From Aminobacter carboxidus (GTDB taxonomy: Bacteria > Pseudomonadota > Alphaproteobacteria > Rhizobiales > Rhizobiaceae): a stretch of DNA of 64,000 bases. The stretch lies in NCBI RefSeq assembly GCF_014863355.1, contig NZ_JACZEP010000005.1, positions 372,001 through 436,000 on the forward strand. Reading direction: 5' to 3'. How positions within the stretch are numbered: the stretch's first letter is position 1; the number at the start of each line of letters is the position of its first letter. Positions 1 through 64,000 of this stretch are shown here, piece after piece. Below the pieces are notes generated by a model. It saw nothing but the letters and a program-made list of their open reading frames with translations, was not told the DNA's origin and searched no databases. The position numbers and the translations under genes were made by a program.

Positions 1-243
1 TCCCGGCGCCGGCTGAAACCGATCACGATCGGGAAAAGTCGATACTTGAACAACAGGATCGAGCAGGACCACCGGCGCATCAAGCACCGTGTGCGACCGA
101 TGCTGGGCTTCAAGTCGCCGGCCGCCACCAGCATCATCCTGTCCGGCATCGAAATGGTTCATATGATGCGCAAACGACAGGCGAGGTACACCTTCAATCC
201 AAATCCCTCCCTGGCAGAGCAGTTCACCATTCTGGCGGCATGA
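1..243 (+). CDS. IS6-family transposase, C-terminal fragment
   Basis: An open frame runs in from the window edge and ends at 241-243. It encodes about 80 residues including NNRIEQDHRRIKHRVRPM and GFKSPAAT, the conserved end of the IS6/IS26 catalytic domain in which the last acidic residue (E of IEQDHR) completes the DDE triad. The TTG at 46 is an internal codon, since the frame stays open and homologous to position 1. The gene is partial only because the window begins inside it; whether the element is intact cannot be seen. Confidence 0.8.
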   Translation, partial: SRRRLKPITIGKSRYLNNRIEQDHRRIKHRVRPMLGFKSPAATSIILSGIEMVHMMRKRQARYTFNPNPSLAEQFTILAA

Positions 244-298
244 TAGAGGCCGCCATCAGGCCAACCGCTGCAACCCAGAAAACTTTGCAACACAACCC
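1..298 (+). mobile_element. Right end of an IS6-family insertion sequence (truncated by window edge)
   Basis: The C-terminal part of a DDE transposase is followed about 40 bases after its stop by ACTTTGCAACACAACCC (about 282-298). Its reverse complement has the GTTGCAAAG core typical of IS6-family terminal inverted repeats. The left end lies outside the window, so element length and target duplication cannot be judged. Confidence 0.65.
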
Positions 299-363
299 GA
301 ATTGCGACACCTACGATGTGCCGTGTGTCGGCAGCAATTCGTGCCAAATCAAGCGAAATAGAC

Positions 364-382
364 AATACCAGTTTAACACCTG
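364..382 (+). promoter_or_regulatory. Candidate GntR operator, copy 1
   Basis: AATACCAGTTTAACACCTG lies 43 bases before the gntR start and matches the copy at 1171-1189 at 17 of 19 positions. The core GTTTAA resembles the GT-n-TA-n-AC half sites bound by HutC/UTRA-type GntR proteins. Autoregulation of the gene at 426 is inferred. Confidence 0.5.
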
Positions 383-425
383 AGAAAAATTCTGCATAAA
401 GGCGCGACTTTCAAAGGTGGTTCCG

Positions 426-1172
426 ATGGGCGATCAGGCAATCCTCGACTTCCTCTCACGACAGCTTTCGGGCGAGAGCGGCGAGCCGCTCTACCGACGG
501 CTGGAAGACGCCATCAAGCAGGCGATCTCCACCACCCAACTCAAGCGTAACGCCGTCATCCCCAGCGAGCGCACCTTGTGCGATGCGCTTGGCATCTCAC
601 GTGTCACAGTGCGCAAAGCCATCGACGGTCTTGTCTCAGATGGGCTGCTCGACCGTCGCCAGGGTGCCAAGACCGTCGTATCGTCGCGCCTGGAGAAATC
701 TCTGGCGACCATGACAAGCTTTTCCGAGGACATGCGCTCGCGCGGGCTGGAACCCGGGTGCGTTTGGATTTCACGAGAGATTTCACGCCCTTCGCCTGCC
801 GAGATGATGGCATTGGGCATTTCCGGCAGCGAAAAGGTCGTGCGCCTGCGTCGCCTGCGCACCGCCGACGACACGCCGATCGCCATCGAGATCGCCACGC
901 TGCCAGCCCGCTTCGTTCCCGATCCCGAGGCAGTCAGGGAGTCGCTTTACGAATATCTCGAGGCCACCGGTGCCCTGCCGGTCCGGGCGCTGCAGCGGAT
1001 GCAAGCCAAGCCCGCCACCGACGAGGAACGCCAGCTTCTCGCCACGGCCGAAGACACCTCGCTGCTGGTCATGGAGCGCCGCTGCTTCCTCGCCGACGGC
1101 CAGATCGTCGAATTCACCCAGACCAAATATCGCGGCGACGTCTACGACTTCGTAATCGAACTGATGCGATAA
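426..1172 (+). CDS. GntR family transcriptional regulator (HutC/UTRA type)
   Basis: A DNA-binding regulator of 248 residues that probably controls the amino-sugar operon beginning downstream. Residues about 15-80 form the GntR winged helix-turn-helix (PLYRRLEDAIKQAI, then PSERTLCDALGISRVTVRKA). From about residue 90 to the end lies a UTRA ligand-binding domain (SFSEDMRSRGLEPG, ending FTQTKYRGDVYDFVIEL). ATG 426 is preferred over GTG 417 because AAAGGTGG at 414-420 sits about six bases before it. Near-identical 19-bp elements flank the gene, suggesting that it regulates itself and nanE. The ligand is likely a phosphorylated amino sugar by analogy with NagR and NanR-type regulators, which is inference. 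Confidence 0.85.
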   Translation: MGDQAILDFLSRQLSGESGEPLYRRLEDAIKQAISTTQLKRNAVIPSERTLCDALGISRVTVRKAIDGLVSDGLLDRRQGAKTVVSSRLEKSLATMTSFSEDMRSRGLEPGCVWISREISRPSPAEMMALGISGSEKVVRLRRLRTADDTPIAIEIATLPARFVPDPEAVRESLYEYLEATGALPVRALQRMQAKPATDEERQLLATAEDTSLLVMERRCFLADGQIVEFTQTKYRGDVYDFVIELMR

Positions 1173-1203
1173 TACCAGTTTAAAGCCTGTTGCAATCTGG
1201 TAT
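1171..1203 (+). promoter_or_regulatory. Candidate GntR operator, copy 2, with inverted ATACCAG/CTGGTAT arms
   Basis: AATACCAGTTTAAAGCCTG (1171-1189) repeats the element at 364-382. It is part of a perfect 7-bp inverted repeat, ATACCAG at 1172-1178 and CTGGTAT at 1197-1203. It overlaps the gntR stop codon and ends 38 bases before the nanE start, where a repressor could block an operon promoter. Confidence 0.5.
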
Positions 1204-1241
1204 TAGACTGCTACCGTTTGGGCATCACAGGAGATGCCCGC

Positions 1242-1928
1242 GTGCCGCTTGACTTCAAAGCCTTGGACAATGGCCTCATCGTGTCCTGCCAGCCTGTTAA
1301 GGGCGGAGCAATGGACAAGGCCGAGATGGTAGTGGGTTTTGCGCTGGCAGCCATCGACGGCGGTGCCGCCGCCCTTCGCATCGAATCCGCCGAGTATGTC
1401 GCCGCCGTCCGCGCCGCCACCGACAGGCCGATCGTCGGCCTCATCAAGCGCGACCTTGCCGACACACCCGTCCGCATCACCCCCTGGCTCAAAGACGTCG
1501 ATGCGCTTGCCGCCGCCGGTGCCGACGTCATCGCCTATGACGCCACCCAGCGCGTCCGCCCGGTCGTGACCAGGGCCCTGATCGAGCGCATCCATTCCCA
1601 CCGCCGTGCCGCCATGGCTGACTGCTCCATCCTCGCCGACGCAGAGCAGGCACTGGCCGAGGGCGCCGACGTGGTGGGCTCGACACTCGCCGGCTACACC
1701 GGCCCGGTCGAGCCAACTGAACCCGATTTCGCGCTGATATCGGCAATGCGCAAGCTCACGCCTCATGTCGTGGCCGAGGGCAATGTTCGCACCCCTGCTC
1801 AGGCGCAGCAGGCGCTGGCGTCCGGCGCTTCGATGGTGGTCGTCGGCTCGGCCATCACCCGGCCGGAATATGTGACCTCATGGTTCCGCGCCGCACTCGA
1901 CGAAACCATCGCCAAGGCCGGGGCGTGA
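1242..1928 (+). CDS. nanE: N-acetylmannosamine-6-phosphate 2-epimerase
   Basis: Interconverts N-acetylmannosamine 6-phosphate and N-acetylglucosamine 6-phosphate, the step linking sialic acid or ManNAc use to GlcNAc metabolism. The 228-residue protein shows the NanE TIM-barrel signatures: GLIVSCQP near the start, VGLIKRD with the catalytic lysine, and VAEGNVRTPAQA with the catalytic glutamate near the C-terminus, followed by VVVGSAITRP of the phosphate site. GTG 1242 is chosen because AGGAG at 1229-1233 lies eight bases upstream; a TTG at 1218 would give a longer, poorly supported start. The adjoining ROK kinase supplies the expected ManNAc phosphorylation. No N-acetylneuraminate lyase is in the window. 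Confidence 0.85.
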   Translation: MPLDFKALDNGLIVSCQPVKGGAMDKAEMVVGFALAAIDGGAAALRIESAEYVAAVRAATDRPIVGLIKRDLADTPVRITPWLKDVDALAAAGADVIAYDATQRVRPVVTRALIERIHSHRRAAMADCSILADAEQALAEGADVVGSTLAGYTGPVEPTEPDFALISAMRKLTPHVVAEGNVRTPAQAQQALASGASMVVVGSAITRPEYVTSWFRAALDETIAKAGA

Positions 1929-1933
1929 TCGCC

Positions 1934-2782
1934 ATGACCGACACCGTTCTCGCGCTCGACATCGGCGGCACCAAGATGCTCGCGGCACTGGTGCGTGGGG
2001 ATGAGGTACTCGAAACCTACAAGATGCCAACGCCGCGTAGCGGCAATCCGGAGCAGTGGCTGGCACCTCTGTTCAACGCGATTTCAGGCTGGAATGGCCG
2101 CTACGACAGCGTCGGTGTCGCCGTCACCGGCATTATCGACGACGGCTTCTGGTCGCCGCTCAACCGCAAGACCCTTGATATTCCTGACCGCTTCCCGCTG
2201 GTCGCCACCGTAAGAAAGCTCACCGGCACGGATGCGGTGCTCGCCTCCAACGATGCCCAGGCAGCGGCCTGGGGCGAGTTCTCATTTGGTGCCGGCCAGA
2301 GCCAGGATCTCGTCTTCCTCACCATCTCCACGGGCATCGGCGGCGGCATCATCGTCAACGGCCGCCTGCTTGGCGGGGTAGCCGGACATTTCGGCCTGCT
2401 GCGCAGCCTTGATGAAAATGCAGGCGTTCTCGAGGACCATGTGTCCGGCAACTGGATCGCTGCACAGGCAGTACCGCACCAGCCCGGCGCCACCGCGCGC
2501 GAGGTCTTCGAAGCAGCCGCTTCGGGCCATGCCTGGGCGCAGGACATCATAATGGCATCGGTGGGCCAGACCGCACTCCTGTGCCGCAACATCAAGCTCA
2601 TGCTCGACCCTGCCCGCATAGTGATCGGCGGCGGCATCGGCCTTGCACCTGGCTATCTCGAATCCGTCCGGCAGGCGCTGGGAAGCCTGCCGCCACGGCT
2701 CACCCCGCGGCTTCATGCAGCAGCACTCGGCGAGAGCGCCGGCGTCGTGGGCATCGCGGATCTAGCAAAACGTCAGAACTGA
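1934..2782 (+). CDS. ROK family sugar kinase, probably N-acetylmannosamine kinase
   Basis: Predicted to phosphorylate an N-acylated hexosamine, probably ManNAc, feeding the epimerase encoded just upstream. The 282-residue protein starts with the phosphate-binding loop LALDIGGTKMLAAL. It has the second nucleotide site ISTGIGGGIIVNGRLLGG at about residues 130-150 and IGGGIGLAP near the C-terminus. The usual ROK zinc site (H followed by a CxCGxxGC cysteine group) is missing: after AGHFGLL the segment RSLDENAGVLEDHVSGNWI has no cysteine. A GTG at 1925 overlaps the nanE stop and could be used instead, giving coupled translation. Gap to the next gene is 18 bases. Confidence 0.8.
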   Translation: MTDTVLALDIGGTKMLAALVRGDEVLETYKMPTPRSGNPEQWLAPLFNAISGWNGRYDSVGVAVTGIIDDGFWSPLNRKTLDIPDRFPLVATVRKLTGTDAVLASNDAQAAAWGEFSFGAGQSQDLVFLTISTGIGGGIIVNGRLLGGVAGHFGLLRSLDENAGVLEDHVSGNWIAAQAVPHQPGATAREVFEAAASGHAWAQDIIMASVGQTALLCRNIKLMLDPARIVIGGGIGLAPGYLESVRQALGSLPPRLTPRLHAAALGESAGVVGIADLAKRQN

Positions 2783-2800
2783 CCAAGAGGGAGAACACAT

Positions 2801-4129
2801 ATGACATTTTCGACGCTCAGAAAGGGCGGCCTGATCGCGGTCGCGATCGCCAGCCTGATGGCGAGCCCCGCTTTCGCCAAGGTGACAGTGCTCGGCTGGC
2901 CGGGCGGTCCCGAGGAGACCGCGTTGCGCGCCGCTGCCGATGCCTACAACGCCAAGGCTGATGTCACCGACGCCAACAAGGTCGAGCTGTTGTTCTTCAA
3001 CCGCGACGGCTTCTGGGACAAGCTGCAGGCCGACCTCGCCGCCGGCTCGAAGGCTTTCGACGCCAATCTGCTCGCCACCTACTCCATTGGCCGCTACGCG
3101 CCATTCATGGAACCGGTCGAGCTTTCGGATGAGGCCAAGGCCGTCTATGGCGACTCCGTGCTGTCTACCATGCAGTATGAAGGCAAGCAGTTCGGCGTTC
3201 CGACCGATCTCTCGCTGCACTTCATGTACTACCGCAAGGACCTGATCGAGGCTGTGCTGAAGGACGACGCGGCCAAGGCGAAGTTCGCCGAAATCTCGGA
3301 GAAGCACCTCGGCAAGAAGCTCGAGCCCAAGAACCCGGACGAGTGGACGTGGGACGACTATGCGGCGACCGCGCTGTATTTCACCCAGGCGGTCAACCCG
3401 GACAGCCCGACCCGCTACGGCACCGTGCTGCAACTCAAGAACCTGCTCTTCAACATGATGGTGTTCCAGTCGCTGCCGCGCTCTTATGGCGGCAACTGGA
3501 TGGACGAGAGCGGCAAAGTCACGGTCAATTCCGACGCCTACCGCAAGGGCCTCGAGATCTACAAGCTACTCTATGACGCCGGCGCCACCCCCCGCGACTC
3601 GCTGTCCTACGAGTTCGCCGAGGCCAATGCCGCCTACGCCTCGGGCCAGGTTGCCGCGATGATGCAGTGGAACGCCGCGGCATCCGACCTGACCTCCAAG
3701 GAGAAGTCGCCAACGGTTGCCGGGGTCACCGAGACCATCGCGCCGCCGGCCGGACCCGAGGGGCGCTTCACCCACATCCATGGCCTCGGCTTCGGCCTCA
3801 ACAAGAACGCCGAGAACAAGGATGGCGCCAAGGCCTTCATCAAGTGGCTATCGTCGAAGGAAGCGGCACTTATCTACGCCAAGAACAACGGTGCACCGGC
3901 GCTCACGCCCGACGTCGTCAAGGAAGTGGCGACCGAGCGTCCCGATCTGGTCAAGCTCGGCGAGTTCGCCAGCAAATACGGCTACGTCATGAACGGCGGC
4001 ACCTCGGCCAAGGCACTCTCGGTCTACGAGCTTCAGGCCAAGGAGTTCACCGGCTATTGGTCGGGCCAACAGTCACTCGACGACGCCCTTGCCAACACCG
4101 AAAAGGGCATGGCTGAGCTGCTCAAGTAA
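2801..4129 (+). CDS. Sugar ABC transporter, extracellular solute-binding protein (family 1)
   Basis: Periplasmic binding component of a CUT1-type carbohydrate importer. The 442-residue precursor begins with a Sec signal peptide (basic MTFSTLRKGG, a hydrophobic stretch, then ASPAFA before KVTVLGW), cleaved near residue 26. The mature part has the family-1 layout: an N-lobe opening with VTVLGWPGG, FNRDGFWDKLQADLA, and a C-terminal lobe rich in lysine and aromatics. AAGAGGGAG precedes the ATG. The gene is third in the amino-sugar operon, so the ligand is probably ManNAc, GlcNAc or a sialic-acid-related sugar; this is from context only. A long hairpin follows the stop codon. Confidence 0.88.
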   Translation: MTFSTLRKGGLIAVAIASLMASPAFAKVTVLGWPGGPEETALRAAADAYNAKADVTDANKVELLFFNRDGFWDKLQADLAAGSKAFDANLLATYSIGRYAPFMEPVELSDEAKAVYGDSVLSTMQYEGKQFGVPTDLSLHFMYYRKDLIEAVLKDDAAKAKFAEISEKHLGKKLEPKNPDEWTWDDYAATALYFTQAVNPDSPTRYGTVLQLKNLLFNMMVFQSLPRSYGGNWMDESGKVTVNSDAYRKGLEIYKLLYDAGATPRDSLSYEFAEANAAYASGQVAAMMQWNAAASDLTSKEKSPTVAGVTETIAPPAGPEGRFTHIHGLGFGLNKNAENKDGAKAFIKWLSSKEAALIYAKNNGAPALTPDVVKEVATERPDLVKLGEFASKYGYVMNGGTSAKALSVYELQAKEFTGYWSGQQSLDDALANTEKGMAELLK

Positions 4130-4131
4130 GC

Positions 4132-4166
4132 GAATGGCCGGCGGCGGCGGCCGCCGCCGGCCATTC
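4132..4166 (+). promoter_or_regulatory. Intercistronic hairpin after the solute-binding protein gene
   Basis: A perfect 16-bp stem (4132-4147 with 4151-4166, arms beginning GAATGGCC and ending GGCCATTC) closes on a 3-base loop. No T-run follows, so full termination is unlikely. As in malE-malF, it probably protects the 3' end of the binding-protein message or causes partial termination, giving more binding protein than permease. Confidence 0.6.
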
Positions 4167-4308
4167 AACCGGTTCAGGATTCGGCACCTCCTCCCGCTCC
4201 ATGCCCTGCCATGGCACGGGGATCCTGCCACCTTTTCCGCCTAGGCGGGCCTTCGGGTATTGGCCAGCCACCATTGCTTCCCTTGGAACGCCAGCCTTAG
4301 ATCGATTG

Positions 4309-5193
4309 ATGACAACGATTTCGCAACGCGCCCCCTCGTCCGAATTCCGGTTGCTGGCAGTCCCGCTGGTGCTGTTTCTCCTCGTCTTCCTCGGCTTCCC
4401 GGCGATCGTCAACCTCGTCTACTCAGTCTCCGAGGTCAGCTTCGAGACGCTGCGCAGCCCCGATATATCAGGCTTTTCCAACTTCGCTGCAGTCTGGAAC
4501 GACAGTTCGTTCTGGCAAGCGAGCTGGTTTTCATTCCGCTTCGGACTGCTCACCGCAGTGCTCGAATGCTCGCTCGGCCTGTTCCTCGCCATTTTTCTTT
4601 CGCCGCTCGTCGAAAGGCGCAGTTGGCTGATGGCGATCCTGATGCTGCCGCTGATGGTGGCTCCGGCGCTTGTCGGCCTGATGTACCGCCTCGTGCTGCA
4701 CGAATTCGTCGGCCCCGTGCCCTACTATCTCTGGACCTGGTTCGGCGCGAGCTTCTCGTTCCTCGGGCCGACTTCGGCCTTCTGGACGCTGACAGCGGTC
4801 GAGACGCTGCAGTGGACACCCTTCGCCTTCCTGCTCTTCTACATGGCCTATCAAGCCATCCCAAAGGAGATCATCGAGGCCTCTGCCATGGACGGCGCAC
4901 GCTATCGCCACCGTCTCTGCTACATCGAGCTGCCGCTGATGGCGCCGACGATCGTTGTCGCCCTGCTCATCCGCTTCATCGACGGCTTCCGCGTCTTCGA
5001 CAATGTCTATGTACTGACCGGCAGCGGCCCTGGCGGCTCCACCGCCTCGCTATCGATCTACATCTATGAAGCCTTCTTCAAGCAGGGCGCCATCGGTAAG
5101 GCAGTCGCCGCCTCGGTCATCCTGTTCGTGGTGTCGTTCGCTGTCCTTTACGGGCTCAACGCACTTGCCGCGCGCCGCAAGGGAGCCCGCTGA
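4309..5193 (+). CDS. Sugar ABC transporter permease (MalF/UgpA type)
   Basis: First membrane-spanning subunit of the CUT1 importer, 294 residues with about six hydrophobic helices (for example LLAVPLVLFLLVFLGFPAI near the N-terminus). The cytoplasmic coupling loop EASAMDGARYRHRLCYIELPLMAPT carries the EAA motif that contacts the ATPase. ATG 4309 is chosen because the 36 residues that an upstream ATG at 4201 would add are proline-rich and unlike the family. No strong ribosome-binding site is seen. The stop overlaps the next start by one base (TGATG), so translation is probably coupled. Confidence 0.85.
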   Translation: MTTISQRAPSSEFRLLAVPLVLFLLVFLGFPAIVNLVYSVSEVSFETLRSPDISGFSNFAAVWNDSSFWQASWFSFRFGLLTAVLECSLGLFLAIFLSPLVERRSWLMAILMLPLMVAPALVGLMYRLVLHEFVGPVPYYLWTWFGASFSFLGPTSAFWTLTAVETLQWTPFAFLLFYMAYQAIPKEIIEASAMDGARYRHRLCYIELPLMAPTIVVALLIRFIDGFRVFDNVYVLTGSGPGGSTASLSIYIYEAFFKQGAIGKAVAASVILFVVSFAVLYGLNALAARRKGAR

Positions 5194-6014
5194 TGATCAA
5201 CGCCCTCCGCTGGATCGTCTTTGCCATCGCCGCCCTTGCGATGAATTTCCCGATCCTCGTCACGTTCTCGACCTCGTTGAAGAGTGCGCGCGAACTGTCG
5301 ACCAATCCGGGCCTTTGGGTCTATGCGCCGACGCTCGAAAACTACGCCACCGTCTTCACGGTTTCCGACCGGCTGAACATCTTCCTCTACCTGATGAACA
5401 GCATTGCGGTCGCTGCCCTCGGAACACTGCTCGCTGTGGCGCTCGCCTTGCCAGCAGCCTACGCGATCGCCCGCGGCAAGCTCGGCGAACGCACGCTGCT
5501 GCCGCTCACCATCAACCTGCGCGCCGTGCCGCTGATCATCTTCGCCATCCCGCTCTACATGATGTTCCAGTGGCTTTCGCTGCTCGACACGCGCCTCGGC
5601 CTCGGCCTCATCCTCACCATCGTCAACTTGCCGCTGGCGCTGGTGATCCTGGTCAACGCCATCCGTGACCTGCCAGGCGAGCTCGACGAGGCGGCGCTGA
5701 TGGACGGCGCGACGCGTTTCCAGATTCTGGCCAAGGTCATTGCGCCGCTGTGCCGACCGGCCATCGTTACCAGCCTGATCTTCGGCTTCATCACCGCCTG
5801 GAACGAGTTCCTGTTCGGCCTGATGCTGACCACGTCGAAGGCCGTGCCGATCACCGTCGGCGCCTCGTTCTTCTTTGCCGCCAGCGGCGGCGGCGTGCAG
5901 TGGGGCGTGGCCTCGGCCGTCATGATCGTCGGCGCGCTGCCGCCTGTACTGCTCGGCCTCATCATGTATCGCCAGATCAGCGGCTCGATGACAGCAGGCG
6001 CGGTCAAGGGCTGA
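5193..6014 (+). CDS. Sugar ABC transporter permease (MalG/UgpE type)
   Basis: Second membrane subunit of the same importer, 273 residues, about six membrane helices. The EAA loop is ELDEAALMDGATRFQILAKVIAPLCRPA, close to the family pattern EAAxxDGAxxxxxxxxIxLP. Its start overlaps the stop of the first permease by one base. The residues AWNEFLFGLMLT near the C-terminus are typical of MalG-type subunits. The ATPase gene follows after 23 bases, completing the transporter. Confidence 0.88.
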   Translation: MINALRWIVFAIAALAMNFPILVTFSTSLKSARELSTNPGLWVYAPTLENYATVFTVSDRLNIFLYLMNSIAVAALGTLLAVALALPAAYAIARGKLGERTLLPLTINLRAVPLIIFAIPLYMMFQWLSLLDTRLGLGLILTIVNLPLALVILVNAIRDLPGELDEAALMDGATRFQILAKVIAPLCRPAIVTSLIFGFITAWNEFLFGLMLTTSKAVPITVGASFFFAASGGGVQWGVASAVMIVGALPPVLLGLIMYRQISGSMTAGAVKG

Positions 6015-6037
6015 CACAGTTTCTGCCAGGAGGTTCT

Positions 6038-7099
<1,062 letters not shown>

Positions 7100-7309
7100 G
7101 CACGAAATCGCCCTGGGGCGATGACCACGGCAAAGATTGGAATCCGCACCTTGGCAGATCACCACCAGCGGCTGTGACTGGCGGCTTCCCTAGGCGAAAT
7201 GGGATGGTCCGTACAGACTCGAACATATCTTAGGCTGCACGTCGAACAGCTATGCCTGCCCTTCCTGGCGAACCAGAGGCCAAGGAGTGCGTAGGGAACT
7301 TGGCCACGC

Positions 7310-7338
7310 CTTGAAGCTTCCAGCGCGAATAACTATCT
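7310..7338 (+). promoter_or_regulatory. Sigma-70 promoter of the small RNA
   Basis: CTTGAA (7310-7315) and CTATCT (7333-7338) are separated by 17 bases, close to the rhizobial housekeeping consensus CTTGAC-N17-CTATAT. Transcription would begin at about 7343-7345, just at the base of the first hairpin. Confidence 0.6.
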
Positions 7339-7342
7339 CACT

Positions 7343-7461
7343 GTTGTTGCCGCTTTCCTCCTCCCTGAAGTGGCAACACAAAGCGGCCAACTCCTCCCAA
7401 GGCCGCTTCCTTATATTGAGCCCGTCGCGACCTCCTCCCCGCGGCGGGCTTTTCCTTTTTC
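7343..7461 (+). ncRNA. Candidate alpha-r14-type small regulatory RNA with three anti-Shine-Dalgarno loops
   Basis: About 118 nt, without a convincing reading frame. Three perfect or near-perfect hairpins follow one another: 7345-7378 (11-bp stem, loop TCCTCCTCCCTG), 7381-7408 (8-bp stem, loop AACTCCTCCCAA) and 7420-7449 (10-bp stem, loop ACCTCCTCCC), the last followed by TTTTCCTTTTT as an intrinsic terminator. Each loop exposes CTCCTCCC, complementary to a Shine-Dalgarno sequence. This architecture matches the alpha-r14 family of rhizobial trans-sRNAs (such as NfeR1 of Sinorhizobium meliloti) and the cuckoo RNAs of Alphaproteobacteria, which bind messenger ribosome-binding sites. A promoter lies just upstream. 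Targets cannot be named, but ABC transporter messages with AGGAGG sites are natural candidates. Confidence 0.8.
7420..7460 (+). terminator. Intrinsic terminator of the small RNA
   Basis: Stem GCCCGTCGCG (7420-7429) pairs with CGCGGCGGGC (7440-7449) with one T-G wobble, followed by TTTTCCTTTTT. It doubles as the third anti-Shine-Dalgarno hairpin. Confidence 0.8.
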
Positions 7462-7703
7462 AGACCCGGGTCGCTACCATTGCGGCCCGCCCCCGCCAAG
7501 GCCGGCCCGTCTGGACATGTCAATGCGGAGCAACGGGGGGTGCGCCGAGCGAGTTTGGTCCTCGGTAAGGGCAAAGTCGGCAATAGTAAGCCAATTCGGC
7601 GTATTTTTTGGTGGGATAGCTCGGCCCCACACCTGCATGCCTCTAGCCGAGGCGATTTTTCGTGCCATACAAATGTGGTCACGAAACAGAAGGTATTTTC
7701 GCA

Positions 7704-7982
7704 ATGACGTCGACCAATGAAATTGCAGACAAGATCGCTGCCGACCAGAACCTCACAAAGGCGCAGGCCAAGACGGTCGTCGAAAGCGTTTTCAAGCAGA
7801 TCGCTGACGCAGCAAAGGGCGGGGCCGAGACAAGCATTCCTGGCTTCGGCAAGTTCAAAGTGAAAGAGACGCCGGCGCGCGAGGGCCGCAATCCTTCGAC
7901 TGGGGCAACCATCAAAATCGCAGCGTCGAAAAAGCTGACTTTTGCGCCTGCAAAGGCGATCAAGGACACTCTGAACGGCTGA
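7704..7982 (+). CDS. HU family DNA-binding protein
   Basis: Small nucleoid-associated protein of 92 residues that bends DNA and helps compact the chromosome. It has the full HU/IHF fold: N-terminal helices (NEIADKIAADQNLTKAQAKTVVESVFKQI), the GFGKFKVKETPAREGRNPSTG stretch leading into the beta arm with its conserved RNPSTG tip, and KLTFAPAKAIKDTLNG at the end. ATG 7704 follows AGAAGG at 7689-7694. Alphaproteobacteria often have several HU copies; this one lies at the border of a stress island, so it may be an accessory copy. A GC-rich hairpin lies 49 bases after the stop. Confidence 0.92.
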   Translation: MTSTNEIADKIAADQNLTKAQAKTVVESVFKQIADAAKGGAETSIPGFGKFKVKETPAREGRNPSTGATIKIAASKKLTFAPAKAIKDTLNG

Positions 7983-8030
7983 TCACAAGTCCGGCCGCAT
8001 CGGTGGCCGTCGACCCGAAAGATCAGAAAA

Positions 8031-8069
8031 GCAAAGGGCCCCAGCTGCTACCAGTGGGGCCCACTTTGC
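8031..8069 (+). terminator. Hairpin after the HU gene, probable terminator
   Basis: GCAAAGGGCCCC (8031-8042) pairs with GGGGCC and CTTTGC (8056-8069) with a two-base bulge. There is no clear T-run, so termination strength is uncertain. Confidence 0.45.
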
Positions 8070-8130
8070 TCCAGGCCTCGGTGCGATCGCCTCCGCTATC
8101 GTTTGTTCCCTGCCCCGCTCGATTGGGGAT

Positions 8131-8155
8131 GGAACCGACAGGTTCACTCAACGTT
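8131..8155 (+). promoter_or_regulatory. Predicted sigma-EcfG general stress promoter
   Basis: GGAAC (8131-8135), 16 bases, CGTT (8152-8155): an exact match to the alphaproteobacterial EcfG/RpoE2 consensus GGAAC-N16/17-CGTT. It sits 58 bases before the start of the secreted protein gene at 8214. Confidence 0.7.
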
Positions 8156-8213
8156 GTGCGACGGCGCTTCTGACACCATCGTCAGAACGGGGGCGTTGCC
8201 AAGGGTAGGACCG

Positions 8214-8714
8214 ATGAATAGGGCACTTCTGGCTTTGCCGCTCGCGGCGCTTGCATTGTCGGCAACTCCTCAAACGGAAAACGACTTTCTCCAATCGCTG
8301 TCGGGCACCTGGCAAGGTACCGGGCAGGTGAGGTTGAGACCGGACGCCAATGCGGTTTCGGTCCGCTGCACGCTGAACTCCCGCACCATCGGCAGTACTC
8401 TTAACCTGGACGGGAATTGCCGTGCGAAGGTTATCCTGTCCCGGCGCATTGGCATCGACTTGCACACCAAGGGCTTGAGCTATTCCGGCTCGTATGTCGG
8501 CTCGACGCGTGGACGCGCCAGCCTGTCTGGGCAACGAAGCGGCGATACCCTCAATCTTCAGGTCAAATGGCCCGATCGTGGGTCGGGCACCCGCATTGCG
8601 TCGATGCAATTGGCAAGCTCAAGACTGGGCGAAATGCGTGTTGTTACAATTGAACGACACCCGCGAACCGGGGCACGAATTGTCACTGCCAGCATTGGCT
8701 TCAGCCGCCAATAG
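8214..8714 (+). CDS. Hypothetical secreted protein
   Basis: Unrecognised 166-residue protein with a likely Sec signal peptide (MNRALLALPLAALALSATPQ, cleavage near residue 18). The mature part is rich in beta-forming, Gly/Ser/Thr and Arg residues (SGTWQGTGQVRLRPDANAVS, then LNLDGNCRAKVILSRRIG) with two cysteines that could form a disulfide. The pattern suggests a small periplasmic beta-barrel or lipocalin-like domain, but no family is assigned. ATG 8214 follows GGGTAGGA (8203-8210); upstream in-frame codons are not preceded by a ribosome-binding site and would add a non-signal leader. An exact sigma-EcfG promoter lies upstream. Confidence 0.65.
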   Translation: MNRALLALPLAALALSATPQTENDFLQSLSGTWQGTGQVRLRPDANAVSVRCTLNSRTIGSTLNLDGNCRAKVILSRRIGIDLHTKGLSYSGSYVGSTRGRASLSGQRSGDTLNLQVKWPDRGSGTRIASMQLASSRLGEMRVVTIERHPRTGARIVTASIGFSRQ

Positions 8715-8763
8715 TTCTCTTCGTTGCCAGCGCGTCCGCCCTGGGTTCCCGCTTGGTCTGAGA

Positions 8764-8788
8764 GGAACCTCTGCGGCTCTCGACGGTT
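8764..8788 (+). promoter_or_regulatory. Near-consensus sigma-EcfG promoter
   Basis: GGAAC (8764-8768), 16 bases, GGTT (8785-8788); one mismatch in the -10 element. It lies 26 bases before the gene at 8815, leaving a short leader that contains the ribosome-binding site. Confidence 0.45.
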
Positions 8789-8814
8789 GAGTTTCTTCCA
8801 AAGAGGATCTCGCC

Positions 8815-9186
8815 ATGCCAGACGACAACAAGCGGGAAACAGGCGCTCGCGCACCTCGCTCCAAGAGTTCAAGCGACAGCCATGAGGAATTTTCCCAGCA
8901 AGCCGCTGCAAACAAGCAACCATCCGACAAATACGGAAATACTGCACCTCTCGATGAGGCTGAGGAAAAGGTCCGCCATTCAGATGGGCAAAACCCTGCA
9001 GGCTCCGAAAGAGGATTCGAAGTCGAACCCGGTGGAAGCGAGCAACCCGGCTACCGGATGAAAAAACGATCCCCTCGGCCCGTTCCAAGCCCCGCTACCG
9101 AAAAGGCCTCGGGGGCCGGGCAGGAAATCGCCGAAAGATCGGAAGACGCCAAAGCTCCGAAACCCGACCGTCGAGCTGGCGCCTAG
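8815..9186 (+). CDS. Hypothetical hydrophilic, probably disordered protein
   Basis: Unrecognised 123-residue protein dominated by Ser, Glu, Lys, Gly, Pro and Gln, with no hydrophobic core, no signal peptide and no cysteine. Segments such as KRETGARAPRSKSSSDSHEE and EVEPGGSEQPGYRMKKRSPR suggest an intrinsically disordered, hydrophilin-like stress protein. GAGGATCTCGCC precedes the ATG. A near-consensus sigma-EcfG promoter lies just upstream, and the next gene follows 52 bases downstream. It may be an osmotic or desiccation protectant; this rests on composition and context only. Confidence 0.6.
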   Translation: MPDDNKRETGARAPRSKSSSDSHEEFSQQAAANKQPSDKYGNTAPLDEAEEKVRHSDGQNPAGSERGFEVEPGGSEQPGYRMKKRSPRPVPSPATEKASGAGQEIAERSEDAKAPKPDRRAGA

Positions 9187-9238
9187 GTCCAGCGCTGGCC
9201 GCAAATCGTTGCCCGCTCATCATTTGGAGGATCCAAGA

Positions 9239-9718
9239 ATGCCCGACAAGCAAGCGTTCGAAGAGAAGTTCTGGAAGTACATTCGCGCAGACATGACAGT
9301 CATGCTGAGTGTTGCCGGTGTCGATGCGCGCCCGATGACTGCGCAGTTTGATGGCGAGCGAAAGACACTTTATTTCTTCACCGCCAAAGATACGGAAATT
9401 GCGCAAAAGGTTACCCGCGCCAGGAAGGCCACTTTGGTCTACGCGGCTAAAAAGCATGACCTGTTTGCAACGGTTCATGGCACGTTGAGGATCGACAATG
9501 ACCGCGAAACGATCGACCGGCTTTGGAACCGCTTTGTGGCGGCATGGTTCGAGAAGGGCAAGGATGACCCAAAGCTCTGCCTGCTTCGGTTTGAGCCGGC
9601 CGACGCGCAAATATGGCTCGACGCATCCAGTCTGGTCGCCGGCGTGAAAATGTTCTTGGGCCTGGGTGACCCTAAGAAGGACTATGAAGACAGCGTTGCC
9701 TCGGTGAGCCTGAAGTAG
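9239..9718 (+). CDS. Pyridoxamine 5'-phosphate oxidase-like general stress protein
   Basis: A 159-residue protein of the flavin-binding split-barrel fold (general stress protein 26 / Pyrid_ox_like group). Visible segments are FWKYIRADMTVMLSVAGVDA, RPMTAQFDGERKTLYFFTAK, and the strand around DLFATVHGTLRIDNDRETID, ending in WFEKGKDDPKLCLLRFEP and IWLDASS. Members bind FMN or F420-type cofactors or act as stress proteins without proven activity. TTGGAGG at 9224-9230 fixes the start at ATG 9239. It lies close behind the hydrophilic protein gene and may be cotranscribed from the stress promoter there. Confidence 0.8.
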   Translation: MPDKQAFEEKFWKYIRADMTVMLSVAGVDARPMTAQFDGERKTLYFFTAKDTEIAQKVTRARKATLVYAAKKHDLFATVHGTLRIDNDRETIDRLWNRFVAAWFEKGKDDPKLCLLRFEPADAQIWLDASSLVAGVKMFLGLGDPKKDYEDSVASVSLK

Positions 9719-9937
9719 GCTCTTGTAGCTGCGGCAGCTCGAGCGACAACCACTCTATGCAGCTTGCGGATGAGGTGACCAAGCTCCAGCTGACAAGTTC
9801 TATCCGGCTACGCTGAAACGGAGCTCTGAGCGGCCACTCCGGCCGACAAGATGCCAAAAAGGCTGCAGCCGCCATGCACCGGCCTAGCTCATCTCGCAAG
9901 CGAATGGGACTACGTCACCGGGCCAGGAGGAAATGCC

Positions 9938-10936
9938 ATGATGATCGCAAACATGTGGCGGCTGGCGAAAGAAAGTTCGATCGCATTTATTGACGACAAC
10001 GCGCTCAGCCATGGGGCAGCGATGGCGTTTTATGCCGCGACCTCTTTGGCACCAATCCTGCTGATTGTTGTAGCCATCGCCGGCGCGGTGTTCGGCCATG
10101 AAGCTGCTCAGCTGGCATTGTCAGCCCAGATCACTGGCCTCATGGGGGTGCAAAGTGCGGATTTGCTTCAGGTTGCCCTCGAAACTGCTTCTTCCAGCAC
10201 TAAAGGATTGTGGGCAACTCTGATCGGTCTGGTGACCCTTTTCGTGACGGCATCCGGAGTTTTTGGCGAAATGCAGACGGCTTTAAACGTCATCTGGAAA
10301 GTCGAGCCTGAGGGCACCTCGGTATCGCGGCTGGTGAGGGCCCGGGCAGCAAGCTTGGGTCTCGTCGCAGCGCTGGGATTCTTGCTGTTGGTGTCCCTCA
10401 TTGCAAGTGCTGCGATCTCCGCGATGGGCAATTTGATCAATGCCTACATGCCCTTCGGGACCATGATCGTTAGTGTTACCAATACGGTTGTTTCCTTCAC
10501 GCTCATCACAGGAATGTTCGCTACAATATACAAAGTCTTGCCTGACCGCAGGTTGGCGTGGCGCGACGTCATTACCGGTGCGCTCGTCACAGCAGCGCTG
10601 TTCACATTAGGGAAGTCACTTATCGGCTGGTACATCGGCACCAGCTCGATAGCATCCTCGTATGGGGCAGCTGGGGGCCTGTTGGTGATCTTGTTGTGGG
10701 TCTATTATTCCTCGCAGATATTCCTGTTTGGTGCCGAGCTGACGCGCGCATACTCTGTGCTGCACGGCAGCCGGTCCGATCTCCAAACGGTGATTGCTCC
10801 AGCTGAAAACGCTCAACCCGCCACCGGTGAGGCTTCAGTGGGCATGCGCGATCTGCCAATGCTCGCGATGGTGGCAGGAGCATCGATTGTCGGAGTACTC
10901 GCGGCATGGCGGCTTCGCTCGAGACGCTCATGCTGA
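9938..10936 (+). CDS. YihY/BrkB family integral membrane protein
   Basis: Inner-membrane protein of 332 residues with about six helices. It has the family pattern: a soluble N-terminus, then DDNALSHGAAMAFYAATSLA entering the first helix, QTALNVIWKVEP, the basic loop LPDRRLAWRDVITGALVTAA, and SYGAAGGLLVILLWVYYSSQ with IFLFGAELTRAY near the C-terminus. The biochemical role is unknown; the family was once misnamed ribonuclease BN. CCAGGAGG at 9923-9930 fixes ATG 9938. A hydrophobic C-terminal extension (MLAMVAGASIVGVLAAWRLR) adds a further possible helix. Upstream bases 9719-9937 hold no gene or clear promoter. Confidence 0.85.
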   Translation: MMIANMWRLAKESSIAFIDDNALSHGAAMAFYAATSLAPILLIVVAIAGAVFGHEAAQLALSAQITGLMGVQSADLLQVALETASSSTKGLWATLIGLVTLFVTASGVFGEMQTALNVIWKVEPEGTSVSRLVRARAASLGLVAALGFLLLVSLIASAAISAMGNLINAYMPFGTMIVSVTNTVVSFTLITGMFATIYKVLPDRRLAWRDVITGALVTAALFTLGKSLIGWYIGTSSIASSYGAAGGLLVILLWVYYSSQIFLFGAELTRAYSVLHGSRSDLQTVIAPAENAQPATGEASVGMRDLPMLAMVAGASIVGVLAAWRLRSRRSC

Positions 10937-11201
10937 TTTGCCGATGCGGATCCGGCAAACGTGAGCTCGCAACTGCGCGCGCTCTTGTCTGTCTTATGTG
11001 ATCAACGCCAACGTGCGGTGCCTCTCCGCCCACGAGGGGCCGCGCAAGCGCTCCTCAGCGGTTCCTCCTAAGTTGCCAAAAAAGCGCAGGAAACGCTGTG
11101 TCATAACCGCGCTGTCTACGGGTTCTGTTATCTTGCACGGGCTCTTCGGGAACCTACTGGCACCGACGCGCTTATCCGACGAGCAACTTTCGGAGGCACA
11201 C

Positions 11202-11480
11202 ATGCCCAAATATCGTTTCGAATTCATGCATGAGACTGATGCTGCACCCGTTGTGCTTGAGCTGGCTGACGTGGAGGCCGCCAAGGCTCAGGCAAAACAG
11301 GCCATGGCGGAAAATGTTCTCGATCATGTCGCTGAACGACAAGATCCCAGCATGCTGTCCACACGCATATATGATGAAGCGGGTAACGTGATCGCAACCG
11401 TCGATTTTCATTCGGTGTTTCCGCAGAACCAGGTCGAAGAACTGCCGGCCGAAGACCCATCGGTAAAGCGCTCGGGGTAA
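11202..11480 (+). CDS. DUF6894-like small protein
   Basis: A 92-residue protein starting MPKYRFEFMHETDAAPVVLELADVEAAKAQA in two pieces, matching the short rhizobial DUF6894 pattern (a strand that begins Met-Pro-x-Tyr/Phe, an aspartate/glutamate-rich turn, then an Ala-rich helix and a strand IYDEAGNVIATVDF). No function is known. CGGAGG at 11191-11196 sets the start at ATG 11202. The C-terminal 20 residues are acidic and unlike the core. The 265 bases before it contain GGAAC at 11149 but no matching -10 element. Confidence 0.65.
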   Translation: MPKYRFEFMHETDAAPVVLELADVEAAKAQAKQAMAENVLDHVAERQDPSMLSTRIYDEAGNVIATVDFHSVFPQNQVEELPAEDPSVKRSG

Positions 11481-11529
11481 CGCTCCCAACGCGCGAAACA
11501 GCCAGCAGCGGAATAAAACCGTCAGGTCT

Positions 11530-11554
11530 GGAACCTGAATTCAGGCCATCCGTT
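11530..11554 (+). promoter_or_regulatory. Predicted sigma-EcfG general stress promoter
   Basis: GGAAC (11530-11534), 16 bases, CGTT (11551-11554), an exact consensus match 38 bases upstream of the DUF892 gene. Confidence 0.75.
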
Positions 11555-11592
11555 CTCTGCAGGGGACTTCAACCCAAGGGAGCGAATGCACC

Positions 11593-12093
11593 ATGCCAAC
11601 CAAGGAAAAGGGTCTTGACGACCTGTTTTATGACACCCTTCGCGACATCTACTACGCCGAGCGCAAGATCCTTAAAGCTCTACCCAAGATGGCGCGCGGC
11701 GCCAGTTCGACTGAACTGAAGGCCGCCTTCGACAAGCACCGCGAGCAGACGGAAGGCCACGTCGAGCGCCTGCAGCAGGTGTTCGAAATCCTCGGCAAGC
11801 GTGCGCAGGGGAAAACTTGCCCTGCAATCGACGGCATCCTTGAAGAGGGCGAGGAAATTCTTGAAGATTTCAAGGGGACCGCGGCTGGCGATGCCGGCTT
11901 GATCTCCGCTGCGCAGGCAGTTGAGCACTATGAGATCACCCGTTACGGCACGCTGCGCCGCTGGGCGGAAATCATGAAAATGCCCGAAGCTGCCAAGCTG
12001 TTTGCAGCGACCCTCGCTGAAGAAGAGACGACAGACAAGGCTCTGACCATGTTGGCCGATAGCAAGGCCAACCGTGAGGCACTGGCGGCATAA
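11593..12093 (+). CDS. Ferritin-like DUF892 protein (YciE/YciF type)
   Basis: A 166-residue all-helical protein of the ferritin-like superfamily. It opens with LDDLFYDTLRDIYYAERKIL, the conserved first helix of DUF892, followed by KHREQTEGHVERLQQVFEIL, AAQAVEHYEITRYGTLRRWA and ATLAEEETTDKALTMLA. Glutamate and histidine residues in the helices (YAERK, EGHVERL, EHYEITRYG, EEE) could bind a di-metal centre. YciE and YciF are stress-induced in enterobacteria. An exact sigma-EcfG promoter lies upstream and a strong terminator 20 bases after the stop, so the gene is probably monocistronic. Confidence 0.88.
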   Translation: MPTKEKGLDDLFYDTLRDIYYAERKILKALPKMARGASSTELKAAFDKHREQTEGHVERLQQVFEILGKRAQGKTCPAIDGILEEGEEILEDFKGTAAGDAGLISAAQAVEHYEITRYGTLRRWAEIMKMPEAAKLFAATLAEEETTDKALTMLADSKANREALAA

Positions 12094-12112
12094 CGCCCCA
12101 TCCACCCTCATA

Positions 12113-12141
12113 AAGGCCTGCCGGTTCTACCGGCAGGCCTT
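12113..12141 (+). terminator. Intrinsic terminator after the DUF892 gene
   Basis: Perfect 12-bp stem AAGGCCTGCCGG / CCGGCAGGCCTT with loop TTCTA (12125-12129). Only a short T-rich tail follows. Confidence 0.7.
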
Positions 12142-12288
12142 CCTGGGCCCCGTTGTCGGCCTTTGCTGATGATTTCTCACTCTTCAGCCGCAGTCTTGCG
12201 TTGGTGCGCGCATGGCCATGCAGTTTGGCCATTTTGGGAACTCAGCAGGACACCAATCAATTTAATCCTTTCTCACCAAGAGCCGATT

Positions 12289-12420
12289 ATGCAGTCACGT
12301 CTCTACATCTTGCTTACGGTTGCCGCGATCACTGTCGTGAGCCTGCTCATCCTCGGCCTGCCGGATCGCAGCCTGGAAACAGGCGGTGAGAGCCACGTAA
12401 TCAGCCAAAAGCTTGATTAG
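12289..12420 (+). CDS. Small single-pass membrane protein
   Basis: Forty-three residues: MQSRLYILLTVAAITVVSLL then ILGLPDRSLETGGESHVISQ and KLD. The first 24 residues form one clear membrane helix with a short polar tail. A CCAAGAG sequence lies nine bases before the ATG. No family is recognised. It is supported by the clean hydrophobic/polar layout, start context and by lying between two stress genes; being short, it could be a chance frame. Confidence 0.45.
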   Translation: MQSRLYILLTVAAITVVSLLILGLPDRSLETGGESHVISQKLD

Positions 12421-12600
12421 ACCGTCGACGCAGGCCGCCCACGCCATAGCTGGGACGCGCGCTCATCATTATCGCGTGGCGACGAGTGAACATCGACCAC
12501 GCGGTTAAAAGACAAGGAACCCTTGTTCTGCCTGCGGAGTTGAACACCAGAATCAAAAAGAAGCCTGACGAGCCTCAAGCGTCATGGATTGGAGATCGTG

Positions 12601-12984
12601 ATGCAAACGGAACACCTCAACATCAGCCCGTTCAATGGGACGGTAACCGTCGCCTTTTCGGATGCCATTATAGCCTCCACGACCCACGCGCAGGTGATCT
12701 GCGTCGAAGGCGAGCCGGACGTGTTCTATGTCCCCTTCGAAGACATCTACTTCGAAATGCTGACGAAATCGCACAAGACTGTCCACCGGCCGGACTGGGG
12801 AATAGCCCATTTCTGGAGCGTATCCGCCGTAGGTGAAGCGGCGCACGACGTCATGTGGGCCTACCCGTCCCCCGAGCCGGCGGCAGCGACGCTCGCCAAT
12901 CACGGTGCCTTCAACCCCGAAGTTGCACGAATCTCGGCTGTTTCTGCCGAACATGGAACCCGCTCAACCAATCTGCCCGCCTAG
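12601..12984 (+). CDS. DUF427 domain protein
   Basis: A 127-residue single-domain DUF427 protein. The family signature is seen in NISPFNGTVTVAFSDAIIAS (usually x-G-x-x-vA-S), VICVEGEPDVFYVPFEDIYF and TKSHKTVHRPDWGIAHFWSV (usually CPYKGxAxYW). The usual cysteine of the last motif is replaced (SHKTVHRPDWG), so it is divergent. The biochemical function is unknown. GGATTGGAG at 12587-12593 supports ATG 12601. GGAAC at 12516 with AGTT after 17 bases is a poor sigma-EcfG match. Confidence 0.75.
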   Translation: MQTEHLNISPFNGTVTVAFSDAIIASTTHAQVICVEGEPDVFYVPFEDIYFEMLTKSHKTVHRPDWGIAHFWSVSAVGEAAHDVMWAYPSPEPAAATLANHGAFNPEVARISAVSAEHGTRSTNLPA

Positions 12985-13019
12985 CGCAGCGAACAGCCCT
13001 TTCAAAAAGGATGAGCCTT

Positions 13020-13202
13020 ATGGACCCCAAGGACACCAAGTCGCCACGACAACCGAGGCTGCCCACGGACGACGAACTGGTAAAGCATCTTGTCGAAACG
13101 AGCGATCTCTCGCCCTTGCAAGCGCAGGATCTGGTCCGTCGTCACGGACGCGACAGGGCCAAGCTCGATACCCTTGCCAAGTCGTTCAAGGCGGAAAGCT
13201 GA
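13020..13202 (+). CDS. Small DUF3606-like hypothetical protein
   Basis: Sixty residues, basic N-terminus (MDPKDTKSPRQPRLPTDDEL) then a compact helical part (VKHLVETSDLSPLQAQDLVR, then RHGRDRAKLDTLAKSF). It resembles short rhizobial DUF3606-type proteins, in which a cell-to-cell-variable basic head precedes two helices and an xVGxxAxxV turn; here RHGRDRAKL. AAAAAGG at 13004-13010 fits ATG 13020 (nine bases) better than ATG 13011 (none). A strong bidirectional terminator follows. Confidence 0.55.
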   Translation: MDPKDTKSPRQPRLPTDDELVKHLVETSDLSPLQAQDLVRRHGRDRAKLDTLAKSFKAES

Positions 13203-13257
13203 GCAAAGGAGCGGCGCGTGCCGCGATAATCTGTCAACGCATCCTTGGCTCAAGCGA

Positions 13258-13288
13258 AAGCCCCGCCGCAGGCATTGCGGCGGGGCTT
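13258..13288. terminator. Bidirectional terminator between convergent genes
   Basis: Perfect 13-bp stem AAGCCCCGCCGCA / TGCGGCGGGGCTT with loop GGCAT (13271-13275). It sits between the plus-strand gene ending at 13202 and the minus-strand gene ending at 13365. Confidence 0.75.
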
Positions 13289-13364
13289 CTGAAGGCATGG
13301 AGAAAAGGAGTAGAAACCACGCCGTGGCCTCTACCAAACAAGGTAGAATGCCAAAGCAGGTTCG

Positions 13365-13613
13365 TTACGGCGAGAGCGTTACTCCGGTCACCTTGGTGGC
13401 ATCGTCATCGGCGGTGGAAATCGAGACCTTCGCGCCAACGGCAACTTCCGGAGGGATCGCCACATCTGGCGGCACCGTAAAGCTTTTGCCGTCCTCAAGT
13501 GTGATAACCTTCGTCTCCTTGATGTACTCCTTGACCACGCCGTCAACAGTGGCGGCCCAGGCTGTTCCGGTCATGAGAGCAGCGGCACCGAGTGCAATAA
13601 TGAGTTTCCTCAC
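13365..13613 (-). CDS. DUF1344 secreted small protein
   Basis: An 82-residue precursor with a Sec signal peptide (VRKLIIALGAAALMTGTAWA, cleavage after AWA) and a mature domain of about 60 residues: TVDGVVKEYIKETKVITLED, GKSFTVPPDVAIPPEVAVGA, KVSISTADDD. This is the rhizobial DUF1344 pattern, a small beta-barrel in the periplasm of unknown role. The GTG at 13613 is preferred because AAGGAG lies seven bases upstream and translation from it starts directly with the signal peptide; an upstream ATG would add 35 arginine-rich residues. Confidence 0.8.
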   Translation of the reverse strand: MRKLIIALGAAALMTGTAWAATVDGVVKEYIKETKVITLEDGKSFTVPPDVAIPPEVAVGAKVSISTADDDATKVTGVTLSP

Positions 13614-14137
13614 GATCGTTCTCCTTGGTTGTAGCCCCCGAGCCCTACCAACGCTTTCCCATGGGCATGGTTGCAACGAAGATTCAGCTGCGTTTGAGCT
13701 GCGGGGCTGACATCTCACCGTGAGGGCTGTGTTTCGTAGTAACTATACATGCTTCGGCTGTTCTCTTCTGACCAGCTGTATTCGGCTCCCCGGTTACATT
13801 TGGTACCCCTTGGAATTGATCCTTGCTGATTTTGACCTGAAGCCCTCGAGGCTGACCCCAGCCAACCTGACAAATGGTCCTCGCCCATCCAAGGAAGCCA
13901 CCGAAGCTCTGTACGGCATGGGCAACCCGGCCTCCGACTTTCTCCAGCCCCAATCGTTGGGCAAGCGGCTGCAATCGCAAGTGGCAGGGCGTCGGCTACT
14001 TAGTAAATTTGTGCACTGCGTTAGGTTGACCAGTTGGCCAGCTGCTCTATCGCGCACTTACGATGGATCGAGTTTGCCAGGTTGCGCGTTCAAAGAGAGC
14101 TTCTTCATTCAGCACCTCGAATGCTGGGGGTTGTACG
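13614..14137. other. Intergenic stretch without a supported gene
   Basis: Apart from the promoter-like element at 13650-13674 nothing was recognised. Short frames on both strands (for example 13684-13980 minus) lack ribosome-binding sites and conserved-looking composition. The region is less GC-rich than its neighbours and may be decayed DNA. Confidence 0.5.
13650..13674 (-). promoter_or_regulatory. Near-consensus sigma-EcfG promoter
   Basis: On the minus strand GCAAC (13674-13670), 16 bases, CGTT (13653-13650); one mismatch in the -35. It lies 36 bases before the DUF1344 gene. Confidence 0.45.
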
Positions 14138-14377
14138 ATGAAAGACATCAATTCTGTCGATTTCGACGAGCCCGCCACCTTCTTTGAAAGCAAGGAGCAC
14201 CAGCCACACGGAATGGCGTTCGACCACCTGTCGCAAGCCTTGCGCCACGCAGCACATGTTCCACTGAGCCGGCAGCATCCTTCGGCTAAGATCGTCACAC
14301 GTTCCAAAGTGCAATTTGGATGGGAGCAGATAACCGCTCTTCACGAACGTTTGCGCAGGCAAGACAGCCAAGGCTAG
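14138..14377 (+). CDS. Hypothetical protein
   Basis: Unrecognised 79-residue soluble protein (MKDINSVDFDEPATFFESKE, then HQPHGMAFDHLSQALRHAAH, ending ITALHERLRRQDSQG). It is rich in His, Gln and acidic residues and lacks a signal peptide. ATG 14138 follows GGGGGTTG at 14127-14133. The next gene begins 33 bases after its stop, so the two may be cotranscribed. Confidence comes from length, start site and a coherent mixed-helix composition. Confidence 0.5.
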   Translation: MKDINSVDFDEPATFFESKEHQPHGMAFDHLSQALRHAAHVPLSRQHPSAKIVTRSKVQFGWEQITALHERLRRQDSQG

Positions 14378-14410
14378 GGCATGCGAACCCTGCCGATGGG
14401 GAGGTACGTC

Positions 14411-14644
14411 ATGGCAACAATTATGTGGTTTGGCGCTTTGCTGGTCCTTTGCGGCGTCGTGATGTTGGCATTGGCGGCCATATATCGGGGTCGGCTCAGT
14501 GACAGTCATGCCGATCCCATTGCAGGTCGCACATTGGAACCTCGGCGTGGCGGTGTGGGTGTCCTTGGCATAGGTCAAAACTGGCCAGGCCTGTTGCTAA
14601 TCACTATCGGCGCAATCGTGCTTGTAGCTGGGGCACTCGCCTAG
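14411..14644 (+). CDS. Small membrane protein with two predicted helices
   Basis: Seventy-seven residues with two membrane helices (MWFGALLVLCGVVMLALAAI near the N-terminus and WPGLLLITIGAIVLVAGALA at the C-terminus) joined by a polar loop rich in Arg and Gly (YRGRLSDSHADPIAGRTLEP). No family is recognised. GGGAGG at 14399-14404 supports ATG 14411; an ATG at 14381 would add ten residues. Probably in the same transcript as the gene before it. Confidence 0.6.
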   Translation: MATIMWFGALLVLCGVVMLALAAIYRGRLSDSHADPIAGRTLEPRRGGVGVLGIGQNWPGLLLITIGAIVLVAGALA

Positions 14645-14699
14645 AAGGCGCGTATTCATGGCGTCGAGGCCCGATCAATCCTGCAAGATGCCGATGGCC

Positions 14700-15809
14700 T
14701 TAGCGTACACGTGATGGGCCTGACTGAGCCGAGCTTGCGTCCCTACCGCGCCGCGAGCGCTCTTGCCGCTCCAGCCACTGCGCGGCAATTTGTTCGTCCG
14801 CATCCATCCATGCATTCCGCCGGCGACGGATGGCGGCAAGCTCAGCTGGCAAACGTCCTTGCAACCAGGAAGCAATCACCTCGGGGTGGATGTAGCCCTT
14901 TTTGCAAACAGCTCGGGTGTTTCCAAGCTGGTGCGCGACCTTGTCGATAGCTGCATTGCACGCCACGGCCGCCGCTCGCTTGTCCTCCGGGAGTGGACGC
15001 CCCCCAAACAGCGCCAGCGCGCGCACCGTGCCGCCCCAGGTTCTGAAATCCTTTGAGGAAAACGGCCCATCGGTGGCGCGCCGGATATAGTCGTTCACTT
15101 CGTCGGACGTAACGGTGGACCTGGAACTGTCGTCACCAAGATATTGGAACAGGCTCTGACCCGGCAATTCCTGGATTTGTCTGATGATGCGGGCCATCCT
15201 CCGGTCGGTCAGTCGCAGACGCCAATCCTTGCCAGACTTGCCCTTGAAAGCGAACCTGAGTTCTGAGCCATCAACTTTGACGTGACGGTTTCGCAGCGTC
15301 GTCAGCCCGAAACTGCCATTGTCGCGGGCATAGCTTGTGCTTCCAACGCGGATCATTGCGTTGTCGAGCAGCCACACCACGGCGGCGATCACTTTGTCCC
15401 TCGGCAGTCCCCGCTTGCCAAGGTCGAGGTTCGCACGCCGTCTCAGCTTGAGCAGGGCCTTGGCGAAATCGCGCAGACTGGCGAATTTGTCCTCGCCGCG
15501 GACTTCCGACCATTTCGCATGATACCGGTACTGCTTGCGCCCTCGCTGGTCGCGTCCGGTCGCCTGGACGTGCCCGCGAGCATCGCTGCAGATCCAAACG
15601 TCAGTCCAGGCTGGAGGGATGGCGAGCGCGTCGAGCCGGGCGATCGTGCTGGGATCATCGAGCCACCGCCCATTCGTGTCCCGATAACGAAAACGCTTGC
15701 CCGAGCGATGGCGCGAAATCCCCGCTTCGTCGTCATTTACATAGCGCAACGAGACAGCCGCAGCCGCCGCTTGGGGGGCAGTCGATGGGGATTGGTTCTG
15801 TCGATGCAT
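14700..15809 (-). CDS. DNA topoisomerase IB
   Basis: Type IB topoisomerase of the bacterial/poxvirus class, which relaxes supercoils by nicking through a 3'-phosphotyrosine. The 369-residue protein has the N-terminal DNA-binding region (RHRSGKRFRYRDTNGRWLDD, and IPPAWTDVWICSDARGHVQA TG). The catalytic region includes SKDFRTWGGTV with an active-site arginine and CKKGYIHPEVIASW with the likely nucleophilic tyrosine near residue 306. The C-terminal tail is arginine-rich. Rhizobia commonly carry this enzyme on accessory stress islands, often near Ku/LigD genes, though none are seen here. It stands alone on the minus strand. Confidence 0.9.
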   Translation of the reverse strand: MHRQNQSPSTAPQAAAAAVSLRYVNDDEAGISRHRSGKRFRYRDTNGRWLDDPSTIARLDALAIPPAWTDVWICSDARGHVQATGRDQRGRKQYRYHAKWSEVRGEDKFASLRDFAKALLKLRRRANLDLGKRGLPRDKVIAAVVWLLDNAMIRVGSTSYARDNGSFGLTTLRNRHVKVDGSELRFAFKGKSGKDWRLRLTDRRMARIIRQIQELPGQSLFQYLGDDSSRSTVTSDEVNDYIRRATDGPFSSKDFRTWGGTVRALALFGGRPLPEDKRAAAVACNAAIDKVAHQLGNTRAVCKKGYIHPEVIASWLQGRLPAELAAIRRRRNAWMDADEQIAAQWLERQERSRRGRDASSAQSGPSRVR

Positions 15810-15867
15810 GACTGGTCCTCGCGCCGGGGAAATAAGCGTTCGCCCCGCTCAAGGTTCCCACGCGTCG

Positions 15868-15892
15868 GGAACTGTCCGTCCAGATAGGCGTT
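15868..15892 (+). promoter_or_regulatory. Predicted sigma-EcfG general stress promoter
   Basis: GGAAC (15868-15872), 16 bases, CGTT (15889-15892), an exact consensus match. It is upstream of the small gene at 15951 and the dehydrogenase gene at 16093. Confidence 0.7.
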
Positions 15893-15950
15893 TGCACCGC
15901 ATGTAATCCCCCCACGGGAGCGCGAGACGCCACGAGCCGACAGGACACGT

Positions 15951-16079
15951 ATGCCAACAAGCAAAAGCGCAAAGCCGGGCGGGCTCCGGCCGGGAAAAAG
16001 CCCGACGCGAACGCGTCCAACTCGTCCCGCCTATGGCAACAACGCAATCGCAACTCGAGACCGCCGCGAGGCTCACTGA
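15951..16079 (+). CDS. Small basic peptide upstream of the short-chain dehydrogenase
   Basis: Forty-two residues beginning MPTSKSAKPGGLRPGKSPTR and ending RDRREAH, strongly basic and rich in Pro, Thr and Arg. CAGGAC lies seven bases before the ATG, and an exact sigma-EcfG promoter is 58 bases upstream. The stop is 13 bases before the next start. It may be a real small protein or a leader peptide; no homology is recognised. Confidence 0.35.
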   Translation: MPTSKSAKPGGLRPGKSPTRTRPTRPAYGNNAIATRDRREAH

Positions 16080-16092
16080 ATCGGAGATTGCC

Positions 16093-17049
16093 ATGTCCGC
16101 GCATGCTGAAGTCAAGAAGCAGCAATCAATCCAGCGCAAGGTAGATGCCGACGACGCCAAGGAACAGAGATCCGAAACGAAGGCAATGCAGGCAGGAGCG
16201 CGCCTCTACCCCGTCCCTCCGTTTCCTAAGCAGCACTTGGCGAAGCCCGGGCATGAAACGCAGGTCGATCCAGCGCCTCTCTATGACGCGCCCTACTACA
16301 AGGGATCGGAAAAGCTTGCCGGCAAGGTCGCTCTGATCACGGGCGGAGATTCTGGCATAGGACGGGCGGTGGCGGTGCTGTTTGCGCGCGAAGGCGCCGA
16401 TATAGCTATCAGCTACCTCAACGAACATCGCGATGCAGAACGAACCAAGCAAGCAGTGGAGGCAGAGGGTGCCAAGTGCATCCTGCTTCCCGGCAACGTC
16501 GCCGACAGAGCCTTTTCCCGCAAGGCCGTTGCGGAGACGGTGAAACAACTCGGAAGCCTCGATATCCTGGTGAACAATGCCGCTTTTCAGGTCCATTCAA
16601 GCGATTTCGCCGACCTGACAGAGAAGCATTTCGACACCACCCTCAAGACCAACCTGTATGGCTATTTCCATATGAGCCAGGCTGCCGTCGATCACATGCA
16701 GCCCGGATCGGCCATCATTAATACAGGCTCGGTCACCGGCATTAGCGGCAGCAAGGAGCTGGTCGACTACTCGATGACCAAGGGCGGCATCCATGCGTTC
16801 ACAAAAGCGCTCTCCGCCAACCTTATCGACAAGGGCATACGGGTGAACGCGGTAGCGCCAGGGCCTGTCTGGACCCCGCTCAACCCCTCCGACAAGGCAG
16901 CGGAAGACGTGTCGACCTTCGGCGCCAAGACCCCGATGAAGCGCCCCGCGCAACCCGAAGAGATCGCGCCAGCCTACGTGTTTCTCGCTTCGTCGCATTG
17001 CTCGAGCTACATTACCGGAGAGATATTGCCGATCATCGGCGGGTACTAA
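16093..17049 (+). CDS. SDR family oxidoreductase (YhdF/YghA-like, glucose-1-dehydrogenase type)
   Basis: NAD(P)-dependent short-chain dehydrogenase of 318 residues. A 70-residue N-terminal arm (QQSIQRKVDADDAKEQRSET, then PVPPFPKQHLAKPGHE) precedes the Rossmann core, as in the YhdF/YghA stress-linked group. The core has TGGDSGIGRAVAVLFAREGA, the NNAA motif in ILVNNAAF, active-site serine in NTGSVTGISG, YSMTKGG with catalytic Tyr and Lys, and PGPVWTPL. GGAG at 16083-16086 supports ATG 16093; an in-frame ATG at 16033 lacks a site. An exact sigma-EcfG promoter about 200 bases upstream suggests stress induction. The substrate is unknown. Confidence 0.85.
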   Translation: MSAHAEVKKQQSIQRKVDADDAKEQRSETKAMQAGARLYPVPPFPKQHLAKPGHETQVDPAPLYDAPYYKGSEKLAGKVALITGGDSGIGRAVAVLFAREGADIAISYLNEHRDAERTKQAVEAEGAKCILLPGNVADRAFSRKAVAETVKQLGSLDILVNNAAFQVHSSDFADLTEKHFDTTLKTNLYGYFHMSQAAVDHMQPGSAIINTGSVTGISGSKELVDYSMTKGGIHAFTKALSANLIDKGIRVNAVAPGPVWTPLNPSDKAAEDVSTFGAKTPMKRPAQPEEIAPAYVFLASSHCSSYITGEILPIIGGY

Positions 17050-17098
17050 CCTCGGGAGGTGCGGCTCGACCTAGCAAAGACGAGAAACGTGCGGCAGC

Positions 17099-18052
17099 CT
17101 ATTGGTCTCGAAGCACCTGCGTTGGTGTTCGCCCTGTCACCTTGCGGAACACACGACTGAAATGTCCTGGACTCACAAAACCCGCCTGCAGGGCGACATC
17201 AGCGACCGCGGTCTTGCCTGTTTGAAGCAAACGGGTTGCCAGGCTGATCCTCAGCTTCATGTACGCACGTGCTGGGCTCGTGTTGAGCTGTACCGCGAAA
17301 TCTCGATCCAGCTGCCGGGTGGACACTCCCACAGCACTTGCAACGTCTCCAATGGCGAGCGGTTCTTGCAGGTTGCTTTCCATTACGAGCAGCGCCCGGC
17401 GTACGGCAGCGGATTTTGCTTCCGGAAAGAGCTCCAAGTTGGGCTGGAGTGCATCGGCATCCCTTATCCTGTCCAGAAGCAATATCCGTGACGCCTTGGA
17501 CGCCAGCTGCTCACCCACGGTTTCCGATACAAAATGAGCAGCCAGGTCAGCCGCCCCCGCTCCCCCAGAGCAAGTCGCTCGGTCCCGGTCCATTACAAAG
17601 AGCCGGTCGCAGGATGCGTTCACATCCGGGAAGCGGGACCGGAAGTCCTTGACGTGAAACCAGCTTACCGACGCACGATACCCGTCGAGCAGGCCCATTT
17701 CAGCCAGCACGAAGCTGCCAGTACACAGGGCACCCACGGGAACCCCCTGTCTTGCTGCGCGCTGAATGAACGCCACCGACGCATCCGGGAGCGAGTTCTT
17801 GCGCTCAAGCAGCCCGCCGACGACCAGTATCTGGTTGTAGTCCTCGGGACGGCGGATGGGCACGGTGGGTATCAATTCTATGCCTGAGCTCGCCCGTATT
17901 GGGAGCCCAAGTTCTCCAACGATCTGCCAGTCGAAAGCTGCGCGCCTGCTACGATCGCCTTCGTCACCTGCCAGACGCAGCGTGTCCACGAACAAGGAGA
18001 GCGGCGATAAGGTGAAATCTCGGGCAAGCACAAAGGCAAAACGTTTCATCAC
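17099..18052 (-). CDS. GlxA family transcriptional regulator (DJ-1/PfpI plus AraC domains)
   Basis: Transcription factor of 317 residues. Residues about 5-190 form a DJ-1/PfpI-like domain (FAFVLARDFTLSPLSLFVDT at the start, VGALCTGSFVLAEMGLLDGY with the nucleophile-elbow cysteine position, and CSGGAGAADLAAHFV). The last 100 residues form the AraC double helix-turn-helix (IGDVASAVGVSTRQLDRDF and VADVALQAGFVSPGHFSRVF RK). Rhizobial members often control glycine betaine, choline or arginine catabolism, but no such genes are adjacent, so its target is unknown. It may respond to the same cues as the Crp-type gene next door. Confidence 0.88.
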   Translation of the reverse strand: MMKRFAFVLARDFTLSPLSLFVDTLRLAGDEGDRSRRAAFDWQIVGELGLPIRASSGIELIPTVPIRRPEDYNQILVVGGLLERKNSLPDASVAFIQRAARQGVPVGALCTGSFVLAEMGLLDGYRASVSWFHVKDFRSRFPDVNASCDRLFVMDRDRATCSGGAGAADLAAHFVSETVGEQLASKASRILLLDRIRDADALQPNLELFPEAKSAAVRRALLVMESNLQEPLAIGDVASAVGVSTRQLDRDFAVQLNTSPARAYMKLRISLATRLLQTGKTAVADVALQAGFVSPGHFSRVFRKVTGRTPTQVLRDQ

Positions 18053-18170
18053 TGCACAATCGACCTATATGCGCGACTTTTCAATTTCCCCCAGATCGTT
18101 GGCCGAGGCGGGTGGAACGCATGATCGATCGCTTGGTGCCAACTGCATTGCGCAATTACAAAATTGAGGG

Positions 18171-18890
18171 TCACCGCGGTTCGAAGTCGAGGCAGAGATA
18201 TGTCGAATCGAACTCCGCAATGTCGACCAGCATCGTCCAGTCACTAATCTCGATCCGCGAGTTCTGCCAGGTAATGGCACCTGATCTTCTCAACTCCTGA
18301 ATAGAGCGGTTTGCATGAACCGTCGACAGCCCCAAAATGTCGGCCAATACGATCTGGCTCAGGGGGAAGGTAAAGGTCCTTCCGACGGTTCTGTTTACGA
18401 TTTCCAGCCTTACAAACATCTCGCAAACCAGATGCGCCACTTGTGCCGTTGCCGACATCCTGCCCATTCGAACGATCCACTCACGGTGTATCGATCCGTC
18501 GATCAGGGTATTCAGCCAGAGCATTCGGCTGAGATGTGGGGCGGTCTCCGTAATGTTTTTGAGCACCGCGTGGTCGACGACAGAGATGAGACAATCTGTC
18601 AGTGCGACCACGCCGTGCGCCATCGTCTTCAGGAGAAAGCCGTGAAGGTCGAGAAAATCGCCTGGAACATGAAGAGCGCTAATCTGGCGGGTACCGTTGG
18701 CAAGAATCTTGGCGCGGCCGACTATGCCTTCGCTCAAGATCAGGCTTGTCATGGGCCTCGACCCATCGGCTACAATCTCGGCTCCAGCCTTGAAGCGCAA
18801 CTGCCTACCGAAAGCGTTTAGGAGAACTTGCTGCTCGTTTGCAGTAATCAGATCGCGCTTTGACAATTGCAGGACAAGGGAATGCGGCAT
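18171..18890 (-). CDS. Crp/Fnr family transcriptional regulator
   Basis: A 239-residue regulator with a cyclic-nucleotide-binding-type beta-roll (residues about 15-125, QLRFKAGAEIVADGSRPMTS) and a C-terminal winged helix-turn-helix (PLSQIVLADILGLSTVHANR, then SIQELRRSGAITWQNSRIEI). There is no cysteine cluster of the Fnr type. In the N-terminal domain the cAMP-contact pattern (GExxxx-RxA) is not evident. GCAGGAG six bases upstream supports ATG 18890 over the ATG at 18926. Such short Crp-like proteins are common in rhizobial accessory regions; target and signal are unknown. Confidence 0.85.
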   Translation of the reverse strand: MPHSLVLQLSKRDLITANEQQVLLNAFGRQLRFKAGAEIVADGSRPMTSLILSEGIVGRAKILANGTRQISALHVPGDFLDLHGFLLKTMAHGVVALTDCLISVVDHAVLKNITETAPHLSRMLWLNTLIDGSIHREWIVRMGRMSATAQVAHLVCEMFVRLEIVNRTVGRTFTFPLSQIVLADILGLSTVHANRSIQELRRSGAITWQNSRIEISDWTMLVDIAEFDSTYLCLDFEPR

Positions 18891-19026
18891 TTCTGCTCCT
18901 GCGGCCAGCGTGCCAATTATGCCCAATCACCTAACTCGGCTTACCAGTGAAAGTGTAAGGGCGGATTTGTTCCATCGACCCAGGAACCAAATTCGCACGG
19001 CCGGCTTTGAGGAGCGGAGGCGTGAA

Positions 19027-19263
19027 ATGATTGAAGCACACAAGGTCGCCGTTGCAAACCACGACCTTCCTGTTGAAGGCAGGCTGGTCATGTTCGACAA
19101 CGTTCTGGTCGCCATACTGGCGCATCTCGAGACTGATTATTACGAACAAAAAGGCCAATGGAACCTGGAAGCTGGTTTCGGTCCGCTGAGTGGTGAAGAA
19201 CGCGTATTCCCCTCCCTTGAACAAGCACTCGATTGGGTTCGCCTTGCACTGGAAGGAAAATGA
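19027..19263 (+). CDS. Hypothetical protein
   Basis: Unrecognised 78-residue protein (MIEAHKVAVANHDLPVEGRL, VMFDNVLVAILAHLETDYYE, GEERVFPSLEQALDWVRLAL). A mixed alpha/beta pattern with a C-terminal helix resembles small soluble rhizobial proteins of unknown role. CGGAGG at 19014-19019 supports ATG 19027. The gene is divergent from the Crp-type regulator and may be under its control. Confidence 0.5.
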   Translation: MIEAHKVAVANHDLPVEGRLVMFDNVLVAILAHLETDYYEQKGQWNLEAGFGPLSGEERVFPSLEQALDWVRLALEGK

Positions 19264-19325
19264 TCCGGGTGACGAAGACCTGGGATCAGCAGTTTGCTTA
19301 CGATGTTATGTGATGCGCTTCTGGT

Positions 19326-19553
19326 TCATTTGGTTTGGTAAGTGTCGAATTCCACCGCAAGCCCTGCGTCGATGGCAGCCTCGACAACAAATGCAATCAA
19401 TTCCTCGTCCGCGAAGCGATAGGCAGGCAACACCATTCGAAGAGCGCGGATACCTTTTCGGGTCGAAATCGTCGTGGACTTATTCTTCCGCGCTTCCACA
19501 TACATGGCGGCCAACGACTCTGGCGAATGGAGGGTGTGCGTGAAATGCCCCAT
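19326..19553 (-). CDS. Hypothetical protein
   Basis: Seventy-five residues starting MGHFTHTLHSPESLAAMYVE and ending in an acidic helix (FADEELIAFVVEAAIDAGLA VEFD). Soluble, no cysteine and no signal peptide. The well-formed hydrophobic pattern and arginine/lysine-rich middle (ARKNKSTTISTRKGIRALRM) suggest a real gene, but no family is recognised. Confidence 0.45.
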   Translation of the reverse strand: MGHFTHTLHSPESLAAMYVEARKNKSTTISTRKGIRALRMVLPAYRFADEELIAFVVEAAIDAGLAVEFDTYQTK

Positions 19554-19610
19554 CGGACATTGACCTCAATCTATCCTAGTACCACTTCAGCTTTGCTTGT
19601 GTGCGGTTCA

Positions 19611-19820
19611 CTACACACGCCGCCCCCGCGATCGCACGCACTCACGCAGTAAGCGCTCGTCGCGGACCCCTGCGTTGAAGACCGCATAGAGGGTATCGCG
19701 GATCCTTATTGCAGCAGCAGAATTGAAGGCTAGGCTTCGCTCGACGCAAATCCGCTGAAACAAGCTGTGGAACGTTTCGAGATCGCCCAATGTCAATTCA
19801 GATCGCCGGCGTCCCTTCAT
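19611..19820 (-). CDS. Hypothetical protein
   Basis: A 69-residue basic protein (MKGRRRSELTLGDLETFHSL, then FQRICVERSLAFNSAAAIRI, RDTLYAVFNAGVRDERLLRE). Helical throughout. GGGAGGG lies six bases before the ATG at 19820, a strong start. Short proteins of this type recur in rhizobial accessory regions but have no known role. Confidence 0.55.
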   Translation of the reverse strand: MKGRRRSELTLGDLETFHSLFQRICVERSLAFNSAAAIRIRDTLYAVFNAGVRDERLLRECVRSRGRRV

Positions 19821-20300
19821 TGTGTCCCTCCCGTGCAGCTACCCCTATGGAGGACACTACTGCCGTGGCGTGAGCTCATGCATTCACAAAAGTTAAGAGC
19901 AGAAGGACGCATCGCACCGGCCCTCTTCCGTGGACGGTGCGTTTAATAGCCAGCCAACCAGAAGAATCCGCTGGCCACAACAAATGCGACAGCAACGTAA
20001 AACAAATCAGTAGACCCAAGCCCGGCACGGCCGCTCAAATGCTGACCAGGTGCTAAGTCAGAGACACGGCTGCACCCAGAACCACGGCGAGGTAAAGAAC
20101 GTCCTCGATCGTCATATGCACCGCGTGACGACTTCGGTCGTCATCGTCGCCTCCCTGTGTACAGCAAAACAAACTCCGCGAGGATTATTTCCATCGAAAT
20201 GCCAGGGTAGATCACGCTGAGAATGATGGTCGGGAAACACCGCCCTAGTAACCGGCGGCGGCGCCATGCCCAGACGCCGCCGCGACCAAAAGTAGCGGAC
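19821..20300. other. Intergenic stretch with remnants of a small membrane peptide
   Basis: On the minus strand a 20-residue frame (20115 to 20053, MTIEDVLYLAVVLGAAVSLT) is followed in another frame by a hydrophobic tail ending FYVAVAFVVASGFFWLAGY at 19943. Together they look like one or two broken single-helix peptides. Nothing else is supported here. Confidence 0.3.
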
Positions 20301-20597
20301 TTAGTCGTAATGCTCCGGCATGTCTTTGAGTTGGTCCTTGGTCCAGGACGTGATTGCGTGCACTTCCCCATCTTCGTCTCGCATGAAATCGAGTTCGCCG
20401 GCAGAAACGGCGACAGGTTTGGCGCCAATACCAAGAAACCCGCCAACGTCGATGACAATCTGGGCAGCGGATCCGCTGCCGTGAACATGCGAAACCGTAC
20501 CGACCTTGGAGTCGTCAGCACCGTATACCGTTGCGCCATCCAGAATGGACTCGATCAATTCGTCGCTAGCAAGTCTGGCATGTTTGGTGTGATCCAT
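20301..20597 (-). CDS. DUF2171 (PRC-barrel-like) protein
   Basis: A 98-residue soluble protein with the DUF2171 beta-barrel pattern: DGATVYGADDSKVGTVSHVH, QIVIDVGGFLGIGAKPVAVS, and a C-terminal WTKDQLKDMPEHYD. This PRC-barrel relative is common in alphaproteobacterial stress islands, with no biochemical role proven. The ATG at 20597 follows AAAAGGAAG. A near-consensus sigma-EcfG promoter ends 31 bases upstream. Gene neighbours on both sides are unrelated. Confidence 0.8.
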   Translation of the reverse strand: MDHTKHARLASDELIESILDGATVYGADDSKVGTVSHVHGSGSAAQIVIDVGGFLGIGAKPVAVSAGELDFMRDEDGEVHAITSWTKDQLKDMPEHYD

Positions 20598-20628
20598 AGC
20601 TTGGCTTCCTTTTGCGTTAGACCGGCGT

Positions 20629-20653
20629 AACCGCTCAACGACAATTCCGTTCC
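20629..20653 (-). promoter_or_regulatory. Near-consensus sigma-EcfG promoter
   Basis: On the minus strand GGAAC (20653-20649), 16 bases, GGTT (20632-20629); one mismatch in the -10, the same variant as at 8764-8788. Upstream of the DUF2171 gene. Confidence 0.5.
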
Positions 20654-20875
20654 ATCAACACGCGCGCGAACGACAAAAGTGATGGTCAGCCACTTACGTC
20701 ACGCCCGTTTCTCGTCTTCGCGGCGTCGCGCTATCTGCATGCTTTTCATTATGCGGCCGCGCGCTCCCGTGTCTGATAATGACGCACCCTCGGAACTCGC
20801 CAGTCTCGGCAGCTGATGTTTGGAACCATGATAGGCGGCAGCGCATTCTAGCCCTGACATTGCAGGGAGCGCGTC

Positions 20876-21499
20876 ATGAAGCTGCTGCTGAATGCCTTGA
20901 GCAGTCTTGGCCTGGCATTGATCACATTCGTGGGTGGTTTGATAACTGCGACGGCGCTGTTCACGGCCGAACCTGGCCATGATTTGATCACCGATCAAAG
21001 CACCCTCTGGACTGGCCGGCCCGTGAAGGTGGATGTAACGGAACAAAAATTTGAGCGACTGCCAGCCCGACCCGTTTCGCAGAAGGCATTTGCTTCAGAG
21101 ACCCGAGTCGCATCAGGCATTAAGGGGCTTGAACCAGCCTCAGGGCAACCTCAAGAAGAGGACCAGGCGGTCACGGCGCATCTGCAATGGTGCACTGAGA
21201 AGTATCGCTCCTATCGTCCCGACGACAATTCCTACTTGTCTTACAGTGGGAGGCTCCGCGCATGCGTCTCCCCATTCATGGCACAAAACGTCGCCAGCAA
21301 CCCGATGTCGGGTACAGGCGGTGCAGAGGTGCAAGCGATTCAAACTTCTACAATCTCGGGCGACTTCGTTTCAGCTGAGGTAGTCTACCCAGCCGCGGGC
21401 CACGTCGATTACTGTTTTGCCAGATACCGGTCATATCGGCCCGAGGACAATTCCTACCAGCCTTTCGATGGTGGTCCTCGACGGCAATGCCGCCAGTGA
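20876..21499 (+). CDS. BA14K family protein with two BA14K motifs
   Basis: A 207-residue secreted or membrane-anchored protein. The first 30 residues form a signal peptide or anchor (ALSSLGLALITFVGGLITAT). Two copies of the BA14K motif follow: WCTEKYRSYRPDDNSYLSY near residue 105 and CFARYRSYRPEDNSYQPF near residue 182. Each carries paired cysteines that could form a disulfide. BA14K proteins of Brucella and relatives are immunoreactive and help maintain envelope polysaccharide. Most members have one motif at the C-terminus; this one has two, separated by about 70 residues. Confidence 0.8.
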   Translation: MKLLLNALSSLGLALITFVGGLITATALFTAEPGHDLITDQSTLWTGRPVKVDVTEQKFERLPARPVSQKAFASETRVASGIKGLEPASGQPQEEDQAVTAHLQWCTEKYRSYRPDDNSYLSYSGRLRACVSPFMAQNVASNPMSGTGGAEVQAIQTSTISGDFVSAEVVYPAAGHVDYCFARYRSYRPEDNSYQPFDGGPRRQCRQ

Positions 21500-21749
21500 C
21501 GCCATTCAAGACACAACCACAATGTTACGTTGTGCCCTTTCCCTCCTGAGGAAGCCCAGGGTCCGCAAAGCTGCAGGTGCCGCCACGGTTGATAGGAATC
21601 GTCTATCAAGCAACCGATTCCAACACCTTTGACCCATCACGCAGATGATTGGGCTAGCGCAATGGCTACCGTGTTCATCGGAAAGAAATCGGCAGCGGCC
21701 GGTGACTGAACGACTAGAGCCAGCGAACTTTTCGGCGCCAGACTGCTCT

Positions 21750-22796
21750 TCAAAGCGCCGCTAGCCGGGCGTTGGCGATTGCCATCCCGTAGGCTCGGCG
21801 TTGCGTCAATTTCTCTTCAAGCGCGCCAACCACGCTCGAGGCGAAATCCGTCTTGTACATGGCGGCAAGCCTCGCCAATCCACCTGGCGTAAACACGTTA
21901 ATCTCGAGCAGTTTGTCACCTACGATGTCGAGGCCAACAAGGAACATTCCGTCGCTGATCAGCTTGGGGCGAACCAGTTCGGCCAGTGCGAGCATCTTGT
22001 CGGTCACCTTGACCTTGCGCGCGGTACCGGCCGCGTGGATGTTGGAACGCACATCGCCCTTTGCGGGAACACGACGAAAGGCAGCATAGCTGCCGCCGCT
22101 TTGCAGCGGGATCCCGTTCATCAAGAAGAGGCGCACGTCGCCGGTCTTGGCTTCTGGAATGTAGGCCTGGGCTATCAGATAGCCTTCACCGCTAGCAGCC
22201 TCGAATATCTGGTTGAGATTGAAGTCGTTGGGCGTAGCTATATGGAAGACATTCTTTCCACCCGACCCCTGGAGCGGCTTGACGATGCAGCCTTTCGGCT
22301 GCTTGTCGATGAAAGCGCGGATCTCTGCGATGCTGCGCGATATGAGCGTCGCGGGCCGGACCACTTCAGGAAACGCCTGCAGGTAGAGCTTGTTTTGTGC
22401 CTGTGCAAGGCCGTCTGGATCGTTGACCACCACCACACCGCGCTCTGCCGCGAGCCGTCCAAACATGATCCCTGCATTGGCGGCCCATGGCCGGTCGGTC
22501 GCGTCAAGCGATGGGTCGTTACGCAGAAACAAAATGTCGATGTCGCCAATTGCGAATGTCTTCTTCTGCCGGGCTGCCTCCTGGAGCGCCTCAAACAGCT
22601 TGTCTGGGGTCTTGTAAGGAGTGTCCGGCACGACTACGGCGCTGACAGCCAGGCTGTCATCGGGCCTCAATATGAAATCTCCCGGCTCCACATACACTAC
22701 CGAGTGCCCGCGCTGGGTCGCCGTCAGCGCCAATATTGTCGTCGTATATCCGACCGTCTCGTTCACGACGGAGTTTACAAAAAACGCAATGCGCAT
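21750..22796 (-). CDS. ATP-grasp ligase, glutathione synthetase/RimK-like
   Basis: A 348-residue member of the ATP-grasp superfamily, which joins a carboxylate to an amine through an acyl phosphate. It resembles the glutathione synthetase group: FFVNSVVNETVGYTTTILAL at the N-terminus, then the ATP-grasp core with GCIVKPLQGSGGKNVFHI, IAQAYIPEAKTGDVRLFLMN (basic/acidic metal site) and LEINVFTPGGLARL with the Glu-Ile-Asn metal ligands. It follows the QEGLA peptidase gene by 12 bases and ends a three-gene minus-strand operon. A true glutathione synthetase is usually adjacent to other genes, so this is probably a paralog acting on another peptide or amino acid. Confidence 0.8.
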   Translation of the reverse strand: MRIAFFVNSVVNETVGYTTTILALTATQRGHSVVYVEPGDFILRPDDSLAVSAVVVPDTPYKTPDKLFEALQEAARQKKTFAIGDIDILFLRNDPSLDATDRPWAANAGIMFGRLAAERGVVVVNDPDGLAQAQNKLYLQAFPEVVRPATLISRSIAEIRAFIDKQPKGCIVKPLQGSGGKNVFHIATPNDFNLNQIFEAASGEGYLIAQAYIPEAKTGDVRLFLMNGIPLQSGGSYAAFRRVPAKGDVRSNIHAAGTARKVKVTDKMLALAELVRPKLISDGMFLVGLDIVGDKLLEINVFTPGGLARLAAMYKTDFASSVVGALEEKLTQRRAYGMAIANARLAAL

Positions 22797-22808
22797 CTCA
22801 GAGCTCCG

Positions 22809-24674
22809 TCAGGCTACCATTTGCATCGGATTCATGCCCGCCATCGCCTTTTTGAGGCGCGGACGCGCAGTGTCGGAAGAGAGGAAGGCAGGCTCAAGCC
22901 GCGGTGCCTGCAACAGTCCCCGGGCACTGAGCTCCTGGATCGCTCCGAAATGAGTTGCGGAGATTTTGCCAATCCAAAATGGCGTAAGGCTGCCGCCGTC
23001 CTTCAAATGATCGAGCACCTCGATTACACCGCGCAGATATATGGCGTCCTTTGCAAAACCGCCACCTCGAAACACCCGCAAGACAACATTGAAGGCGCTG
23101 CGACGATCAAGGCCGTAGTCCTGATTGAGAATCCGGAATGTTTCTCCGAACATCGCTCCGTCAAGCATTCCCTGGCAAGCGATGACCCTTGCTGCGATCA
23201 GCCGCAAACGAGCCGCAGTCATGCCACCAACCAGATACTCCGCCAATACGGCCAGTCCCTCTTGCATGCCTTCGTAGCCGGCGAGCCCGCTGCGCAGGAT
23301 GGATAGCCCTTGCATATTGCCGTTGAAGTAGGTCAACAAATGCACGCCGATCTCATGACTTAGCAGCGCCGCCAGACGTTCGGGGGGGAGCGTGGTATCG
23401 CGTGAAATGAAAAGCCGGTTGCGAGAGACAAGGAGGCCGGCAGGCAAGTCGGAACGGATTTCCACCGATGCATCGAAATCGGGCGAAGCCATCCTGTATC
23501 CAGCAATCATCTCTCGGGCTGCCGAAGCGATAGCTTCGGCACTGAGAGACCTGTCTTGTTTTGGTGGCGCTTCACTTGCAATGTGCTCAAGAATAGACCG
23601 CGCCAGTGCAGCCAAGGTAGTTTCGACGCCACCATATAGCGCGCGCCCCAATTCTTTGAAACGAGGTGTCTCACGTGCCGCAAGCATCGACAACTGAAGA
23701 TCCAGTTCCAGCTGCTTTTCAGAGAGTAGTCCAGCCAGAAGTGGATCTTCGAGATGCTCAAGCGAGACCGAGTAGAGGTTCCGCTTTTCGGTAGAGATCT
23801 CGAATTCGAGGGGCCGGTAAAGCAGCTTCGGTGTTCGCTCGAATCCTCCTGCCTTGAACTCCTGCCACGCAGGCTCAGCGTTGATCGGAGTGACAGCAAG
23901 CAGGAAATCGAATGCTGACGCGACCTTATCTATCGCTCTGTCGGCGCGGGCGACTGTATCGATGAAGACACGCCGCCCGAGCGACCGGTGCGTTTTCGGA
24001 GTTTCAAGCTTTGATGCCTTGAGGAAAGCGCTGACTGCCTGAAGCGCGGAATCTACCATGTTGGCTACGATTAGATCGCGCAATGCCGGATAGATACGTT
24101 CGCTGCCGGGAATCCGATAGACGGGGGCGAACCGCACGGTCAACCAGGCAACGTCAACCAGAGCGTCAGGAAGATGCTGCCGTGGGCTGGCGACCAGGTC
24201 GAGATCGCCAACCCGCGGCGTCCGGTATTTGGCCTCGCGACCGGAGGCAGCCGCGGCAAAACGATTGAGCGCGGCTTTTTCTTCAGTCGTCTCGCCGCTC
24301 GCCAACGCGATTTCGAAAGGCGGCAGGAACGGTGCGTCGTCGCTCAGGAACCGGTCTTCTGCGAGTTCGCCCATGTCGACGACCAGGAACGCGCCGCAAC
24401 AGCGGCGCATTCGCATCGCGACAAGCTGGCAAATCTCTCCGGCAAGGCCAATGTCGGTCGCAATCAAATAGGAGGCATTGGCAGAAGCTGCTTGGAATGC
24501 AGCCGTGTGATCGGGACCGACATAGACCCAGAGAAAGGGCAGCGGTCGATCGATATGCAAACGACCCCCCTCGGCAAAATCGTGGCGTATCGGCTTCCCT
24601 CGCACCACCAGCGCATCCAGGTCAGCTTCGATTGTTGCCAGTAGCGACGGTGGGTCAACGAGCTTCGGTTTCAT
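22809..24674 (-). CDS. QEGLA-motif zinc peptidase (DUF1704, MATCAP/KIAA0895-like)
   Basis: A 621-residue protein of the DUF1704 / flavohemoglobin-expression-modulating QEGLA family. The metallopeptidase core shows HEIGVHLLTYFNG with the zinc HExxxH-type ligands and, some 30 residues on, the defining EGMQEGLAVLAEYL with the third ligand. Eukaryotic relatives (MATCAP) are tyrosine carboxypeptidases. The N-terminal half (residues 1-300) carries a family-specific domain with no assigned role, including FLLAVTPINAEPAWQEFKAG. The start overlaps the stop of the upstream gene (ATGA at 24671-24674), so the two are coupled. Its bacterial role is not established; the link with flavohemoglobin in the family name is weak. 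Confidence 0.8.
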   Translation of the reverse strand: MKPKLVDPPSLLATIEADLDALVVRGKPIRHDFAEGGRLHIDRPLPFLWVYVGPDHTAAFQAASANASYLIATDIGLAGEICQLVAMRMRRCCGAFLVVDMGELAEDRFLSDDAPFLPPFEIALASGETTEEKAALNRFAAAASGREAKYRTPRVGDLDLVASPRQHLPDALVDVAWLTVRFAPVYRIPGSERIYPALRDLIVANMVDSALQAVSAFLKASKLETPKTHRSLGRRVFIDTVARADRAIDKVASAFDFLLAVTPINAEPAWQEFKAGGFERTPKLLYRPLEFEISTEKRNLYSVSLEHLEDPLLAGLLSEKQLELDLQLSMLAARETPRFKELGRALYGGVETTLAALARSILEHIASEAPPKQDRSLSAEAIASAAREMIAGYRMASPDFDASVEIRSDLPAGLLVSRNRLFISRDTTLPPERLAALLSHEIGVHLLTYFNGNMQGLSILRSGLAGYEGMQEGLAVLAEYLVGGMTAARLRLIAARVIACQGMLDGAMFGETFRILNQDYGLDRRSAFNVVLRVFRGGGFAKDAIYLRGVIEVLDHLKDGGSLTPFWIGKISATHFGAIQELSARGLLQAPRLEPAFLSSDTARPRLKKAMAGMNPMQMVA

Positions 24675-25489
24675 TCCATACCTCGCAGCGCCGCCTCAAG
24701 AGCCGGCACTGTTGACGCAAGTGCTGCGCGCAACTGCTCGATCGTTGCCCAGTCAGGCTCGCCGCTCCATTCGTCCATAAAGATCTTCTTGAACTCCACC
24801 GCGATAGCGCATCCGGTATTGGGAAAATTGGCATGGACGAAGCGGGTCTGTTCCCCTTTGCCCTGGAACGATACATTTTCGCGTATGTCGATGGCTTGGC
24901 CATTAAGGCGCCGGCTGCGCAGAGCGTCGATGAACGCGTCCACAATCGGCGCCCATCGCTCACGATCCATCGAGGACGTACCGATGTTGATGTCGGGCGC
25001 CGAATTCTGCGACGTCGGCATCGAACCCGGCCCATCGCGTCGATGGTTGTAGCTGTGGACGTCGACGAGGACGAACCTGCCGTAGCGCTTCTCGATATCG
25101 GTGAGCACACGTTTCAACTCGCCGTAATAGGCGTCGTGAAAGGAATGCGACTCCGCGACGATGTCCACAGAGGGCAGGTCTCGCCATACCTTAAGCCCCC
25201 ACGATTGTTCGGGCGAAAGATAGATTGCAGCTTCGCGCGCCCTGTTCAGGTCAACCTGGAAGCGTGACCGATGAACAATAATGCGGCTTGGAAAATCAGC
25301 GATGAAGCGCTCGGTGAAAGGGTCTTCTTCGCGGCGTCGATCAGGGTCGGCGAGACACATCGACGATCGGCAAGAGCCAACGTCGGTCCCGCTGTGGATA
25401 GCTGTGCCTATTACTGGAGAATCCCCCAGTTTGACCGTCCAGCCCGCTGGAATTCGGTCGGGCTCAATCGTGGGCGCCGGCTTTGTCAC
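24671..25489 (-). CDS. N-formylglutamate amidohydrolase family protein
   Basis: A 272-residue member of the N-formylglutamate amidohydrolase/FGase family, zinc hydrolases cleaving N-formyl or N-acyl groups from amino acids. Visible signatures are GDSPVIGTAIHSGTDVG, IVHRSRFQVDLNRAREAAIY with the conserved NRxR, and FVLVDVHSYNHRRDGPGS with the DxHS-type zinc/catalytic motif. It starts with a GTG at 25489; a later ATG would remove part of the fold. No histidine-utilisation genes are adjacent. It heads the operon with the QEGLA peptidase and ATP-grasp ligase, and probably acts on the same substrate rather than in histidine catabolism. Confidence 0.78.
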   Translation of the reverse strand: MTKPAPTIEPDRIPAGWTVKLGDSPVIGTAIHSGTDVGSCRSSMCLADPDRRREEDPFTERFIADFPSRIIVHRSRFQVDLNRAREAAIYLSPEQSWGLKVWRDLPSVDIVAESHSFHDAYYGELKRVLTDIEKRYGRFVLVDVHSYNHRRDGPGSMPTSQNSAPDINIGTSSMDRERWAPIVDAFIDALRSRRLNGQAIDIRENVSFQGKGEQTRFVHANFPNTGCAIAVEFKKIFMDEWSGEPDWATIEQLRAALASTVPALEAALRGME

Positions 25490-25565
25490 GCAACCAAAAT
25501 GCGCAGAAGACTTTAGGGTTCCGGTCCATCACCACACAGTCGTAAAAATGCTCATGATGAGCTAC

Positions 25566-26188
25566 GCCCCGCGGAATACGGAAAACCCTGAGGCCACAGT
25601 CTCAAACGACGACGGCGTCATGTCGTGTTGGTGGGATGGAGCTACGGCGGCATGGTTGTTACCGGCGTTGCCGATCGCCTGCCTGAACAATTGGCCCATG
25701 TTGTGTACCTGGATGCAGAGGTGCCAGAAGACGGCCAATCCTTGTTCGACCTCAACGGTCAGGATTTCCGCAACGAGATGGAGGCTTGGGCGTGCAGTCA
25801 TGGCAAGGGGTGGCTGACATCATTCGGATCTGCAGATGAGATGGATGAAGGTGAGCGTGGGTGGATTGCCGATGACCACCTGCGTCGCTGGTACGTCGAA
25901 AAGCTCGCAGCCAGCCCACAGCCAATCGAGACCTTTCGACAACCCATCCGCCTTCTAGGCTCAGACCCTGCAAACAAGCTCTCAAGAACTTTTTTCCGTT
26001 TTCCGGTTCGTGGGGAGGCATTCGAACCGCTCTTTGCGCCAATAGCCGAGCGCTTCCGTTCTCACGCTGGTTGGGCCTACTTGGAGATTGATACCAACCA
26101 CTGCGGTCCGTTGGTCGCGCCCAAGCTTGTGGCCGACGCATTGATGAGCGTCACTGCAGACACCCAGCGCAAAGAGCTCACTAGCTGA
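25566..26188 (+). pseudogene. Broken alpha/beta hydrolase
   Basis: The C-terminal two thirds of an esterase-like alpha/beta hydrolase starts at about 25619 with VVLVGWSYGGMVVTGVADRL, the nucleophile elbow (G-W-S-Y-G), and ends near 26188. The catalytic histidine is plausible in EIDTNHCGPLV. Upstream, a short matching segment (ENPEATVSND at about 25582) is in a different frame, and the expected 15 residues between are missing. The N-terminal strands and lid are absent, so the gene has lost its start and suffered a frameshift. A GTG at 25625 could yield a fragment that would not fold. Confidence 0.7.
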
Positions 26189-26261
26189 TCGTGCGACCGG
26201 GTACGCGCTGCGCGATCGGTCTGGCAGTCATTGCCGCGTCACGGCAGCGGGCATGCGAAAA

Positions 26262-26285
26262 GACCTAGGGTTCGGACCCTAGGTC
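26262..26285. terminator. Hairpin after the broken hydrolase
   Basis: Perfect 10-bp stem GACCTAGGGT / ACCCTAGGTC with loop TCGG (26272-26275). A stable UUCG-like loop but no T-run; probably terminator-derived. Confidence 0.45.
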
Positions 26286-26430
26286 GTGAACCCATAATCG
26301 GACCACGTCTTGGATAGGGTAGGGAGCGGTCGCTCGGCTCCTTCCCGCTGCGAAGCCGGGAGGGCGGAGGGGGCTGCGCGTTCAGGACGCTCCCCTTATG
26401 CTAGGACAGGGTGCCCAACAGAGATATCGG

Positions 26431-27030
26431 ATGGTCTACTTTCTCAGCCACGATAATAGGGAAATCTATAGCTACGGCATGAAGGCGCTCGATGGAGATG
26501 CCTCCAGGATCAAGCCAGTCGATATGACGCGCGATGACGGGATTCGGATCAGGGCCGGCTACAGTTATTGGGGTCGGCCCTATGAGAAGGACCATGTTCC
26601 GACCCGCTTCACGCTCGACGGCCCGAGGCGGAGGATCACCGACATCTATAGCGGCTACGGATTGTTCGTTGATGAGAAGTTCAAGGGCGTAGTGGAGAGG
26701 CTCGAACCGAACCTGCATCAGTTCTTCCCGGTCGAGTTCGTCTGGAAAAACGGCAGCCACGCCGCCCATCGCTATTGGTTCGCGCCCTGCACCCGCCTGG
26801 ATACGGTGGACAGGCAGAAGACGACGTTCGAGTTCCGTAACTTATGGTTCCTTGACGGCAGCAAAGACAAGGATCTGGTCTTCAGCCGTTCGCAGATCGG
26901 CGATCATCATGTCTGGATCGACAAGTTCATCGTGATGCCCAACCCGGGCATCAGCGAAGTCCTGAAAGCCGAGTTGGATGCCGCCGGCGTGACCGGCGCG
27001 CACTATCAGCAATTTCCAGAGACCGACTGA
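26431..27030 (+). CDS. Imm11-like (DUF1629) immunity protein homolog
   Basis: A 199-residue soluble protein matching the Imm11/DUF1629 pattern of polymorphic-toxin immunity proteins. It shows VERLEPNLHQFFPVEFVWKN, then a block of variable strands, SRSQIGDHHVWIDKFIVMPN (hydrophobic, with the conserved HxWxDK) and ISEVLKAELDAAGVTGAHYQ at the C-terminus. ATG 26431 is preferred over 26398, which lacks a ribosome-binding site. No toxin gene or secretion locus lies nearby, so it is an orphan, either a spare immunity gene or the remains of a contact-dependent system. Flanking sequence is broken or empty. Confidence 0.65.
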   Translation: MVYFLSHDNREIYSYGMKALDGDASRIKPVDMTRDDGIRIRAGYSYWGRPYEKDHVPTRFTLDGPRRRITDIYSGYGLFVDEKFKGVVERLEPNLHQFFPVEFVWKNGSHAAHRYWFAPCTRLDTVDRQKTTFEFRNLWFLDGSKDKDLVFSRSQIGDHHVWIDKFIVMPNPGISEVLKAELDAAGVTGAHYQQFPETD

Positions 27031-27507
27031 CAACTGCGTCGCCGAACGCAATGGGTCGGCAGCAGGAGCGAGGCTTTGGGCCCTCCTGGGCCGGAACAAA
27101 AGCTACTCAGAATCTTGGCGCTAAGGCCAAACGGAAAGTGAAGCCCCAGACGTTTGCTGTGGATACGCCATACAGAACCGCAGTGCCATCCGGTCGATTT
27201 AGGCTTTGGAACTTCCTTAGACGACGCAGATCAGTCACTTGGCGTTCCGCTTCCTGAAATTGATACCAACACCTCTGAATACAATTCAATTGATGGTGCG
27301 TTTCATTAAAGCGATGGATAACAGCGCCTTGGTCGATCATGGCAGAGAGGAGATCCAAGCACCTAGCTGCAAACATCTCCAAGTTGGCCTTTATCCGGCA
27401 GCCTCATTGTTGGACTAACGTGCAATGTCAAAATCTTGGTCGCGCCGGTGGTGGCCGACTTTCAGCTGCACAGGGCCTCACTCTGCAAAGCAAGATCGGG
27501 CTATCAA
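27031..27507. other. Intergenic stretch without a supported gene
   Basis: Only short frames with no ribosome-binding site or conserved composition were seen. Base composition is lower in GC than the flanking operons. It separates the immunity gene from the catabolic island. Confidence 0.5.
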
Positions 27508-28905
27508 ATGCTGAACCCCATATCTGAACGAATAGCAGCGCGGATTGAAGGCGCGCTCGGACCACGAGGTCTTGTCGAAGGCGAAGCGGTCGCACCGCAT
27601 GCGCCATATGGCGTCCCAGCGAGCCAAGCCCTGCACATGGCCCGGCCCAGCAGCACTGCCGAGGTGGCGCATGTCCTTCGCATATGCGCCGAGGAGCGCA
27701 TCGGTGTGGTGCCCTTGGGGGGTGCCACAGGCTTTGTTGGCGGCACAAGGGCGCCCCAAGGGACATTGCTGTTGTCGATGGCGCGCATGAACACCATTCG
27801 CGCCATCGAACCGGCGAATGGATGTATCGAGGTGGAGGCAGGGTGCCTGCTCGCCAATGCCCAGGCAGCGGCCATGGACGCATCCATGTCACTGTCGCTG
27901 TCATTCGGCGCCGAAGGTTCAGCGCAGATCGGCGGCGCTTTGGCGACCAACGCCGGTGGATTTCGGGCGCTCCGCTTTGGTTCGGCGCGGGATATCTGCC
28001 TTGGCATCGAGGCTGTAACGTCCGATGGTGCGATCTGGAACGGATTGCGCAAGGTGCGCAAAGACAACACCGGCTATGATCTGAAGCATTTGCTGATTGG
28101 ATCTGAAGGGACATTGGCGGTGATTTGTGCCGCCGTGTTGCGGCTCGATCCCAAACCTGTCCAACGGATATGCGCTGTCGTTGCACTTCAAAGCGAAGGC
28201 GTCACAATTGGACTTCTACGACAGTTGCAGGGCGCAGGCGCGGTCGTTTCAGCTTTTGAGCTTTTCGGCGAAGGTGGTTTGGCGCTGGCACTTGAAGACG
28301 GAAGCGCAATGGCACCGGTCAACGTCGATGCAGCCGCCCATGCCCTGATCGAGATCGACGCGGATGCCGGCTCGCGCAGCCTGCTGGAAGCAACTTTGGC
28401 GAAAGCACTGGAGAGCGGCATCATTTCCGACGCTGTCGTTGCGCAGAGTGAGGCGCAGCGGGCGCGCTTTTGGCAATTGCGTGAAGCGACAACTGACGGG
28501 ATCGGCCGGGCCGGCTGGATCGCCTCGGCGGATGTATCGGTGCCGCTTGGCGAACTGGCTGCATATCTGAGCGATATCCGCGAAGGTCTAAAGCAAGAGG
28601 CCGGCGCGGCGCGATTTATCGCTTATGGCCATGCTGGCGACGGCAATCTGCACCTCAATCTGCTGCCTGCCAAAGGCGAGACACCGGAGCAGGCACCCGT
28701 CGGGCTTGACGCAAGGTTTTACCGCCTATGCTACAGCCAGGCGATGCGCCGCAGCGGCTCGTTCAGCGCCGAACATGGCATCGGACGCACAAAAATGTCG
28801 GCACTCGCACATTATCTCGACCCCGTCGAGCTAGCCTTGATGAAGTCGGTCAAACACGCGCTTGATCCGTTGGGCATCATGAACCCTGGCGTGATCATCG
28901 ACTAG
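27508..28905 (+). CDS. FAD-binding oxidoreductase (D-2-hydroxyacid dehydrogenase, GlcD-like)
   Basis: A 465-residue flavoprotein of the VAO/GlcD family, typically oxidising D-lactate, glycolate or D-2-hydroxyglutarate. The FAD-binding half has VVPLGGATGFVGGTRAPQG, SLSFGAEGSAQIGGALATNA, GGFRALRFGSARD, and NTGYDLKHLLIGSEGTLAVI. The C-terminal substrate half has FIAYGHAGDGNLHLNLLP and SFSAEHGIGRTKM. ATG 27508 is used because upstream residues look non-native, though no strong ribosome-binding site is seen. It ends in a CTAG shared with the stop of the crotonase gene on the opposite strand. It may oxidise a hydroxy acid in the pathway of the neighbouring genes. Confidence 0.85.
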   Translation: MLNPISERIAARIEGALGPRGLVEGEAVAPHAPYGVPASQALHMARPSSTAEVAHVLRICAEERIGVVPLGGATGFVGGTRAPQGTLLLSMARMNTIRAIEPANGCIEVEAGCLLANAQAAAMDASMSLSLSFGAEGSAQIGGALATNAGGFRALRFGSARDICLGIEAVTSDGAIWNGLRKVRKDNTGYDLKHLLIGSEGTLAVICAAVLRLDPKPVQRICAVVALQSEGVTIGLLRQLQGAGAVVSAFELFGEGGLALALEDGSAMAPVNVDAAAHALIEIDADAGSRSLLEATLAKALESGIISDAVVAQSEAQRARFWQLREATTDGIGRAGWIASADVSVPLGELAAYLSDIREGLKQEAGAARFIAYGHAGDGNLHLNLLPAKGETPEQAPVGLDARFYRLCYSQAMRRSGSFSAEHGIGRTKMSALAHYLDPVELALMKSVKHALDPLGIMNPGVIID

Positions 28906-29672
28906 CGTGGCGCGAAAAACGCACGAATGCTGTGCCGGTAGAATTCGGTGAAGCCTGCCTCGCGTTGCAAGTCGCGCTCCAAATTGAGCTGGGCATCGAG
29001 ACTGTTTCCATATGATGCCTGCAAGGCGACCTTGCACAAAGCGAGGCCGGTGGCCGAACGGGTGGCCAATGTGGTGGCGACCTCGGTCACATGATCAGCC
29101 AGAACATCATCGTCAACGCAGTTCCAGATCATGCCCCAGTCGGCGGCCTGTTGCGCCGGCAGTGGTTCAGCCAGGAGCACAAGACCAGCCGCCCGCGCCC
29201 GGCCTGCCAGCCGCGGCAAGGCCCAGCTCGCGCCTGCATCCGGCACAAGACCAAGCTTGGCGAAAGACTGCACGAATGACGCCGAGTTTGCGGCGATCAC
29301 GATATCGCAGGCAAAGGCAAGACTGGCCCCAGCACCTGCGGCAACCCCTTGAACCGCACAGACCACCGGTTGAGGCAAATCACTCAGTACGCGAACGACC
29401 CGGTTGAGCCCACCATCCAGTTTTTCTCCCAGATCCATCGTCGCGCCGTCGACAATGGCGCGGCGCTCGGACAGGTCCTGACCGGCACAAAATGCGCGCC
29501 CCGCAGCTTCCAGCACAACGCAGCGCACCTGTGGGTCATGATGCAACTGTTCGAGCAGTTCGACGAGTTGCGCGACCATCGGTGCCGAAAGGCTGTTGAG
29601 CTTTTCCGGCCTGTTGAGGCGGATACGCGCGATCCCGGCGCTGTATTCATAGACCACGGGCTGCTGGGGCAT
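28902..29672 (-). CDS. Enoyl-CoA hydratase/isomerase (PaaG-like)
   Basis: A 256-residue crotonase. The CoA/oxyanion segments AAGRAFCAGQDLSERR and VQGVAAGAGASLAFACDIVI are present. In place of the paired glutamates of hydratases it has VQSFAKLGLVPDAGASWALP with an aspartate at the second position, which is the PaaG-type pattern, suggesting ring isomerase or delta3,delta2-enoyl-CoA isomerase activity. In bacteria PaaG works with PaaF and PaaH in phenylacetyl-CoA breakdown. No PaaABCDE epoxidase is in the window, so the pathway is not classical phenylacetate catabolism. It follows the second crotonase gene by only four bases. Confidence 0.85.
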   Translation of the reverse strand: MPQQPVVYEYSAGIARIRLNRPEKLNSLSAPMVAQLVELLEQLHHDPQVRCVVLEAAGRAFCAGQDLSERRAIVDGATMDLGEKLDGGLNRVVRVLSDLPQPVVCAVQGVAAGAGASLAFACDIVIAANSASFVQSFAKLGLVPDAGASWALPRLAGRARAAGLVLLAEPLPAQQAADWGMIWNCVDDDVLADHVTEVATTLATRSATGLALCKVALQASYGNSLDAQLNLERDLQREAGFTEFYRHSIRAFFAPR

Positions 29673-29676
29673 CTGC

Positions 29677-30477
29677 TCAGGCTCCGAGGAAGGTCGGTTG
29701 GCGTTTCTCCAAAAAGGCGCTCATGCCTTCGTGCTTGTCTTTGGTGGCAAACAGGACCTGCAAACCCTTACGCTCCAAGGTGAGAGCGGCCCCAAGCGGC
29801 ATGTCGGCGCCCTGCAAGATGATCTCCTTGATTTGCGCCACAGCGATCGGCGCAAGCCTTGCCAGTTCCTGTGCGGTCTCCATCGCAACAGGCATCACCG
29901 CGTCATCGTCAACCAGCAAGCTAACAAGGCCGATGGCCTGCGCCTCTTGCGCCGAAATGATCGCGCCGGTCAGACAAAGGCGCATCGCAACAAACTTCCC
30001 GACCACCCGCGCCAGACGCTGCGTACCGCCGGCGCCAGGCATGATGCCCAAACGAACCTCAGGTTGGCCAAATTTCGCGGAACGGCCAGCGATGATGATA
30101 TCGGCGTGCATTGCCAATTCCATTCCACCGCCAAGGGCAAACCCGTTGACGGCGGCAATCACTGGCACCGGACAGTCGGCGATGGCGCCCCAAAGCCGCT
30201 CATTGTGGCGTAGATGAAGATCGACAGCGCTCGTATCAACCATCTCGCGGATATCAGCTCCGGCTGCGAAACTGCTTTCGTTTCCAGCCAGGATGATGCA
30301 GCGCAAATCGCTTTCAGCCGCGGCCTTGCGGAACGCTGTTGCCAGCGCGTGGCGAACCGCCTGATTGAGGGCGTTCCTGGCCTCCGGCCGGTTGATACGG
30401 AAGATGGCGATGGCGGCCGAGAGCCGCTCGACCAGAAGGACAGGCGGGGCTTGCGGCTCGGATTCGGCGACGCTCAT
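29677..30477 (-). CDS. Enoyl-CoA hydratase (PaaF-like)
   Basis: A 266-residue crotonase with both catalytic glutamates: GFALGGGMELAMHADIIIAG (first) and KFGQPEVRLGIMPGAGGTQR (second). It also has the CoA-binding ESSFAAGADIREMVDT. Predicted to add water to a trans-2-enoyl-CoA in beta-oxidation. The PaaF-like resemblance is paired with the PaaG-like gene four bases downstream and the PaaH-like dehydrogenase on the other strand at 36921, forming a PaaF-G-H-type set without the rest of the phenylacetate pathway. It is separated from the MmgE/PrpD gene upstream by 62 bases. Confidence 0.87.
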   Translation of the reverse strand: MSVAESEPQAPPVLLVERLSAAIAIFRINRPEARNALNQAVRHALATAFRKAAAESDLRCIILAGNESSFAAGADIREMVDTSAVDLHLRHNERLWGAIADCPVPVIAAVNGFALGGGMELAMHADIIIAGRSAKFGQPEVRLGIMPGAGGTQRLARVVGKFVAMRLCLTGAIISAQEAQAIGLVSLLVDDDAVMPVAMETAQELARLAPIAVAQIKEIILQGADMPLGAALTLERKGLQVLFATKDKHEGMSAFLEKRQPTFLGA

Positions 30478-30539
30478 GCTACCTCCGCTACTAGCTGATC
30501 AGTGCCCGTGGCAGGCTGCATGCGTGCCACCTGCCCGGC

Positions 30540-31898
30540 TCATTGTGGGCTGAGCGGGGCATGGACCAGTTCGAACCATTCCTCGAACGCGCCAGGCTGG
30601 GTGTCGATAACCGCGCTAAGCCGTTCGATCTCCGTTGCCCGATGCATCCCCAACAACGGGTCGGCAAAGAGGTGGAACTTGTCGGAGATTTCCTGGTCCG
30701 ACATCGGCAGTTCAGGATCGCCGCGCGGCGTGCGGGGCTCGGCGCGATATTGTGTGCCATCCTTGGTCGTGATCGTAACTTGTGCCCACCGCTGGCGCGT
30801 GCTGATCCTGGTGAAATGGTCGTCGTCAATCAGTTCGACCCGCAGGGCAAGATCGGTGATTTCGGGGTCGCTCAACACCGATGAATGCAGTTCGGGAACG
30901 CCGATCTGGCCACGCACGATCATCACCGCAACCGGGAAGGCTATCGAATAACAAAACTCGTCCAGCGTTTTCGGCGCGTGTCCGGCGAGCCGAGTTGCAT
31001 AGTGGAAGGTACGGATTTGCACCTTGGCGACTTCTCTCGCCTTGAGCCTGTGGGTGACCATGAGGTCATGGGCGGAATCGATCGAGGAGTGCGCCCAGCG
31101 GCAAACCGGATAGGGTTTGTAGTGGGTGTTCATGATCTCCCATACTGTACCGAGGTCGGCCCAGAACGGTTCGGCGGCGTCGCCCTCGGCGGTGATCGCC
31201 GGTGCGCCAGTAAAGCCGGTTTCCGCCATCAGCGCCGACATGACACCAGTGGGCGCGCCCCAGCCGACGCCATCGCGAAGGTTCGTGGGATAGTCGATGC
31301 AGCGCATCATCTGGCTGCGCGGGCCCTGATATTCGGCGATACCGGCGGCCTGGCGGATGCCTTCGGCGTCAAGCCCAATCAGTTTGGCAACTGCTGCAGA
31401 CGCACCCACGGCGGTCCATGCGCCTGAGGTGTGATAGTCCGCAACCGTCGCATGCATGCACAGGCCCGAACGGTAGCCGACCTCATATCCCGTCACCAAA
31501 GCCGTGATGAAGGTCTTTCCGTCGATCGGACGCCCCGCGGCGCGCAGATAGTCGGCGGTGGCCATCACCGCAGGAAAAATTCCCGAACCGGCATGCCCCT
31601 TGACGGCCGAATAACCATCATGCGCATCGATGGAATCCAGCGTATAGGCACCGTGCATGGCAGCCCCTGCCGGGCTGACCACCGAACCATCAAACATCAT
31701 TCTTGCGCCTGGCGTGCCCACCCCAGCCGCCCAGAACCGGCTGGCAAGCGTTGCTGTCCGCACCGACATTTCAGTGGTCCGACCGATGCAGGCCACGCCC
31801 ATCGTGTCAACGATGCTTCGCCGCAGGACCGCCAAAACCGGTTCGGGAATGTCGGCATGGGCCAGACCGTGGACAAAGCTGGAGAAAGATTCTTTCAC
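30540..31898 (-). CDS. MmgE/PrpD family protein
   Basis: A 452-residue member of the MmgE/PrpD family, which includes 2-methylcitrate dehydratase and aconitate decarboxylase. Segments include RRSIVDTMGVACIGRTTEM near the N-terminus, HGAYTLDSIDAHDGYSAVKG (with an aspartate/histidine pair typical of the active site), HAGSGIFPAVMATADYLRA, and YKPYPVCRWAHSSIDSAHD. It starts with GTG 31898 preceded by GGAG. Beyond propionate metabolism, members occur in many catabolic islands without known substrate. The 16-base gap from the nitronate monooxygenase-like gene suggests cotranscription. Confidence 0.85.
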   Translation of the reverse strand: MKESFSSFVHGLAHADIPEPVLAVLRRSIVDTMGVACIGRTTEMSVRTATLASRFWAAGVGTPGARMMFDGSVVSPAGAAMHGAYTLDSIDAHDGYSAVKGHAGSGIFPAVMATADYLRAAGRPIDGKTFITALVTGYEVGYRSGLCMHATVADYHTSGAWTAVGASAAVAKLIGLDAEGIRQAAGIAEYQGPRSQMMRCIDYPTNLRDGVGWGAPTGVMSALMAETGFTGAPAITAEGDAAEPFWADLGTVWEIMNTHYKPYPVCRWAHSSIDSAHDLMVTHRLKAREVAKVQIRTFHYATRLAGHAPKTLDEFCYSIAFPVAVMIVRGQIGVPELHSSVLSDPEITDLALRVELIDDDHFTRISTRQRWAQVTITTKDGTQYRAEPRTPRGDPELPMSDQEISDKFHLFADPLLGMHRATEIERLSAVIDTQPGAFEEWFELVHAPLSPQ

Positions 31899-31914
31899 AC
31901 CGACAACTCCCCGT

Positions 31915-32883
31915 TCAGATCCGTTTGATGTTCAGGCAAGCCAAGGTCGCCACGGCCTCGGCAATGATGCGGTCGATGAGCTCGGCGCAACTGGGTACGT
32001 CCTTGATCAGCCCGACAACCTGGCCACAGGACCAGACGGCATCATCGAGCTTGCCTTCGGAATAGACCGCGGGGTTCCTGTTGCCCGAAATCAGCGGCAA
32101 CAGTTCCTCCAGACTTGCGCCTTCGGTTTCCATCTGCACGACACGATTGGCCAATGCATTTTTAGCCACGCGCATCGGCGAGCCGATGGATTTCTGGATG
32201 ATGACGGTGTCTTCCGCCGTTGCGTCGACCATCCAGTCTTTCACCGCCTGATGCGTTGCGCATTCACGTGTCGCCACAAAGCGCGTCCCCATCACGATGC
32301 CGTCGGCACCAAGGCCGAGCGCTGCCAGAAGTCCAGCGCCATCACCAAATCCACCGCCCGCGATGATCGGAATATCGAGGGTTCCCGCGACCTGGCGCAA
32401 CATGACGAGTGTGCTCACATCGCTCATGCCGGGATGGCCGCCAGTTTCATTGCCGACAATGGCAACGGCATCGCAACCGATGCTTTGCGCCTTGCGCGCA
32501 TAGCGGGCGGCGGGAACCTTGTGGATGATCTTCAATCCGGCGGTCTTGATCCGCTCCATATAGGGTTCAGGACTGTGGCCAGACGTTTCGAGCACTGGGA
32601 CGCACTCGTTGATGCAGACCTCGAGGAAATCGGCGGGCGAATATTGGCGCGCGGTAGGAAACAGGTTGATGTTGACGCCAAACGGCCGGTCGGTGAGCCG
32701 GCGCAGCATCCTGACTTCCGCAGAAAATGTTTCCAGATCAGGAAAAGTCGCAGACGTGATGATGCCCAGTCCCCCGGCATTTGAGACGGCAGCGGCAAGC
32801 GGCGCGCGTCCGACGCGAAACATGCCACCGCACACGATCGGATGCTGAATCCCCAGCACTTCGGTAAGTTTGGTTTGGAACAT
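31915..32883 (-). CDS. Nitronate monooxygenase family flavoprotein
   Basis: A 322-residue FMN-dependent TIM-barrel protein of the 2-nitropropane dioxygenase/NMO and enoyl-ACP reductase II group. It shows LGIQHPIVCGGMFRVGRAPL, VSNAGGLGIITSATF, DAVAIVGNETGGHPGMSDVS (with the conserved catalytic GGH), IPIIAGGGFGDGAGLLAALG and GADGIVMGTRFVATRE. The same fold serves both nitronate oxidation and enoyl-CoA reduction, so its role in a beta-oxidation island is unclear; it could be an enoyl-CoA reductase or double-bond remover. The ATG at 32883 is the only sensible start. The gene lies between ACAD and MmgE genes. Confidence 0.82.
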   Translation of the reverse strand: MFQTKLTEVLGIQHPIVCGGMFRVGRAPLAAAVSNAGGLGIITSATFPDLETFSAEVRMLRRLTDRPFGVNINLFPTARQYSPADFLEVCINECVPVLETSGHSPEPYMERIKTAGLKIIHKVPAARYARKAQSIGCDAVAIVGNETGGHPGMSDVSTLVMLRQVAGTLDIPIIAGGGFGDGAGLLAALGLGADGIVMGTRFVATRECATHQAVKDWMVDATAEDTVIIQKSIGSPMRVAKNALANRVVQMETEGASLEELLPLISGNRNPAVYSEGKLDDAVWSCGQVVGLIKDVPSCAELIDRIIAEAVATLACLNIKRI

Positions 32884-32970
32884 TGCCCGGCCTCCAAGAT
32901 GCGCCCCCAGCGATCGCCGATGAGCGAACCGAAGTCGAAATTCTAGACACGTGTGATGGCTGGCATGGGC

Positions 32971-34086
32971 TCAGGCGGCCCACCCTTGCTGGGCTGCCTC
33001 GTCCCAGACCTTCTCGCGTTGGTGCCAGGGCGATCCGAGCAGAAGCTGGCGCGCGCGGGCGCGGCGGAAGAACAGCTGAACGTCCACCTCCAGCGTGTAG
33101 CCCATGCCGGCCCAGATTTGCTGAGCGGTGAAGGTGCATTTGCGCCCGGCTTCGCAGGCCTGGATCGAGGCCATGGCGACCGCGGCCGCCGTAGGGGCGA
33201 GCGCAGCATCCGCCACCAGCAGCCGGGCGGCTGTGTTTTCCATATAGGCTTCGGCAAGACGTTGCTGCACCGCCTGAAACGAACCGATCATCGTGCCGAA
33301 GGCTTCGCGTTCCTTGGCATAACTCACCGCCAGCTCAAGTGCTGCACGAGATAGACCAACCACCTGTGCCGCAATCACCGTACGCAGCACATCAAGGGCT
33401 GCCTCCAGATCGACCCAGCCAAGATTGCCCTGGCCAAGCAGTCTCGTTTCGCCCTGCGCGACGGCGGCCCAATCCAGTGTGACAAAGGCGTTGTTGGCAA
33501 TATCTGGATTGTTATTGCCGCCCCAGCCGGTAGCTGGCCTGTGCACCAATGCCAAAGCAAGGCCATCTTTCGCCTCTAGCGGGATCAAAACGGCATCCGC
33601 TCGCTCAAGATGTTCGGCGACCCAAGGCGTGCCGCCAGCATTGTCCTCAAGCAACGGCCGCGCACAGCTTGCCGCCGTCGTGGGAAATCCACTCGCCGGC
33701 ATAGCTAGCGCGACGAGTTGGCGGCCCATCTTGACCGCATCGATAAGCCCATCCAACGATCCGTCATTGTAGCGCGCCAGCATCGGCACCACGAAGGCCG
33801 CTGTTTCCGCATAGGGCATCGGAAACGCTGCGGTGCCAAGCTCTTGCGCGATCAAGGTGACCGCAGGCAGACCTTCGGCCCCAAAGGCATCTGGAGCCAT
33901 CAGACCAACCCAGCCCAAATCGGCAACCTCACGCCAAAGCGCACTGGCAGCAGCCCAGTTTCCAGCCTCGGCCTGCCGGGCAATCTTTGCCGTCAATTCC
34001 TTCGCCACGAAGGCCTGGGCCACCTCGCGGATCATCTCCAGATCGGCTTCGCTGATCTTGTCACTTACGTGCGACACGGCATTCAT
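32971..34086 (-). CDS. Acyl-CoA dehydrogenase, divergent subunit
   Basis: A 371-residue flavin-type acyl-CoA dehydrogenase: N-terminal helices (SEADLEMIREVAQAFVAKEL), DLGWVGLMAPDAFGAEGLPA, and a C-terminal domain with AAQVVGLSRAALELAVSYAK ERE. The tail reads IWAGMGYTLEVDVQLFFRRA, where a glutamate of the TxExD type is found in the small-subunit/steroid-type dehydrogenases. The middle beta domain is weak in the flavin-contact sequences of canonical enzymes, so it may be half of a heteromer with the dehydrogenase encoded at 35354. The 41-base gap to the CoA-transferase gene supports one operon. Confidence 0.85.
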   Translation of the reverse strand: MNAVSHVSDKISEADLEMIREVAQAFVAKELTAKIARQAEAGNWAAASALWREVADLGWVGLMAPDAFGAEGLPAVTLIAQELGTAAFPMPYAETAAFVVPMLARYNDGSLDGLIDAVKMGRQLVALAMPASGFPTTAASCARPLLEDNAGGTPWVAEHLERADAVLIPLEAKDGLALALVHRPATGWGGNNNPDIANNAFVTLDWAAVAQGETRLLGQGNLGWVDLEAALDVLRTVIAAQVVGLSRAALELAVSYAKEREAFGTMIGSFQAVQQRLAEAYMENTAARLLVADAALAPTAAAVAMASIQACEAGRKCTFTAQQIWAGMGYTLEVDVQLFFRRARARQLLLGSPWHQREKVWDEAAQQGWAA

Positions 34087-34127
34087 GCTGGCATTCCCAT
34101 ATTTGAAGATAACGCCTTCAAAGTCCG

Positions 34128-35357
34128 TCAGGCGTGTTTCGCCGACGTTTGATAGGCACGTAACTCGTCTAGGATTTCCTGGGTGTGCTGACCCAATGCA
34201 GGCGGAGGACGGTGGCCGTTTGGCCGGCCATTGAAAGACAGGCCGCAGCCCATTGTCCGGACACGCCCGAACTGTGGCATCTCGAAGTCGATGAAATAAT
34301 CTCCGGCCTCGACTTGTTCGTCAAACATCAGGTCGTCCGACATCTGCACAGGCGCGCAAGGAACACCGCATGCCTCAAAGGTCTCGACCCAGGCTGCTGT
34401 CGTTTTTTCGGTGAACGCGGCTTCGGCGTAGAGCGTCAACGCGCGGCGACTTCTGTCTTCTTCTGGTGATTGCGGTGGGGCGTCGGGATTTTCAAACCAC
34501 GGGTCATCCAGGCCGACAATGGCCATGAAATGCTGTCGCTGGGGAACGTTCAGGCAGCCCACCGTGACATAACCATCACTGGTCTCGTAAGTACGATAAT
34601 AGAGCTCACGCTCAACGAGGTCGTTCATCTGAACGGCCCAGGCATGCACACGATCAAGCACCGTTCCGGTCGCCTTTTGCTGATGGGTACCATCCACCGC
34701 CTCGACCGAGACGAGCTTTTGCCGCTGAAGGCTCAGTGCCGCCTCGATCAACGTGCTTTCGACACGTTGGCCAACGCCGCTGCGAAGGCGTTGCACCAGT
34801 GCTGTCATCACTCCAAAGGCCAGCATCTGGCCGGCTGTAAAATCGATCAGCGCTATGCCGGCGTAACGACGTGGTGCCTTGCCGTCAGGGCGCGGATTGG
34901 AAGCGATCAACCCGGAAACAGCCTGGATCACAAGATCGTATCCGGCCTGAAGCGCGCGCGGGCCATTCGGCCCGTAAGCAGAATTCACCGCATAGATCAG
35001 CTTTGGATTGAGCGCGTGCATCGCGCCATAACCGATGCCCAGACGTTCGGCGACACCGGGGCGATAGTTATGGACCATGATATCGGCCGACGCGACCAAC
35101 TCCTTTGCGGTCTCACGCCCCGCATCGGTCTTGAGATCCAGGACGATGGAGCGCTTGTTGCGGTTCAGCGCGACAAAACTCTTGCTGAAGCCGGCAGCGA
35201 ACGGATCCTGCACCCGCCATTGCTCGCCGGTCGGCGGTTCTACCTTGATGACATCGGCACCCATATCCCCAAGCAGCTGGGTGCAGAATGGACCTGCGAT
35301 ATAGCCTGAGAAATCGACGACGCGGATGCCATCCAGCGGCCCGGAAAGACTGGTCAT
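34128..35357 (-). CDS. CaiB/BaiF family CoA transferase
   Basis: A 409-residue type III CoA transferase, moving CoA between carboxylic acids through a covalent aspartyl intermediate. It opens PLDGIRVVDFSGYIAGPFCT, followed by QLLGDMGADVIKVEPPTGEQ. It has LNRNKRSIVLDLKTDAGRE, VASADIMVHNYRPGVAERLG with the likely catalytic aspartate nearby, and AGIALIDFTAGQMLAFGVMT. The C-terminal segment contains EACGVPCAPVQMSDDLMFDE. It overlaps the next dehydrogenase gene by four bases (ATGA at 35354-35357), so both are cotranslated. It probably activates the acid that the two acyl-CoA dehydrogenases then oxidise. Confidence 0.9.
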   Translation of the reverse strand: MTSLSGPLDGIRVVDFSGYIAGPFCTQLLGDMGADVIKVEPPTGEQWRVQDPFAAGFSKSFVALNRNKRSIVLDLKTDAGRETAKELVASADIMVHNYRPGVAERLGIGYGAMHALNPKLIYAVNSAYGPNGPRALQAGYDLVIQAVSGLIASNPRPDGKAPRRYAGIALIDFTAGQMLAFGVMTALVQRLRSGVGQRVESTLIEAALSLQRQKLVSVEAVDGTHQQKATGTVLDRVHAWAVQMNDLVERELYYRTYETSDGYVTVGCLNVPQRQHFMAIVGLDDPWFENPDAPPQSPEEDRSRRALTLYAEAAFTEKTTAAWVETFEACGVPCAPVQMSDDLMFDEQVEAGDYFIDFEMPQFGRVRTMGCGLSFNGRPNGHRPPPALGQHTQEILDELRAYQTSAKHA

Positions 35358-36532
35358 CTGGGCAACCCCAAGCCACGCACCGCGATCACGCCGCGCTGGA
35401 TTTCGCTCGATCCGCCAGCCAGCGTCAGCGCTGGAGAGGCACGATAAACCGCAGGAAACAGGCCATCGAAAATCGCATGCGCTGAGCCGTGTTCGAATTG
35501 TGCCAGGGTGCCGACGATATCGACCGTCGCATCAGCGATCGCCTGGGTCAGCAAACCGACGTAAAGCTTGCCGAACGAGAACTCGGCGCTGACGCCTTTG
35601 CCTGCGTCGAGATTGCGCGCGATCAGATAGCCAAAGCTGCGGGCGACCTGAAGCTTGGTGCGCAATTCGCCGATCTTTTCTTGCACCGCCTTCACGTCTC
35701 CAAGACGTCCACCTGCCCCGTCGCTGCCATCTTGACCGACATATTCGACCAACCGGTCGAGCGACAACCGCGCCGCACCGACTCGGTCCATGCAGGAGCG
35801 TTCCAGATCGAGGCTGCGCATTGCCTGATGGAAGCCGCGGTTTTCGTCACCCAGCAGGTTTTCCGCCGGAATGCGGGCATTTTCGAAGAACACCTCGTTC
35901 AGCACCCCGCCGCCCAGTGTTGGGAAGCTGTTGACGGTGATCCCCGGCGTCTTCATGTCCAGCGCAAACAGGCTGATCCCACGATGCTTGACCGCTTGTG
36001 GATCAGTGCGCGCCGCCAGGTACATGTGGGTTGCGACCTCCGCCGAGGAGGTCCAGATCTTGTGGCCATTGACGATGTATTCATCACCCGACTTAACGGC
36101 CGTCGTGCGCAACGATCCAAAATCGGATCCCGCCATGGGTTCGGAAAATCCCTGGCAGAACATCGCATCGCCGGCAGCGATCATGGGCAGATATTTGCTC
36201 TTTTGCGCGGCGGTGCCGAACAGCATCAACGAGTTGCCAAAGACCTTCACCGAAAGCAGGTAGGCTGAAAGCGGAGCGCGCGCGTAGCCCAAAGCCTCAT
36301 CGACAATCGCTGTCTCAACATGGGTTGCGCTGCGCCCGCCATATTCAACGGGCCAATGGCGGCCAATCCAGCCGGCCATGCCAAGTGCTTGGAAAAACGC
36401 CCCCGAGTCGCCGTCGCTCATTGTGCCCTGGCGTTCAAGTCCACGCACCGTCGAGGGGATTGTCTTGTAACAAAAGTCCAAGGCCTGACCACGCAGGTCG
36501 GCGGCTTCGGCTTCCGTTGGGATGATGCGCAT
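35354..36532 (-). CDS. Acyl-CoA dehydrogenase
   Basis: A 392-residue FAD-dependent dehydrogenase making trans-2-enoyl-CoA. Key segments: IGRHWPVEYGGRSATHVETA, MFCQGFSEPMAGSDFGSLRT with the flavin-contact SEPxAGSD, NGHKIWTSSAEVATHMYLAA, LERSCMDRVGAARLSLDRLV and the C-terminal ALTLAGGSSEIQRGVIAVRG. At the position of the usual catalytic glutamate before GT/GS (YEGTSEIQR in many members) it has Ala (LAGGSSEI), as in subclasses whose base lies elsewhere or in a partner subunit. GGGAGG upstream fixes ATG 36532; an upstream frame would add 27 unlike residues. It is the first gene of the minus-strand beta-oxidation operon. Confidence 0.88.
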   Translation of the reverse strand: MRIIPTEAEAADLRGQALDFCYKTIPSTVRGLERQGTMSDGDSGAFFQALGMAGWIGRHWPVEYGGRSATHVETAIVDEALGYARAPLSAYLLSVKVFGNSLMLFGTAAQKSKYLPMIAAGDAMFCQGFSEPMAGSDFGSLRTTAVKSGDEYIVNGHKIWTSSAEVATHMYLAARTDPQAVKHRGISLFALDMKTPGITVNSFPTLGGGVLNEVFFENARIPAENLLGDENRGFHQAMRSLDLERSCMDRVGAARLSLDRLVEYVGQDGSDGAGGRLGDVKAVQEKIGELRTKLQVARSFGYLIARNLDAGKGVSAEFSFGKLYVGLLTQAIADATVDIVGTLAQFEHGSAHAIFDGLFPAVYRASPALTLAGGSSEIQRGVIAVRGLGLPR

Positions 36533-36920
36533 TCGCCTCCCGAGCTCCTGTCTGTGCGGACTTGTGCCGCGTTTTTGTCGATCAGGGTCGTGTTGCGCCC
36601 CGCCAACTCGCAAGAGGCTTACGCTTGGCGATCCGGTTTCGTAATTGAAAAAAACGCAATGCCTTTGAATAGAATCGACATGACGCGGCGCCGGCTCGCG
36701 CGATACAACAATCGGAGAATAACTTATCTGGCATCCATGAATTGTAAGCTTTCGTCAACGGCGAAGAACTTGTCATAATCGCGACGACACGTGAACAACT
36801 TCGTTGTTGCGATCTATGCGAAAGCAATCTCTCGACTTCAGATAGCGTTAAATCTGCGCATCTATTGCGCGGCAACATCTCGGACTGCCACGTCGATACG
36901 GCCAACCCGGTGGATCAAGC
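36533..36920. promoter_or_regulatory. Divergent promoter region with a candidate operator
   Basis: These 388 bases between two oppositely directed beta-oxidation genes must hold promoters for both. The inverted repeat AACAAC-TTC-GTTGTT (36794-36808) is the clearest binding-site candidate. It is A+T-richer than the flanking genes. No gene is supported here. Confidence 0.45.
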
Positions 36921-38444
36921 ATGGATAGACGTTTTACCGTTGGCATAGTTGGCGCCGGCGCCATGGGGCGCGGGATCGCGCAGATCGCAGCGGAAGCCGG
37001 GAACAAGGTTCGAATTTTTGATATCGACCCTGAAAATGTGGGCAATGCCATATCCTTTGTCGGCGACATGGTGCACCGACGGATGGAGAAAGGCCGCCTG
37101 TCGGCAAAACAGGCCCAAAACGCACTGAATTCACTGAAAGCGGCATCGTCCTTTGCCACCTTTTCAGATTGCGACCTGGTCATAGAGGCAGCAGTTGAAG
37201 AGCTGTCGGTCAAACATGACATCATGGCGAGGCTGGAGGCCCAGGTTTCCAGAGATTGCGTTCTGGCCACCAACACCTCTTCATTGTCGGTCACAGCCAT
37301 AGCCAGTGCTGTTTCAACACCTGAGCGCGTTGCAGGTTTTCACTTCTTCAACCCGGTTCCTGTCATGAAGCTTGTCGAGGTCATCGGCGGTTTGAAGACA
37401 GCACCGCATGTGCTGGACCTGCTCTGCGGCTGGGCCGTGCAGATGGGTCATCGACCTGTGCGCACAGCCGACACGCCCGGCTTTCTTGTCAACCATGCGG
37501 GTCGTGCCTTCAGCACAGAGGGCCTACGCATCCTGTCGGAAGGGATATGTGGCCACCAGGACATCGACATGGTGATGACGCAGGCGGCCGGATTTCGCAT
37601 GGGGCCGTTCGAACTGTTCGACCTCACGGGGCTGGATGTTTCACACGGCGTGATGGAATCGATCTATCACCGCTATTACGAAGACCCACGCTACCGTCCA
37701 GCGCCAATAGCTGCGCTGCGGGTTGCCGGCGGTGTGCTCGGTCGCAAGACAGGTGGTGGCTTTTACGCCTATGACGGCGACACGGCACAGCGTCAGCCAG
37801 AGCCGGCAGCGCTCGATTGGGCAAAGTTGCCCTGTCCCGTCTGGGTCTCACCAGTGGACCCAGATAGCCGCGACAGGCTTTGCGCGATACTTGGCTCCAT
37901 AGCCGATATCGAGCTGGAGCACGGGACCTCGCCCACCAGCCACGCCTTGATCCTCGTCACCCCCTTTGGACACGACGCCACGCAAAGTGCTGTCGACCAG
38001 GGACTGGATCCGCGTCGGACAATCGCGGTGGACATGTTGTTTCCCGATGCCCGACGGATCACGCTGATGCATTCGCCGGCCACCACATCAGAAATACAGA
38101 TTGCGGCTTGCGCCCTGTTTGCAGCGCTTGGACGCAAGGTCACCATGATCCACGATAGCCCCGGCTTCATCGCCCAGCGCATGCTGGCAATGATCGTCAA
38201 CACCGCCAGTGAAATCGCCGGTCAAAGGATCGCAACGCCGCAACACATCAATGACGGCACAATGCTTGGGCTTGGCTATCCGCATGGCGCCCTGGCGCTC
38301 GGCGATGTGATCGGCCCAAACAGGATACTGCAGATCCTGACGAATCTTTCGGAGCACTACCAGGACGGTCGCTATCGGCCGTCCCAATGGCTACGCCGTC
38401 GTGCGTTGCTGGGCCTCTCCATTGAACATCCCGATCGGCTCTGA
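36921..38444 (+). CDS. 3-hydroxyacyl-CoA dehydrogenase (PaaH-like)
   Basis: A 507-residue NAD-dependent enzyme oxidising a 3-hydroxyacyl-CoA to the 3-oxo form. The Rossmann domain starts [20 protein letters not shown]. It has the catalytic region [20 protein letters not shown] with the conserved H-F-x-N-P and the glutamate of the His-Glu pair, and [21 protein letters not shown] second, repeated C-terminal domain ([20 protein letters not shown], then [19 protein letters not shown]) matches the two-domain PaaH/PaaC type, longer than the 280-residue single-domain enzymes. It is the only plus-strand gene of this beta-oxidation set, facing away from the dehydrogenase operon. Confidence 0.9.
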
Positions 38445-38465
38445 GCTCGCCGAGATGCACCAGTC

Positions 38466-39380
38466 CTATTTCGGGGACACCGCCCCTTCGTCGGCGCAGA
38501 TGGTTCTCAACCAGGCGCGAAACTGCTTCACATGGGTGAGCACAAGCGAGCGCGGCGGCGCCACCAGATAATACCCCGCGCCTGTGGCGATCCGGATATC
38601 GACTGCGGGGATGAGTTGGCCGCGCTTTATCATCACCGACGAAAACGGCGTCCGCTCCATCGCAATGCCCAGACCCTCATCGGCTGCCTGCAGTACATGA
38701 GACCGTTTGTCGAACATCAGCTGCGGCGGGCCGATATTGGAGGCATCGACCCCGACCGCCTCAAGCCAGATACGCCATTCATCGGGTGTGTAAGAACAGG
38801 CGATCAGTTTGTGGCGCAAGATATCGGTGGGAGATGTGATTGCCCCATGGGTTTCGATGAACTTCGGCGAACAAACGGGAAATATCTTCTCGTCGATCAG
38901 TTTTTCGGTGGCATTGGGATTGTCAGGTTTGCCGTCGAAAAACGCGATCGCCAGATCGATGTCCGTTCCCGACAGATCGACATCGTCCTGCATGGTGTGG
39001 GTGCGGATGGAAATGTCGGGGTTGGTGGACATGAAATCCGCAAGTTGCGGAATCAGCCAGGACTGCGCCAGAGATTGAAACAGATGGATCTTCAACACAC
39101 CGTGCTGGCGGGTGCTCAAGACAGCAAGCGTTGCGGCTTCGATGCGATCAAGCGCATCGCCAAGTCCGTCGACGAATTTGCGCCCGATCGGCGTCAGGAT
39201 CAGGCCGCTGGCGGTGCGTGTGACAAGCTTTGCAGACAGGAAAGTTTCAAGCGACTTGACCTGATGGCTGACGGCGGAGCTCGAGATCAACAACTCGTCC
39301 GCCGCGTCCTGCAACGTCCTGCGGCGCGCCAGTGCCTCAAAGGCACGAAGGGCCGCAAAGGGCGGGAGTTTTCTTGCCAT
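38466..39380 (-). CDS. LysR family transcriptional regulator (GcvA-like)
   Basis: A 304-residue LysR regulator. The N-terminal winged helix (LPPFAALRAFEALARRRTLQ, then DAADELLISSSAVSHQVKSL) starts the GcvA-type subgroup pattern, followed by the effector-binding domain (residues about 90-295). ATG 39380 follows AAGGA at a proper distance; an ATG at 39386 is closer but less well spaced. The gene lies at the end of the dipeptide transporter operon and converges with the PaaH-like gene with a 21-base gap. It most probably regulates one or both; the inverted repeat at 36794-36808 is a candidate site. Confidence 0.88.
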   Translation of the reverse strand: MARKLPPFAALRAFEALARRRTLQDAADELLISSSAVSHQVKSLETFLSAKLVTRTASGLILTPIGRKFVDGLGDALDRIEAATLAVLSTRQHGVLKIHLFQSLAQSWLIPQLADFMSTNPDISIRTHTMQDDVDLSGTDIDLAIAFFDGKPDNPNATEKLIDEKIFPVCSPKFIETHGAITSPTDILRHKLIACSYTPDEWRIWLEAVGVDASNIGPPQLMFDKRSHVLQAADEGLGIAMERTPFSSVMIKRGQLIPAVDIRIATGAGYYLVAPPRSLVLTHVKQFRAWLRTICADEGAVSPK

Positions 39381-39476
39381 GATCATTCCTTGCCAGCGAC
39401 AGACACGCTTCAATCAGCACTCTTACATCAACACCGCTCGCAATGGACGATCCAGCCTGGGCGCCGCCTGTGGTCC

Positions 39477-41186
39477 TCACCCCTCCAAAACCAATTGGGT
39501 GTCTGTGTGCCTGTGATCAATAGCCTGCTCCAGCCAACCGACACGCAGATGCGGAACCGAGCGCATCAGCTTGCGCGTATAGGCATGGCGAGGTGCGCGC
39601 AGCGTGCTTTCGGTTCCACCTTGTTCGACGACGTGGCCGCGGTGCATCACCGCAACCTCGTCGCAGAGGGCGGCTACGGTTGAAATGTCATGGCTGATCA
39701 TCACGAAAGTCAGGCCTAGATCTTCCCGCAAGCTCCAGATCAGATCGATGATGGCATTGCGCACCACCGTATCCAGTGCCGACGTCACTTCATCACACAG
39801 CACGACCCGCGGTTGACCGGCAAGGGCGCGCGCCAGATTTATGCGCTGCTTTTGCCCGCCCGACAATTCGCGCGGCAAACGCCTTGCCACATCGGCTGGA
39901 AGCTTCACCTTGTGCAGCAGATCAGCGATCCGATCGTCAACAGCACTGCCTGTTTCGCCGGTGATGTATTGAATCGGTCGGCGCAGGATCTTGTCGATCG
40001 TATGAGCGGGATTGAGGGCGACATCGGCCATCTGCATCACCATCTGCACCCGACCAAGCTCTGCCCGAGTGCGGCTTTTCAAGTCGGGTGAGAGGCTTGC
40101 GCCATCAAGAAGGACCTGCCCCTGGTAAAAGCGCGTCAGCCCACATATGGCGCGCGCGAGCGTCGACTTGCCCGATCCGGACTCACCGATGACGGCGTGG
40201 ATTGATCGCGCCTTGATGTCCAGATTGATGTCTTTCAGCACTTTGACGCTCGGCTCGCCCTGCCTGTTGGTGGCGCCGTAACCGACGCAAAGATCGCGGA
40301 TGCGCAACACAGGATCGCCTTCAGTGGGCATCATCTCGGCATGTTTACTGCTGTCAGAAATCAGCACAGTAGCTGGTCGCTTGGGCAGTTTTGCCGTCTT
40401 GCTGGCGATTTCAGGATCGCTGGCTGCGATCAGCAGCTTTGTGTAGTGATGCTGAGGCTTGTTGATCACCTGCTCGACCGTGCCATGCTCGACAATCTCG
40501 CCAGCCTGTAGCACGACGATTTCATCGGCGATCTGGGCAACCACAGCGAGATCATGCGAAACATAAACCGCGCCGATGCCGTGGCCCTGGATCAGGTCCT
40601 TGAACGTCTTGAGCACATCGACCTGGGTTGTGACGTCAAGCGCGGTTGTCGGTTCGTCAAAAACGATGCACTCAGGCCCAGCCGACATCGCCATAGCCGC
40701 CATCAGCCGCTGCAACTGGCCGCCGGAGACCTCATGGGGATATCTGTCTCCGATAGTGGCAGCGGCGGGTAGCTGAAGCTCTTCATACAACTTGAAGACA
40801 TGGGCCTGACGCTCGGCCGCTGTGCCAAGTGCGTGGATGCTTGCCGTTTCGGCGACCTGAAAGCCGATCGTCAATCCAGGATTGAACGCTGCGGCCGCAC
40901 TTTGCGCGACATAGGCGATGCGTCGCCCCCTGAAGTCGCGCAAGGCATGGCCGCTCAAGGCCAGGATATCGGTGTCGCCGAATGTCACCGTGCCGCCAGT
41001 CACGCGCAAACCGCTGCGGACATAGCCCAAGGCGGTCAGCGACACTGTGGTCTTGCCTGACCCCGACTCCCCGATCAGTGCCACGACCTTGCCTGGCGCC
41101 ACGTCAAACGAGATGTCCTTGACGATCGCAGCGCCCGTATCGTCCCGGCATATGGTCAGGTTTTTGAAGCTCAGGTGGTTTTTCAT
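39477..41186 (-). CDS. Oligopeptide-type ABC transporter, fused double ATP-binding protein (DppD-DppF)
   Basis: A 569-residue protein with two ATPase domains in one chain. Domain 1 (residues about 10-260) has GESGSGKTTVSLTALGYVRS, the signature VSGGQLQRLMAAMAM and Walker B CIVFDEPTTALDVTTQ. Domain 2 (about 300-550) has GESGSGKSTLARAICGLTRF, LSGGQKQRINLARALA and VVLCDEVTSALDTVV. DppD and DppF are usually separate proteins; fused forms are common in rhizobia. The gene overlaps the permease stop by one base, so translation is coupled. It energises import of a peptide or peptide-like amino compound. Confidence 0.9.
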   Translation of the reverse strand: MKNHLSFKNLTICRDDTGAAIVKDISFDVAPGKVVALIGESGSGKTTVSLTALGYVRSGLRVTGGTVTFGDTDILALSGHALRDFRGRRIAYVAQSAAAAFNPGLTIGFQVAETASIHALGTAAERQAHVFKLYEELQLPAAATIGDRYPHEVSGGQLQRLMAAMAMSAGPECIVFDEPTTALDVTTQVDVLKTFKDLIQGHGIGAVYVSHDLAVVAQIADEIVVLQAGEIVEHGTVEQVINKPQHHYTKLLIAASDPEIASKTAKLPKRPATVLISDSSKHAEMMPTEGDPVLRIRDLCVGYGATNRQGEPSVKVLKDINLDIKARSIHAVIGESGSGKSTLARAICGLTRFYQGQVLLDGASLSPDLKSRTRAELGRVQMVMQMADVALNPAHTIDKILRRPIQYITGETGSAVDDRIADLLHKVKLPADVARRLPRELSGGQKQRINLARALAGQPRVVLCDEVTSALDTVVRNAIIDLIWSLREDLGLTFVMISHDISTVAALCDEVAVMHRGHVVEQGGTESTLRAPRHAYTRKLMRSVPHLRVGWLEQAIDHRHTDTQLVLEG

Positions 41187-42058
41187 CAGATCAGCTTGCC
41201 CACAATGTGCTGGCCGGAGCGCGTCGCCAGATCGTCAACGATCAGGTTCAGGCCGATGGCAAAACTGGCGATCGCCATGGCAGGAAAAATCGGCGTGAAA
41301 ACACCCGATGTCAGCCCGGTCATGTTTTCGCGCACCAAAGTGCCCCAATCGGCAAGCGGTGGCTGGACGCCTAGTCCAAGGAAGCTGAGTGCACTGAGAA
41401 ACAGGATCGCAAAGGTCAGGCGCATGCCGAAATCGACGAGCAACGGCGCAAAAATATTAGGAAGCACTTCATGGGCGATGATCCACCAGCGTCCCTCGCC
41501 TCGCGCTTTTGCCACCACGACATAGTCCAGTTGCGCCTGGTCCATGGCCAGTGCTCGCGAGACACGAAAGACGCTGGTCGAGTAGATCAGCCCGGTGGTG
41601 ATGACCAATACGGGGATATGCGAGCCAAGCGCAGCGATGATCACAAGTCCCAGTATGGTTGTGGGAAAGGACAAAAACGCATCGTTGACCCGGCTCAACG
41701 CCATATCGACCCATCCTCCGGCCACGGCCGCAAACACCCCTAAGAACGTGCCGACGCTCGAAGCGATCATCGTCGCGATCAGCGCCATGACCAGCGTCAG
41801 TTGAGTGCCGACCAAAAGCCGTGAGAAAAGATCGCGGCCGAGGTAATCCGTCCCAAGTAGAAACTGCAGCGACGGCGCAAGAAAACCCTCATCGGAGACG
41901 AACTCGGTTGGGTCGTAAGGTGCAACTAACCGGCCCGCGATAGCGATAAGCAGCCAGAACACCAAGATTGCCACTCCGACGTAACCCGCAGCGCCAAGAC
42001 GTGCAGCCTTTGCTGGCACTGCTACGATGGCTGGCTCGGAAGAAATCGATGTTTGCAT
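41186..42058 (-). CDS. Peptide-type ABC transporter permease (DppC/OppC)
   Basis: Second membrane subunit, 290 residues, five to six helices. Typical segments: FLLGTDYLGRDLFSRLLVGT (the GTDxxGRD pattern of the family), AALGSHIPVLVITTGLIYST, YVVVAKARGEGRWWIIAHEV (coupling loop), and LSALSFLGLGVQPPLADWGT. ATG 42058 follows AGGAGA; the long upstream extension from 42130 would overlap the upstream gene and lacks a family match. The upstream permease ends 22 bases before its start. Confidence 0.9.
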   Translation of the reverse strand: MQTSISSEPAIVAVPAKAARLGAAGYVGVAILVFWLLIAIAGRLVAPYDPTEFVSDEGFLAPSLQFLLGTDYLGRDLFSRLLVGTQLTLVMALIATMIASSVGTFLGVFAAVAGGWVDMALSRVNDAFLSFPTTILGLVIIAALGSHIPVLVITTGLIYSTSVFRVSRALAMDQAQLDYVVVAKARGEGRWWIIAHEVLPNIFAPLLVDFGMRLTFAILFLSALSFLGLGVQPPLADWGTLVRENMTGLTSGVFTPIFPAMAIASFAIGLNLIVDDLATRSGQHIVGKLI

Positions 42059-42080
42059 GTTGTGGTTCTCCTGTCGGTGC

Positions 42081-43049
42081 TTAATGGCCGCCGCGACGCA
42101 GCCGCGGATTGGCGAGAATTGCCAGCACATCGGCGACCAGCATCAGCACTGTGTATGAGGCACAAAAGATCAGCGCGCAGGATTGCACGACCGGGAAATC
42201 ACGGCTGGCCACAGCGTCGACCAGCAGCTTGGCAAGGCCGGGATAAGCAAAGATCGTCTCAACGATCACAACGCCGCTCAGCAGATAGGCCAGGTTAAGT
42301 GCCACGACATTGGCGATGGGGCCGATCGCATTGGGCAACGCATGGGTGAAGATGATCCGCCAGCGCGAAACGCCTTTCAGCAGGGCCATTTCAATGAAGG
42401 TGCTGCCCAAGATGTTCAGCACGGTAGCCCGCGTCATCCTGGCCATCTGCGCGGTAATCGAGGCCGAAAGCGCCAGTATTGGCAGCACCATGACCGAAAA
42501 CAGATGACCAAACGACGTGAACTCGGTGGTGTATGAAACAGCCGGAAACCAGCCCAGCTTGATGGCAAAGATCATCACTAGTATCGTCGCCATCAGATAT
42601 TCCGGCACCGAGACCAGCACCAGCGAGCCTATCGTGACAGCCCGGTCGCCGGCACTGCCTGGAAAGGTTGCCGCGACCAGCCCGATCAAAAGCGCGAAGG
42701 GCACTGCTATCGCCGCTGTCAGGCCGCCCAGCAGCAGCGTGTTGGACAATCGGTCCATGATCAGCTGCGTGACATCGGCGCCGCTGGCCAGGGACTGGCC
42801 GAGGTCGCCCGAGACGAAGCCAAACAGCCAATCGCCATATTGTTCCCATAACGGACGGGTCAGGCCGAGCTTTTCGCGCAATGCCGCAATGGTTTCAGGC
42901 GTGGCGGACTGACCAAGCACGGCTTCGGCCACGTCGCCAGGCAAGATGGCCGAAGCGGCAAACACCAAAATGGAGACGAACCAAAGCGTAAAGATCCCGG
43001 CGCCGGCTCGTTTAAGTATGAGCGTGGCAAACAAGGCCTGCCCTTTCAT
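42081..43049 (-). CDS. Peptide-type ABC transporter permease (DppB/OppB)
   Basis: First membrane subunit of the importer, 322 residues, six helices. Signatures: ILKRAGAGIFTLWFVSILVF at the N-terminus, LREKLGLTRPLWEQYGDWLF (the periplasmic loop), and the coupling region AMRARMTRATVLNILGST-like sequence (here QMARMTRATVLNILGSTFIE). The C-terminal portion has VVIVETIFAYPGLAKLLVDA, as in OppB proteins. It lies 127 bases after the solute-binding protein gene, with an intercistronic hairpin between, and 22 bases before the next permease start. Confidence 0.9.
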   Translation of the reverse strand: MKGQALFATLILKRAGAGIFTLWFVSILVFAASAILPGDVAEAVLGQSATPETIAALREKLGLTRPLWEQYGDWLFGFVSGDLGQSLASGADVTQLIMDRLSNTLLLGGLTAAIAVPFALLIGLVAATFPGSAGDRAVTIGSLVLVSVPEYLMATILVMIFAIKLGWFPAVSYTTEFTSFGHLFSVMVLPILALSASITAQMARMTRATVLNILGSTFIEMALLKGVSRWRIIFTHALPNAIGPIANVVALNLAYLLSGVVIVETIFAYPGLAKLLVDAVASRDFPVVQSCALIFCASYTVLMLVADVLAILANPRLRRGGH

Positions 43050-43145
43050 CGTTCAGAAACAACCACCTCAAACGTCTCCGGTTCAACCCGGAGAGCGCGA
43101 GACGTGTTCAATTGCGCAAGCAATTATTGGAATGGATCGACAAGA

Positions 43146-43166
43146 GCTGCGGGCAAGTCCCGCAGC
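43146..43166 (-). promoter_or_regulatory. Intercistronic hairpin after the binding-protein gene
   Basis: Perfect 8-bp stem GCTGCGGG / CCCGCAGC with loop CAAGT (43154-43158), between the binding-protein gene and the first permease gene. No T-run. Probably stabilises the upstream message, parallel to the hairpin at 4132-4166. Confidence 0.45.
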
Positions 43167-43176
43167 CCCACTTTGA

Positions 43177-44745
43177 TCACTGATCGAGCCAGACGCTCTC
43201 GGCAAAGTAAAGCCCACCAAGATAGCCGAGCGGGATTGCATCTATGCCTTTGACCTTGGTGGTCGTCGCATCGACAAAATCGAAGAACAGCGGGATGCCA
43301 TAGCCGGCGGATTCATTGCTGATCAGCTGGACAGCGCCGTAAAGCTCCTTGCGACGCTTCTGATCGGTCTCGCCCCTCGCCTCGGCGATAAGACCCGCCA
43401 ACTTCTCGTCTTTGATGTGCGTCTCGTTCCAGGCTGCCCCCGGCATGAAGGCCAGTGAAAGGATCATGTCGTAGACGGGTCGCGGGTTCCACTCCGCCGC
43501 ATAAAAGGCGCGCTTCGCCCAGATGTTGGACCAGAAGCCGTCAGCCGGCTCGCGCCGCAGGTTCAAGGTCAGCCCAGCCTTCGCCGCGGCTTGCTGCATC
43601 GTCAGACCAATATCGATGCCGCCAACCGAAGCCTCGGATACATGCATGTCGATGGTCTGGCCAACCATGCCTGCCTTGTTGAGGTGGAACTTTGCCTTGT
43701 CGAGATCCATCGTGCGCTGCGGGATGTCGGCATTGTAGTAAGCGCTGTCGGGATGGAAGATATGGTCGTTTGCGATAACGCCGTACCCGTGGAACGACGT
43801 CTTCAAAAGCCGTTCGCGGTCAATCAGGTACTTCATCGCCAAGCGCAGGTCATTGTTGTCAAACGGCGATTGGTCCATTTGCATCGACACGCACGGAAAG
43901 CCAGCAGAGGGCGTGCGGAACACTTCTGCGGTGCCGCTGCCTTCGATGACGGCAAGCGTGTTCTTTTCAACCTTCAAGATAATGTCCGCCTGGCCCGAAA
44001 CCAGCGCGTTGGTGCGCGCGATGCCGTCATTGATCCCAAACACTTCGATGGAATCGACATAGGCGCCGGGTCGGTGGTAGCTCGCGTTTCTTTCGCCGAG
44101 GGTTTTGACGCCCGGGCGGAATTCCTTGAGTTTGTAAGGGCCGGTGCCATTGCCGCCGTCGGAGAATTCGGTAGCTCCGTCGGCGACGATGACGAAATGG
44201 GCCGTTGCCAGGACCAGCGGCAAATCAGCATTGCCATCGGTCAAAACGAACTCAACCTCATGGTCAGTCGTGGCGGTGACGGAGGCGAAAGTGTCGGCAA
44301 TCGCCTTGGCAGCCGATCCGGTCTCTGGGACCTTGTGTCGGTTCATCGAATAGACGACGTCATGGGCCGTAAAAGCCTTGCCGTTGTGGAATTTCACGTC
44401 CTTGCGGATCTTGAAGACCCAGCGCTTGGCGCCGTCGAAAGCTTCCCAGCTCTCGGCAAGATCGGGCTGCGCCTGGACCTTCACATCGGGGCGGGTCAAC
44501 GCATTGTAAAAGGTGAAGCACCTGAAGTAGTCATTGGCGAAAACGGCCTTGGCCGGGTCCATGGTGTCGTTGGCGCTGCTTGCGTAGCTCGCAACTCGCA
44601 AGTGGCCGCCCGTCTTGGGCTGGGAGGCATAGGCCTTGCCGATGAGGCCAAAAGTCGAGCCGGCTATAAGGGACGTTGCGGCAAACAGGCCCTTGCCAAA
44701 CTGGCGTCGCGACAAGGCAACGTTCACAAGATCGTCGTTGTTCAC
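43177..44745 (-). CDS. Peptide-type ABC transporter solute-binding protein (family 5)
   Basis: A 522-residue precursor with a Tat-type signal (ALSRRQFGKGLFAATSLIAG, the SRRxFxK motif), cleaved after a hydrophobic run near residue 40. The mature protein has the DppA/OppA-type pattern, with DVKFHNGKAFTAHDVVYSMN near residue 110 and the C-terminal DEKLAGLIAEARGETDQKRR region. A GTG start at 44745 is preceded by GGGAGG. The Tat signal suggests folding before export, unusual but not rare for this family. It heads the minus-strand transporter operon. Ligand unknown; neighbours suggest an amino compound used as carbon source. Confidence 0.88.
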   Translation of the reverse strand: MNNDDLVNVALSRRQFGKGLFAATSLIAGSTFGLIGKAYASQPKTGGHLRVASYASSANDTMDPAKAVFANDYFRCFTFYNALTRPDVKVQAQPDLAESWEAFDGAKRWVFKIRKDVKFHNGKAFTAHDVVYSMNRHKVPETGSAAKAIADTFASVTATTDHEVEFVLTDGNADLPLVLATAHFVIVADGATEFSDGGNGTGPYKLKEFRPGVKTLGERNASYHRPGAYVDSIEVFGINDGIARTNALVSGQADIILKVEKNTLAVIEGSGTAEVFRTPSAGFPCVSMQMDQSPFDNNDLRLAMKYLIDRERLLKTSFHGYGVIANDHIFHPDSAYYNADIPQRTMDLDKAKFHLNKAGMVGQTIDMHVSEASVGGIDIGLTMQQAAAKAGLTLNLRREPADGFWSNIWAKRAFYAAEWNPRPVYDMILSLAFMPGAAWNETHIKDEKLAGLIAEARGETDQKRRKELYGAVQLISNESAGYGIPLFFDFVDATTTKVKGIDAIPLGYLGGLYFAESVWLDQ

Positions 44746-45023
44746 AGTGTTTTCCTCCCGTGTTTGTATCCTGCACAGATTGCCGTTCGCTCCTCCACGT
44801 CCGGCAGTGCGTAGCTGGCATTTGTTGTGCCCATCCAGCTAATGAATTACTTTCAATCCTGTTGAATGTGGAACCTGCCCGCTTCGACTGCAGGTTTCGT
44901 TTTTCATAACATTCTCAATTGCTTATGTAGGCATCATACTGCGGGCATGCCGTTTGCGCCTTGCGATTTGAAGCGCGCGCAGGCAACGAGCCGCACCGCG
45001 GCTATCCAACAACGGTGACAGGC

Positions 45024-46457
45024 CTAGCAATCGGCACCGCGTGACAGTGCCGCAAACTTCGGGCGAAGATAGGCCTCGACGCCTTCCTTGCCATTTTCAC
45101 TACCAAATCCGCTGTCCTTGGTGCCGCCGAAAGGCGTTTCGGGATACATCGTTGCGAAGTCGTTGATCAGCACCATTCCGGCTTCTAACCCGCTCACGAG
45201 GCGTTCAGCCACGTCGCTGGTGTTGGTGAACCCGTAAGCGGCCAGCCCAAAGGGCAAGCTGTTTGCGATGTCGAGCGCTTGGTCCAAGCTGTCATAAGCG
45301 CAGATCGCGGCAACCGGGCCGAACGGCTCTTCGCGCATGATCCGAGCCATTGGCGGCACATCAGACAGGACTGTCGGCGGGAAAAAGAAACCAGGTGCCG
45401 TGCCCTCTTGCCCACCGGCCCGCAAATTAGCACCGGCCTGCACCGCATTGCGGACCAGCTCTGCAACCGCCGCCACCCGTCTCGCATTGATCAACGGGCC
45501 GATTGCTCGAGCTTTAGCCGCCACGACAAAGGCACTGGTGAACCTTTCCAGCACCGATCGATGTACGATGAAGCGACTTGCAGAGACACAGACCTGACCC
45601 GCATTTCGGAACTTGTGTTCTGCGCAGAGCATTGCTGCCCGCTCCAGGTCGGCATCGGGGCAGATGATGACAGGCGCATGGCCTCCAAGTTCCAGGGTTG
45701 CCTTTTTCAACGCCTGCCCTGCCTGCGCCCCGATTATGCGTCCAACGGCAACCGAACCCGTGAACGAGACCTTGCGGATGACAGGCGAGGAAATCAGATA
45801 GCTTGAAATCTCTGCAGGGTTGCCAAATACCATGTTGAGCGCGCCGGCGGGCAGCCCCGCCTCGTGCAGCGCGCGGGCCAGGGCTGCCGCGCCAGCCGGT
45901 GTTTCTTCCGATGGCTTGACGATGACCGAACAGCCCGCGGCAAGAGCTGGAGCGATCTTGGCAACGGGCTGATAGATCGGAAAATTCCACGGCGTCAAAG
46001 CAAGCACCGGGCCGATCGGCTCGGGCAGAACCATCAGCCGCTCGCCGGGCCGGCGCGCGGGGATCACCCGACCGTAGATGCGCTCCGCCTCGCCGGCGTT
46101 CCAGCGCAGGACTTCGGCGGCAAAACGCACTTCAGCCTCGGCTTCATCGAGCGGCTTGCCCTGTTCAAGATGGATATGCCCGCCAATAGTGACAGCACGC
46201 GCATCCAGAATATCGGCGGCGCGGCGCAAAACCATGGCTCGATCATGCCCTGGAGTACCGGCCCAAAGCCGAAAGCCGCTCAGCGCCGCCGCCAACGCGT
46301 CGTCTAGATCCGCTTGTTCGGCAACAGCACAGTGTCCGACGGCAAGTCCAGTTGCCGGGCCAATAATTTCTATCCCTATGCCACTGCGCGGACGCCAAGC
46401 CCCGCCAATGAAGAGCTGTATGTCGGGGTATGGAATTTCCACTTTTGTCGACGTCAT
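45024..46457 (-). CDS. NAD(P)-dependent aldehyde dehydrogenase (succinate-semialdehyde dehydrogenase-like)
   Basis: A 477-residue ALDH oxidising an aldehyde to its acid. It shows the N-terminal FIGGAWRPRSGIGIEIIGPA, cofactor residues in LTPWNFPIYQPVAKIAPAL and IVKPSEETPAGAAALARALH, the glutamate motif ATLELGGHAPVIICPDADLE and the catalytic cysteine in RNAGQVCVSASRFIVH. C-terminal EEPFGPVAAICAYDSLDQAL and PETPFGGTKDSGFGSENGKE complete the pattern. It groups with GabD-like enzymes by eye, but the substrate may be the aldehyde released by the ThDP enzyme encoded divergently. AAGGTG precedes the ATG at 46457. Confidence 0.88.
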   Translation of the reverse strand: MTSTKVEIPYPDIQLFIGGAWRPRSGIGIEIIGPATGLAVGHCAVAEQADLDDALAAALSGFRLWAGTPGHDRAMVLRRAADILDARAVTIGGHIHLEQGKPLDEAEAEVRFAAEVLRWNAGEAERIYGRVIPARRPGERLMVLPEPIGPVLALTPWNFPIYQPVAKIAPALAAGCSVIVKPSEETPAGAAALARALHEAGLPAGALNMVFGNPAEISSYLISSPVIRKVSFTGSVAVGRIIGAQAGQALKKATLELGGHAPVIICPDADLERAAMLCAEHKFRNAGQVCVSASRFIVHRSVLERFTSAFVVAAKARAIGPLINARRVAAVAELVRNAVQAGANLRAGGQEGTAPGFFFPPTVLSDVPPMARIMREEPFGPVAAICAYDSLDQALDIANSLPFGLAAYGFTNTSDVAERLVSGLEAGMVLINDFATMYPETPFGGTKDSGFGSENGKEGVEAYLRPKFAALSRGADC

Positions 46458-46722
46458 TACCGGTCACCTTCCGCAAGATTTGCAGTCGGGTGGACTGATC
46501 GGCCTCAACTCCAAGAGGTTCAATTGAATAGAATTGGGCCCCAGTGCAGAAAATTGGCGAACCCCAAGGGGCCGGCGAACTGAATTCGTTGGTTTGTCGG
46601 CAACCGAACGTGCCGATCCAAAACAAAGATTCTTTCATCGGGCCTGAATGCAATTCGATTGTCCGGCCCAAGTTGATGCGGCTACCGATGCTCCCAGACT
46701 GCGCCTAATCGGGAGACGGACC
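46458..46722. promoter_or_regulatory. Divergent promoter region between aldehyde dehydrogenase and ThDP enzyme
   Basis: The 265 bases carry A+T-rich runs with repeated CAATT/GAATT words (for example TTCAATTGAATAGAATTG at 46519-46536 and GCAATTCGATTG at 46650-46661). Either could be part of a regulator site. No hairpin terminator is seen. Confidence 0.35.
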
Positions 46723-48375
46723 GTGACGAGAACTGGTGGAAAAATCTTGGTGGATGCCCTCATCAAGAACGGCTGCTCGACGATTTTTGGCGTACCTGGT
46801 GAAAGTTATCTGGCTGCCCTTGATGCAATGACCGACCAGACCGACAAACTGGCTTATGTCAGTTGCCGACATGAGGGCGGCGCGGCGTTCATGGCGATAG
46901 CCCATGCTGATTTGACCGGCGAGACAGGCGTCTGCTTCGTGACACGCGGTCCAGGCGCCACCAACGCATCCATCGGCGTCCACACGGCGTTTCAGGGCTC
47001 TACTCCAATGATCTTGCTTGTTGGCCAGATCGCCCGTGCGCATCGCGACAAAGAAGCTTTCCAGGAAATGGACTATCGCCGTGTCTTTGGCCAGATGGCG
47101 AAGTGGATTTGTGAGATCGATAGCGCCGACCGCATCCCCGAACTGGTCAACCGCGCCTATCGTGTAGCCCGCTCCGGCCGTCCGGGCCCAGTGGTACTGG
47201 TGCTGCCCGAAGATATGCTTCGCGAAACCAGCGATGTGCCTGATCTGCCAGCGGCCAAATATACCCCGGTCGCGCCTTCGGCTACCGACATGGCCAGCAT
47301 CCGCGACTTTTTAGCCGACGCCAAACGCCCGCTGATCCTGCTCGGCGGCAATGGCTGGAGCGAAGCCGGCCATCGCGCCATGATCACTGCAGCCGAGAAG
47401 CACGATCTGCCGGTTTGTGTTGGATTTCGCCGACACGGGCTGTTTCCAAACGACCATGACAACTATGTCGGCAACCTTGGTTTCGGCGGTACGCCGGTGC
47501 CCAATGACTATGCGCTCACGGCTGATGTCATCGTAGCCATCGGCAGCAGGCTGGGCGATGGGGACACGTTGAAATTTCAGCTGATCAAATCGCCCCAACC
47601 CGAAAACACACTGATCCACGTTCACCCCGGCGCCGAGGAACTCGGCCGTCTCTACAATGCACAAATGCTGGTTCAGGCCGACCCGAATGCATTCGCCGAG
47701 GCACTTCTGGAGATGGCGCCGCTACGGCCTGTGGCCTGGGGCGCTGCCCGGAAGGAATTGCGGGCGCAATATCTGCAGATGATGGATCTGCCGCCGCAAA
47801 GGGGTCCGGTCGACATGGGCGAAGTCATGCGCTTTCTCAACCGGCGCCTGCCAGCAGAAACCGTGATGACCACGGGCGCGGGCAATGCCGGCGACTGGCC
47901 GAACATCTACTACTCCTATCGCTCGTACCGTTGCGGTCTGGCGCCGGTATCTGGTGCGATGGGTTTTGGCGTGCCGGCCGCGGTCGCAGCCAAGATCGTC
48001 GATCCCACCCGGCCGGTGGTCAACATCGGCGGCGACGGCGATTTCCTGATGAACGGACAGGAACTGGCGACGGCCGCGCAACATGGCGTCAACCCGATCT
48101 GCATCGTCGTCGACAATGCAATGTACGGCACCATCCGCATGCACCAGCAACGCCGTCATCCCGGCCGCCATACCGGCACCGAACTGGAAAGCCCGAACTT
48201 CGCCAAACTAGCCGAGGGTTACTACGGACATGGCGAGACGGTGACCCGCACCGAAGATTTTGCACCTGCCTTCGAACGGGCCTGGGCAAGCGGCAAACTG
48301 GCAGTGATCCATGTTGTTGTCGGACCGGACAATTTTGGGCCGAACATGGACTTGTCAGACATCCAGCCGGCGTGA
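46723..48375 (+). CDS. Thiamine diphosphate-dependent enzyme (acetolactate synthase-like)
   Basis: A 550-residue ThDP enzyme with the three-domain plan of the acetolactate synthase/2-oxoacid decarboxylase family. The catalytic glutamate is in SCRHEGGAAFMAIAHADLTG, and the phosphate-binding motif is GDGDFLMNGQELATAAQHGV (GDGD... with DNAMYG as the distal part). Adjacent segments TRGPGATNASIGVHTAFQGS and PMILLVGQIARAHRDKEAFQ are typical of this family. No small regulatory subunit is present, so it is not the standard biosynthetic IlvBN pair. The GTG at 46723 follows GGGAGA; an ATG at 46648 adds 25 unlike residues. Next to an aminotransferase, it probably decarboxylates the resulting 2-oxo acid. 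Confidence 0.8.
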   Translation: MTRTGGKILVDALIKNGCSTIFGVPGESYLAALDAMTDQTDKLAYVSCRHEGGAAFMAIAHADLTGETGVCFVTRGPGATNASIGVHTAFQGSTPMILLVGQIARAHRDKEAFQEMDYRRVFGQMAKWICEIDSADRIPELVNRAYRVARSGRPGPVVLVLPEDMLRETSDVPDLPAAKYTPVAPSATDMASIRDFLADAKRPLILLGGNGWSEAGHRAMITAAEKHDLPVCVGFRRHGLFPNDHDNYVGNLGFGGTPVPNDYALTADVIVAIGSRLGDGDTLKFQLIKSPQPENTLIHVHPGAEELGRLYNAQMLVQADPNAFAEALLEMAPLRPVAWGAARKELRAQYLQMMDLPPQRGPVDMGEVMRFLNRRLPAETVMTTGAGNAGDWPNIYYSYRSYRCGLAPVSGAMGFGVPAAVAAKIVDPTRPVVNIGGDGDFLMNGQELATAAQHGVNPICIVVDNAMYGTIRMHQQRRHPGRHTGTELESPNFAKLAEGYYGHGETVTRTEDFAPAFERAWASGKLAVIHVVVGPDNFGPNMDLSDIQPA

Positions 48376-48385
48376 GGAGCATCCG

Positions 48386-49588
48386 ATGCCACGACTGAAC
48401 CCCGACCTCGACCGACTACGCCCTTCGGCGATTTCGGATGTTTTCGACATGGCCAACCGCCTGCGAGAAGATGGAAGAGAGCTTTTTGATTTCTCGGTCG
48501 GCGAACCCGATTTCGACACACCCCAAAACATCCGCGAAGCCGCCAAGGTCGCCATCGAAAGCGGGCAAACCCGCTACACAGCCGTTGACGGCACAGCGCT
48601 GCTGAAACAAGCCATCGCTGCAAAATTCCGACGCGACAACGGGCTTGATTTCTCCAACGATCAGATCGTTGTGGCCTCAGGTGCCAAGCCGCTGCTGGCG
48701 GTTGCCATTCAAGCTGTTGCCGGCCAAGGCGACGAGGTGGTGATCTCAACCCCGTGCTGGACATCGCATATCGGGATGATCGAGCTTGCCGGCGCTACTG
48801 CGCGATTGATGGAGACGGGCATTGAAACCGGATTCAAGATGACGCCGGAGCAACTGGCTCGAACATTGAACCCAAACACGCGCCTTTTGCTGCTGTGCTC
48901 ACCCTCCAACCCGACAGGCGCGGTCTACACGGCTGACGAGCTTGCGGCCTTGGGCGACGTGCTTGCCGACTATCCCGATGTTTGGGTTCTGAGCGACGAC
49001 CTCTATGAGCACATCGTGTTTGAAAAAGACCATTTCGCTACGATCGCTGCTGTCTCGCCCGCTGTCGGCAAGCGCACACTGACTGTGAACGGCGTGTCCA
49101 AATGTTATGCGATGACCGGCTGGCGAATTGGCTATGCAGGCGGCCCCAGCGAATGGGTCAAGGCAATTCGCAAGGTCTTCACCCAATCGAACGGTGGTCC
49201 ATGCTCGGTCAGCCAGGCTGCAGCGATCGAAGCGCTGAACGGGCCACAAGCCTATCTGAGCGAATGGCTTGCGATCTATCGGCAGCGGCGCGACCTGGCA
49301 CTCAGCCTGTTGCGCGATGCACCGGGCCTTGAATGCGCGGTGCCGGAAGGAGCATTCTACATCATGCCAAAATGCGCTGGGCTGCTTGGCCGCAAAACCC
49401 CGTCAGGCGGCGCGATCGAAAGCTCGGCCGATTTCTGCAGATACTTGCTGGAGGCCTTTGGTGTCGTGACTGTTCCAGGGGCCGGTTTTTTATGCGACCC
49501 CTACTTCCGAATTTCATTCGCCACGTCGGAAGACGTCATCAAGGAAGGCTGCGCGCGCATTGTCGCCGCTACACGCTCGTTGGCTTGA
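48386..49588 (+). CDS. PLP-dependent aminotransferase class I/II
   Basis: A 400-residue aspartate aminotransferase-family enzyme of the type I fold. It has FDFSVGEPDFDTPQNIREAA, SGQTRYTAVDGTALLKQAIA, VASGAKPLLAVAIQAVAGQG, CSPSNPTGAVYTADELAALG, VLSDDLYEHIVFEKDHFAT, and the PLP-lysine in NGVSKCYAMTGWRIGYAGGP; FRISFATSEDV carries the carboxylate-binding arginine. ATG 48386 follows GAGGAGC. It starts 10 bases after the ThDP gene stop, so the two form an operon, giving a transaminase plus decarboxylase pair. Substrate unknown. Confidence 0.9.
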   Translation: MPRLNPDLDRLRPSAISDVFDMANRLREDGRELFDFSVGEPDFDTPQNIREAAKVAIESGQTRYTAVDGTALLKQAIAAKFRRDNGLDFSNDQIVVASGAKPLLAVAIQAVAGQGDEVVISTPCWTSHIGMIELAGATARLMETGIETGFKMTPEQLARTLNPNTRLLLLCSPSNPTGAVYTADELAALGDVLADYPDVWVLSDDLYEHIVFEKDHFATIAAVSPAVGKRTLTVNGVSKCYAMTGWRIGYAGGPSEWVKAIRKVFTQSNGGPCSVSQAAAIEALNGPQAYLSEWLAIYRQRRDLALSLLRDAPGLECAVPEGAFYIMPKCAGLLGRKTPSGGAIESSADFCRYLLEAFGVVTVPGAGFLCDPYFRISFATSEDVIKEGCARIVAATRSLA

Positions 49589-49809
49589 GTGGTAGCCGCG
49601 AGGTATGAGGCATAGGGTAATCCGAGATCGACCGAACAAGAAAGAGAGCAGAAACAGACGATGCGTTCAGGATTATGAACGAACTACCATGACAGCATCG
49701 CCGCTGATCAAGCAGCTGAACGTAGGCCGGGTAGGACGATGTCTCTAATCACTCAGGACGGTTACCCTGGCCGGCGGGGTCGCCAATACGGAAGTACCGA
49801 TGGCCCGTA

Positions 49810-51939
49810 TCAGTCGGTGATGCGACTAATAACCAGAGCGTCCACGGCCACCGCACGGGTTGGCAAGACAATTACCGGATTCAGGTCCAGCTCCACGATG
49901 CGCGGGCCTGCTGCAAGCCCCAGTTGCGCGGTCCGAAAGACCAAATCGACAAGCGCTTCCTTGTTCGATGGAGCAGCACCTCGGGCACCTTCAAGCAGCG
50001 GGGAAAGCCTGAGACTTGCGATCATTTCGCGAATGTCGTCCCTGTCTACAGGCAAAGGGCGCGTGGCGGCATCCTTCAGTATCTCGGCATAGATGCCGCC
50101 TGCTCCGACGGTGATCGTGGGGCCAAGGTCGGGATCCTGTGTCAGGCCAACGATCATTTCGACACCCGAGCCGATCTGCTCCTGCATCAAAACCCCTTCG
50201 ATCCTGGCATCGGGAGCATGAGCCTTGGCCTTTGCAATCAGCACATCAAACACACTGGCAGCCATTGTATCGTCGGTTATTCCGAGCTCCACCAATCCGG
50301 CGTCCGATTTGTGCGCGATATCGGGCGAGGCAAGCTTCATGACGACCCGCCCGCCCAAATCCGCGAGCCTGTCGGCAGCTTCCGTGGGCGAGGTCACGAG
50401 GCATTCTTGCGCACGGTCTATCCCAGCACCTTCAAGCAGGGCGGCGGCCTGCCCGCTGTCAAGCAAGCCATTCTGTCGTAACGCTATCTGCTGGGCGACG
50501 GACAACGGCGTTGCTTGCCACGAGCGGCGCCGGAATGCCCCCTTCGCAGCCTCGTAGTCGGCCCGCGCGCGCATGGCGCGGAAGCATTTGCGGAACGAGC
50601 GGAAGATCGGCACGCCGGATTTGACCAGGTCACGATAGCCGGGACTGTCCGTCAGCACCGATCCCCATACCGCAACGATGGGCTTGGGTGAGCGGGGTGC
50701 AAAAGCCAGCACGTCGGCGGCGAAACTGTCGGAGAGCAGTCCAAGTGCTGCTGTCAGCCCAACCACGATTACGTCGACGTTGGGGTCAGCGGCGATGGTT
50801 TCGAGCACTTCGATACGCTGTTGCTGCGGGGCAGCGATGACAAAGCCGCCGCCATTGTCTATCGGATTGGAGACAGTGACGTAGTTGGGCAGGTAGGTGT
50901 AAAGCTTCTCAATCGTCGGCAGCGACATTTCGGGAAAGCTCACGCCATAGCTATCGGCCAGCTCGGCCATCAGCGTCGTTGAGCCCCCCGAAACCGAATA
51001 GAGCGCACAGTTGGGGCCCGGGCCCGCCCGCAGCTTGGCCAGCAGATTGGCTGTTTCGAGCAACTCGTCGAGATCGCGGACCCGGATCACGCCATATTGC
51101 TTGAACAAGCCGTTGATGACCGCATCCGCCCCAGCGAGGTGGCCGGTGTGCGAAGCGGCCATGCGCGCACCTCGCTCGGTCGACCCCATTTTCAGCATGA
51201 CCACCGGCTTGTTCATTGCGTTCGCCGCCTCAAGCGCCAGCCTGAGCTTGGCGATCGACTTGAAGCCCTCGACATAGGCAGCGATGACTGACGTCTGCGG
51301 ATCGTGGGCAAAGTAGTTGATGAAGTCGGCAACCTCGAGATCGACCTCGTTGCCTACCGTCACCCAGCGCCGAAAGGCTGCCCCCATGGCGACGCCCTCG
51401 ACAACGGGCCGGCCGTTGAAGCCGCTTTGGGTGACCAACCCGATCAGGCCGCCGCGATGATGCTCGGGTACGGGAAATTGCTCGAAGGTATTGTCGTTGG
51501 TGTTCGGCCCGATGACGCGCACGCCATGTTCGCGCGCCGCCTCGGCGACCTTGGCCTCAAGAGCAGCACCTTCAGCACCCACTTCCGAAAAACCGGAGCT
51601 GAAGACAATGACGTCGCGCACGCCGCGGCGACCGCAATCGGCGATCACCTGCGGAACGATCGCCGGCGCCACCTTGACCACGGCGAGGTCGATGTAGTCA
51701 GGCACCTCTGCCATCGAAGTGAAGACGGGTACGCCGCCGGCCTCGCCACCGCGCGGATTGACGTAGCAGAATCGAACATCCTCGCCGAAGCGCCGAAACC
51801 AGCTGTGCGCCTGCGGCGACGCATCGACACGGCCGACATAGGCGATCCCGGTCTTCTTGCGGAACATGCGCTGGAGATCGGCCAGACTGAGATCGAGTTC
51901 GTCGCGGGCGTGCCGGATTGCCTGTGGCATGGTCTGCAT
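49810..51939 (-). CDS. NDP-forming acyl-CoA synthetase (acetate-CoA ligase type, single chain)
   Basis: A 709-residue single-chain ADP-forming acyl-CoA synthetase with an N-terminal CoA-binding/ligase-CoA half (HSWFRRFGEDVRFCYVNPRG, FTSMAEVPDYIDLAVVKVAP, VIVFSSGFSEVGAEGAALEA) and a C-terminal ATP-grasp half (RVVMKLASPDIAHKSDAGLV, GVEMIVGLTQDPDLGPTITV). A conserved AASHTGHLAGADAV segment near residue 270 is where I expect the phosphorylated histidine. Some landmarks differ, for example GPNTNDNTFEQFP where others have GPNCxG. ATG 51939 is chosen over the TTG at 51981. It is divergent from the IclR gene and probably activates the acid made in this island. Confidence 0.8.
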   Translation of the reverse strand: MQTMPQAIRHARDELDLSLADLQRMFRKKTGIAYVGRVDASPQAHSWFRRFGEDVRFCYVNPRGGEAGGVPVFTSMAEVPDYIDLAVVKVAPAIVPQVIADCGRRGVRDVIVFSSGFSEVGAEGAALEAKVAEAAREHGVRVIGPNTNDNTFEQFPVPEHHRGGLIGLVTQSGFNGRPVVEGVAMGAAFRRWVTVGNEVDLEVADFINYFAHDPQTSVIAAYVEGFKSIAKLRLALEAANAMNKPVVMLKMGSTERGARMAASHTGHLAGADAVINGLFKQYGVIRVRDLDELLETANLLAKLRAGPGPNCALYSVSGGSTTLMAELADSYGVSFPEMSLPTIEKLYTYLPNYVTVSNPIDNGGGFVIAAPQQQRIEVLETIAADPNVDVIVVGLTAALGLLSDSFAADVLAFAPRSPKPIVAVWGSVLTDSPGYRDLVKSGVPIFRSFRKCFRAMRARADYEAAKGAFRRRSWQATPLSVAQQIALRQNGLLDSGQAAALLEGAGIDRAQECLVTSPTEAADRLADLGGRVVMKLASPDIAHKSDAGLVELGITDDTMAASVFDVLIAKAKAHAPDARIEGVLMQEQIGSGVEMIVGLTQDPDLGPTITVGAGGIYAEILKDAATRPLPVDRDDIREMIASLRLSPLLEGARGAAPSNKEALVDLVFRTAQLGLAAGPRIVELDLNPVIVLPTRAVAVDALVISRITD

Positions 51940-51981
51940 GATGTCGGGGTCTTTCGGTAGGGTTTTCGGATTGACGGGCAA

Positions 51982-51995
51982 TTGGCCTAGGCCAA
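51982..51995. promoter_or_regulatory. Candidate IclR operator in the divergent acs-iclR region
   Basis: Perfect 14-bp palindrome TTGGCCTAGGCCAA (51982-51995), overlapped by GGCCA-AA-TGGCC (51990-52001). It lies 42 bases from the synthetase start and 87 from the IclR start. Confidence 0.45.
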
Positions 51996-52082
51996 ATGGC
52001 CGAATTCAAGTTCCTGGTGAGGTGCCAAGCTGCGCACGAAACGCTCTGCGTCGGCATACCGGCGCAAGGAGAGGAGAGCGCC

Positions 52083-52979
52083 ATGGGATCCGCGGCCAGC
52101 ACGGCGAGACGGGCGGAGTTGGGATTCGAAGAACCCAACGAACTGCTGCGGGGCGTCACCAACGACCGTTCTGGCGGTGTGGTGAAATCCAGTCTGCGCG
52201 TGCTTTCTGTACTCGAATACTTCCAGGCCAATCCGCGGCCGGCGCGAACGACCGAGATCAGCCGTGCGCTCGCCATCCCCAACTCCAGCGCCGACGACAT
52301 TTTGAAGACCTTGGTGCGCACTGGCTACCTCGCCTTCGACCCGCGCCAGAAGGTCTACCTGCCATCCTACCGGATCGTCACGCTCGCCCGGCGCCTCGAA
52401 GGTTCCTTCTTCGGTGGTACGGCGGTTTCCGACTTGATGGACGAGGTTCATCGCCGCACCGGTCTGACAGTGTGGCTGTGTATGCAAAACGACCGCTGGG
52501 TCCAGTGTTCGGCGATCATTCCCGGCTCCGATTTTCACGCAGGCGTCCATGTCGAAGGCTTTACCGATTACGACTGGTCGACAGCGGCGGGCATGGCGCT
52601 TTTGTCGGGCAAGCCGCAGGAGATGGTGGTGGAGATTGCCAAGCGCATGTTCCGCACCGAACCGCCGGCCAGGCGCACAGCCAGCGTGACAGCACTGCTC
52701 GACAAGGTCAGATCGGTTCGCAAACAAGGTTATGCCACCTCCCGCGGCTTCTCGGCGGAAGGCGTGACCGCGGTCGCGGCATCCTTCCAGTCGAAGTTCA
52801 TGCGTATCCCGGTCGCCGTGGGGCTTATCAGCAACGCCCCCGAGGAGAGCCCCGGCACGGCTGCGCTAGGGTCCACCCTCAGGCAGATAGCGACCCGGCA
52901 CCAACGCCTCGCGGAATTGCACCGGGCCAATGACGACCTGCCTATTTCGCCGGAATGGGAATTCCCGCGGCAGCAATGA
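52083..52979 (+). CDS. IclR family transcriptional regulator
   Basis: A 298-residue IclR-type regulator. The winged helix (SSLRVLSVLEYFQANPRPAR, then TTEISRALAIPNSSADDILK TLV) occupies residues about 35-100. It is followed by the GAF-like effector domain (WLCMQNDRWVQCSAIIPGSD, ATSRGFSAEGVTAVAASFQS, IPVAVGLISNAPEE). AGGAGAGGAG upstream of ATG 52083 is a strong start. The last 38 bases overlap the 3' end of the binding-protein gene on the opposite strand. It probably controls the divergent synthetase gene and the carboxylase operon; ligand unknown. Confidence 0.88.
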   Translation: MGSAASTARRAELGFEEPNELLRGVTNDRSGGVVKSSLRVLSVLEYFQANPRPARTTEISRALAIPNSSADDILKTLVRTGYLAFDPRQKVYLPSYRIVTLARRLEGSFFGGTAVSDLMDEVHRRTGLTVWLCMQNDRWVQCSAIIPGSDFHAGVHVEGFTDYDWSTAAGMALLSGKPQEMVVEIAKRMFRTEPPARRTASVTALLDKVRSVRKQGYATSRGFSAEGVTAVAASFQSKFMRIPVAVGLISNAPEESPGTAALGSTLRQIATRHQRLAELHRANDDLPISPEWEFPRQQ

Positions 52980-53967
52980 AGCCCTGGTCGACAACGCGAT
53001 CCTCCGGCATCAGCTCGCTGTAAGACAGCACCTCGGGAATGAGCGCGTAAGTCTTTTGCAGGCGCATGGCGAGATCGGCCGGCATGTAGAGATTAGGATC
53101 GAAGGTCAGCGAGACACCCTTCTTCAGCGTCTCCTCGGGCAGCTGCAGTTCCTCGAGCATGATCTTCATGATCTCAGGGTTGTTATGGTAGTCGCCCTGG
53201 AGATAGGTGCGCGTCGTGCGTACCAGCGCCCGCATCACCGCCTCACCGACGTCGCGGCGTTCCTTGAGCAGGCGCGGGCCAAAGCTCCACGAGCCTGCCG
53301 ACATCTCCGGTCCCTGGACGAAGGCCAGCGACACCTTGGATTCATCAGCCTTCTGCCAGATGGAATCGATCAGATAACCGAAATTGACGGCACCGTTCTC
53401 AAGCGCCACCAGGATGTCCGGCGAAGCCATGGTCTGGAACTTCACGTCCTTGAGCGACAGGCCGACTTTCTCCAGTTCCGTCTGCAGGAAGTAGGAGGCC
53501 GTCGAGCCAAGGCCGATGGCGCTGGCGACGGTCTGGTCCTTGAACAGATCGACGGTGAACTTGCGGCCGTTGAGAAAGGCGTTGTTGGCCCAGATCCCCT
53601 GCTTCGACGCCGGCGACTGGACGAAGAGCGGCGCCACCACACGAATGTCGGCCCCACTGGCGATGGCGTTGAAGACGGCCGCGCTCGGCTGGCCGCCAAG
53701 CACGTCAGCGCGACCTGTGGACAGGAGCACGATGCCGTCGCTCGACTTGGCGAAGGTGTATTCGATGTCGATGTTTTCCTTGTCGAACTCACCCATTCGC
53801 TCGGCAAGGAGCATCGGTATGTATGCCTCGACCTTGGCGGTCATGGCGACGATCACCTTCTCGCGCTGCGGCAGTGGCTTGGGCGCGTCAGAGCCCTCGG
53901 CATGGACGCCGAAGCTGACCCCGATCATGGCGGCGGCAAGCGCCAGCTTCTTCCATAGAGATTTCAT
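52942..53967 (-). CDS. NitT/TauT-type ABC transporter substrate-binding protein
   Basis: A 341-residue periplasmic protein of the SsuA/TauA/NMT1 fold. Signal peptide MKSLWKKLALAAAMIGVSFG then VHAEG cleaves near residue 24. The mature part has VIVAMTAKVEAYIPMLLAER, MGEFDKENIDIEYTFAKSSD, and ADVLGGQPSAAVFNAIASGA. The partner ATPase and permease genes are about 7 kb away on the plus strand at 61110 and 61964. GGGAGG precedes ATG 53967. It is the last gene of the carboxylase operon and probably brings in the aromatic or aliphatic ketone/acid substrate. Such binders typically accept sulfonates, phthalate-like or nitrile compounds. Confidence 0.85.
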   Translation of the reverse strand: MKSLWKKLALAAAMIGVSFGVHAEGSDAPKPLPQREKVIVAMTAKVEAYIPMLLAERMGEFDKENIDIEYTFAKSSDGIVLLSTGRADVLGGQPSAAVFNAIASGADIRVVAPLFVQSPASKQGIWANNAFLNGRKFTVDLFKDQTVASAIGLGSTASYFLQTELEKVGLSLKDVKFQTMASPDILVALENGAVNFGYLIDSIWQKADESKVSLAFVQGPEMSAGSWSFGPRLLKERRDVGEAVMRALVRTTRTYLQGDYHNNPEIMKIMLEELQLPEETLKKGVSLTFDPNLYMPADLAMRLQKTYALIPEVLSYSELMPEDRVVDQGFIAAAGIPIPAK

Positions 53968-54025
53968 TGCTTCCTCCCTGTTGATCCTCTTGGCCGCCGG
54001 CCTCCACCGGTCGGCAAACTCATCA

Positions 54026-54823
54026 TCAGCCGGCGTCGTAGACCAGCTTCCAGCTCGACCCGGCGAGTTGCCTTATGCGCGGTCCACCGAAGTGGAATGC
54101 CGGGTCGCTAGGTGGCTCGGCGAACGAGATGACCGCTGTATCCGGAGCTGGCGGCAACGCCGCCCAGATCCGCCTGCCGGCTGTGTCGATGTCGACGCGA
54201 TTGGCAATGTTGCGCTTAAGGCTCGCCACGCGCGGATAAAGCTCGGGATCGACTTCGGATGCGGCGCGCAGGGCCGGCGTGTCGACGCCGCCCGGCCGCA
54301 CGGCCACCACCCACGGTCCGGTTCCGCCGCGGCTTTCACGCTCGCGCGCGACAACTTCGACCCAGTGTTCGATCGCAACCTTGGAGGCACAGTAGGTGGC
54401 AAGACCTTCGAGCGCAGCCACCGCTGCACCAGACGAGAGCATTACCAGTCCTGCCTCGTAGCCCGGACGGCAAGCGTCGAGAAACGCTTCGGCAAGCACG
54501 AAGGGTGCGGCGAGATTTGCAAGCACGCCCTTTTCATACGTCTGCGAGGAGACCTTGCCGACCACGCCGATCGCTTCGGAATAATATGCGTTGTGGATGA
54601 AGATGGCGCGTTTGCCGCGAAACGCAGCCAATTCCCGAATGAAATGGCCGCGGATACGATCCCACGTCGAGGGGTCGGCCAGGTCGAACGTGACGCTCTC
54701 GTAATCGGGGTGCTTGCGGCGCGACAGATTGATGACTCGGGCTTTGGCGAAAGGAACGTTGCGGGCAAGCCCGAGGCCGACGCCCTGCGTCGCACCGCTG
54801 ATCCAGACGATAGTGTCGTGCAT
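54026..54823 (-). CDS. SDR family NAD(P)-dependent oxidoreductase
   Basis: A 265-residue short-chain dehydrogenase. It begins with a dinucleotide-binding WISGATQGVGLGLARNVPFA (the usual TGxxxGIG is SGATQGVG), and has the active-site serine in VMLSSGAAVAALEG, catalytic YCASKVAIEHWVEV and the loop WVVAVRPGGVDTPALRAASE. The typical NNAG is replaced by HNAYYSE. It may oxidise the secondary alcohol precursor to the ketone that the adjacent carboxylase uses, as 1-phenylethanol dehydrogenase does in ethylbenzene degradation. It starts 15 bases after the thiolase stop, so is cotranscribed. Confidence 0.82.
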   Translation of the reverse strand: MHDTIVWISGATQGVGLGLARNVPFAKARVINLSRRKHPDYESVTFDLADPSTWDRIRGHFIRELAAFRGKRAIFIHNAYYSEAIGVVGKVSSQTYEKGVLANLAAPFVLAEAFLDACRPGYEAGLVMLSSGAAVAALEGLATYCASKVAIEHWVEVVARERESRGGTGPWVVAVRPGGVDTPALRAASEVDPELYPRVASLKRNIANRVDIDTAGRRIWAALPPAPDTAVISFAEPPSDPAFHFGGPRIRQLAGSSWKLVYDAG

Positions 54824-54838
54824 CGTTAGCCCTCCATC

Positions 54839-56002
54839 TCAGTTGCGCAGCACGACCGCGGAGGTCGGGCCCAGATCGCTTGAGCTCACAAAGCAGCAGT
54901 CGGCGTTGTCGACCTGCCCGGTCGAGCTGCCGCGCATCTGCTTCACGCCTTCGCTGATCATGTTGAACCCATGCAGATAGACCTCCGAGAGGCTGCCGCC
55001 GCCAGTGTTGACCGGCAGGCGCCCACCAAGCGCGATGCCGCCGTCCTCGGTGAAGGCCGCGCCTTCGCCTCGCCCGCAAAAGCCATAGCCTTCAAGCGTG
55101 AAGAACACCTCTGGCGTGAAGGCGTCGTAGAACTGCGCCACCTTGATGTCGGAGGCGCGGAAGTCGCTCTGGCGCCACAGCGACTTCGCGCAGGTCGCAG
55201 CCTGCGAGCGCATCGGATCGGCCGTGAAGTAGTTGGCAAGGATGGCACTGCCGCCGTCAAAGCCCTGAGCTGCGGCATGGATGTAGACAGGCCTGGTGCG
55301 GCAATCCCTGGCGCGCTCCGACGAGGTTACGACGAATGCGATCGCGCCGTCGGTCTCAAGGCAACAATCAAACAGGCACAACGGCTCGCTGACCCAGCGC
55401 GCGGCGAAATAGTCCTCGCGGCTCATCGGCTTGGCATACATGAAGGCATTGGAATTGCGATTGGCATGGCTTCGGAATGCCAATGCGACATTGGCGAGAT
55501 GATCGCGGGTGGCCCCGAACTCGTGCATGTATCGGGTGTACATCACGCCGACCTCGTCGACCGGCCGGATGATGCCCCAGGGTCTTAACCAGGTGTCGCG
55601 GCTGCCCTGGATGCGCTGTTCCAGTTGGGCCCAGACCCGGCTTGCCCGGCCGCTGCGCTTGCGCGAGCGCCAACCAACCACGACGTTGGCCTGGCCGGTG
55701 GCGATTGCCATAGCGGCGTGACCGACAGTGCCGCAACCGCCATGACCGCCGGCGGGCATCTGCGCATAATAGGTCACCTCCTTCATGCCGAGGTCGCGCG
55801 CAATGTCATGCTGGAAGACATTTTCCATGTTGAGCGAACACAGCCCATCGACCTCCGACGGCGAGATGCCCGCGTCATCGAGTGCCGCCTTGATCGCCAT
55901 ACAGGCAAGCTGCTCCTCGCTCTGCGCCATCGCCTTGCCAAAAGCAGTCTCGCCAATGCCAACGATTGCCGTGCGGTCCTTGAGGAAGATCGTATCGGTC
56001 AT
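54839..56002 (-). CDS. Thiolase (SCP2/acetyl-CoA acetyltransferase-like)
   Basis: A 387-residue thiolase-family protein of the SCP-x type that works with a small DUF35 protein. It begins RTAIVGIGETAFGKAMAQSE, and has EVDGLCSLNMENVFQHDIAR, GGHGGCGTVGHAAMAIATGQ, and the C-terminal PVNTGGGSLSEVYLHGFNMI (GGx-histidine-type thiolase end). The nucleophilic cysteine is likely in GGCGTVGHA. It overlaps the DUF35 gene by four bases (ATGA at 55999-56002), as this pair usually does. It probably cleaves the 3-oxoacyl-CoA from carboxylation and CoA activation to acetyl-CoA plus a shorter acyl-CoA. Confidence 0.85.
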   Translation of the reverse strand: MTDTIFLKDRTAIVGIGETAFGKAMAQSEEQLACMAIKAALDDAGISPSEVDGLCSLNMENVFQHDIARDLGMKEVTYYAQMPAGGHGGCGTVGHAAMAIATGQANVVVGWRSRKRSGRASRVWAQLEQRIQGSRDTWLRPWGIIRPVDEVGVMYTRYMHEFGATRDHLANVALAFRSHANRNSNAFMYAKPMSREDYFAARWVSEPLCLFDCCLETDGAIAFVVTSSERARDCRTRPVYIHAAAQGFDGGSAILANYFTADPMRSQAATCAKSLWRQSDFRASDIKVAQFYDAFTPEVFFTLEGYGFCGRGEGAAFTEDGGIALGGRLPVNTGGGSLSEVYLHGFNMISEGVKQMRGSSTGQVDNADCCFVSSSDLGPTSAVVLRN

Positions 56003-56454
56003 GGCTTGAGACTCTCGGATGCGCGCGGCATCCAGCGCGGCAGAGTGATGTCGTCGGAGACGGCGGTGAAGGTGATATCGACCGGCAGGCCGATGCGGAT
56101 GGCCGAAGCTGGAACGCTGTTGATGGAAGCGTCGGGTGCGGCGACCAGGCTGCCGACCATGCGGATATGTGGGCGTTCTTCGAGTTCGACGACGATCATC
56201 GGATATGGCACCAGATTTTGGAAACCTGGCAGCGTCGGGCCGTGGGCAATACCGAACGACCACACTTGCCCCCTGCCCGCCGCTTCGACCCATTCTGTTT
56301 CGTCATGGGCGCACTGAGCGCAGAACGGATGGGGCGGAAACTGACAATGGGAGCAGGCCTTGCAGCGTTGCACGACCAGGCGCTTGTCACGGGTCGCGTC
56401 CCAAAAACCCTTTGTGTCGGGATCGTCGCCGTAGGGCAAAGGGATGGCTGTCAT
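55999..56454 (-). CDS. Zn-ribbon OB-fold protein (DUF35), thiolase partner
   Basis: A 151-residue protein with an N-terminal rubredoxin-like zinc ribbon and a C-terminal OB fold. The ribbon is VQRCKACSHCQFPPHPFCAQ C with the CxxC-CxxC spacing; the OB-fold part contains GRGQVWSFGIAHGPTLPGFQ and YPMIVVELEERPHIRMVGSL. DUF35 proteins form a heteromeric complex with SCP-x thiolases and help bind the CoA substrate. It overlaps the thiolase gene (ATGA) on one side and the HyuB gene on the other (ATGA at 56451-56454), so all are translationally coupled. Confidence 0.87.
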   Translation of the reverse strand: MTAIPLPYGDDPDTKGFWDATRDKRLVVQRCKACSHCQFPPHPFCAQCAHDETEWVEAAGRGQVWSFGIAHGPTLPGFQNLVPYPMIVVELEERPHIRMVGSLVAAPDASINSVPASAIRIGLPVDITFTAVSDDITLPRWMPRASESLKP

Positions 56455-58646
56455 GGTCTTGCCTCTGTCGGTTTGCCGAGGGCCGGCAATTCAATCGCCT
56501 CGAGTACCGGTTCACCTGCGAGCGCGACCTGGACGTCGACCTGTCGGGCACAGCCGGGACAATAGAAATGGCGGATGCGGAAACGCTCACTTCCGGGATA
56601 GCGATCGGTGATGGCCGATCGCTCGCCTGCCGCCGCTTCGTAAACGTCAAGGCAAGCATAGATGCCGGCACCCACGTTGCAGATGCCATGGCCGCAGCTG
56701 GCGCATACTACCTGTTCGCCGCCGGGCGCTTCGACAGCCCGGAAATGGCTGGAAAGTCGACGTCCGCTGACCGGACCTTTACCCTTGCGCGGCTTGCGAC
56801 CGCCGAGCCGGGCCCTGAGGCGCGCTTGTCGCTCCGCCTCCGACGCGGCATAGTCGATCACTGCCCGGTCGTCGTCGAGGCGCAGGACCACCCCAAAGTC
56901 GCGCAACGCACCGCCGACGCTGACAAGGCCATCGAGCACATCAACAGCAACAGCAGTTGGATCGCGCTCGAGCGGATCGCCGAAGCCACCCCCGCCTTGC
57001 GAGGACGTGACCAGTATCTGATCGGGGTGGAGCCTGGTCGCAGCATCCGGCAGCCGAACATCAGTGACATCCGCAAGATCCGACCAGCCTTTCGAGTCTG
57101 CTATAGGCACGTCGCTGCTCATGATGGCAAAGCCGCTCGGCAATCCGGGCTCGCCACCGGCCGCCCCCATGGTCGCTGGATGCTGCAATCCTTGCGCCAT
57201 GGACAACAGAGCGATCGAACGCTGCGTCTGATGCGGACGATAGGCATGCATCGCGCCGACACCGCCACGGCGCCTGCCCGGCCCGCCTGAATCGGCAAGT
57301 TCGCGGCGCGTCAGATAGAGCACCGGATAATATGCTTCGTTGGTTTCGAGGTTCGAGGGCGTAGCACCCGGTGACGTCGCAGTGCCTGATGTGTCGCTTC
57401 CATCGGCATTGCAGGTGGCGCCGCCGCCGCCGCTCAGCTCATCCAGAAACAGCGTGGTGAAGGGACTGCCATCGAGCCTGTGTCCGGAAATCGACATGCC
57501 ACCGGCACCAGACGACTGCGACGACGCCATGGCCATGTGCGCATGCGCTGCCGAACCGTCGAGCAAGCGGGCCAGGCAACCGCTGACGCAATTGCGGATC
57601 GCCTGGGCCGAGGTACCCGTGCTCATCGCCACGCCAGCCGGCCATTCGGCATCGACCACAGACCGCTTGCGGGTGCGGAGGTCGATCGTCCGCCAGATGG
57701 CGCCCGGCATCCACGGCAGTCCCTGGCAGATATGGACGAGCACTGCCGCCATGGTGAAGTTGGCCAGTGTCGGATAGGTGGCGTTGACCGCTCCTGGCGC
57801 TTCATCGTCACTCGCGGTGAAGTCGAAGGTGAGCCTGTCGCCCGTCTTGGCCATGACGAGCCGGACCGCATAGACCTGGTTCGGCAGATAGTCGGCGCCG
57901 CTGCGCTGCTCATGCTGGATAAAAGAGTTTTCGCGCCAGACGCCGTCAGGCAGTTCGGCGAGGCGGCGGCGGAATGCCGCCTCAGTTGAAGCAAGCAGCC
58001 TGTCCATCGCCTCGACGAGGCCGCTGGTGCCATAGGCGGCGCAGAGCTCAAGCACCTGGCGCTCGGATGCACGGTTCGCCGCGATCTGGCCCAGCAAGTC
58101 GAGCGCGTTGAGCTCGGGCGTTCGGGTGCGGGCAAGATAGTCACGCTCGATATCGCGGCGGATGCGGCCCGCCTCGACGATCTTGATCGGCGGGATCGGT
58201 ATGGCTTCGTCGAAAATCGAGCGGGCGGCATAGTTGAAGCCGCCGCTGACCGGCCCACCGACATCCGGCTCGTGCACTGTCGATCCTGCCCAGGCGACCA
58301 GCCGCTCGCCATCAAAGAACGGCGCCACCAGCGTGACGTCGGGCTGATGCAGGGTCCCGAGATAGGGGTCATTGGTGAGAAACTGGTCGCCGGGACCAAT
58401 GCCCGGGTTTTCGCCGTAGCGATCAAGGATGTCGCGGACGATCAGGTTGAGCGAGGTTGATTGAACGAGAATAAATTTGCTGCATGAGACCACTGTGCCG
58501 TCGGCGGTCATGATTGCGGTGTTGAAGTCGCTCGCCTCGGACGCGATCTGCGAACCTGAGACACGGACAAGCGTCTCGCCGGCGTCGGCATTGATGGCCT
58601 CCAGCCGGTGGCGGATGATTTCGAGTTCGATCGGGCCGACCGTCAT
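56451..58646 (-). CDS. HyuB-type hydantoinase/carboxylase subunit fused to an acetone carboxylase gamma-like domain
   Basis: A 731-residue protein: residues 1-about 580 are HyuB/oxoprolinase-type (VGPIELEIIRHRLEAINADA, then VSGSQIASEASDFNTAIMTA, GDQFLTNDPYLGTLHQPDVT). HyuB proteins are commonly 520-580 long; the extra C-terminus (from about 600) contains VCASCGHGICNVGAG and HFYCPGCARQVDVQVALAGE, which resemble the zinc-binding acetone carboxylase gamma subunit. This supports an ATP-dependent carboxylase acting on a ketone rather than a hydantoinase or 5-oxoprolinase. Four-base overlaps (ATGA) join it to HyuA upstream and DUF35 downstream. Confidence 0.82.
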   Translation of the reverse strand: MTVGPIELEIIRHRLEAINADAGETLVRVSGSQIASEASDFNTAIMTADGTVVSCSKFILVQSTSLNLIVRDILDRYGENPGIGPGDQFLTNDPYLGTLHQPDVTLVAPFFDGERLVAWAGSTVHEPDVGGPVSGGFNYAARSIFDEAIPIPPIKIVEAGRIRRDIERDYLARTRTPELNALDLLGQIAANRASERQVLELCAAYGTSGLVEAMDRLLASTEAAFRRRLAELPDGVWRENSFIQHEQRSGADYLPNQVYAVRLVMAKTGDRLTFDFTASDDEAPGAVNATYPTLANFTMAAVLVHICQGLPWMPGAIWRTIDLRTRKRSVVDAEWPAGVAMSTGTSAQAIRNCVSGCLARLLDGSAAHAHMAMASSQSSGAGGMSISGHRLDGSPFTTLFLDELSGGGGATCNADGSDTSGTATSPGATPSNLETNEAYYPVLYLTRRELADSGGPGRRRGGVGAMHAYRPHQTQRSIALLSMAQGLQHPATMGAAGGEPGLPSGFAIMSSDVPIADSKGWSDLADVTDVRLPDAATRLHPDQILVTSSQGGGGFGDPLERDPTAVAVDVLDGLVSVGGALRDFGVVLRLDDDRAVIDYAASEAERQARLRARLGGRKPRKGKGPVSGRRLSSHFRAVEAPGGEQVVCASCGHGICNVGAGIYACLDVYEAAAGERSAITDRYPGSERFRIRHFYCPGCARQVDVQVALAGEPVLEAIELPALGKPTEARP

Positions 58647-60757
58647 GCGAATTCCTCGATCCTGGACGACAGCGAGCGCGTGTGGGCAGAATACACGGCG
58701 ATGGTGAGATTGCCGTCCTCGTCAATTGTCGCCATCTGGCCGGGATGGATCACTGCCGTTGTCTGCTCGGATTCGATGAAGGCAGGCCCTGATATCTCCG
58801 CGCGGGCGCCAAGTTCGTCCCACAAAAAAACAGGCGTTTCCCACTCACGGCCCAGGAACCAGGCCTTCCGGTACCGGGACGGCAGAGGCACGCCGCGCGT
58901 CAGCGCTGGAGCGGCATTGGGCATGGCAATCGGCATGCGCGCCTCGACAACGATGGCCGCGAGTTCGATGGCGCTTTTGGCGTGGGCTGAGCCCCGGCCC
59001 ACGATCTGCTCGTAACGGGATCGGAATGCCGCTTCAGCATTGGCGATGTCGGCGCTTCCGAGCCGCGACACTGGTACTTCGATGTCGATGCGGTGCAATT
59101 GGCGGGAGAATTTCAAGCCGATCTTGCGCTTGATCTCGATGGCACCTGACAGGCCTGCCTCCACCAGCCCTTCAAATTCGCCTCGAGCGCGCTGCTCGAG
59201 CCGACCGAATGCTTCGATCTCGCCGTCGCGGAAATCCTGAAGCGGTCGGGCGGGAAGCTCGATCTCATAGGATGTCCGCAAATCGCTGGAGGCTGCACCC
59301 CAGGCGGAAAACTCCGGCGCAAGGCGCGGTATGACGATTGCCTTGACACCGATCTCGGCGGCGTAGCGCCCGACATGCTGGGGGGCCGCTCCGCCATAGG
59401 CGTAAAGCACGAAGTTGCGAGGATCATGACCGCGCTGAACGCTGGCACGACGCACGAGATCGGCCATCTGTGCATTGGCGACGCGCAATATCCCTTCGGC
59501 CGCCGCTTCAACTTCCAAGCCGAGCCTGCTGGCTAGCGGCGCAATTGCTGATCGCGCCGCTGCGCGATCGAGCGTGAGTGCACCGCCAAGGCGATCAAGA
59601 TGGCCCAGAACAACGGCTGCATCGGTCACTGTGGGTTGCGCACCGCCGCGGCCGTAGCAGGCCGGGCCGGGCATCGAGCCCGCGCTTTGCGGGCCGACGC
59701 GCAACACGCCAAGCTCGGGATCGACGTAAGCTATGCTGCCGCCACCCGTTCCGATCGAAGAAAGGTCGATTGCCGGAACGGCAAGGCTGTGCCGGTCGAT
59801 GCGTGGCCGTGAAGCGGCAGGCAAAGCGCCCCCCACGACTAGGCCGACATCGAAGCTGGTCCCGCCAACATCGGTGGCGAGCACATCGGCATGCCCGAGC
59901 CGTGCGCCGACCTGGCGAGCCGCCATGATGCCTCCCACCGGTCCTGACTGAAGCAGATGTACCGGTGCATCGCACAGCGAGCTTGCGCGGCGCACGCCGC
60001 CGCCCATGGTCACGATCAGGAACAGGCCGCCAAATCCCTCATTGCGCAGTGCCTCATCGAGCGAGGTCAGGTAGTCGCGGACAAGCGGCGCGACATAGGC
60101 ATTCATGGCGACGGTCGCGGTCCGCTCGTATTCACCGATGCGCGGGGCAAGCTCGCTCGACAGCGTCACATGCAGGCTTGGCGCCTCTTCGGCGACGAGC
60201 TCGGCGAGGCGGCGTTCGTGACTGCCATTGACGGGCGACCACATCAGCGCGATGCCGATCGCCTCGGCACCTCGCGCAACGAGCTGGCGGATCGAGAGGC
60301 GGGCCTGCTCTTCGTCCAGCGGCACGATGACATTGCCGTCGACATCGATGCGTTCGCGCACACCGATGATGCGGCGGCGGGGAACAAGCAGCTCCGGCTT
60401 ACGCCATTTGAGCGCATTGATGCTGTCCTCGTCGGGCAGGCCGTGCACCTTGTTGGAGCGTGCCATCGGCAGCGTCGCCTCGAAGCCTGCAGTTACAAGC
60501 AGGCCGACCTTGGCACCTGTACCCGTCAGAAGCGCATTGAGGCCAACCGTAGTGCCGTGCGACAGGATGTCGGTGGTGTCGAGGATTTCGCGCAGGCTCT
60601 TGCCTAGCGAGCGCGAGGCGACGCCAAGCGAGGTAATCACGCCTTCCATCAGCCGCCCGTGTGTCGTCAGCGCCTTGCCGACGCCGACGCGTCCATCCGC
60701 AGTCAGGATGACCGTGTCGGTAAAGGTGCCGCCAGTGTCGATGCCGACGATCTGCAT
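58643..60757 (-). CDS. HyuA-type hydantoinase/carboxylase subunit
   Basis: A 704-residue HyuA-type subunit with an acetate/sugar kinase-like ATPase domain. The N-terminal phosphate loop VGIDTGGTFTDTVILTADG, the DTTDILSHGTTVGLNALL segment, and ADVLATDVGGTSFDVGLVVG are conserved, with NFVLYAYGGAAPQHVGRYAA near residue 450. It is the catalytic ATP-using half of acetone/acetophenone carboxylases as well as of hydantoinases. The ATG at 60757 is used; an upstream TTG is not supported. It is the first gene of the six-gene operon (HyuA, HyuB, DUF35, thiolase, SDR, SBP). Confidence 0.87.
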   Translation of the reverse strand: MQIVGIDTGGTFTDTVILTADGRVGVGKALTTHGRLMEGVITSLGVASRSLGKSLREILDTTDILSHGTTVGLNALLTGTGAKVGLLVTAGFEATLPMARSNKVHGLPDEDSINALKWRKPELLVPRRRIIGVRERIDVDGNVIVPLDEEQARLSIRQLVARGAEAIGIALMWSPVNGSHERRLAELVAEEAPSLHVTLSSELAPRIGEYERTATVAMNAYVAPLVRDYLTSLDEALRNEGFGGLFLIVTMGGGVRRASSLCDAPVHLLQSGPVGGIMAARQVGARLGHADVLATDVGGTSFDVGLVVGGALPAASRPRIDRHSLAVPAIDLSSIGTGGGSIAYVDPELGVLRVGPQSAGSMPGPACYGRGGAQPTVTDAAVVLGHLDRLGGALTLDRAAARSAIAPLASRLGLEVEAAAEGILRVANAQMADLVRRASVQRGHDPRNFVLYAYGGAAPQHVGRYAAEIGVKAIVIPRLAPEFSAWGAASSDLRTSYEIELPARPLQDFRDGEIEAFGRLEQRARGEFEGLVEAGLSGAIEIKRKIGLKFSRQLHRIDIEVPVSRLGSADIANAEAAFRSRYEQIVGRGSAHAKSAIELAAIVVEARMPIAMPNAAPALTRGVPLPSRYRKAWFLGREWETPVFLWDELGARAEISGPAFIESEQTTAVIHPGQMATIDEDGNLTIAVYSAHTRSLSSRIEEFA

Positions 60758-61109
60758 GTGCAATCTCGCAAATCATTCTTCAAGATGCAGTCCGCCATCG
60801 GCCGAACGCCTGGCGCTCACCGTTCGTGGCCTGCTGTGACCGCCAGAAACCCGGCGCGGGATTGAAACAACATTGCGGAGCACAACTTTCGCCGCAGCGC
60901 ATCCGCCGTCCAAAGCAGCAATGATTTCCACCACTTGAGACACGTCGATTAGGCGTCGAACGGAGCAGGCTGTCAAACGCAACCGGCAATTTTCCGGCTA
61001 TCCGGAAAATCTGCGGAAGCGATTGTTTTGACGTTGCTGGCCGGCCTAGCCTTTCGTCCACGAATGCCTGCGGGCGCCCACCGAACTGCACTTCCTGACG
61101 GAGCGACAG
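60758..61109. promoter_or_regulatory. Divergent promoter region of the carboxylase operon and the ABC transporter
   Basis: The 352 bases between oppositely directed operons must carry promoters for both. The only clear symmetric site is ATTTTCCGG-CTAT-CCGGAAAAT (60989-61010), a candidate IclR operator. No coding frame is supported. Confidence 0.55.
60989..61010. promoter_or_regulatory. Candidate IclR-type operator
   Basis: Perfect 9-bp inverted repeat ATTTTCCGG / CCGGAAAAT separated by CTAT. IclR-family operators are short palindromes of this kind. It is 99 bases before the ATPase start and 231 bases before the HyuA start. Confidence 0.5.
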
Positions 61110-61931
61110 ATGAACTCATTGCGCATAACCGACGTTGCGACGGCCATGCCGCTGGTCGCCGAAGCAGCCGCCAAGATCGAGGTGCGGGGCGTGCGCAAGC
61201 GTTATGACGCCAACGGCAATGTCGAAGCGCTCGCCGGTGTCGACCTCAACATACGGAGCGGCGAATTCGTCTGCCTCGTTGGTCCGTCAGGTTGCGGCAA
61301 ATCGACGGTGCTCAGGATGATCGCCGGCCTGCACAAGCCAAGCGAGGGCGAGATCCTGGTGCACGCCAGCGGCACGCGAGCGGTCCCCACCGCCATGGTG
61401 TTCCAGAATTACAATGTGTTTCCGTGGAAGACGATCCAGGCCAATGTCCGCTTCGGCCTGGAGATGACCGGCATGGCCGGCGCCGAGGCCGACAGGCGCG
61501 CGACCGCGTGGCTCGGCAAAATGGGTCTTGCCGACTTCGCCCACGCCTATCCGCCGGCGCTCTCCGGCGGCATGCTGCAGCGCGTCGCCATCGCCCGCGC
61601 CATGGCGGTCGAGCCCGAAATCCTTTTGATGGACGAACCTTTCGCCGCGCTCGATGCCCAGCACCGCCGTATCCTGCAGGACGAATTGCTGACGCTTTGG
61701 CAAGAGGACAGACGCACTGTCGTCTTCGTCACCCACAGCCTCGAAGAAGCGCTGCTGCTCGGCGACAGGGTCGTTGTGATGTCGGCGCGGCCGGGACGCA
61801 TCATCGCCGAATTCGAGGTGCCGTTCGCGCGGCCGCGTGCGCCGGAAATCCGCGGTGAGCCGATGTTCGCCAAGCTCGAACAGGAAATCTGGAACCTGCT
61901 GCGCGAGCAGGTCGGCAAGCACGCTGCCTGA
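61110..61931 (+). CDS. NitT/TauT-type ABC transporter ATP-binding protein (TauB/SsuB)
   Basis: A 273-residue ATPase with Walker A LVGPSGCGKSTVLRMIAGLH, Q-loop MVFQNYNVFPWKTIQANVRF, signature LSGGMLQRVAIARAMAVEPE, Walker B ILLMDEPFAALDAQ and H-loop FVTHSLEEALLLGDRVVVMS. It starts the plus-strand unit divergent from the carboxylase operon, while its binding protein is encoded in the latter; that split suggests both are controlled from the same 352-bp region. The permease follows 32 bases after the stop. Confidence 0.9.
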   Translation: MNSLRITDVATAMPLVAEAAAKIEVRGVRKRYDANGNVEALAGVDLNIRSGEFVCLVGPSGCGKSTVLRMIAGLHKPSEGEILVHASGTRAVPTAMVFQNYNVFPWKTIQANVRFGLEMTGMAGAEADRRATAWLGKMGLADFAHAYPPALSGGMLQRVAIARAMAVEPEILLMDEPFAALDAQHRRILQDELLTLWQEDRRTVVFVTHSLEEALLLGDRVVVMSARPGRIIAEFEVPFARPRAPEIRGEPMFAKLEQEIWNLLREQVGKHAA

Positions 61932-61963
61932 AAATCAAGATCGACGCGGAGGAGGCGACGAGC

Positions 61964-62800
61964 ATGGAAAAGACCATCACTATCAGGCCGGGCGAAGCAG
62001 AGCGCGACCCGCGCGGTTATGCACGCCGGGCGCAAAGGCAGGAAAAGGTGCTGGCAATGGCCACGCCTGTCGTGTTCTTCATCCTCTGGGAGATCTGTGC
62101 CCGCGCCGGCCTTCTCGATTCCCGCTTTTTCCCTGCACCAAGCGCGATCTTCATGTCGGCGGTCGAGATGACGCGCACCGGCATGTTGCAGCAAGATGTG
62201 ATGGCAAGCGCGCTTCGCGTGCTTGCAGGTTTCGCCATCGGCGTCCTCACCGGGTTGGGCGCCGCGCTGTTGCTCGGCCTGTCGCGCCTGACACGCGCAG
62301 CGCTGGAGCCATTCCTCACCGCGCTATACACGGTGCCAAAGCTTGCCCTGCTGCCACTGCTGCTGTTGATCTTCGGCCTAGGCGAACTGCCAAGCGTGCT
62401 GCTCGTCGGCATGACCGTGTTCTTCCTGGTCTGGATCCAATGCATGGAGGCGGTGCTCGCCATCCCCGAGAACTACCACGAGGCGGCCCGTTCGTTTGGC
62501 GCCAAGGGTTGGAACATGTTCAGGCACGTCACCTGGCCGGCGCTGCTGCCGCAGCTGTTCATTTCCATGCGCATCGCCATCGGCACGGCGGTGCTGGTCA
62601 TCGTCGGCGTCGAGTTCGTCCAGGCAAGCCAGGGCATAGGCTACCGCATCTGGCATTCGTGGTCGCTGTTTCAAGCCAACCGGATGTATGTCGGCATCTG
62701 CACGGTGGCCTTGATGGGTTTCCTGTTCAGTTCGCTGGTGCGCTGGCTGGGACATGTGATGCTGCCCTGGACGGCGTCGTCGACCAAGAGGTCCCGCTAA
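61964..62800 (+). CDS. NitT/TauT-type ABC transporter permease (TauC/SsuC)
   Basis: A 278-residue permease with about six helices. Coupling segment: VLAIPENYHEAARSFGAKGW followed by NMFRHVTWPALLPQLFISMR, with the TauC-type EAA loop. The hydrophobic first helix after the polar N-terminus (VLAMATPVVFFILWEICARA) is typical. GGAGGAGG-like sequence upstream of ATG 61964 (CGGAGGAGGCGACGAGC) supports the start. It completes the importer together with the binding protein at 52942 and ATPase at 61110. Confidence 0.9.
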   Translation: MEKTITIRPGEAERDPRGYARRAQRQEKVLAMATPVVFFILWEICARAGLLDSRFFPAPSAIFMSAVEMTRTGMLQQDVMASALRVLAGFAIGVLTGLGAALLLGLSRLTRAALEPFLTALYTVPKLALLPLLLLIFGLGELPSVLLVGMTVFFLVWIQCMEAVLAIPENYHEAARSFGAKGWNMFRHVTWPALLPQLFISMRIAIGTAVLVIVGVEFVQASQGIGYRIWHSWSLFQANRMYVGICTVALMGFLFSSLVRWLGHVMLPWTASSTKRSR

Positions 62801-62919
62801 GTCCAGCGGAACGACCGAAGTATCCTCAGATGCAATTGCTCGATGCTCCGGGCGGCGTTTGGCGAAATGGGCATCTTTCTTCGTCTGCCCTTCTAGCGGT
62901 GACCGGTGGGAGGCCACGA

Positions 62920-63630
62920 ATGAGTTCCAAGATCTACATCCACGAATACATCGACATCATTGGCGCCAACCGGGCTAACTACTTCAGGCATATGACGACC
63001 GACTGGGGTCGGCACAGTGCCGAACGCCATCAGAAGTGCTTCGGTGTCTGGGGCACGCTCGGCAGTACCGGGCAGTGGCCTCAGGTGGTCAACCTGTGGG
63101 AGTACGACGACTGGGAGAGCCTTGCAGCCAGTTTCGCGCATGAGACAGGCACCGACACCATGCAGGACAAAGCCCTGGAGACATGGTGGCTCACCGCGCA
63201 AAGCTACCGTAGCGGCGGCTTCGACCGCGTGTTGATTGCAGCTCCTTGCTCGCCCCCTATCGAACAGCTTTGTGCCGAAGGCACCGTCGTGGGTGCCAAG
63301 GTGTTTTTGCATGAGATCGTCAGCATCAAGTCAGGCTTTGCACAGGACTATCTGCAACTGGTGTCGGAGCATTGGCTCGGGCCGGCGAAGGAACTTGGGC
63401 TCCACCTCGTCGGCGCATTTCGCACCGCCATGCGCAACGACTCGGAAGTGGTGCTTATCTGGGCAATGCAGGAATGGAGCGACTGGGCCCGTGTAAGCAA
63501 GGCGCAAGGCAGCCAGCCATTCCTGACATGGCGCGCCAAGACCAAAGATATCGCTCTCGACTGGGTCGGGCATCTGATGTGTTCGGCACCTGCCTCTCCG
63601 CTCAAGACTGGCGTCCAGCCTTGTGCATGA
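62920..63630 (+). CDS. NIPSNAP-like/dimeric alpha-beta barrel protein
   Basis: A 236-residue soluble protein with two repeated ferredoxin-like segments. The first begins IYIHEYIDIIGANRANYFRH and continues VVNLWEYDDWESLAASFA; the second begins VFLHEIVSIKSGFAQDYLQL and continues VVLIWAMQEWSDWARVSKAQ. These match the NIPSNAP/antibiotic-monooxygenase-like (ABM) dimeric alpha/beta barrel. GGGAGG at 62908-62913 fixes ATG 62920. It lies 119 bases after the permease stop and probably belongs to the same unit; such proteins often accompany aromatic or terpene degradation genes. Role unknown. Confidence 0.72.
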   Translation: MSSKIYIHEYIDIIGANRANYFRHMTTDWGRHSAERHQKCFGVWGTLGSTGQWPQVVNLWEYDDWESLAASFAHETGTDTMQDKALETWWLTAQSYRSGGFDRVLIAAPCSPPIEQLCAEGTVVGAKVFLHEIVSIKSGFAQDYLQLVSEHWLGPAKELGLHLVGAFRTAMRNDSEVVLIWAMQEWSDWARVSKAQGSQPFLTWRAKTKDIALDWVGHLMCSAPASPLKTGVQPCA

Positions 63631-63952
63631 CAGAGCAGACGAGCGACGTTACCGGTCGCTAGCCGATGACACGGCTTGAGATCGAGAGACAACGCCGAGA
63701 TCAATCTCCCCCGGGCGCGCTCGACTCGGCGCAAACCAACATACGCCTTTAGTTCGGCTGACACGCCATCCGGACAATGCGGATCTGGAACTCCACAATC
63801 GGCCGGCCGCTGTTAGCAGAGTCGACGGCAACAGCTTCACCCCCACTTCTAGCTACGGTCATTTGCTAAGCGCACATTGAATGCCGCGTCTGCCAGTTTG
63901 CGGAACCATCTTTCGAAGTCGCGAATTGTTGCTGCAAAAGGAGCTCACACAG
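63631..63952. other. Intergenic stretch without a supported gene
   Basis: These 322 bases contain no frame with a plausible ribosome-binding site. A weak hairpin AGCGAC-GTTACCG-GTCGCT lies at about 63642-63660 and may end the preceding transcript. Confidence 0.5.
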
Positions 63953-64000
63953 ATGTCCAAATCCAAACCAGATAAGTCGCCCAATCCCAAACAGCCCGAT
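63953..64000 (+). CDS. Start of a gene cut by the window edge
   Basis: ATG 63953 follows AAAAGGAG (63936-63943), and the first 16 codons read MSKSKPDKSPNPKQPD, a polar Lys/Pro-rich start. Too little is seen to assign a family; it could be a small stress protein or the head of a larger one. Confidence 0.4.
   Translation, partial: MSKSKPDKSPNPKQPD

Follow-up and report, generated by a model that had tools for sequence, protein, structure and literature searches.

A conserved gene module in Aminobacter carboxidus that may pair a gamma-bearing ketone carboxylase with an Ltp2-like retro-aldolase

Hydrolases and carboxylases of the HyuA/HyuB type share their metal ligands and ATP motifs, as stated in the excerpt of PMC8453981, where a bicarbonate requirement is given for caprolactamase too, so that family resemblance by itself is insufficient to call a HyuA/HyuB pair a carboxylase. 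According to the excerpt of PMC5214803, the gamma subunit is found in acetone and acetophenone carboxylases and is absent from any hydantoinase complex. Acetovanillone carboxylase HpeCBA was set aside as a counterpart because it is biotin-dependent, and the ATP-dependent acetophenone enzyme is called non-homologous to it (excerpts of PMC9618137 and PMC13101465). For the retro-aldolase TcLtp2, the excerpt of PMC12329534 describes catalytic tyrosines Y294 and Y344, loss of the thiolase cysteine and a roughly 14-fold cost of replacing the His of the YDHF motif.

The window analysed here is a 64,000-nucleotide stretch of the A. carboxidus genome. The genes that an initial annotation had named in it were all recovered where it had placed them and form one module (Table 1). 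Of 10 genomes of the genus, 6 have HyuB; the five copies other than that of the window are 84-94% identical to it. All 11 genes occur in five of these six copies and 10 of them in the sixth, which gave no NIPSNAP match; the window shares the order and orientation of all 11 with four same-genus copies, and of 10 with a fifth. The dN/dS values of the 11 genes were 0.04-0.12 (window against one copy, L193). With its linkage kept and its genes under purifying selection, the arrangement is more than chance. In the window the synthetase is adjoined by an aminotransferase gene, which did not turn up next to it in the five other copies. The three other flanking genes that we queried would fall wholly or partly outside the compared stretches of those copies, so that their absence there carries no weight. 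Within the module there is no acyl-CoA dehydrogenase or hydratase gene, and a Pfam domain search found no amidase, isochorismatase or arginase-family gene there. We take YCASK of the SDR to be its YxxxK motif.

Table 1. Features of the module, with positions in the window
Feature	Position	Strand	Basis
NDP-forming acyl-CoA synthetase	49810-51981	-	Pfam CoA-binding, Succ_CoA_lig, ATP-grasp_5
Palindrome TTGGCCTAGGCCAA	51982-51995	.	between divergent synthetase and IclR genes, possible operator
IclR-family regulator	51996-52979	+	PF09339 and PF01614
NMT1/SsuA-like periplasmic binding protein of ABC importer	52942-53967	-	PF09084, 28.2 bits
SDR (short-chain dehydrogenase/reductase)	54026-54823	-	PF00106; YCASK in translation
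Thiolase-fold protein with Ltp2-type retro-aldolase residues	54839-56002	-	6ok1, NF005892, residues
DUF35 partner (zf-ChsH2 + OB fold)	55999-56454	-	Pfam; PDB match 6ok1_B
HyuB (beta) subunit	56451-58646	-	PF02538; metal ligands; fold
Fused acetone-carboxylase gamma domain, HyuB aa 638-720	56487-56735	-	PF08882, Acetone_carb_G
HyuA (alpha) subunit	58643-60763	-	Pfam; ATP motifs
Palindrome TTTTCCGGCTATCCGGAAAA	60990-61009	.	between two divergent operons, candidate operator
ABC importer ATPase	61110-61931	+	PF00005
ABC importer permease	61964-62800	+	PF00528
NIPSNAP-type protein	62920-63630	+	PF07978, 24.5 bits (cut-off 22.3)

The module has an importer and a regulator of its own, as had been proposed; conserved linkage and a conserved palindrome support this. 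TTTTCCGGCTATCCGGAAAA is exact in five of the six copies and altered in L194, and the 6.29-Mb genome contains it only once, even when one mismatch is allowed, while TTGGCCTAGGCCAA is exact in four of six (the window, L190, L191 and L192). The IclR protein may govern both divergent operons. The binding protein reached 30.7 bits with SsuA_fam (cut-off 163.5) and has no close solved relative, its PDB matches being weak. Among NCBIfam models the ATPase scored best with SaoA, PhnT2 and nitrate families, with TauB within the first six, and the permease with SaoP, SsuC and TauC, all below cut-off. This SsuA/TauA-like system would import an anionic precursor; a small ketone would not need an ABC importer, which we count against the ketone carboxylase model.

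The carboxylase gamma-like tail that had been noticed on HyuB turned out to be a genuine domain. PF08882 scored 28.4 bits there (cut-off 21), its cysteines Cys648/651 and Cys696/699 are kept in all six genus copies, and a fold search with HyuB, whose output gives no residue ranges, matched the gamma chains of acetone carboxylase (5m45_C, E 1.8e-4) and of Apc (5l9w_C, E 2.4e-3; 2.1 A over 81 columns). HyuB also carries the metal ligands D40, H100, D103 and H125. Its model gave the highest query TM-score with the acetone carboxylase subunit 5m45_A (0.77), the top match by E-value with N-methylhydantoinase 9h03_A and the best target-normalised TM-score with CapB (0.85); mapping the substrate pocket onto CapB gave no clear reading. 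In the beta tree HyuB was placed outside the Cap/N-methylhydantoinase clade, and the AU test rejected its union with the hydantoinase/caprolactamase clade (p 0.0216 and 0.0365). By topology the alpha and beta trees, which hold no characterised 5-oxoprolinase and no IaaCE rows, both place the window outside the Apc clade.

HyuA has the ATP motifs DTGGTFTD, DVGGT and GSMPGP, and its best NCBIfam score was with caprolactamase CapA (489 bits). Compared with individual subunits it scored 300 bits with AcxB, 364 with ApcC, 372 with CapA and 373 with N-methylhydantoinase. On placement among the hydantoinases, which would have told against the carboxylation proposed at first, the two subunits part: union is rejected for HyuB, whereas for HyuA the alpha tree does not reject it (AU p 0.301). 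The window has RERIDVDG where the Apc-alpha fingerprint is R/KERiDsxG, but we dropped this fingerprint as a discriminator because it is uninformative: in its loose form it occurs in 5 of the 24 rows of the hydantoinase clade, in 10 of the 77 gamma/other rows (counting the window), in 3 of the 7 Apc rows and in none of the 3 Acx rows.

These scores bring in the main rival to a carboxylase, namely that HyuA/HyuB-gamma is an ATP-dependent hydrolase that opens a ring of the lactam, imide or hydantoin-like type, perhaps in a CoA ester, and that the acid so formed is cleaved as its CoA ester by the remaining enzymes. We consider it possible, if on the doubtful side. Hydrolysis on a CoA ester would be as for the 2-oxoindoleacetyl-CoA lactamases named in the excerpt of PMC5214803, and the CapA score, the unrejected alpha union and the motifs and ligands shared with hydrolases (PMC8453981, excerpt) would all suit it. 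When the proteins encoded beside gamma-bearing relatives in their operons are sorted by Pfam family, isochorismatase ranks second in frequency (5 of 100 members), with neighbours in L036, L037 and L067 among them. The beta tree places L036 and L037 close to the window, and both of their operons have isochorismatase-type hydrolases, that of L036 with an arginase-family gene as well, neighbours that are expected for C-N chemistry. L037 has a similar importer too, relatives of the window permease and ATPase standing directly behind HyuA. NMT1-type importers suit N-heterocycles, and that of the module would do so. Against a hydrolase speak the absence of gamma from hydantoinase complexes (PMC5214803, excerpt), the beta tree, and the fact that the module encodes no amidase, no isochorismatase and no arginase-family protein.

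The protein next to the DUF35 gene had been called a thiolase. It does have the thiolase fold, but not the catalytic residues: Gly85 occupies the position of the nucleophilic Cys and YDAF replaces HDCF, both in all six genus copies, and the GHP motif is not at its aligned place. Its best PDB match is Ltp2 in 6ok1 (296 bits), it exceeds the cut-off of NF005892 'lipid-transfer protein' (491.8 against 469 bits), and the best PDB match of the DUF35 protein is ChsH2(DUF35), 6ok1_B. Y292 and Y342 align with Y294 and Y344 of TcLtp2 and are kept in all six copies. Cleavage of the C-C bond is probably aldolytic, because the nucleophilic Cys is absent, the Ltp2 tyrosines are kept and the DUF35 partner is of the ChsH2 type. 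The scheme of the initial annotation, in which an alcohol is oxidised to a ketone, carboxylated, activated with CoA and cleaved thiolytically as in ethylbenzene/acetophenone degradation, finds a parallel in the relative locus L035, where a DUF35 protein and a thiolase-fold protein with CASGG, HDCF and GHP stand beside HyuA/HyuB-gamma. For the window the residues of the thiolase-fold protein contradict it, and we regard it as highly improbable; its gamma domain, importer and regulator stand, its thiolytic step does not. A point against the retro-aldolase too is Ala294, found in all six copies at the His position of YDHF.

The closest plasmid-borne relative of the aldolase (48%) is clustered with genes for acyl-CoA dehydrogenases, hydratases and FadD3. 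As all of these are missing from the module, ketoreduction would be a natural source of a 3-hydroxyacyl-CoA. The synthetase has CoA-binding, ligase and ATP-grasp domains (Pfam) and is below every NCBIfam equivalog cut-off; its best PDB relatives are 3-hydroxypropionate- and 4-hydroxybutyrate-CoA ligases. His278 of SHTG, presumably a residue with a functional role, is kept in all six copies. The true start probably lies downstream of the annotated TTG, since four of the five other copies align over a shorter stretch.

Taken together, our results suggest an undescribed breakdown route for some ketone- or acid-type compound. At its core we would place a ketone carboxylase acting with a retro-aldolase, in whichever order, to which we give a probability of about 0.47. 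The most likely order, though in itself rather improbable, is as follows: HyuA/HyuB-gamma would carboxylate a ketone to a 3-oxo acid, the NDP-forming synthetase would convert this to its CoA ester, the SDR would reduce the 3-oxoacyl ester to 3-hydroxyacyl-CoA, and the aldolase with DUF35 would split the latter into an aldehyde and acetyl-CoA. Ltp2 chemistry turns a tertiary alcohol into a ketone and an acyl-CoA, and this fits better with the reverse order, where an imported branched 3-hydroxy acid would be activated by the synthetase and cleaved to ketone and acyl-CoA by the aldolase, HyuA/HyuB-gamma carboxylating the released ketone to a 3-oxo acid before the SDR or others act. Both Ltp2 tyrosines are kept, an anionic acid suits the ABC importer, and hydroxy-acid CoA ligases are among the best relatives of the synthetase, though far short of cut-offs. 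This order, however, gives the SDR no clear step and finds in the module no thiolase for using the 3-oxo acid, and we hold it to be quite unlikely. Among open-licence PMC papers, judged by title or start of abstract, nothing bore on a fused gamma domain or on a carboxylase paired with a retro-aldolase. As a compact conserved unit that includes regulator and importer, the module is a tractable case for asking whether gamma marks carboxylases, and the same cluster bears on whether ketone (or lactam) breakdown may finish by a retro-aldol step.

Compared with AcxABC, the module likewise has alpha, beta and gamma parts without alpha' or epsilon, the four-Cys gamma site, the beta fold and the gene order alpha-beta-gamma, a rule taken from the excerpt of PMC5214803. 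It differs in that gamma is fused to beta, that HyuA scores lower with AcxB than with CapA, N-methylhydantoinase or ApcC, and that genes for a putative retro-aldolase and an NDP-forming synthetase accompany the carboxylase-like genes; HyuB lies outside the Acx clade and its union with it is rejected (p 0.0243), which rules out an Acx system. ApcABCD(E) with benzoylacetate-CoA ligase resembles the module in its alpha, beta and gamma parts and in having a CoA ligase in the cluster. Here, by contrast, the ligase is NDP-forming, there is one HyuA gene and no alpha' or epsilon gene, and the equivalog cut-offs are missed (ApcC 370 of 1500 bits, ApcD 194 of 1500 bits); given the lack of alpha' and the missed cut-offs, we do not class the module as Apc. 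CapAB and N-methylhydantoinase share the alpha and beta subunits, the ATP motifs and the D-H-D-H metal site, but have no gamma, and HyuB falls outside their clade. From Ltp2-ChsH2(DUF35) of 6ok1 the module differs in YDAF against YDHF, in a standalone DUF35 protein without hydratase domain and in having no hydratase or acyl-CoA dehydrogenase gene, while the catalytic tyrosines, the missing thiolase Cys and the adjacent gene for a DUF35 partner are common to both.

All the genes named in the initial annotation were found in the window. The hyuA, hyuB, DUF35 and thiolase-fold genes lie on the minus strand with a 4-base overlap at each junction and are followed there by the SDR gene and then the binding-protein gene; the synthetase gene lies past the IclR gene, which has the opposite orientation, and the ABC ATPase, permease and NIPSNAP-type genes are oriented opposite to the hyuA operon. 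The HyuB gene is present in 6 of 10 genomes of the genus (the window's own included), the five other copies showing 84-94% identity. Order and orientation of the 11 genes are unchanged in the window and four other copies, and L194, the remaining one, carries 10 of them, the NIPSNAP gene not being found in its stretch. The aminotransferase gene adjoining the window's synthetase was not found in the five other genus stretches searched; these reach 2.4-3.0 kb past the synthetase, so that three further flanking genes, wholly or partly outside, provide no control. Comparison with the genus copy L193 gave dN/dS values of 0.04-0.12 for the 11 genes. The kept gene order, the failure to find the aminotransferase in the other stretches and these ratios show that the module is real and that its left border agrees with this finding; the right border is drawn solely from conserved genes. 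A RepC gene occurs on the module-bearing contig in three of the six genomes, so in some cases at least the module sits on a repABC replicon.

Among solved structures the thiolase-fold protein is closest to the Ltp2 chain of a steroid retro-aldolase (6ok1_A, 296 bits), and its DUF35 partner to the ChsH2 chain of that entry. According to Rolfe et al. 2025 (PMC12329534), catalysis by TcLtp2 depends on Y294 and Y344, and the aldolase Sal has a Gly at the nucleophilic Cys position of SCP2 thiolases. In our alignment the window's counterparts are Y292 and Y342 for the tyrosines and Gly85 for the thiolase Cys, whereas the His of Ltp2 is replaced by Ala294; all four residues are identical in 6/6 genus copies. 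The same alignment shows CASGG, HDCF and GHP retained in the thiolase-fold protein of L035, another HyuA/HyuB-bearing locus. With Gly85 in place of the nucleophilic Cys and the Ltp2-type tyrosines present, the protein first annotated as a thiolase is, judged by its residues, a predicted aldolase, and cleavage by thiolysis is very improbable.

A PF08882 match (28.4 bits, cut-off 21) covers HyuB residues 638-720, the acetone-carboxylase gamma domain, with Cys 648, 651, 696 and 699 identical in 6/6 genus copies. Fold matches of an AlphaFold2 model of HyuB (18-row alignment, mean pLDDT 83.6) were, by E-value, N-methylhydantoinase, then the beta-type subunits of acetophenone (Apc) and acetone (Acx) carboxylases, and caprolactamase beta (CapB); separate, weaker matches, with residue ranges not given, were to gamma chains, those of acetone carboxylase with E-values of 1.8e-4 to 5.6e-4 and that of Apc with an E-value of 2.4e-3 and 2.1 A across 81 columns. 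The parts of Weidenweber et al. 2017 (PMC5214803) that treat gamma place it in Acx and Apc and not in hydantoinase-group (Hyd) complexes, list the four-Cys site as one of the signatures and consider a direct role in carboxylation unlikely. For phylogeny, 80 named loci, plasmid matches and further genomes yielded 115 HyuB and 108 HyuA open frames after score and length filters; L167, from the same genome as L032, was removed and PDB references were included, giving quick trees of 117 beta and 111 alpha rows. Our own gamma profile called 59 beta rows fused, 24 with a separate gene near by and 34 without, counts that are no census as the sample was chosen for its resemblance to gamma-bearing proteins; a gamma may also have been missed in some rows called "none", or its tail may have lost cysteines. 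One starred beta clade unites CapB and N-methylhydantoinase with 22 further rows that lack gamma (24/34). The window's HyuB is not part of this clade; on its own long branch, it groups with L035, L036, L037 and L052 in a starred five-member set. The placement among hydantoinases that would count against the initial annotation was disfavored for HyuB, whose forced union with Hyd was rejected (AU p 0.0216 with 24 Hyd rows, 0.0365 with 25); for HyuA such a union was not rejected (p 0.301). Union of HyuB with Acx was also rejected (p 0.0243), and neither subunit reached an NCBIfam equivalog cut-off.

We favor, with a probability of about 0.47, a ketone carboxylase acting with a retro-aldolase, in either order. 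A ketone would be carboxylated, activated with CoA, reduced and finally cleaved by a retro-aldol reaction; we prefer this order because it uses all enzymes of the module, and taken singly it is somewhat unlikely. Aldolase action first, with carboxylation of the released ketone, would better match the Ltp2 tyrosine pair but leaves the SDR without a job, and appears distinctly unlikely. Both orders stand only if gamma means carboxylase, and a hydrolase, doubtful but a serious contender, draws on the neighbors of gamma-bearing relatives. Among 100 of 148 operon-neighbor proteins scanned (five loci, short frames, contig-start frames and some others were left out), isochorismatase was the second commonest Pfam family (5). 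Two of the loci bearing it, L036 and L037, are neighbors of the window in the beta tree; L036 also has an arginase-family gene, and directly behind HyuA L037 encodes proteins related to the permease (69 bits) and the ATPase (184 bits) of the window. Such neighbors would suit hydantoin-type pathways, and excerpts of PMC8453981 indicate that caprolactamase requires bicarbonate too. Aldehyde dehydrogenases (6), SDRs (4), FAD-binding_3 proteins (4) and class III CoA-transferases (3) are also present, so that the neighbor evidence is mixed. The gamma-bearing enzymes of L036, L037 and L067 possibly act in hydantoin-type metabolism; if so, they would contradict the rule by which gamma identifies carboxylases. 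Thiolysis and other readings share the probability beyond carboxylase and hydrolase.

The intergenic region separating hyuA from the ABC ATPase gene spans 346 bases, and the palindrome within it is the sole site at <=1 mismatch in the 6.29-Mb genome. A window-only search allowing 3 mismatches gave 1 match against 0.32 expected and is no evidence; the case for this site is its exactness and conservation. We infer that the IclR protein may bind this palindrome or the one beside its own gene.

Candidate operators and further features, in window or locus coordinates
Feature	Position	Context	Observation
Palindrome TTTTCCGGCTATCCGGAAAA	60990-61009	hyuA-ATPase gap	Exact in 5/6 genus copies
Palindrome TTGGCCTAGGCCAA	51982-51995	Between synthetase and IclR genes	Exact in 4/6 genus copies
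NIPSNAP-type protein	62920-63630	Importer operon	5/6 genus copies; purifying selection
Class III CoA-transferase, acyl-CoA dehydrogenase, MmgE/PrpD, 3-hydroxyacyl-CoA dehydrogenase genes	30540-38444	Window	
Bacterial MATCAP (tyrosine carboxypeptidase) domain protein	22809-24674	Window	PF08014, 312.5 bits
Gamma-bearing HyuA/HyuB operons	L036:7546-14310; L037:9956-17837; L067:5966-10966	Relative loci	With isochorismatase-type hydrolases
Two genes between hyuA and hyuB-gamma	L035:7973-9905	Chloroflexi	One DNA methyltransferase-like by eye; arrangement as would result from insertion of a restriction-modification unit
hyuA-hyuB operon	L034:5801-10117	Haloarchaeal plasmid	Separate gene annotated acetone carboxylase subunit gamma
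hyuB-gamma/hyuA	L033:5177-17847	Mycobacterium branderi plasmid	Among five cytochrome P450 genes; 2,4'-dihydroxyacetophenone dioxygenase-family gene

Across 93 loci outside the window's genome, many of them short or ended by contig ends, a thiolase-fold and DUF35 pair lies near HyuA/HyuB in three: L035, with thiolase residues, L089, without the thiolase Cys and with YDDY but no second Tyr, and L092, without the Cys and with YDCF. Relatives of the synthetase and of the binding protein occur in one locus each (L071 and L085), and relatives of both the permease and the ATPase in five (L037, L050, L054, L086 and L105, far apart in the last). Among the loci examined the full gene combination was observed in the window's genus alone. 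The closest plasmid-borne relative of the aldolase (47.9%) belongs to a Novosphingobium cluster that also encodes FadD3, acyl-CoA dehydrogenases and hydratases; the window's module contains none of these and has instead an SDR, an NDP-forming synthetase and HyuA/HyuB-gamma.
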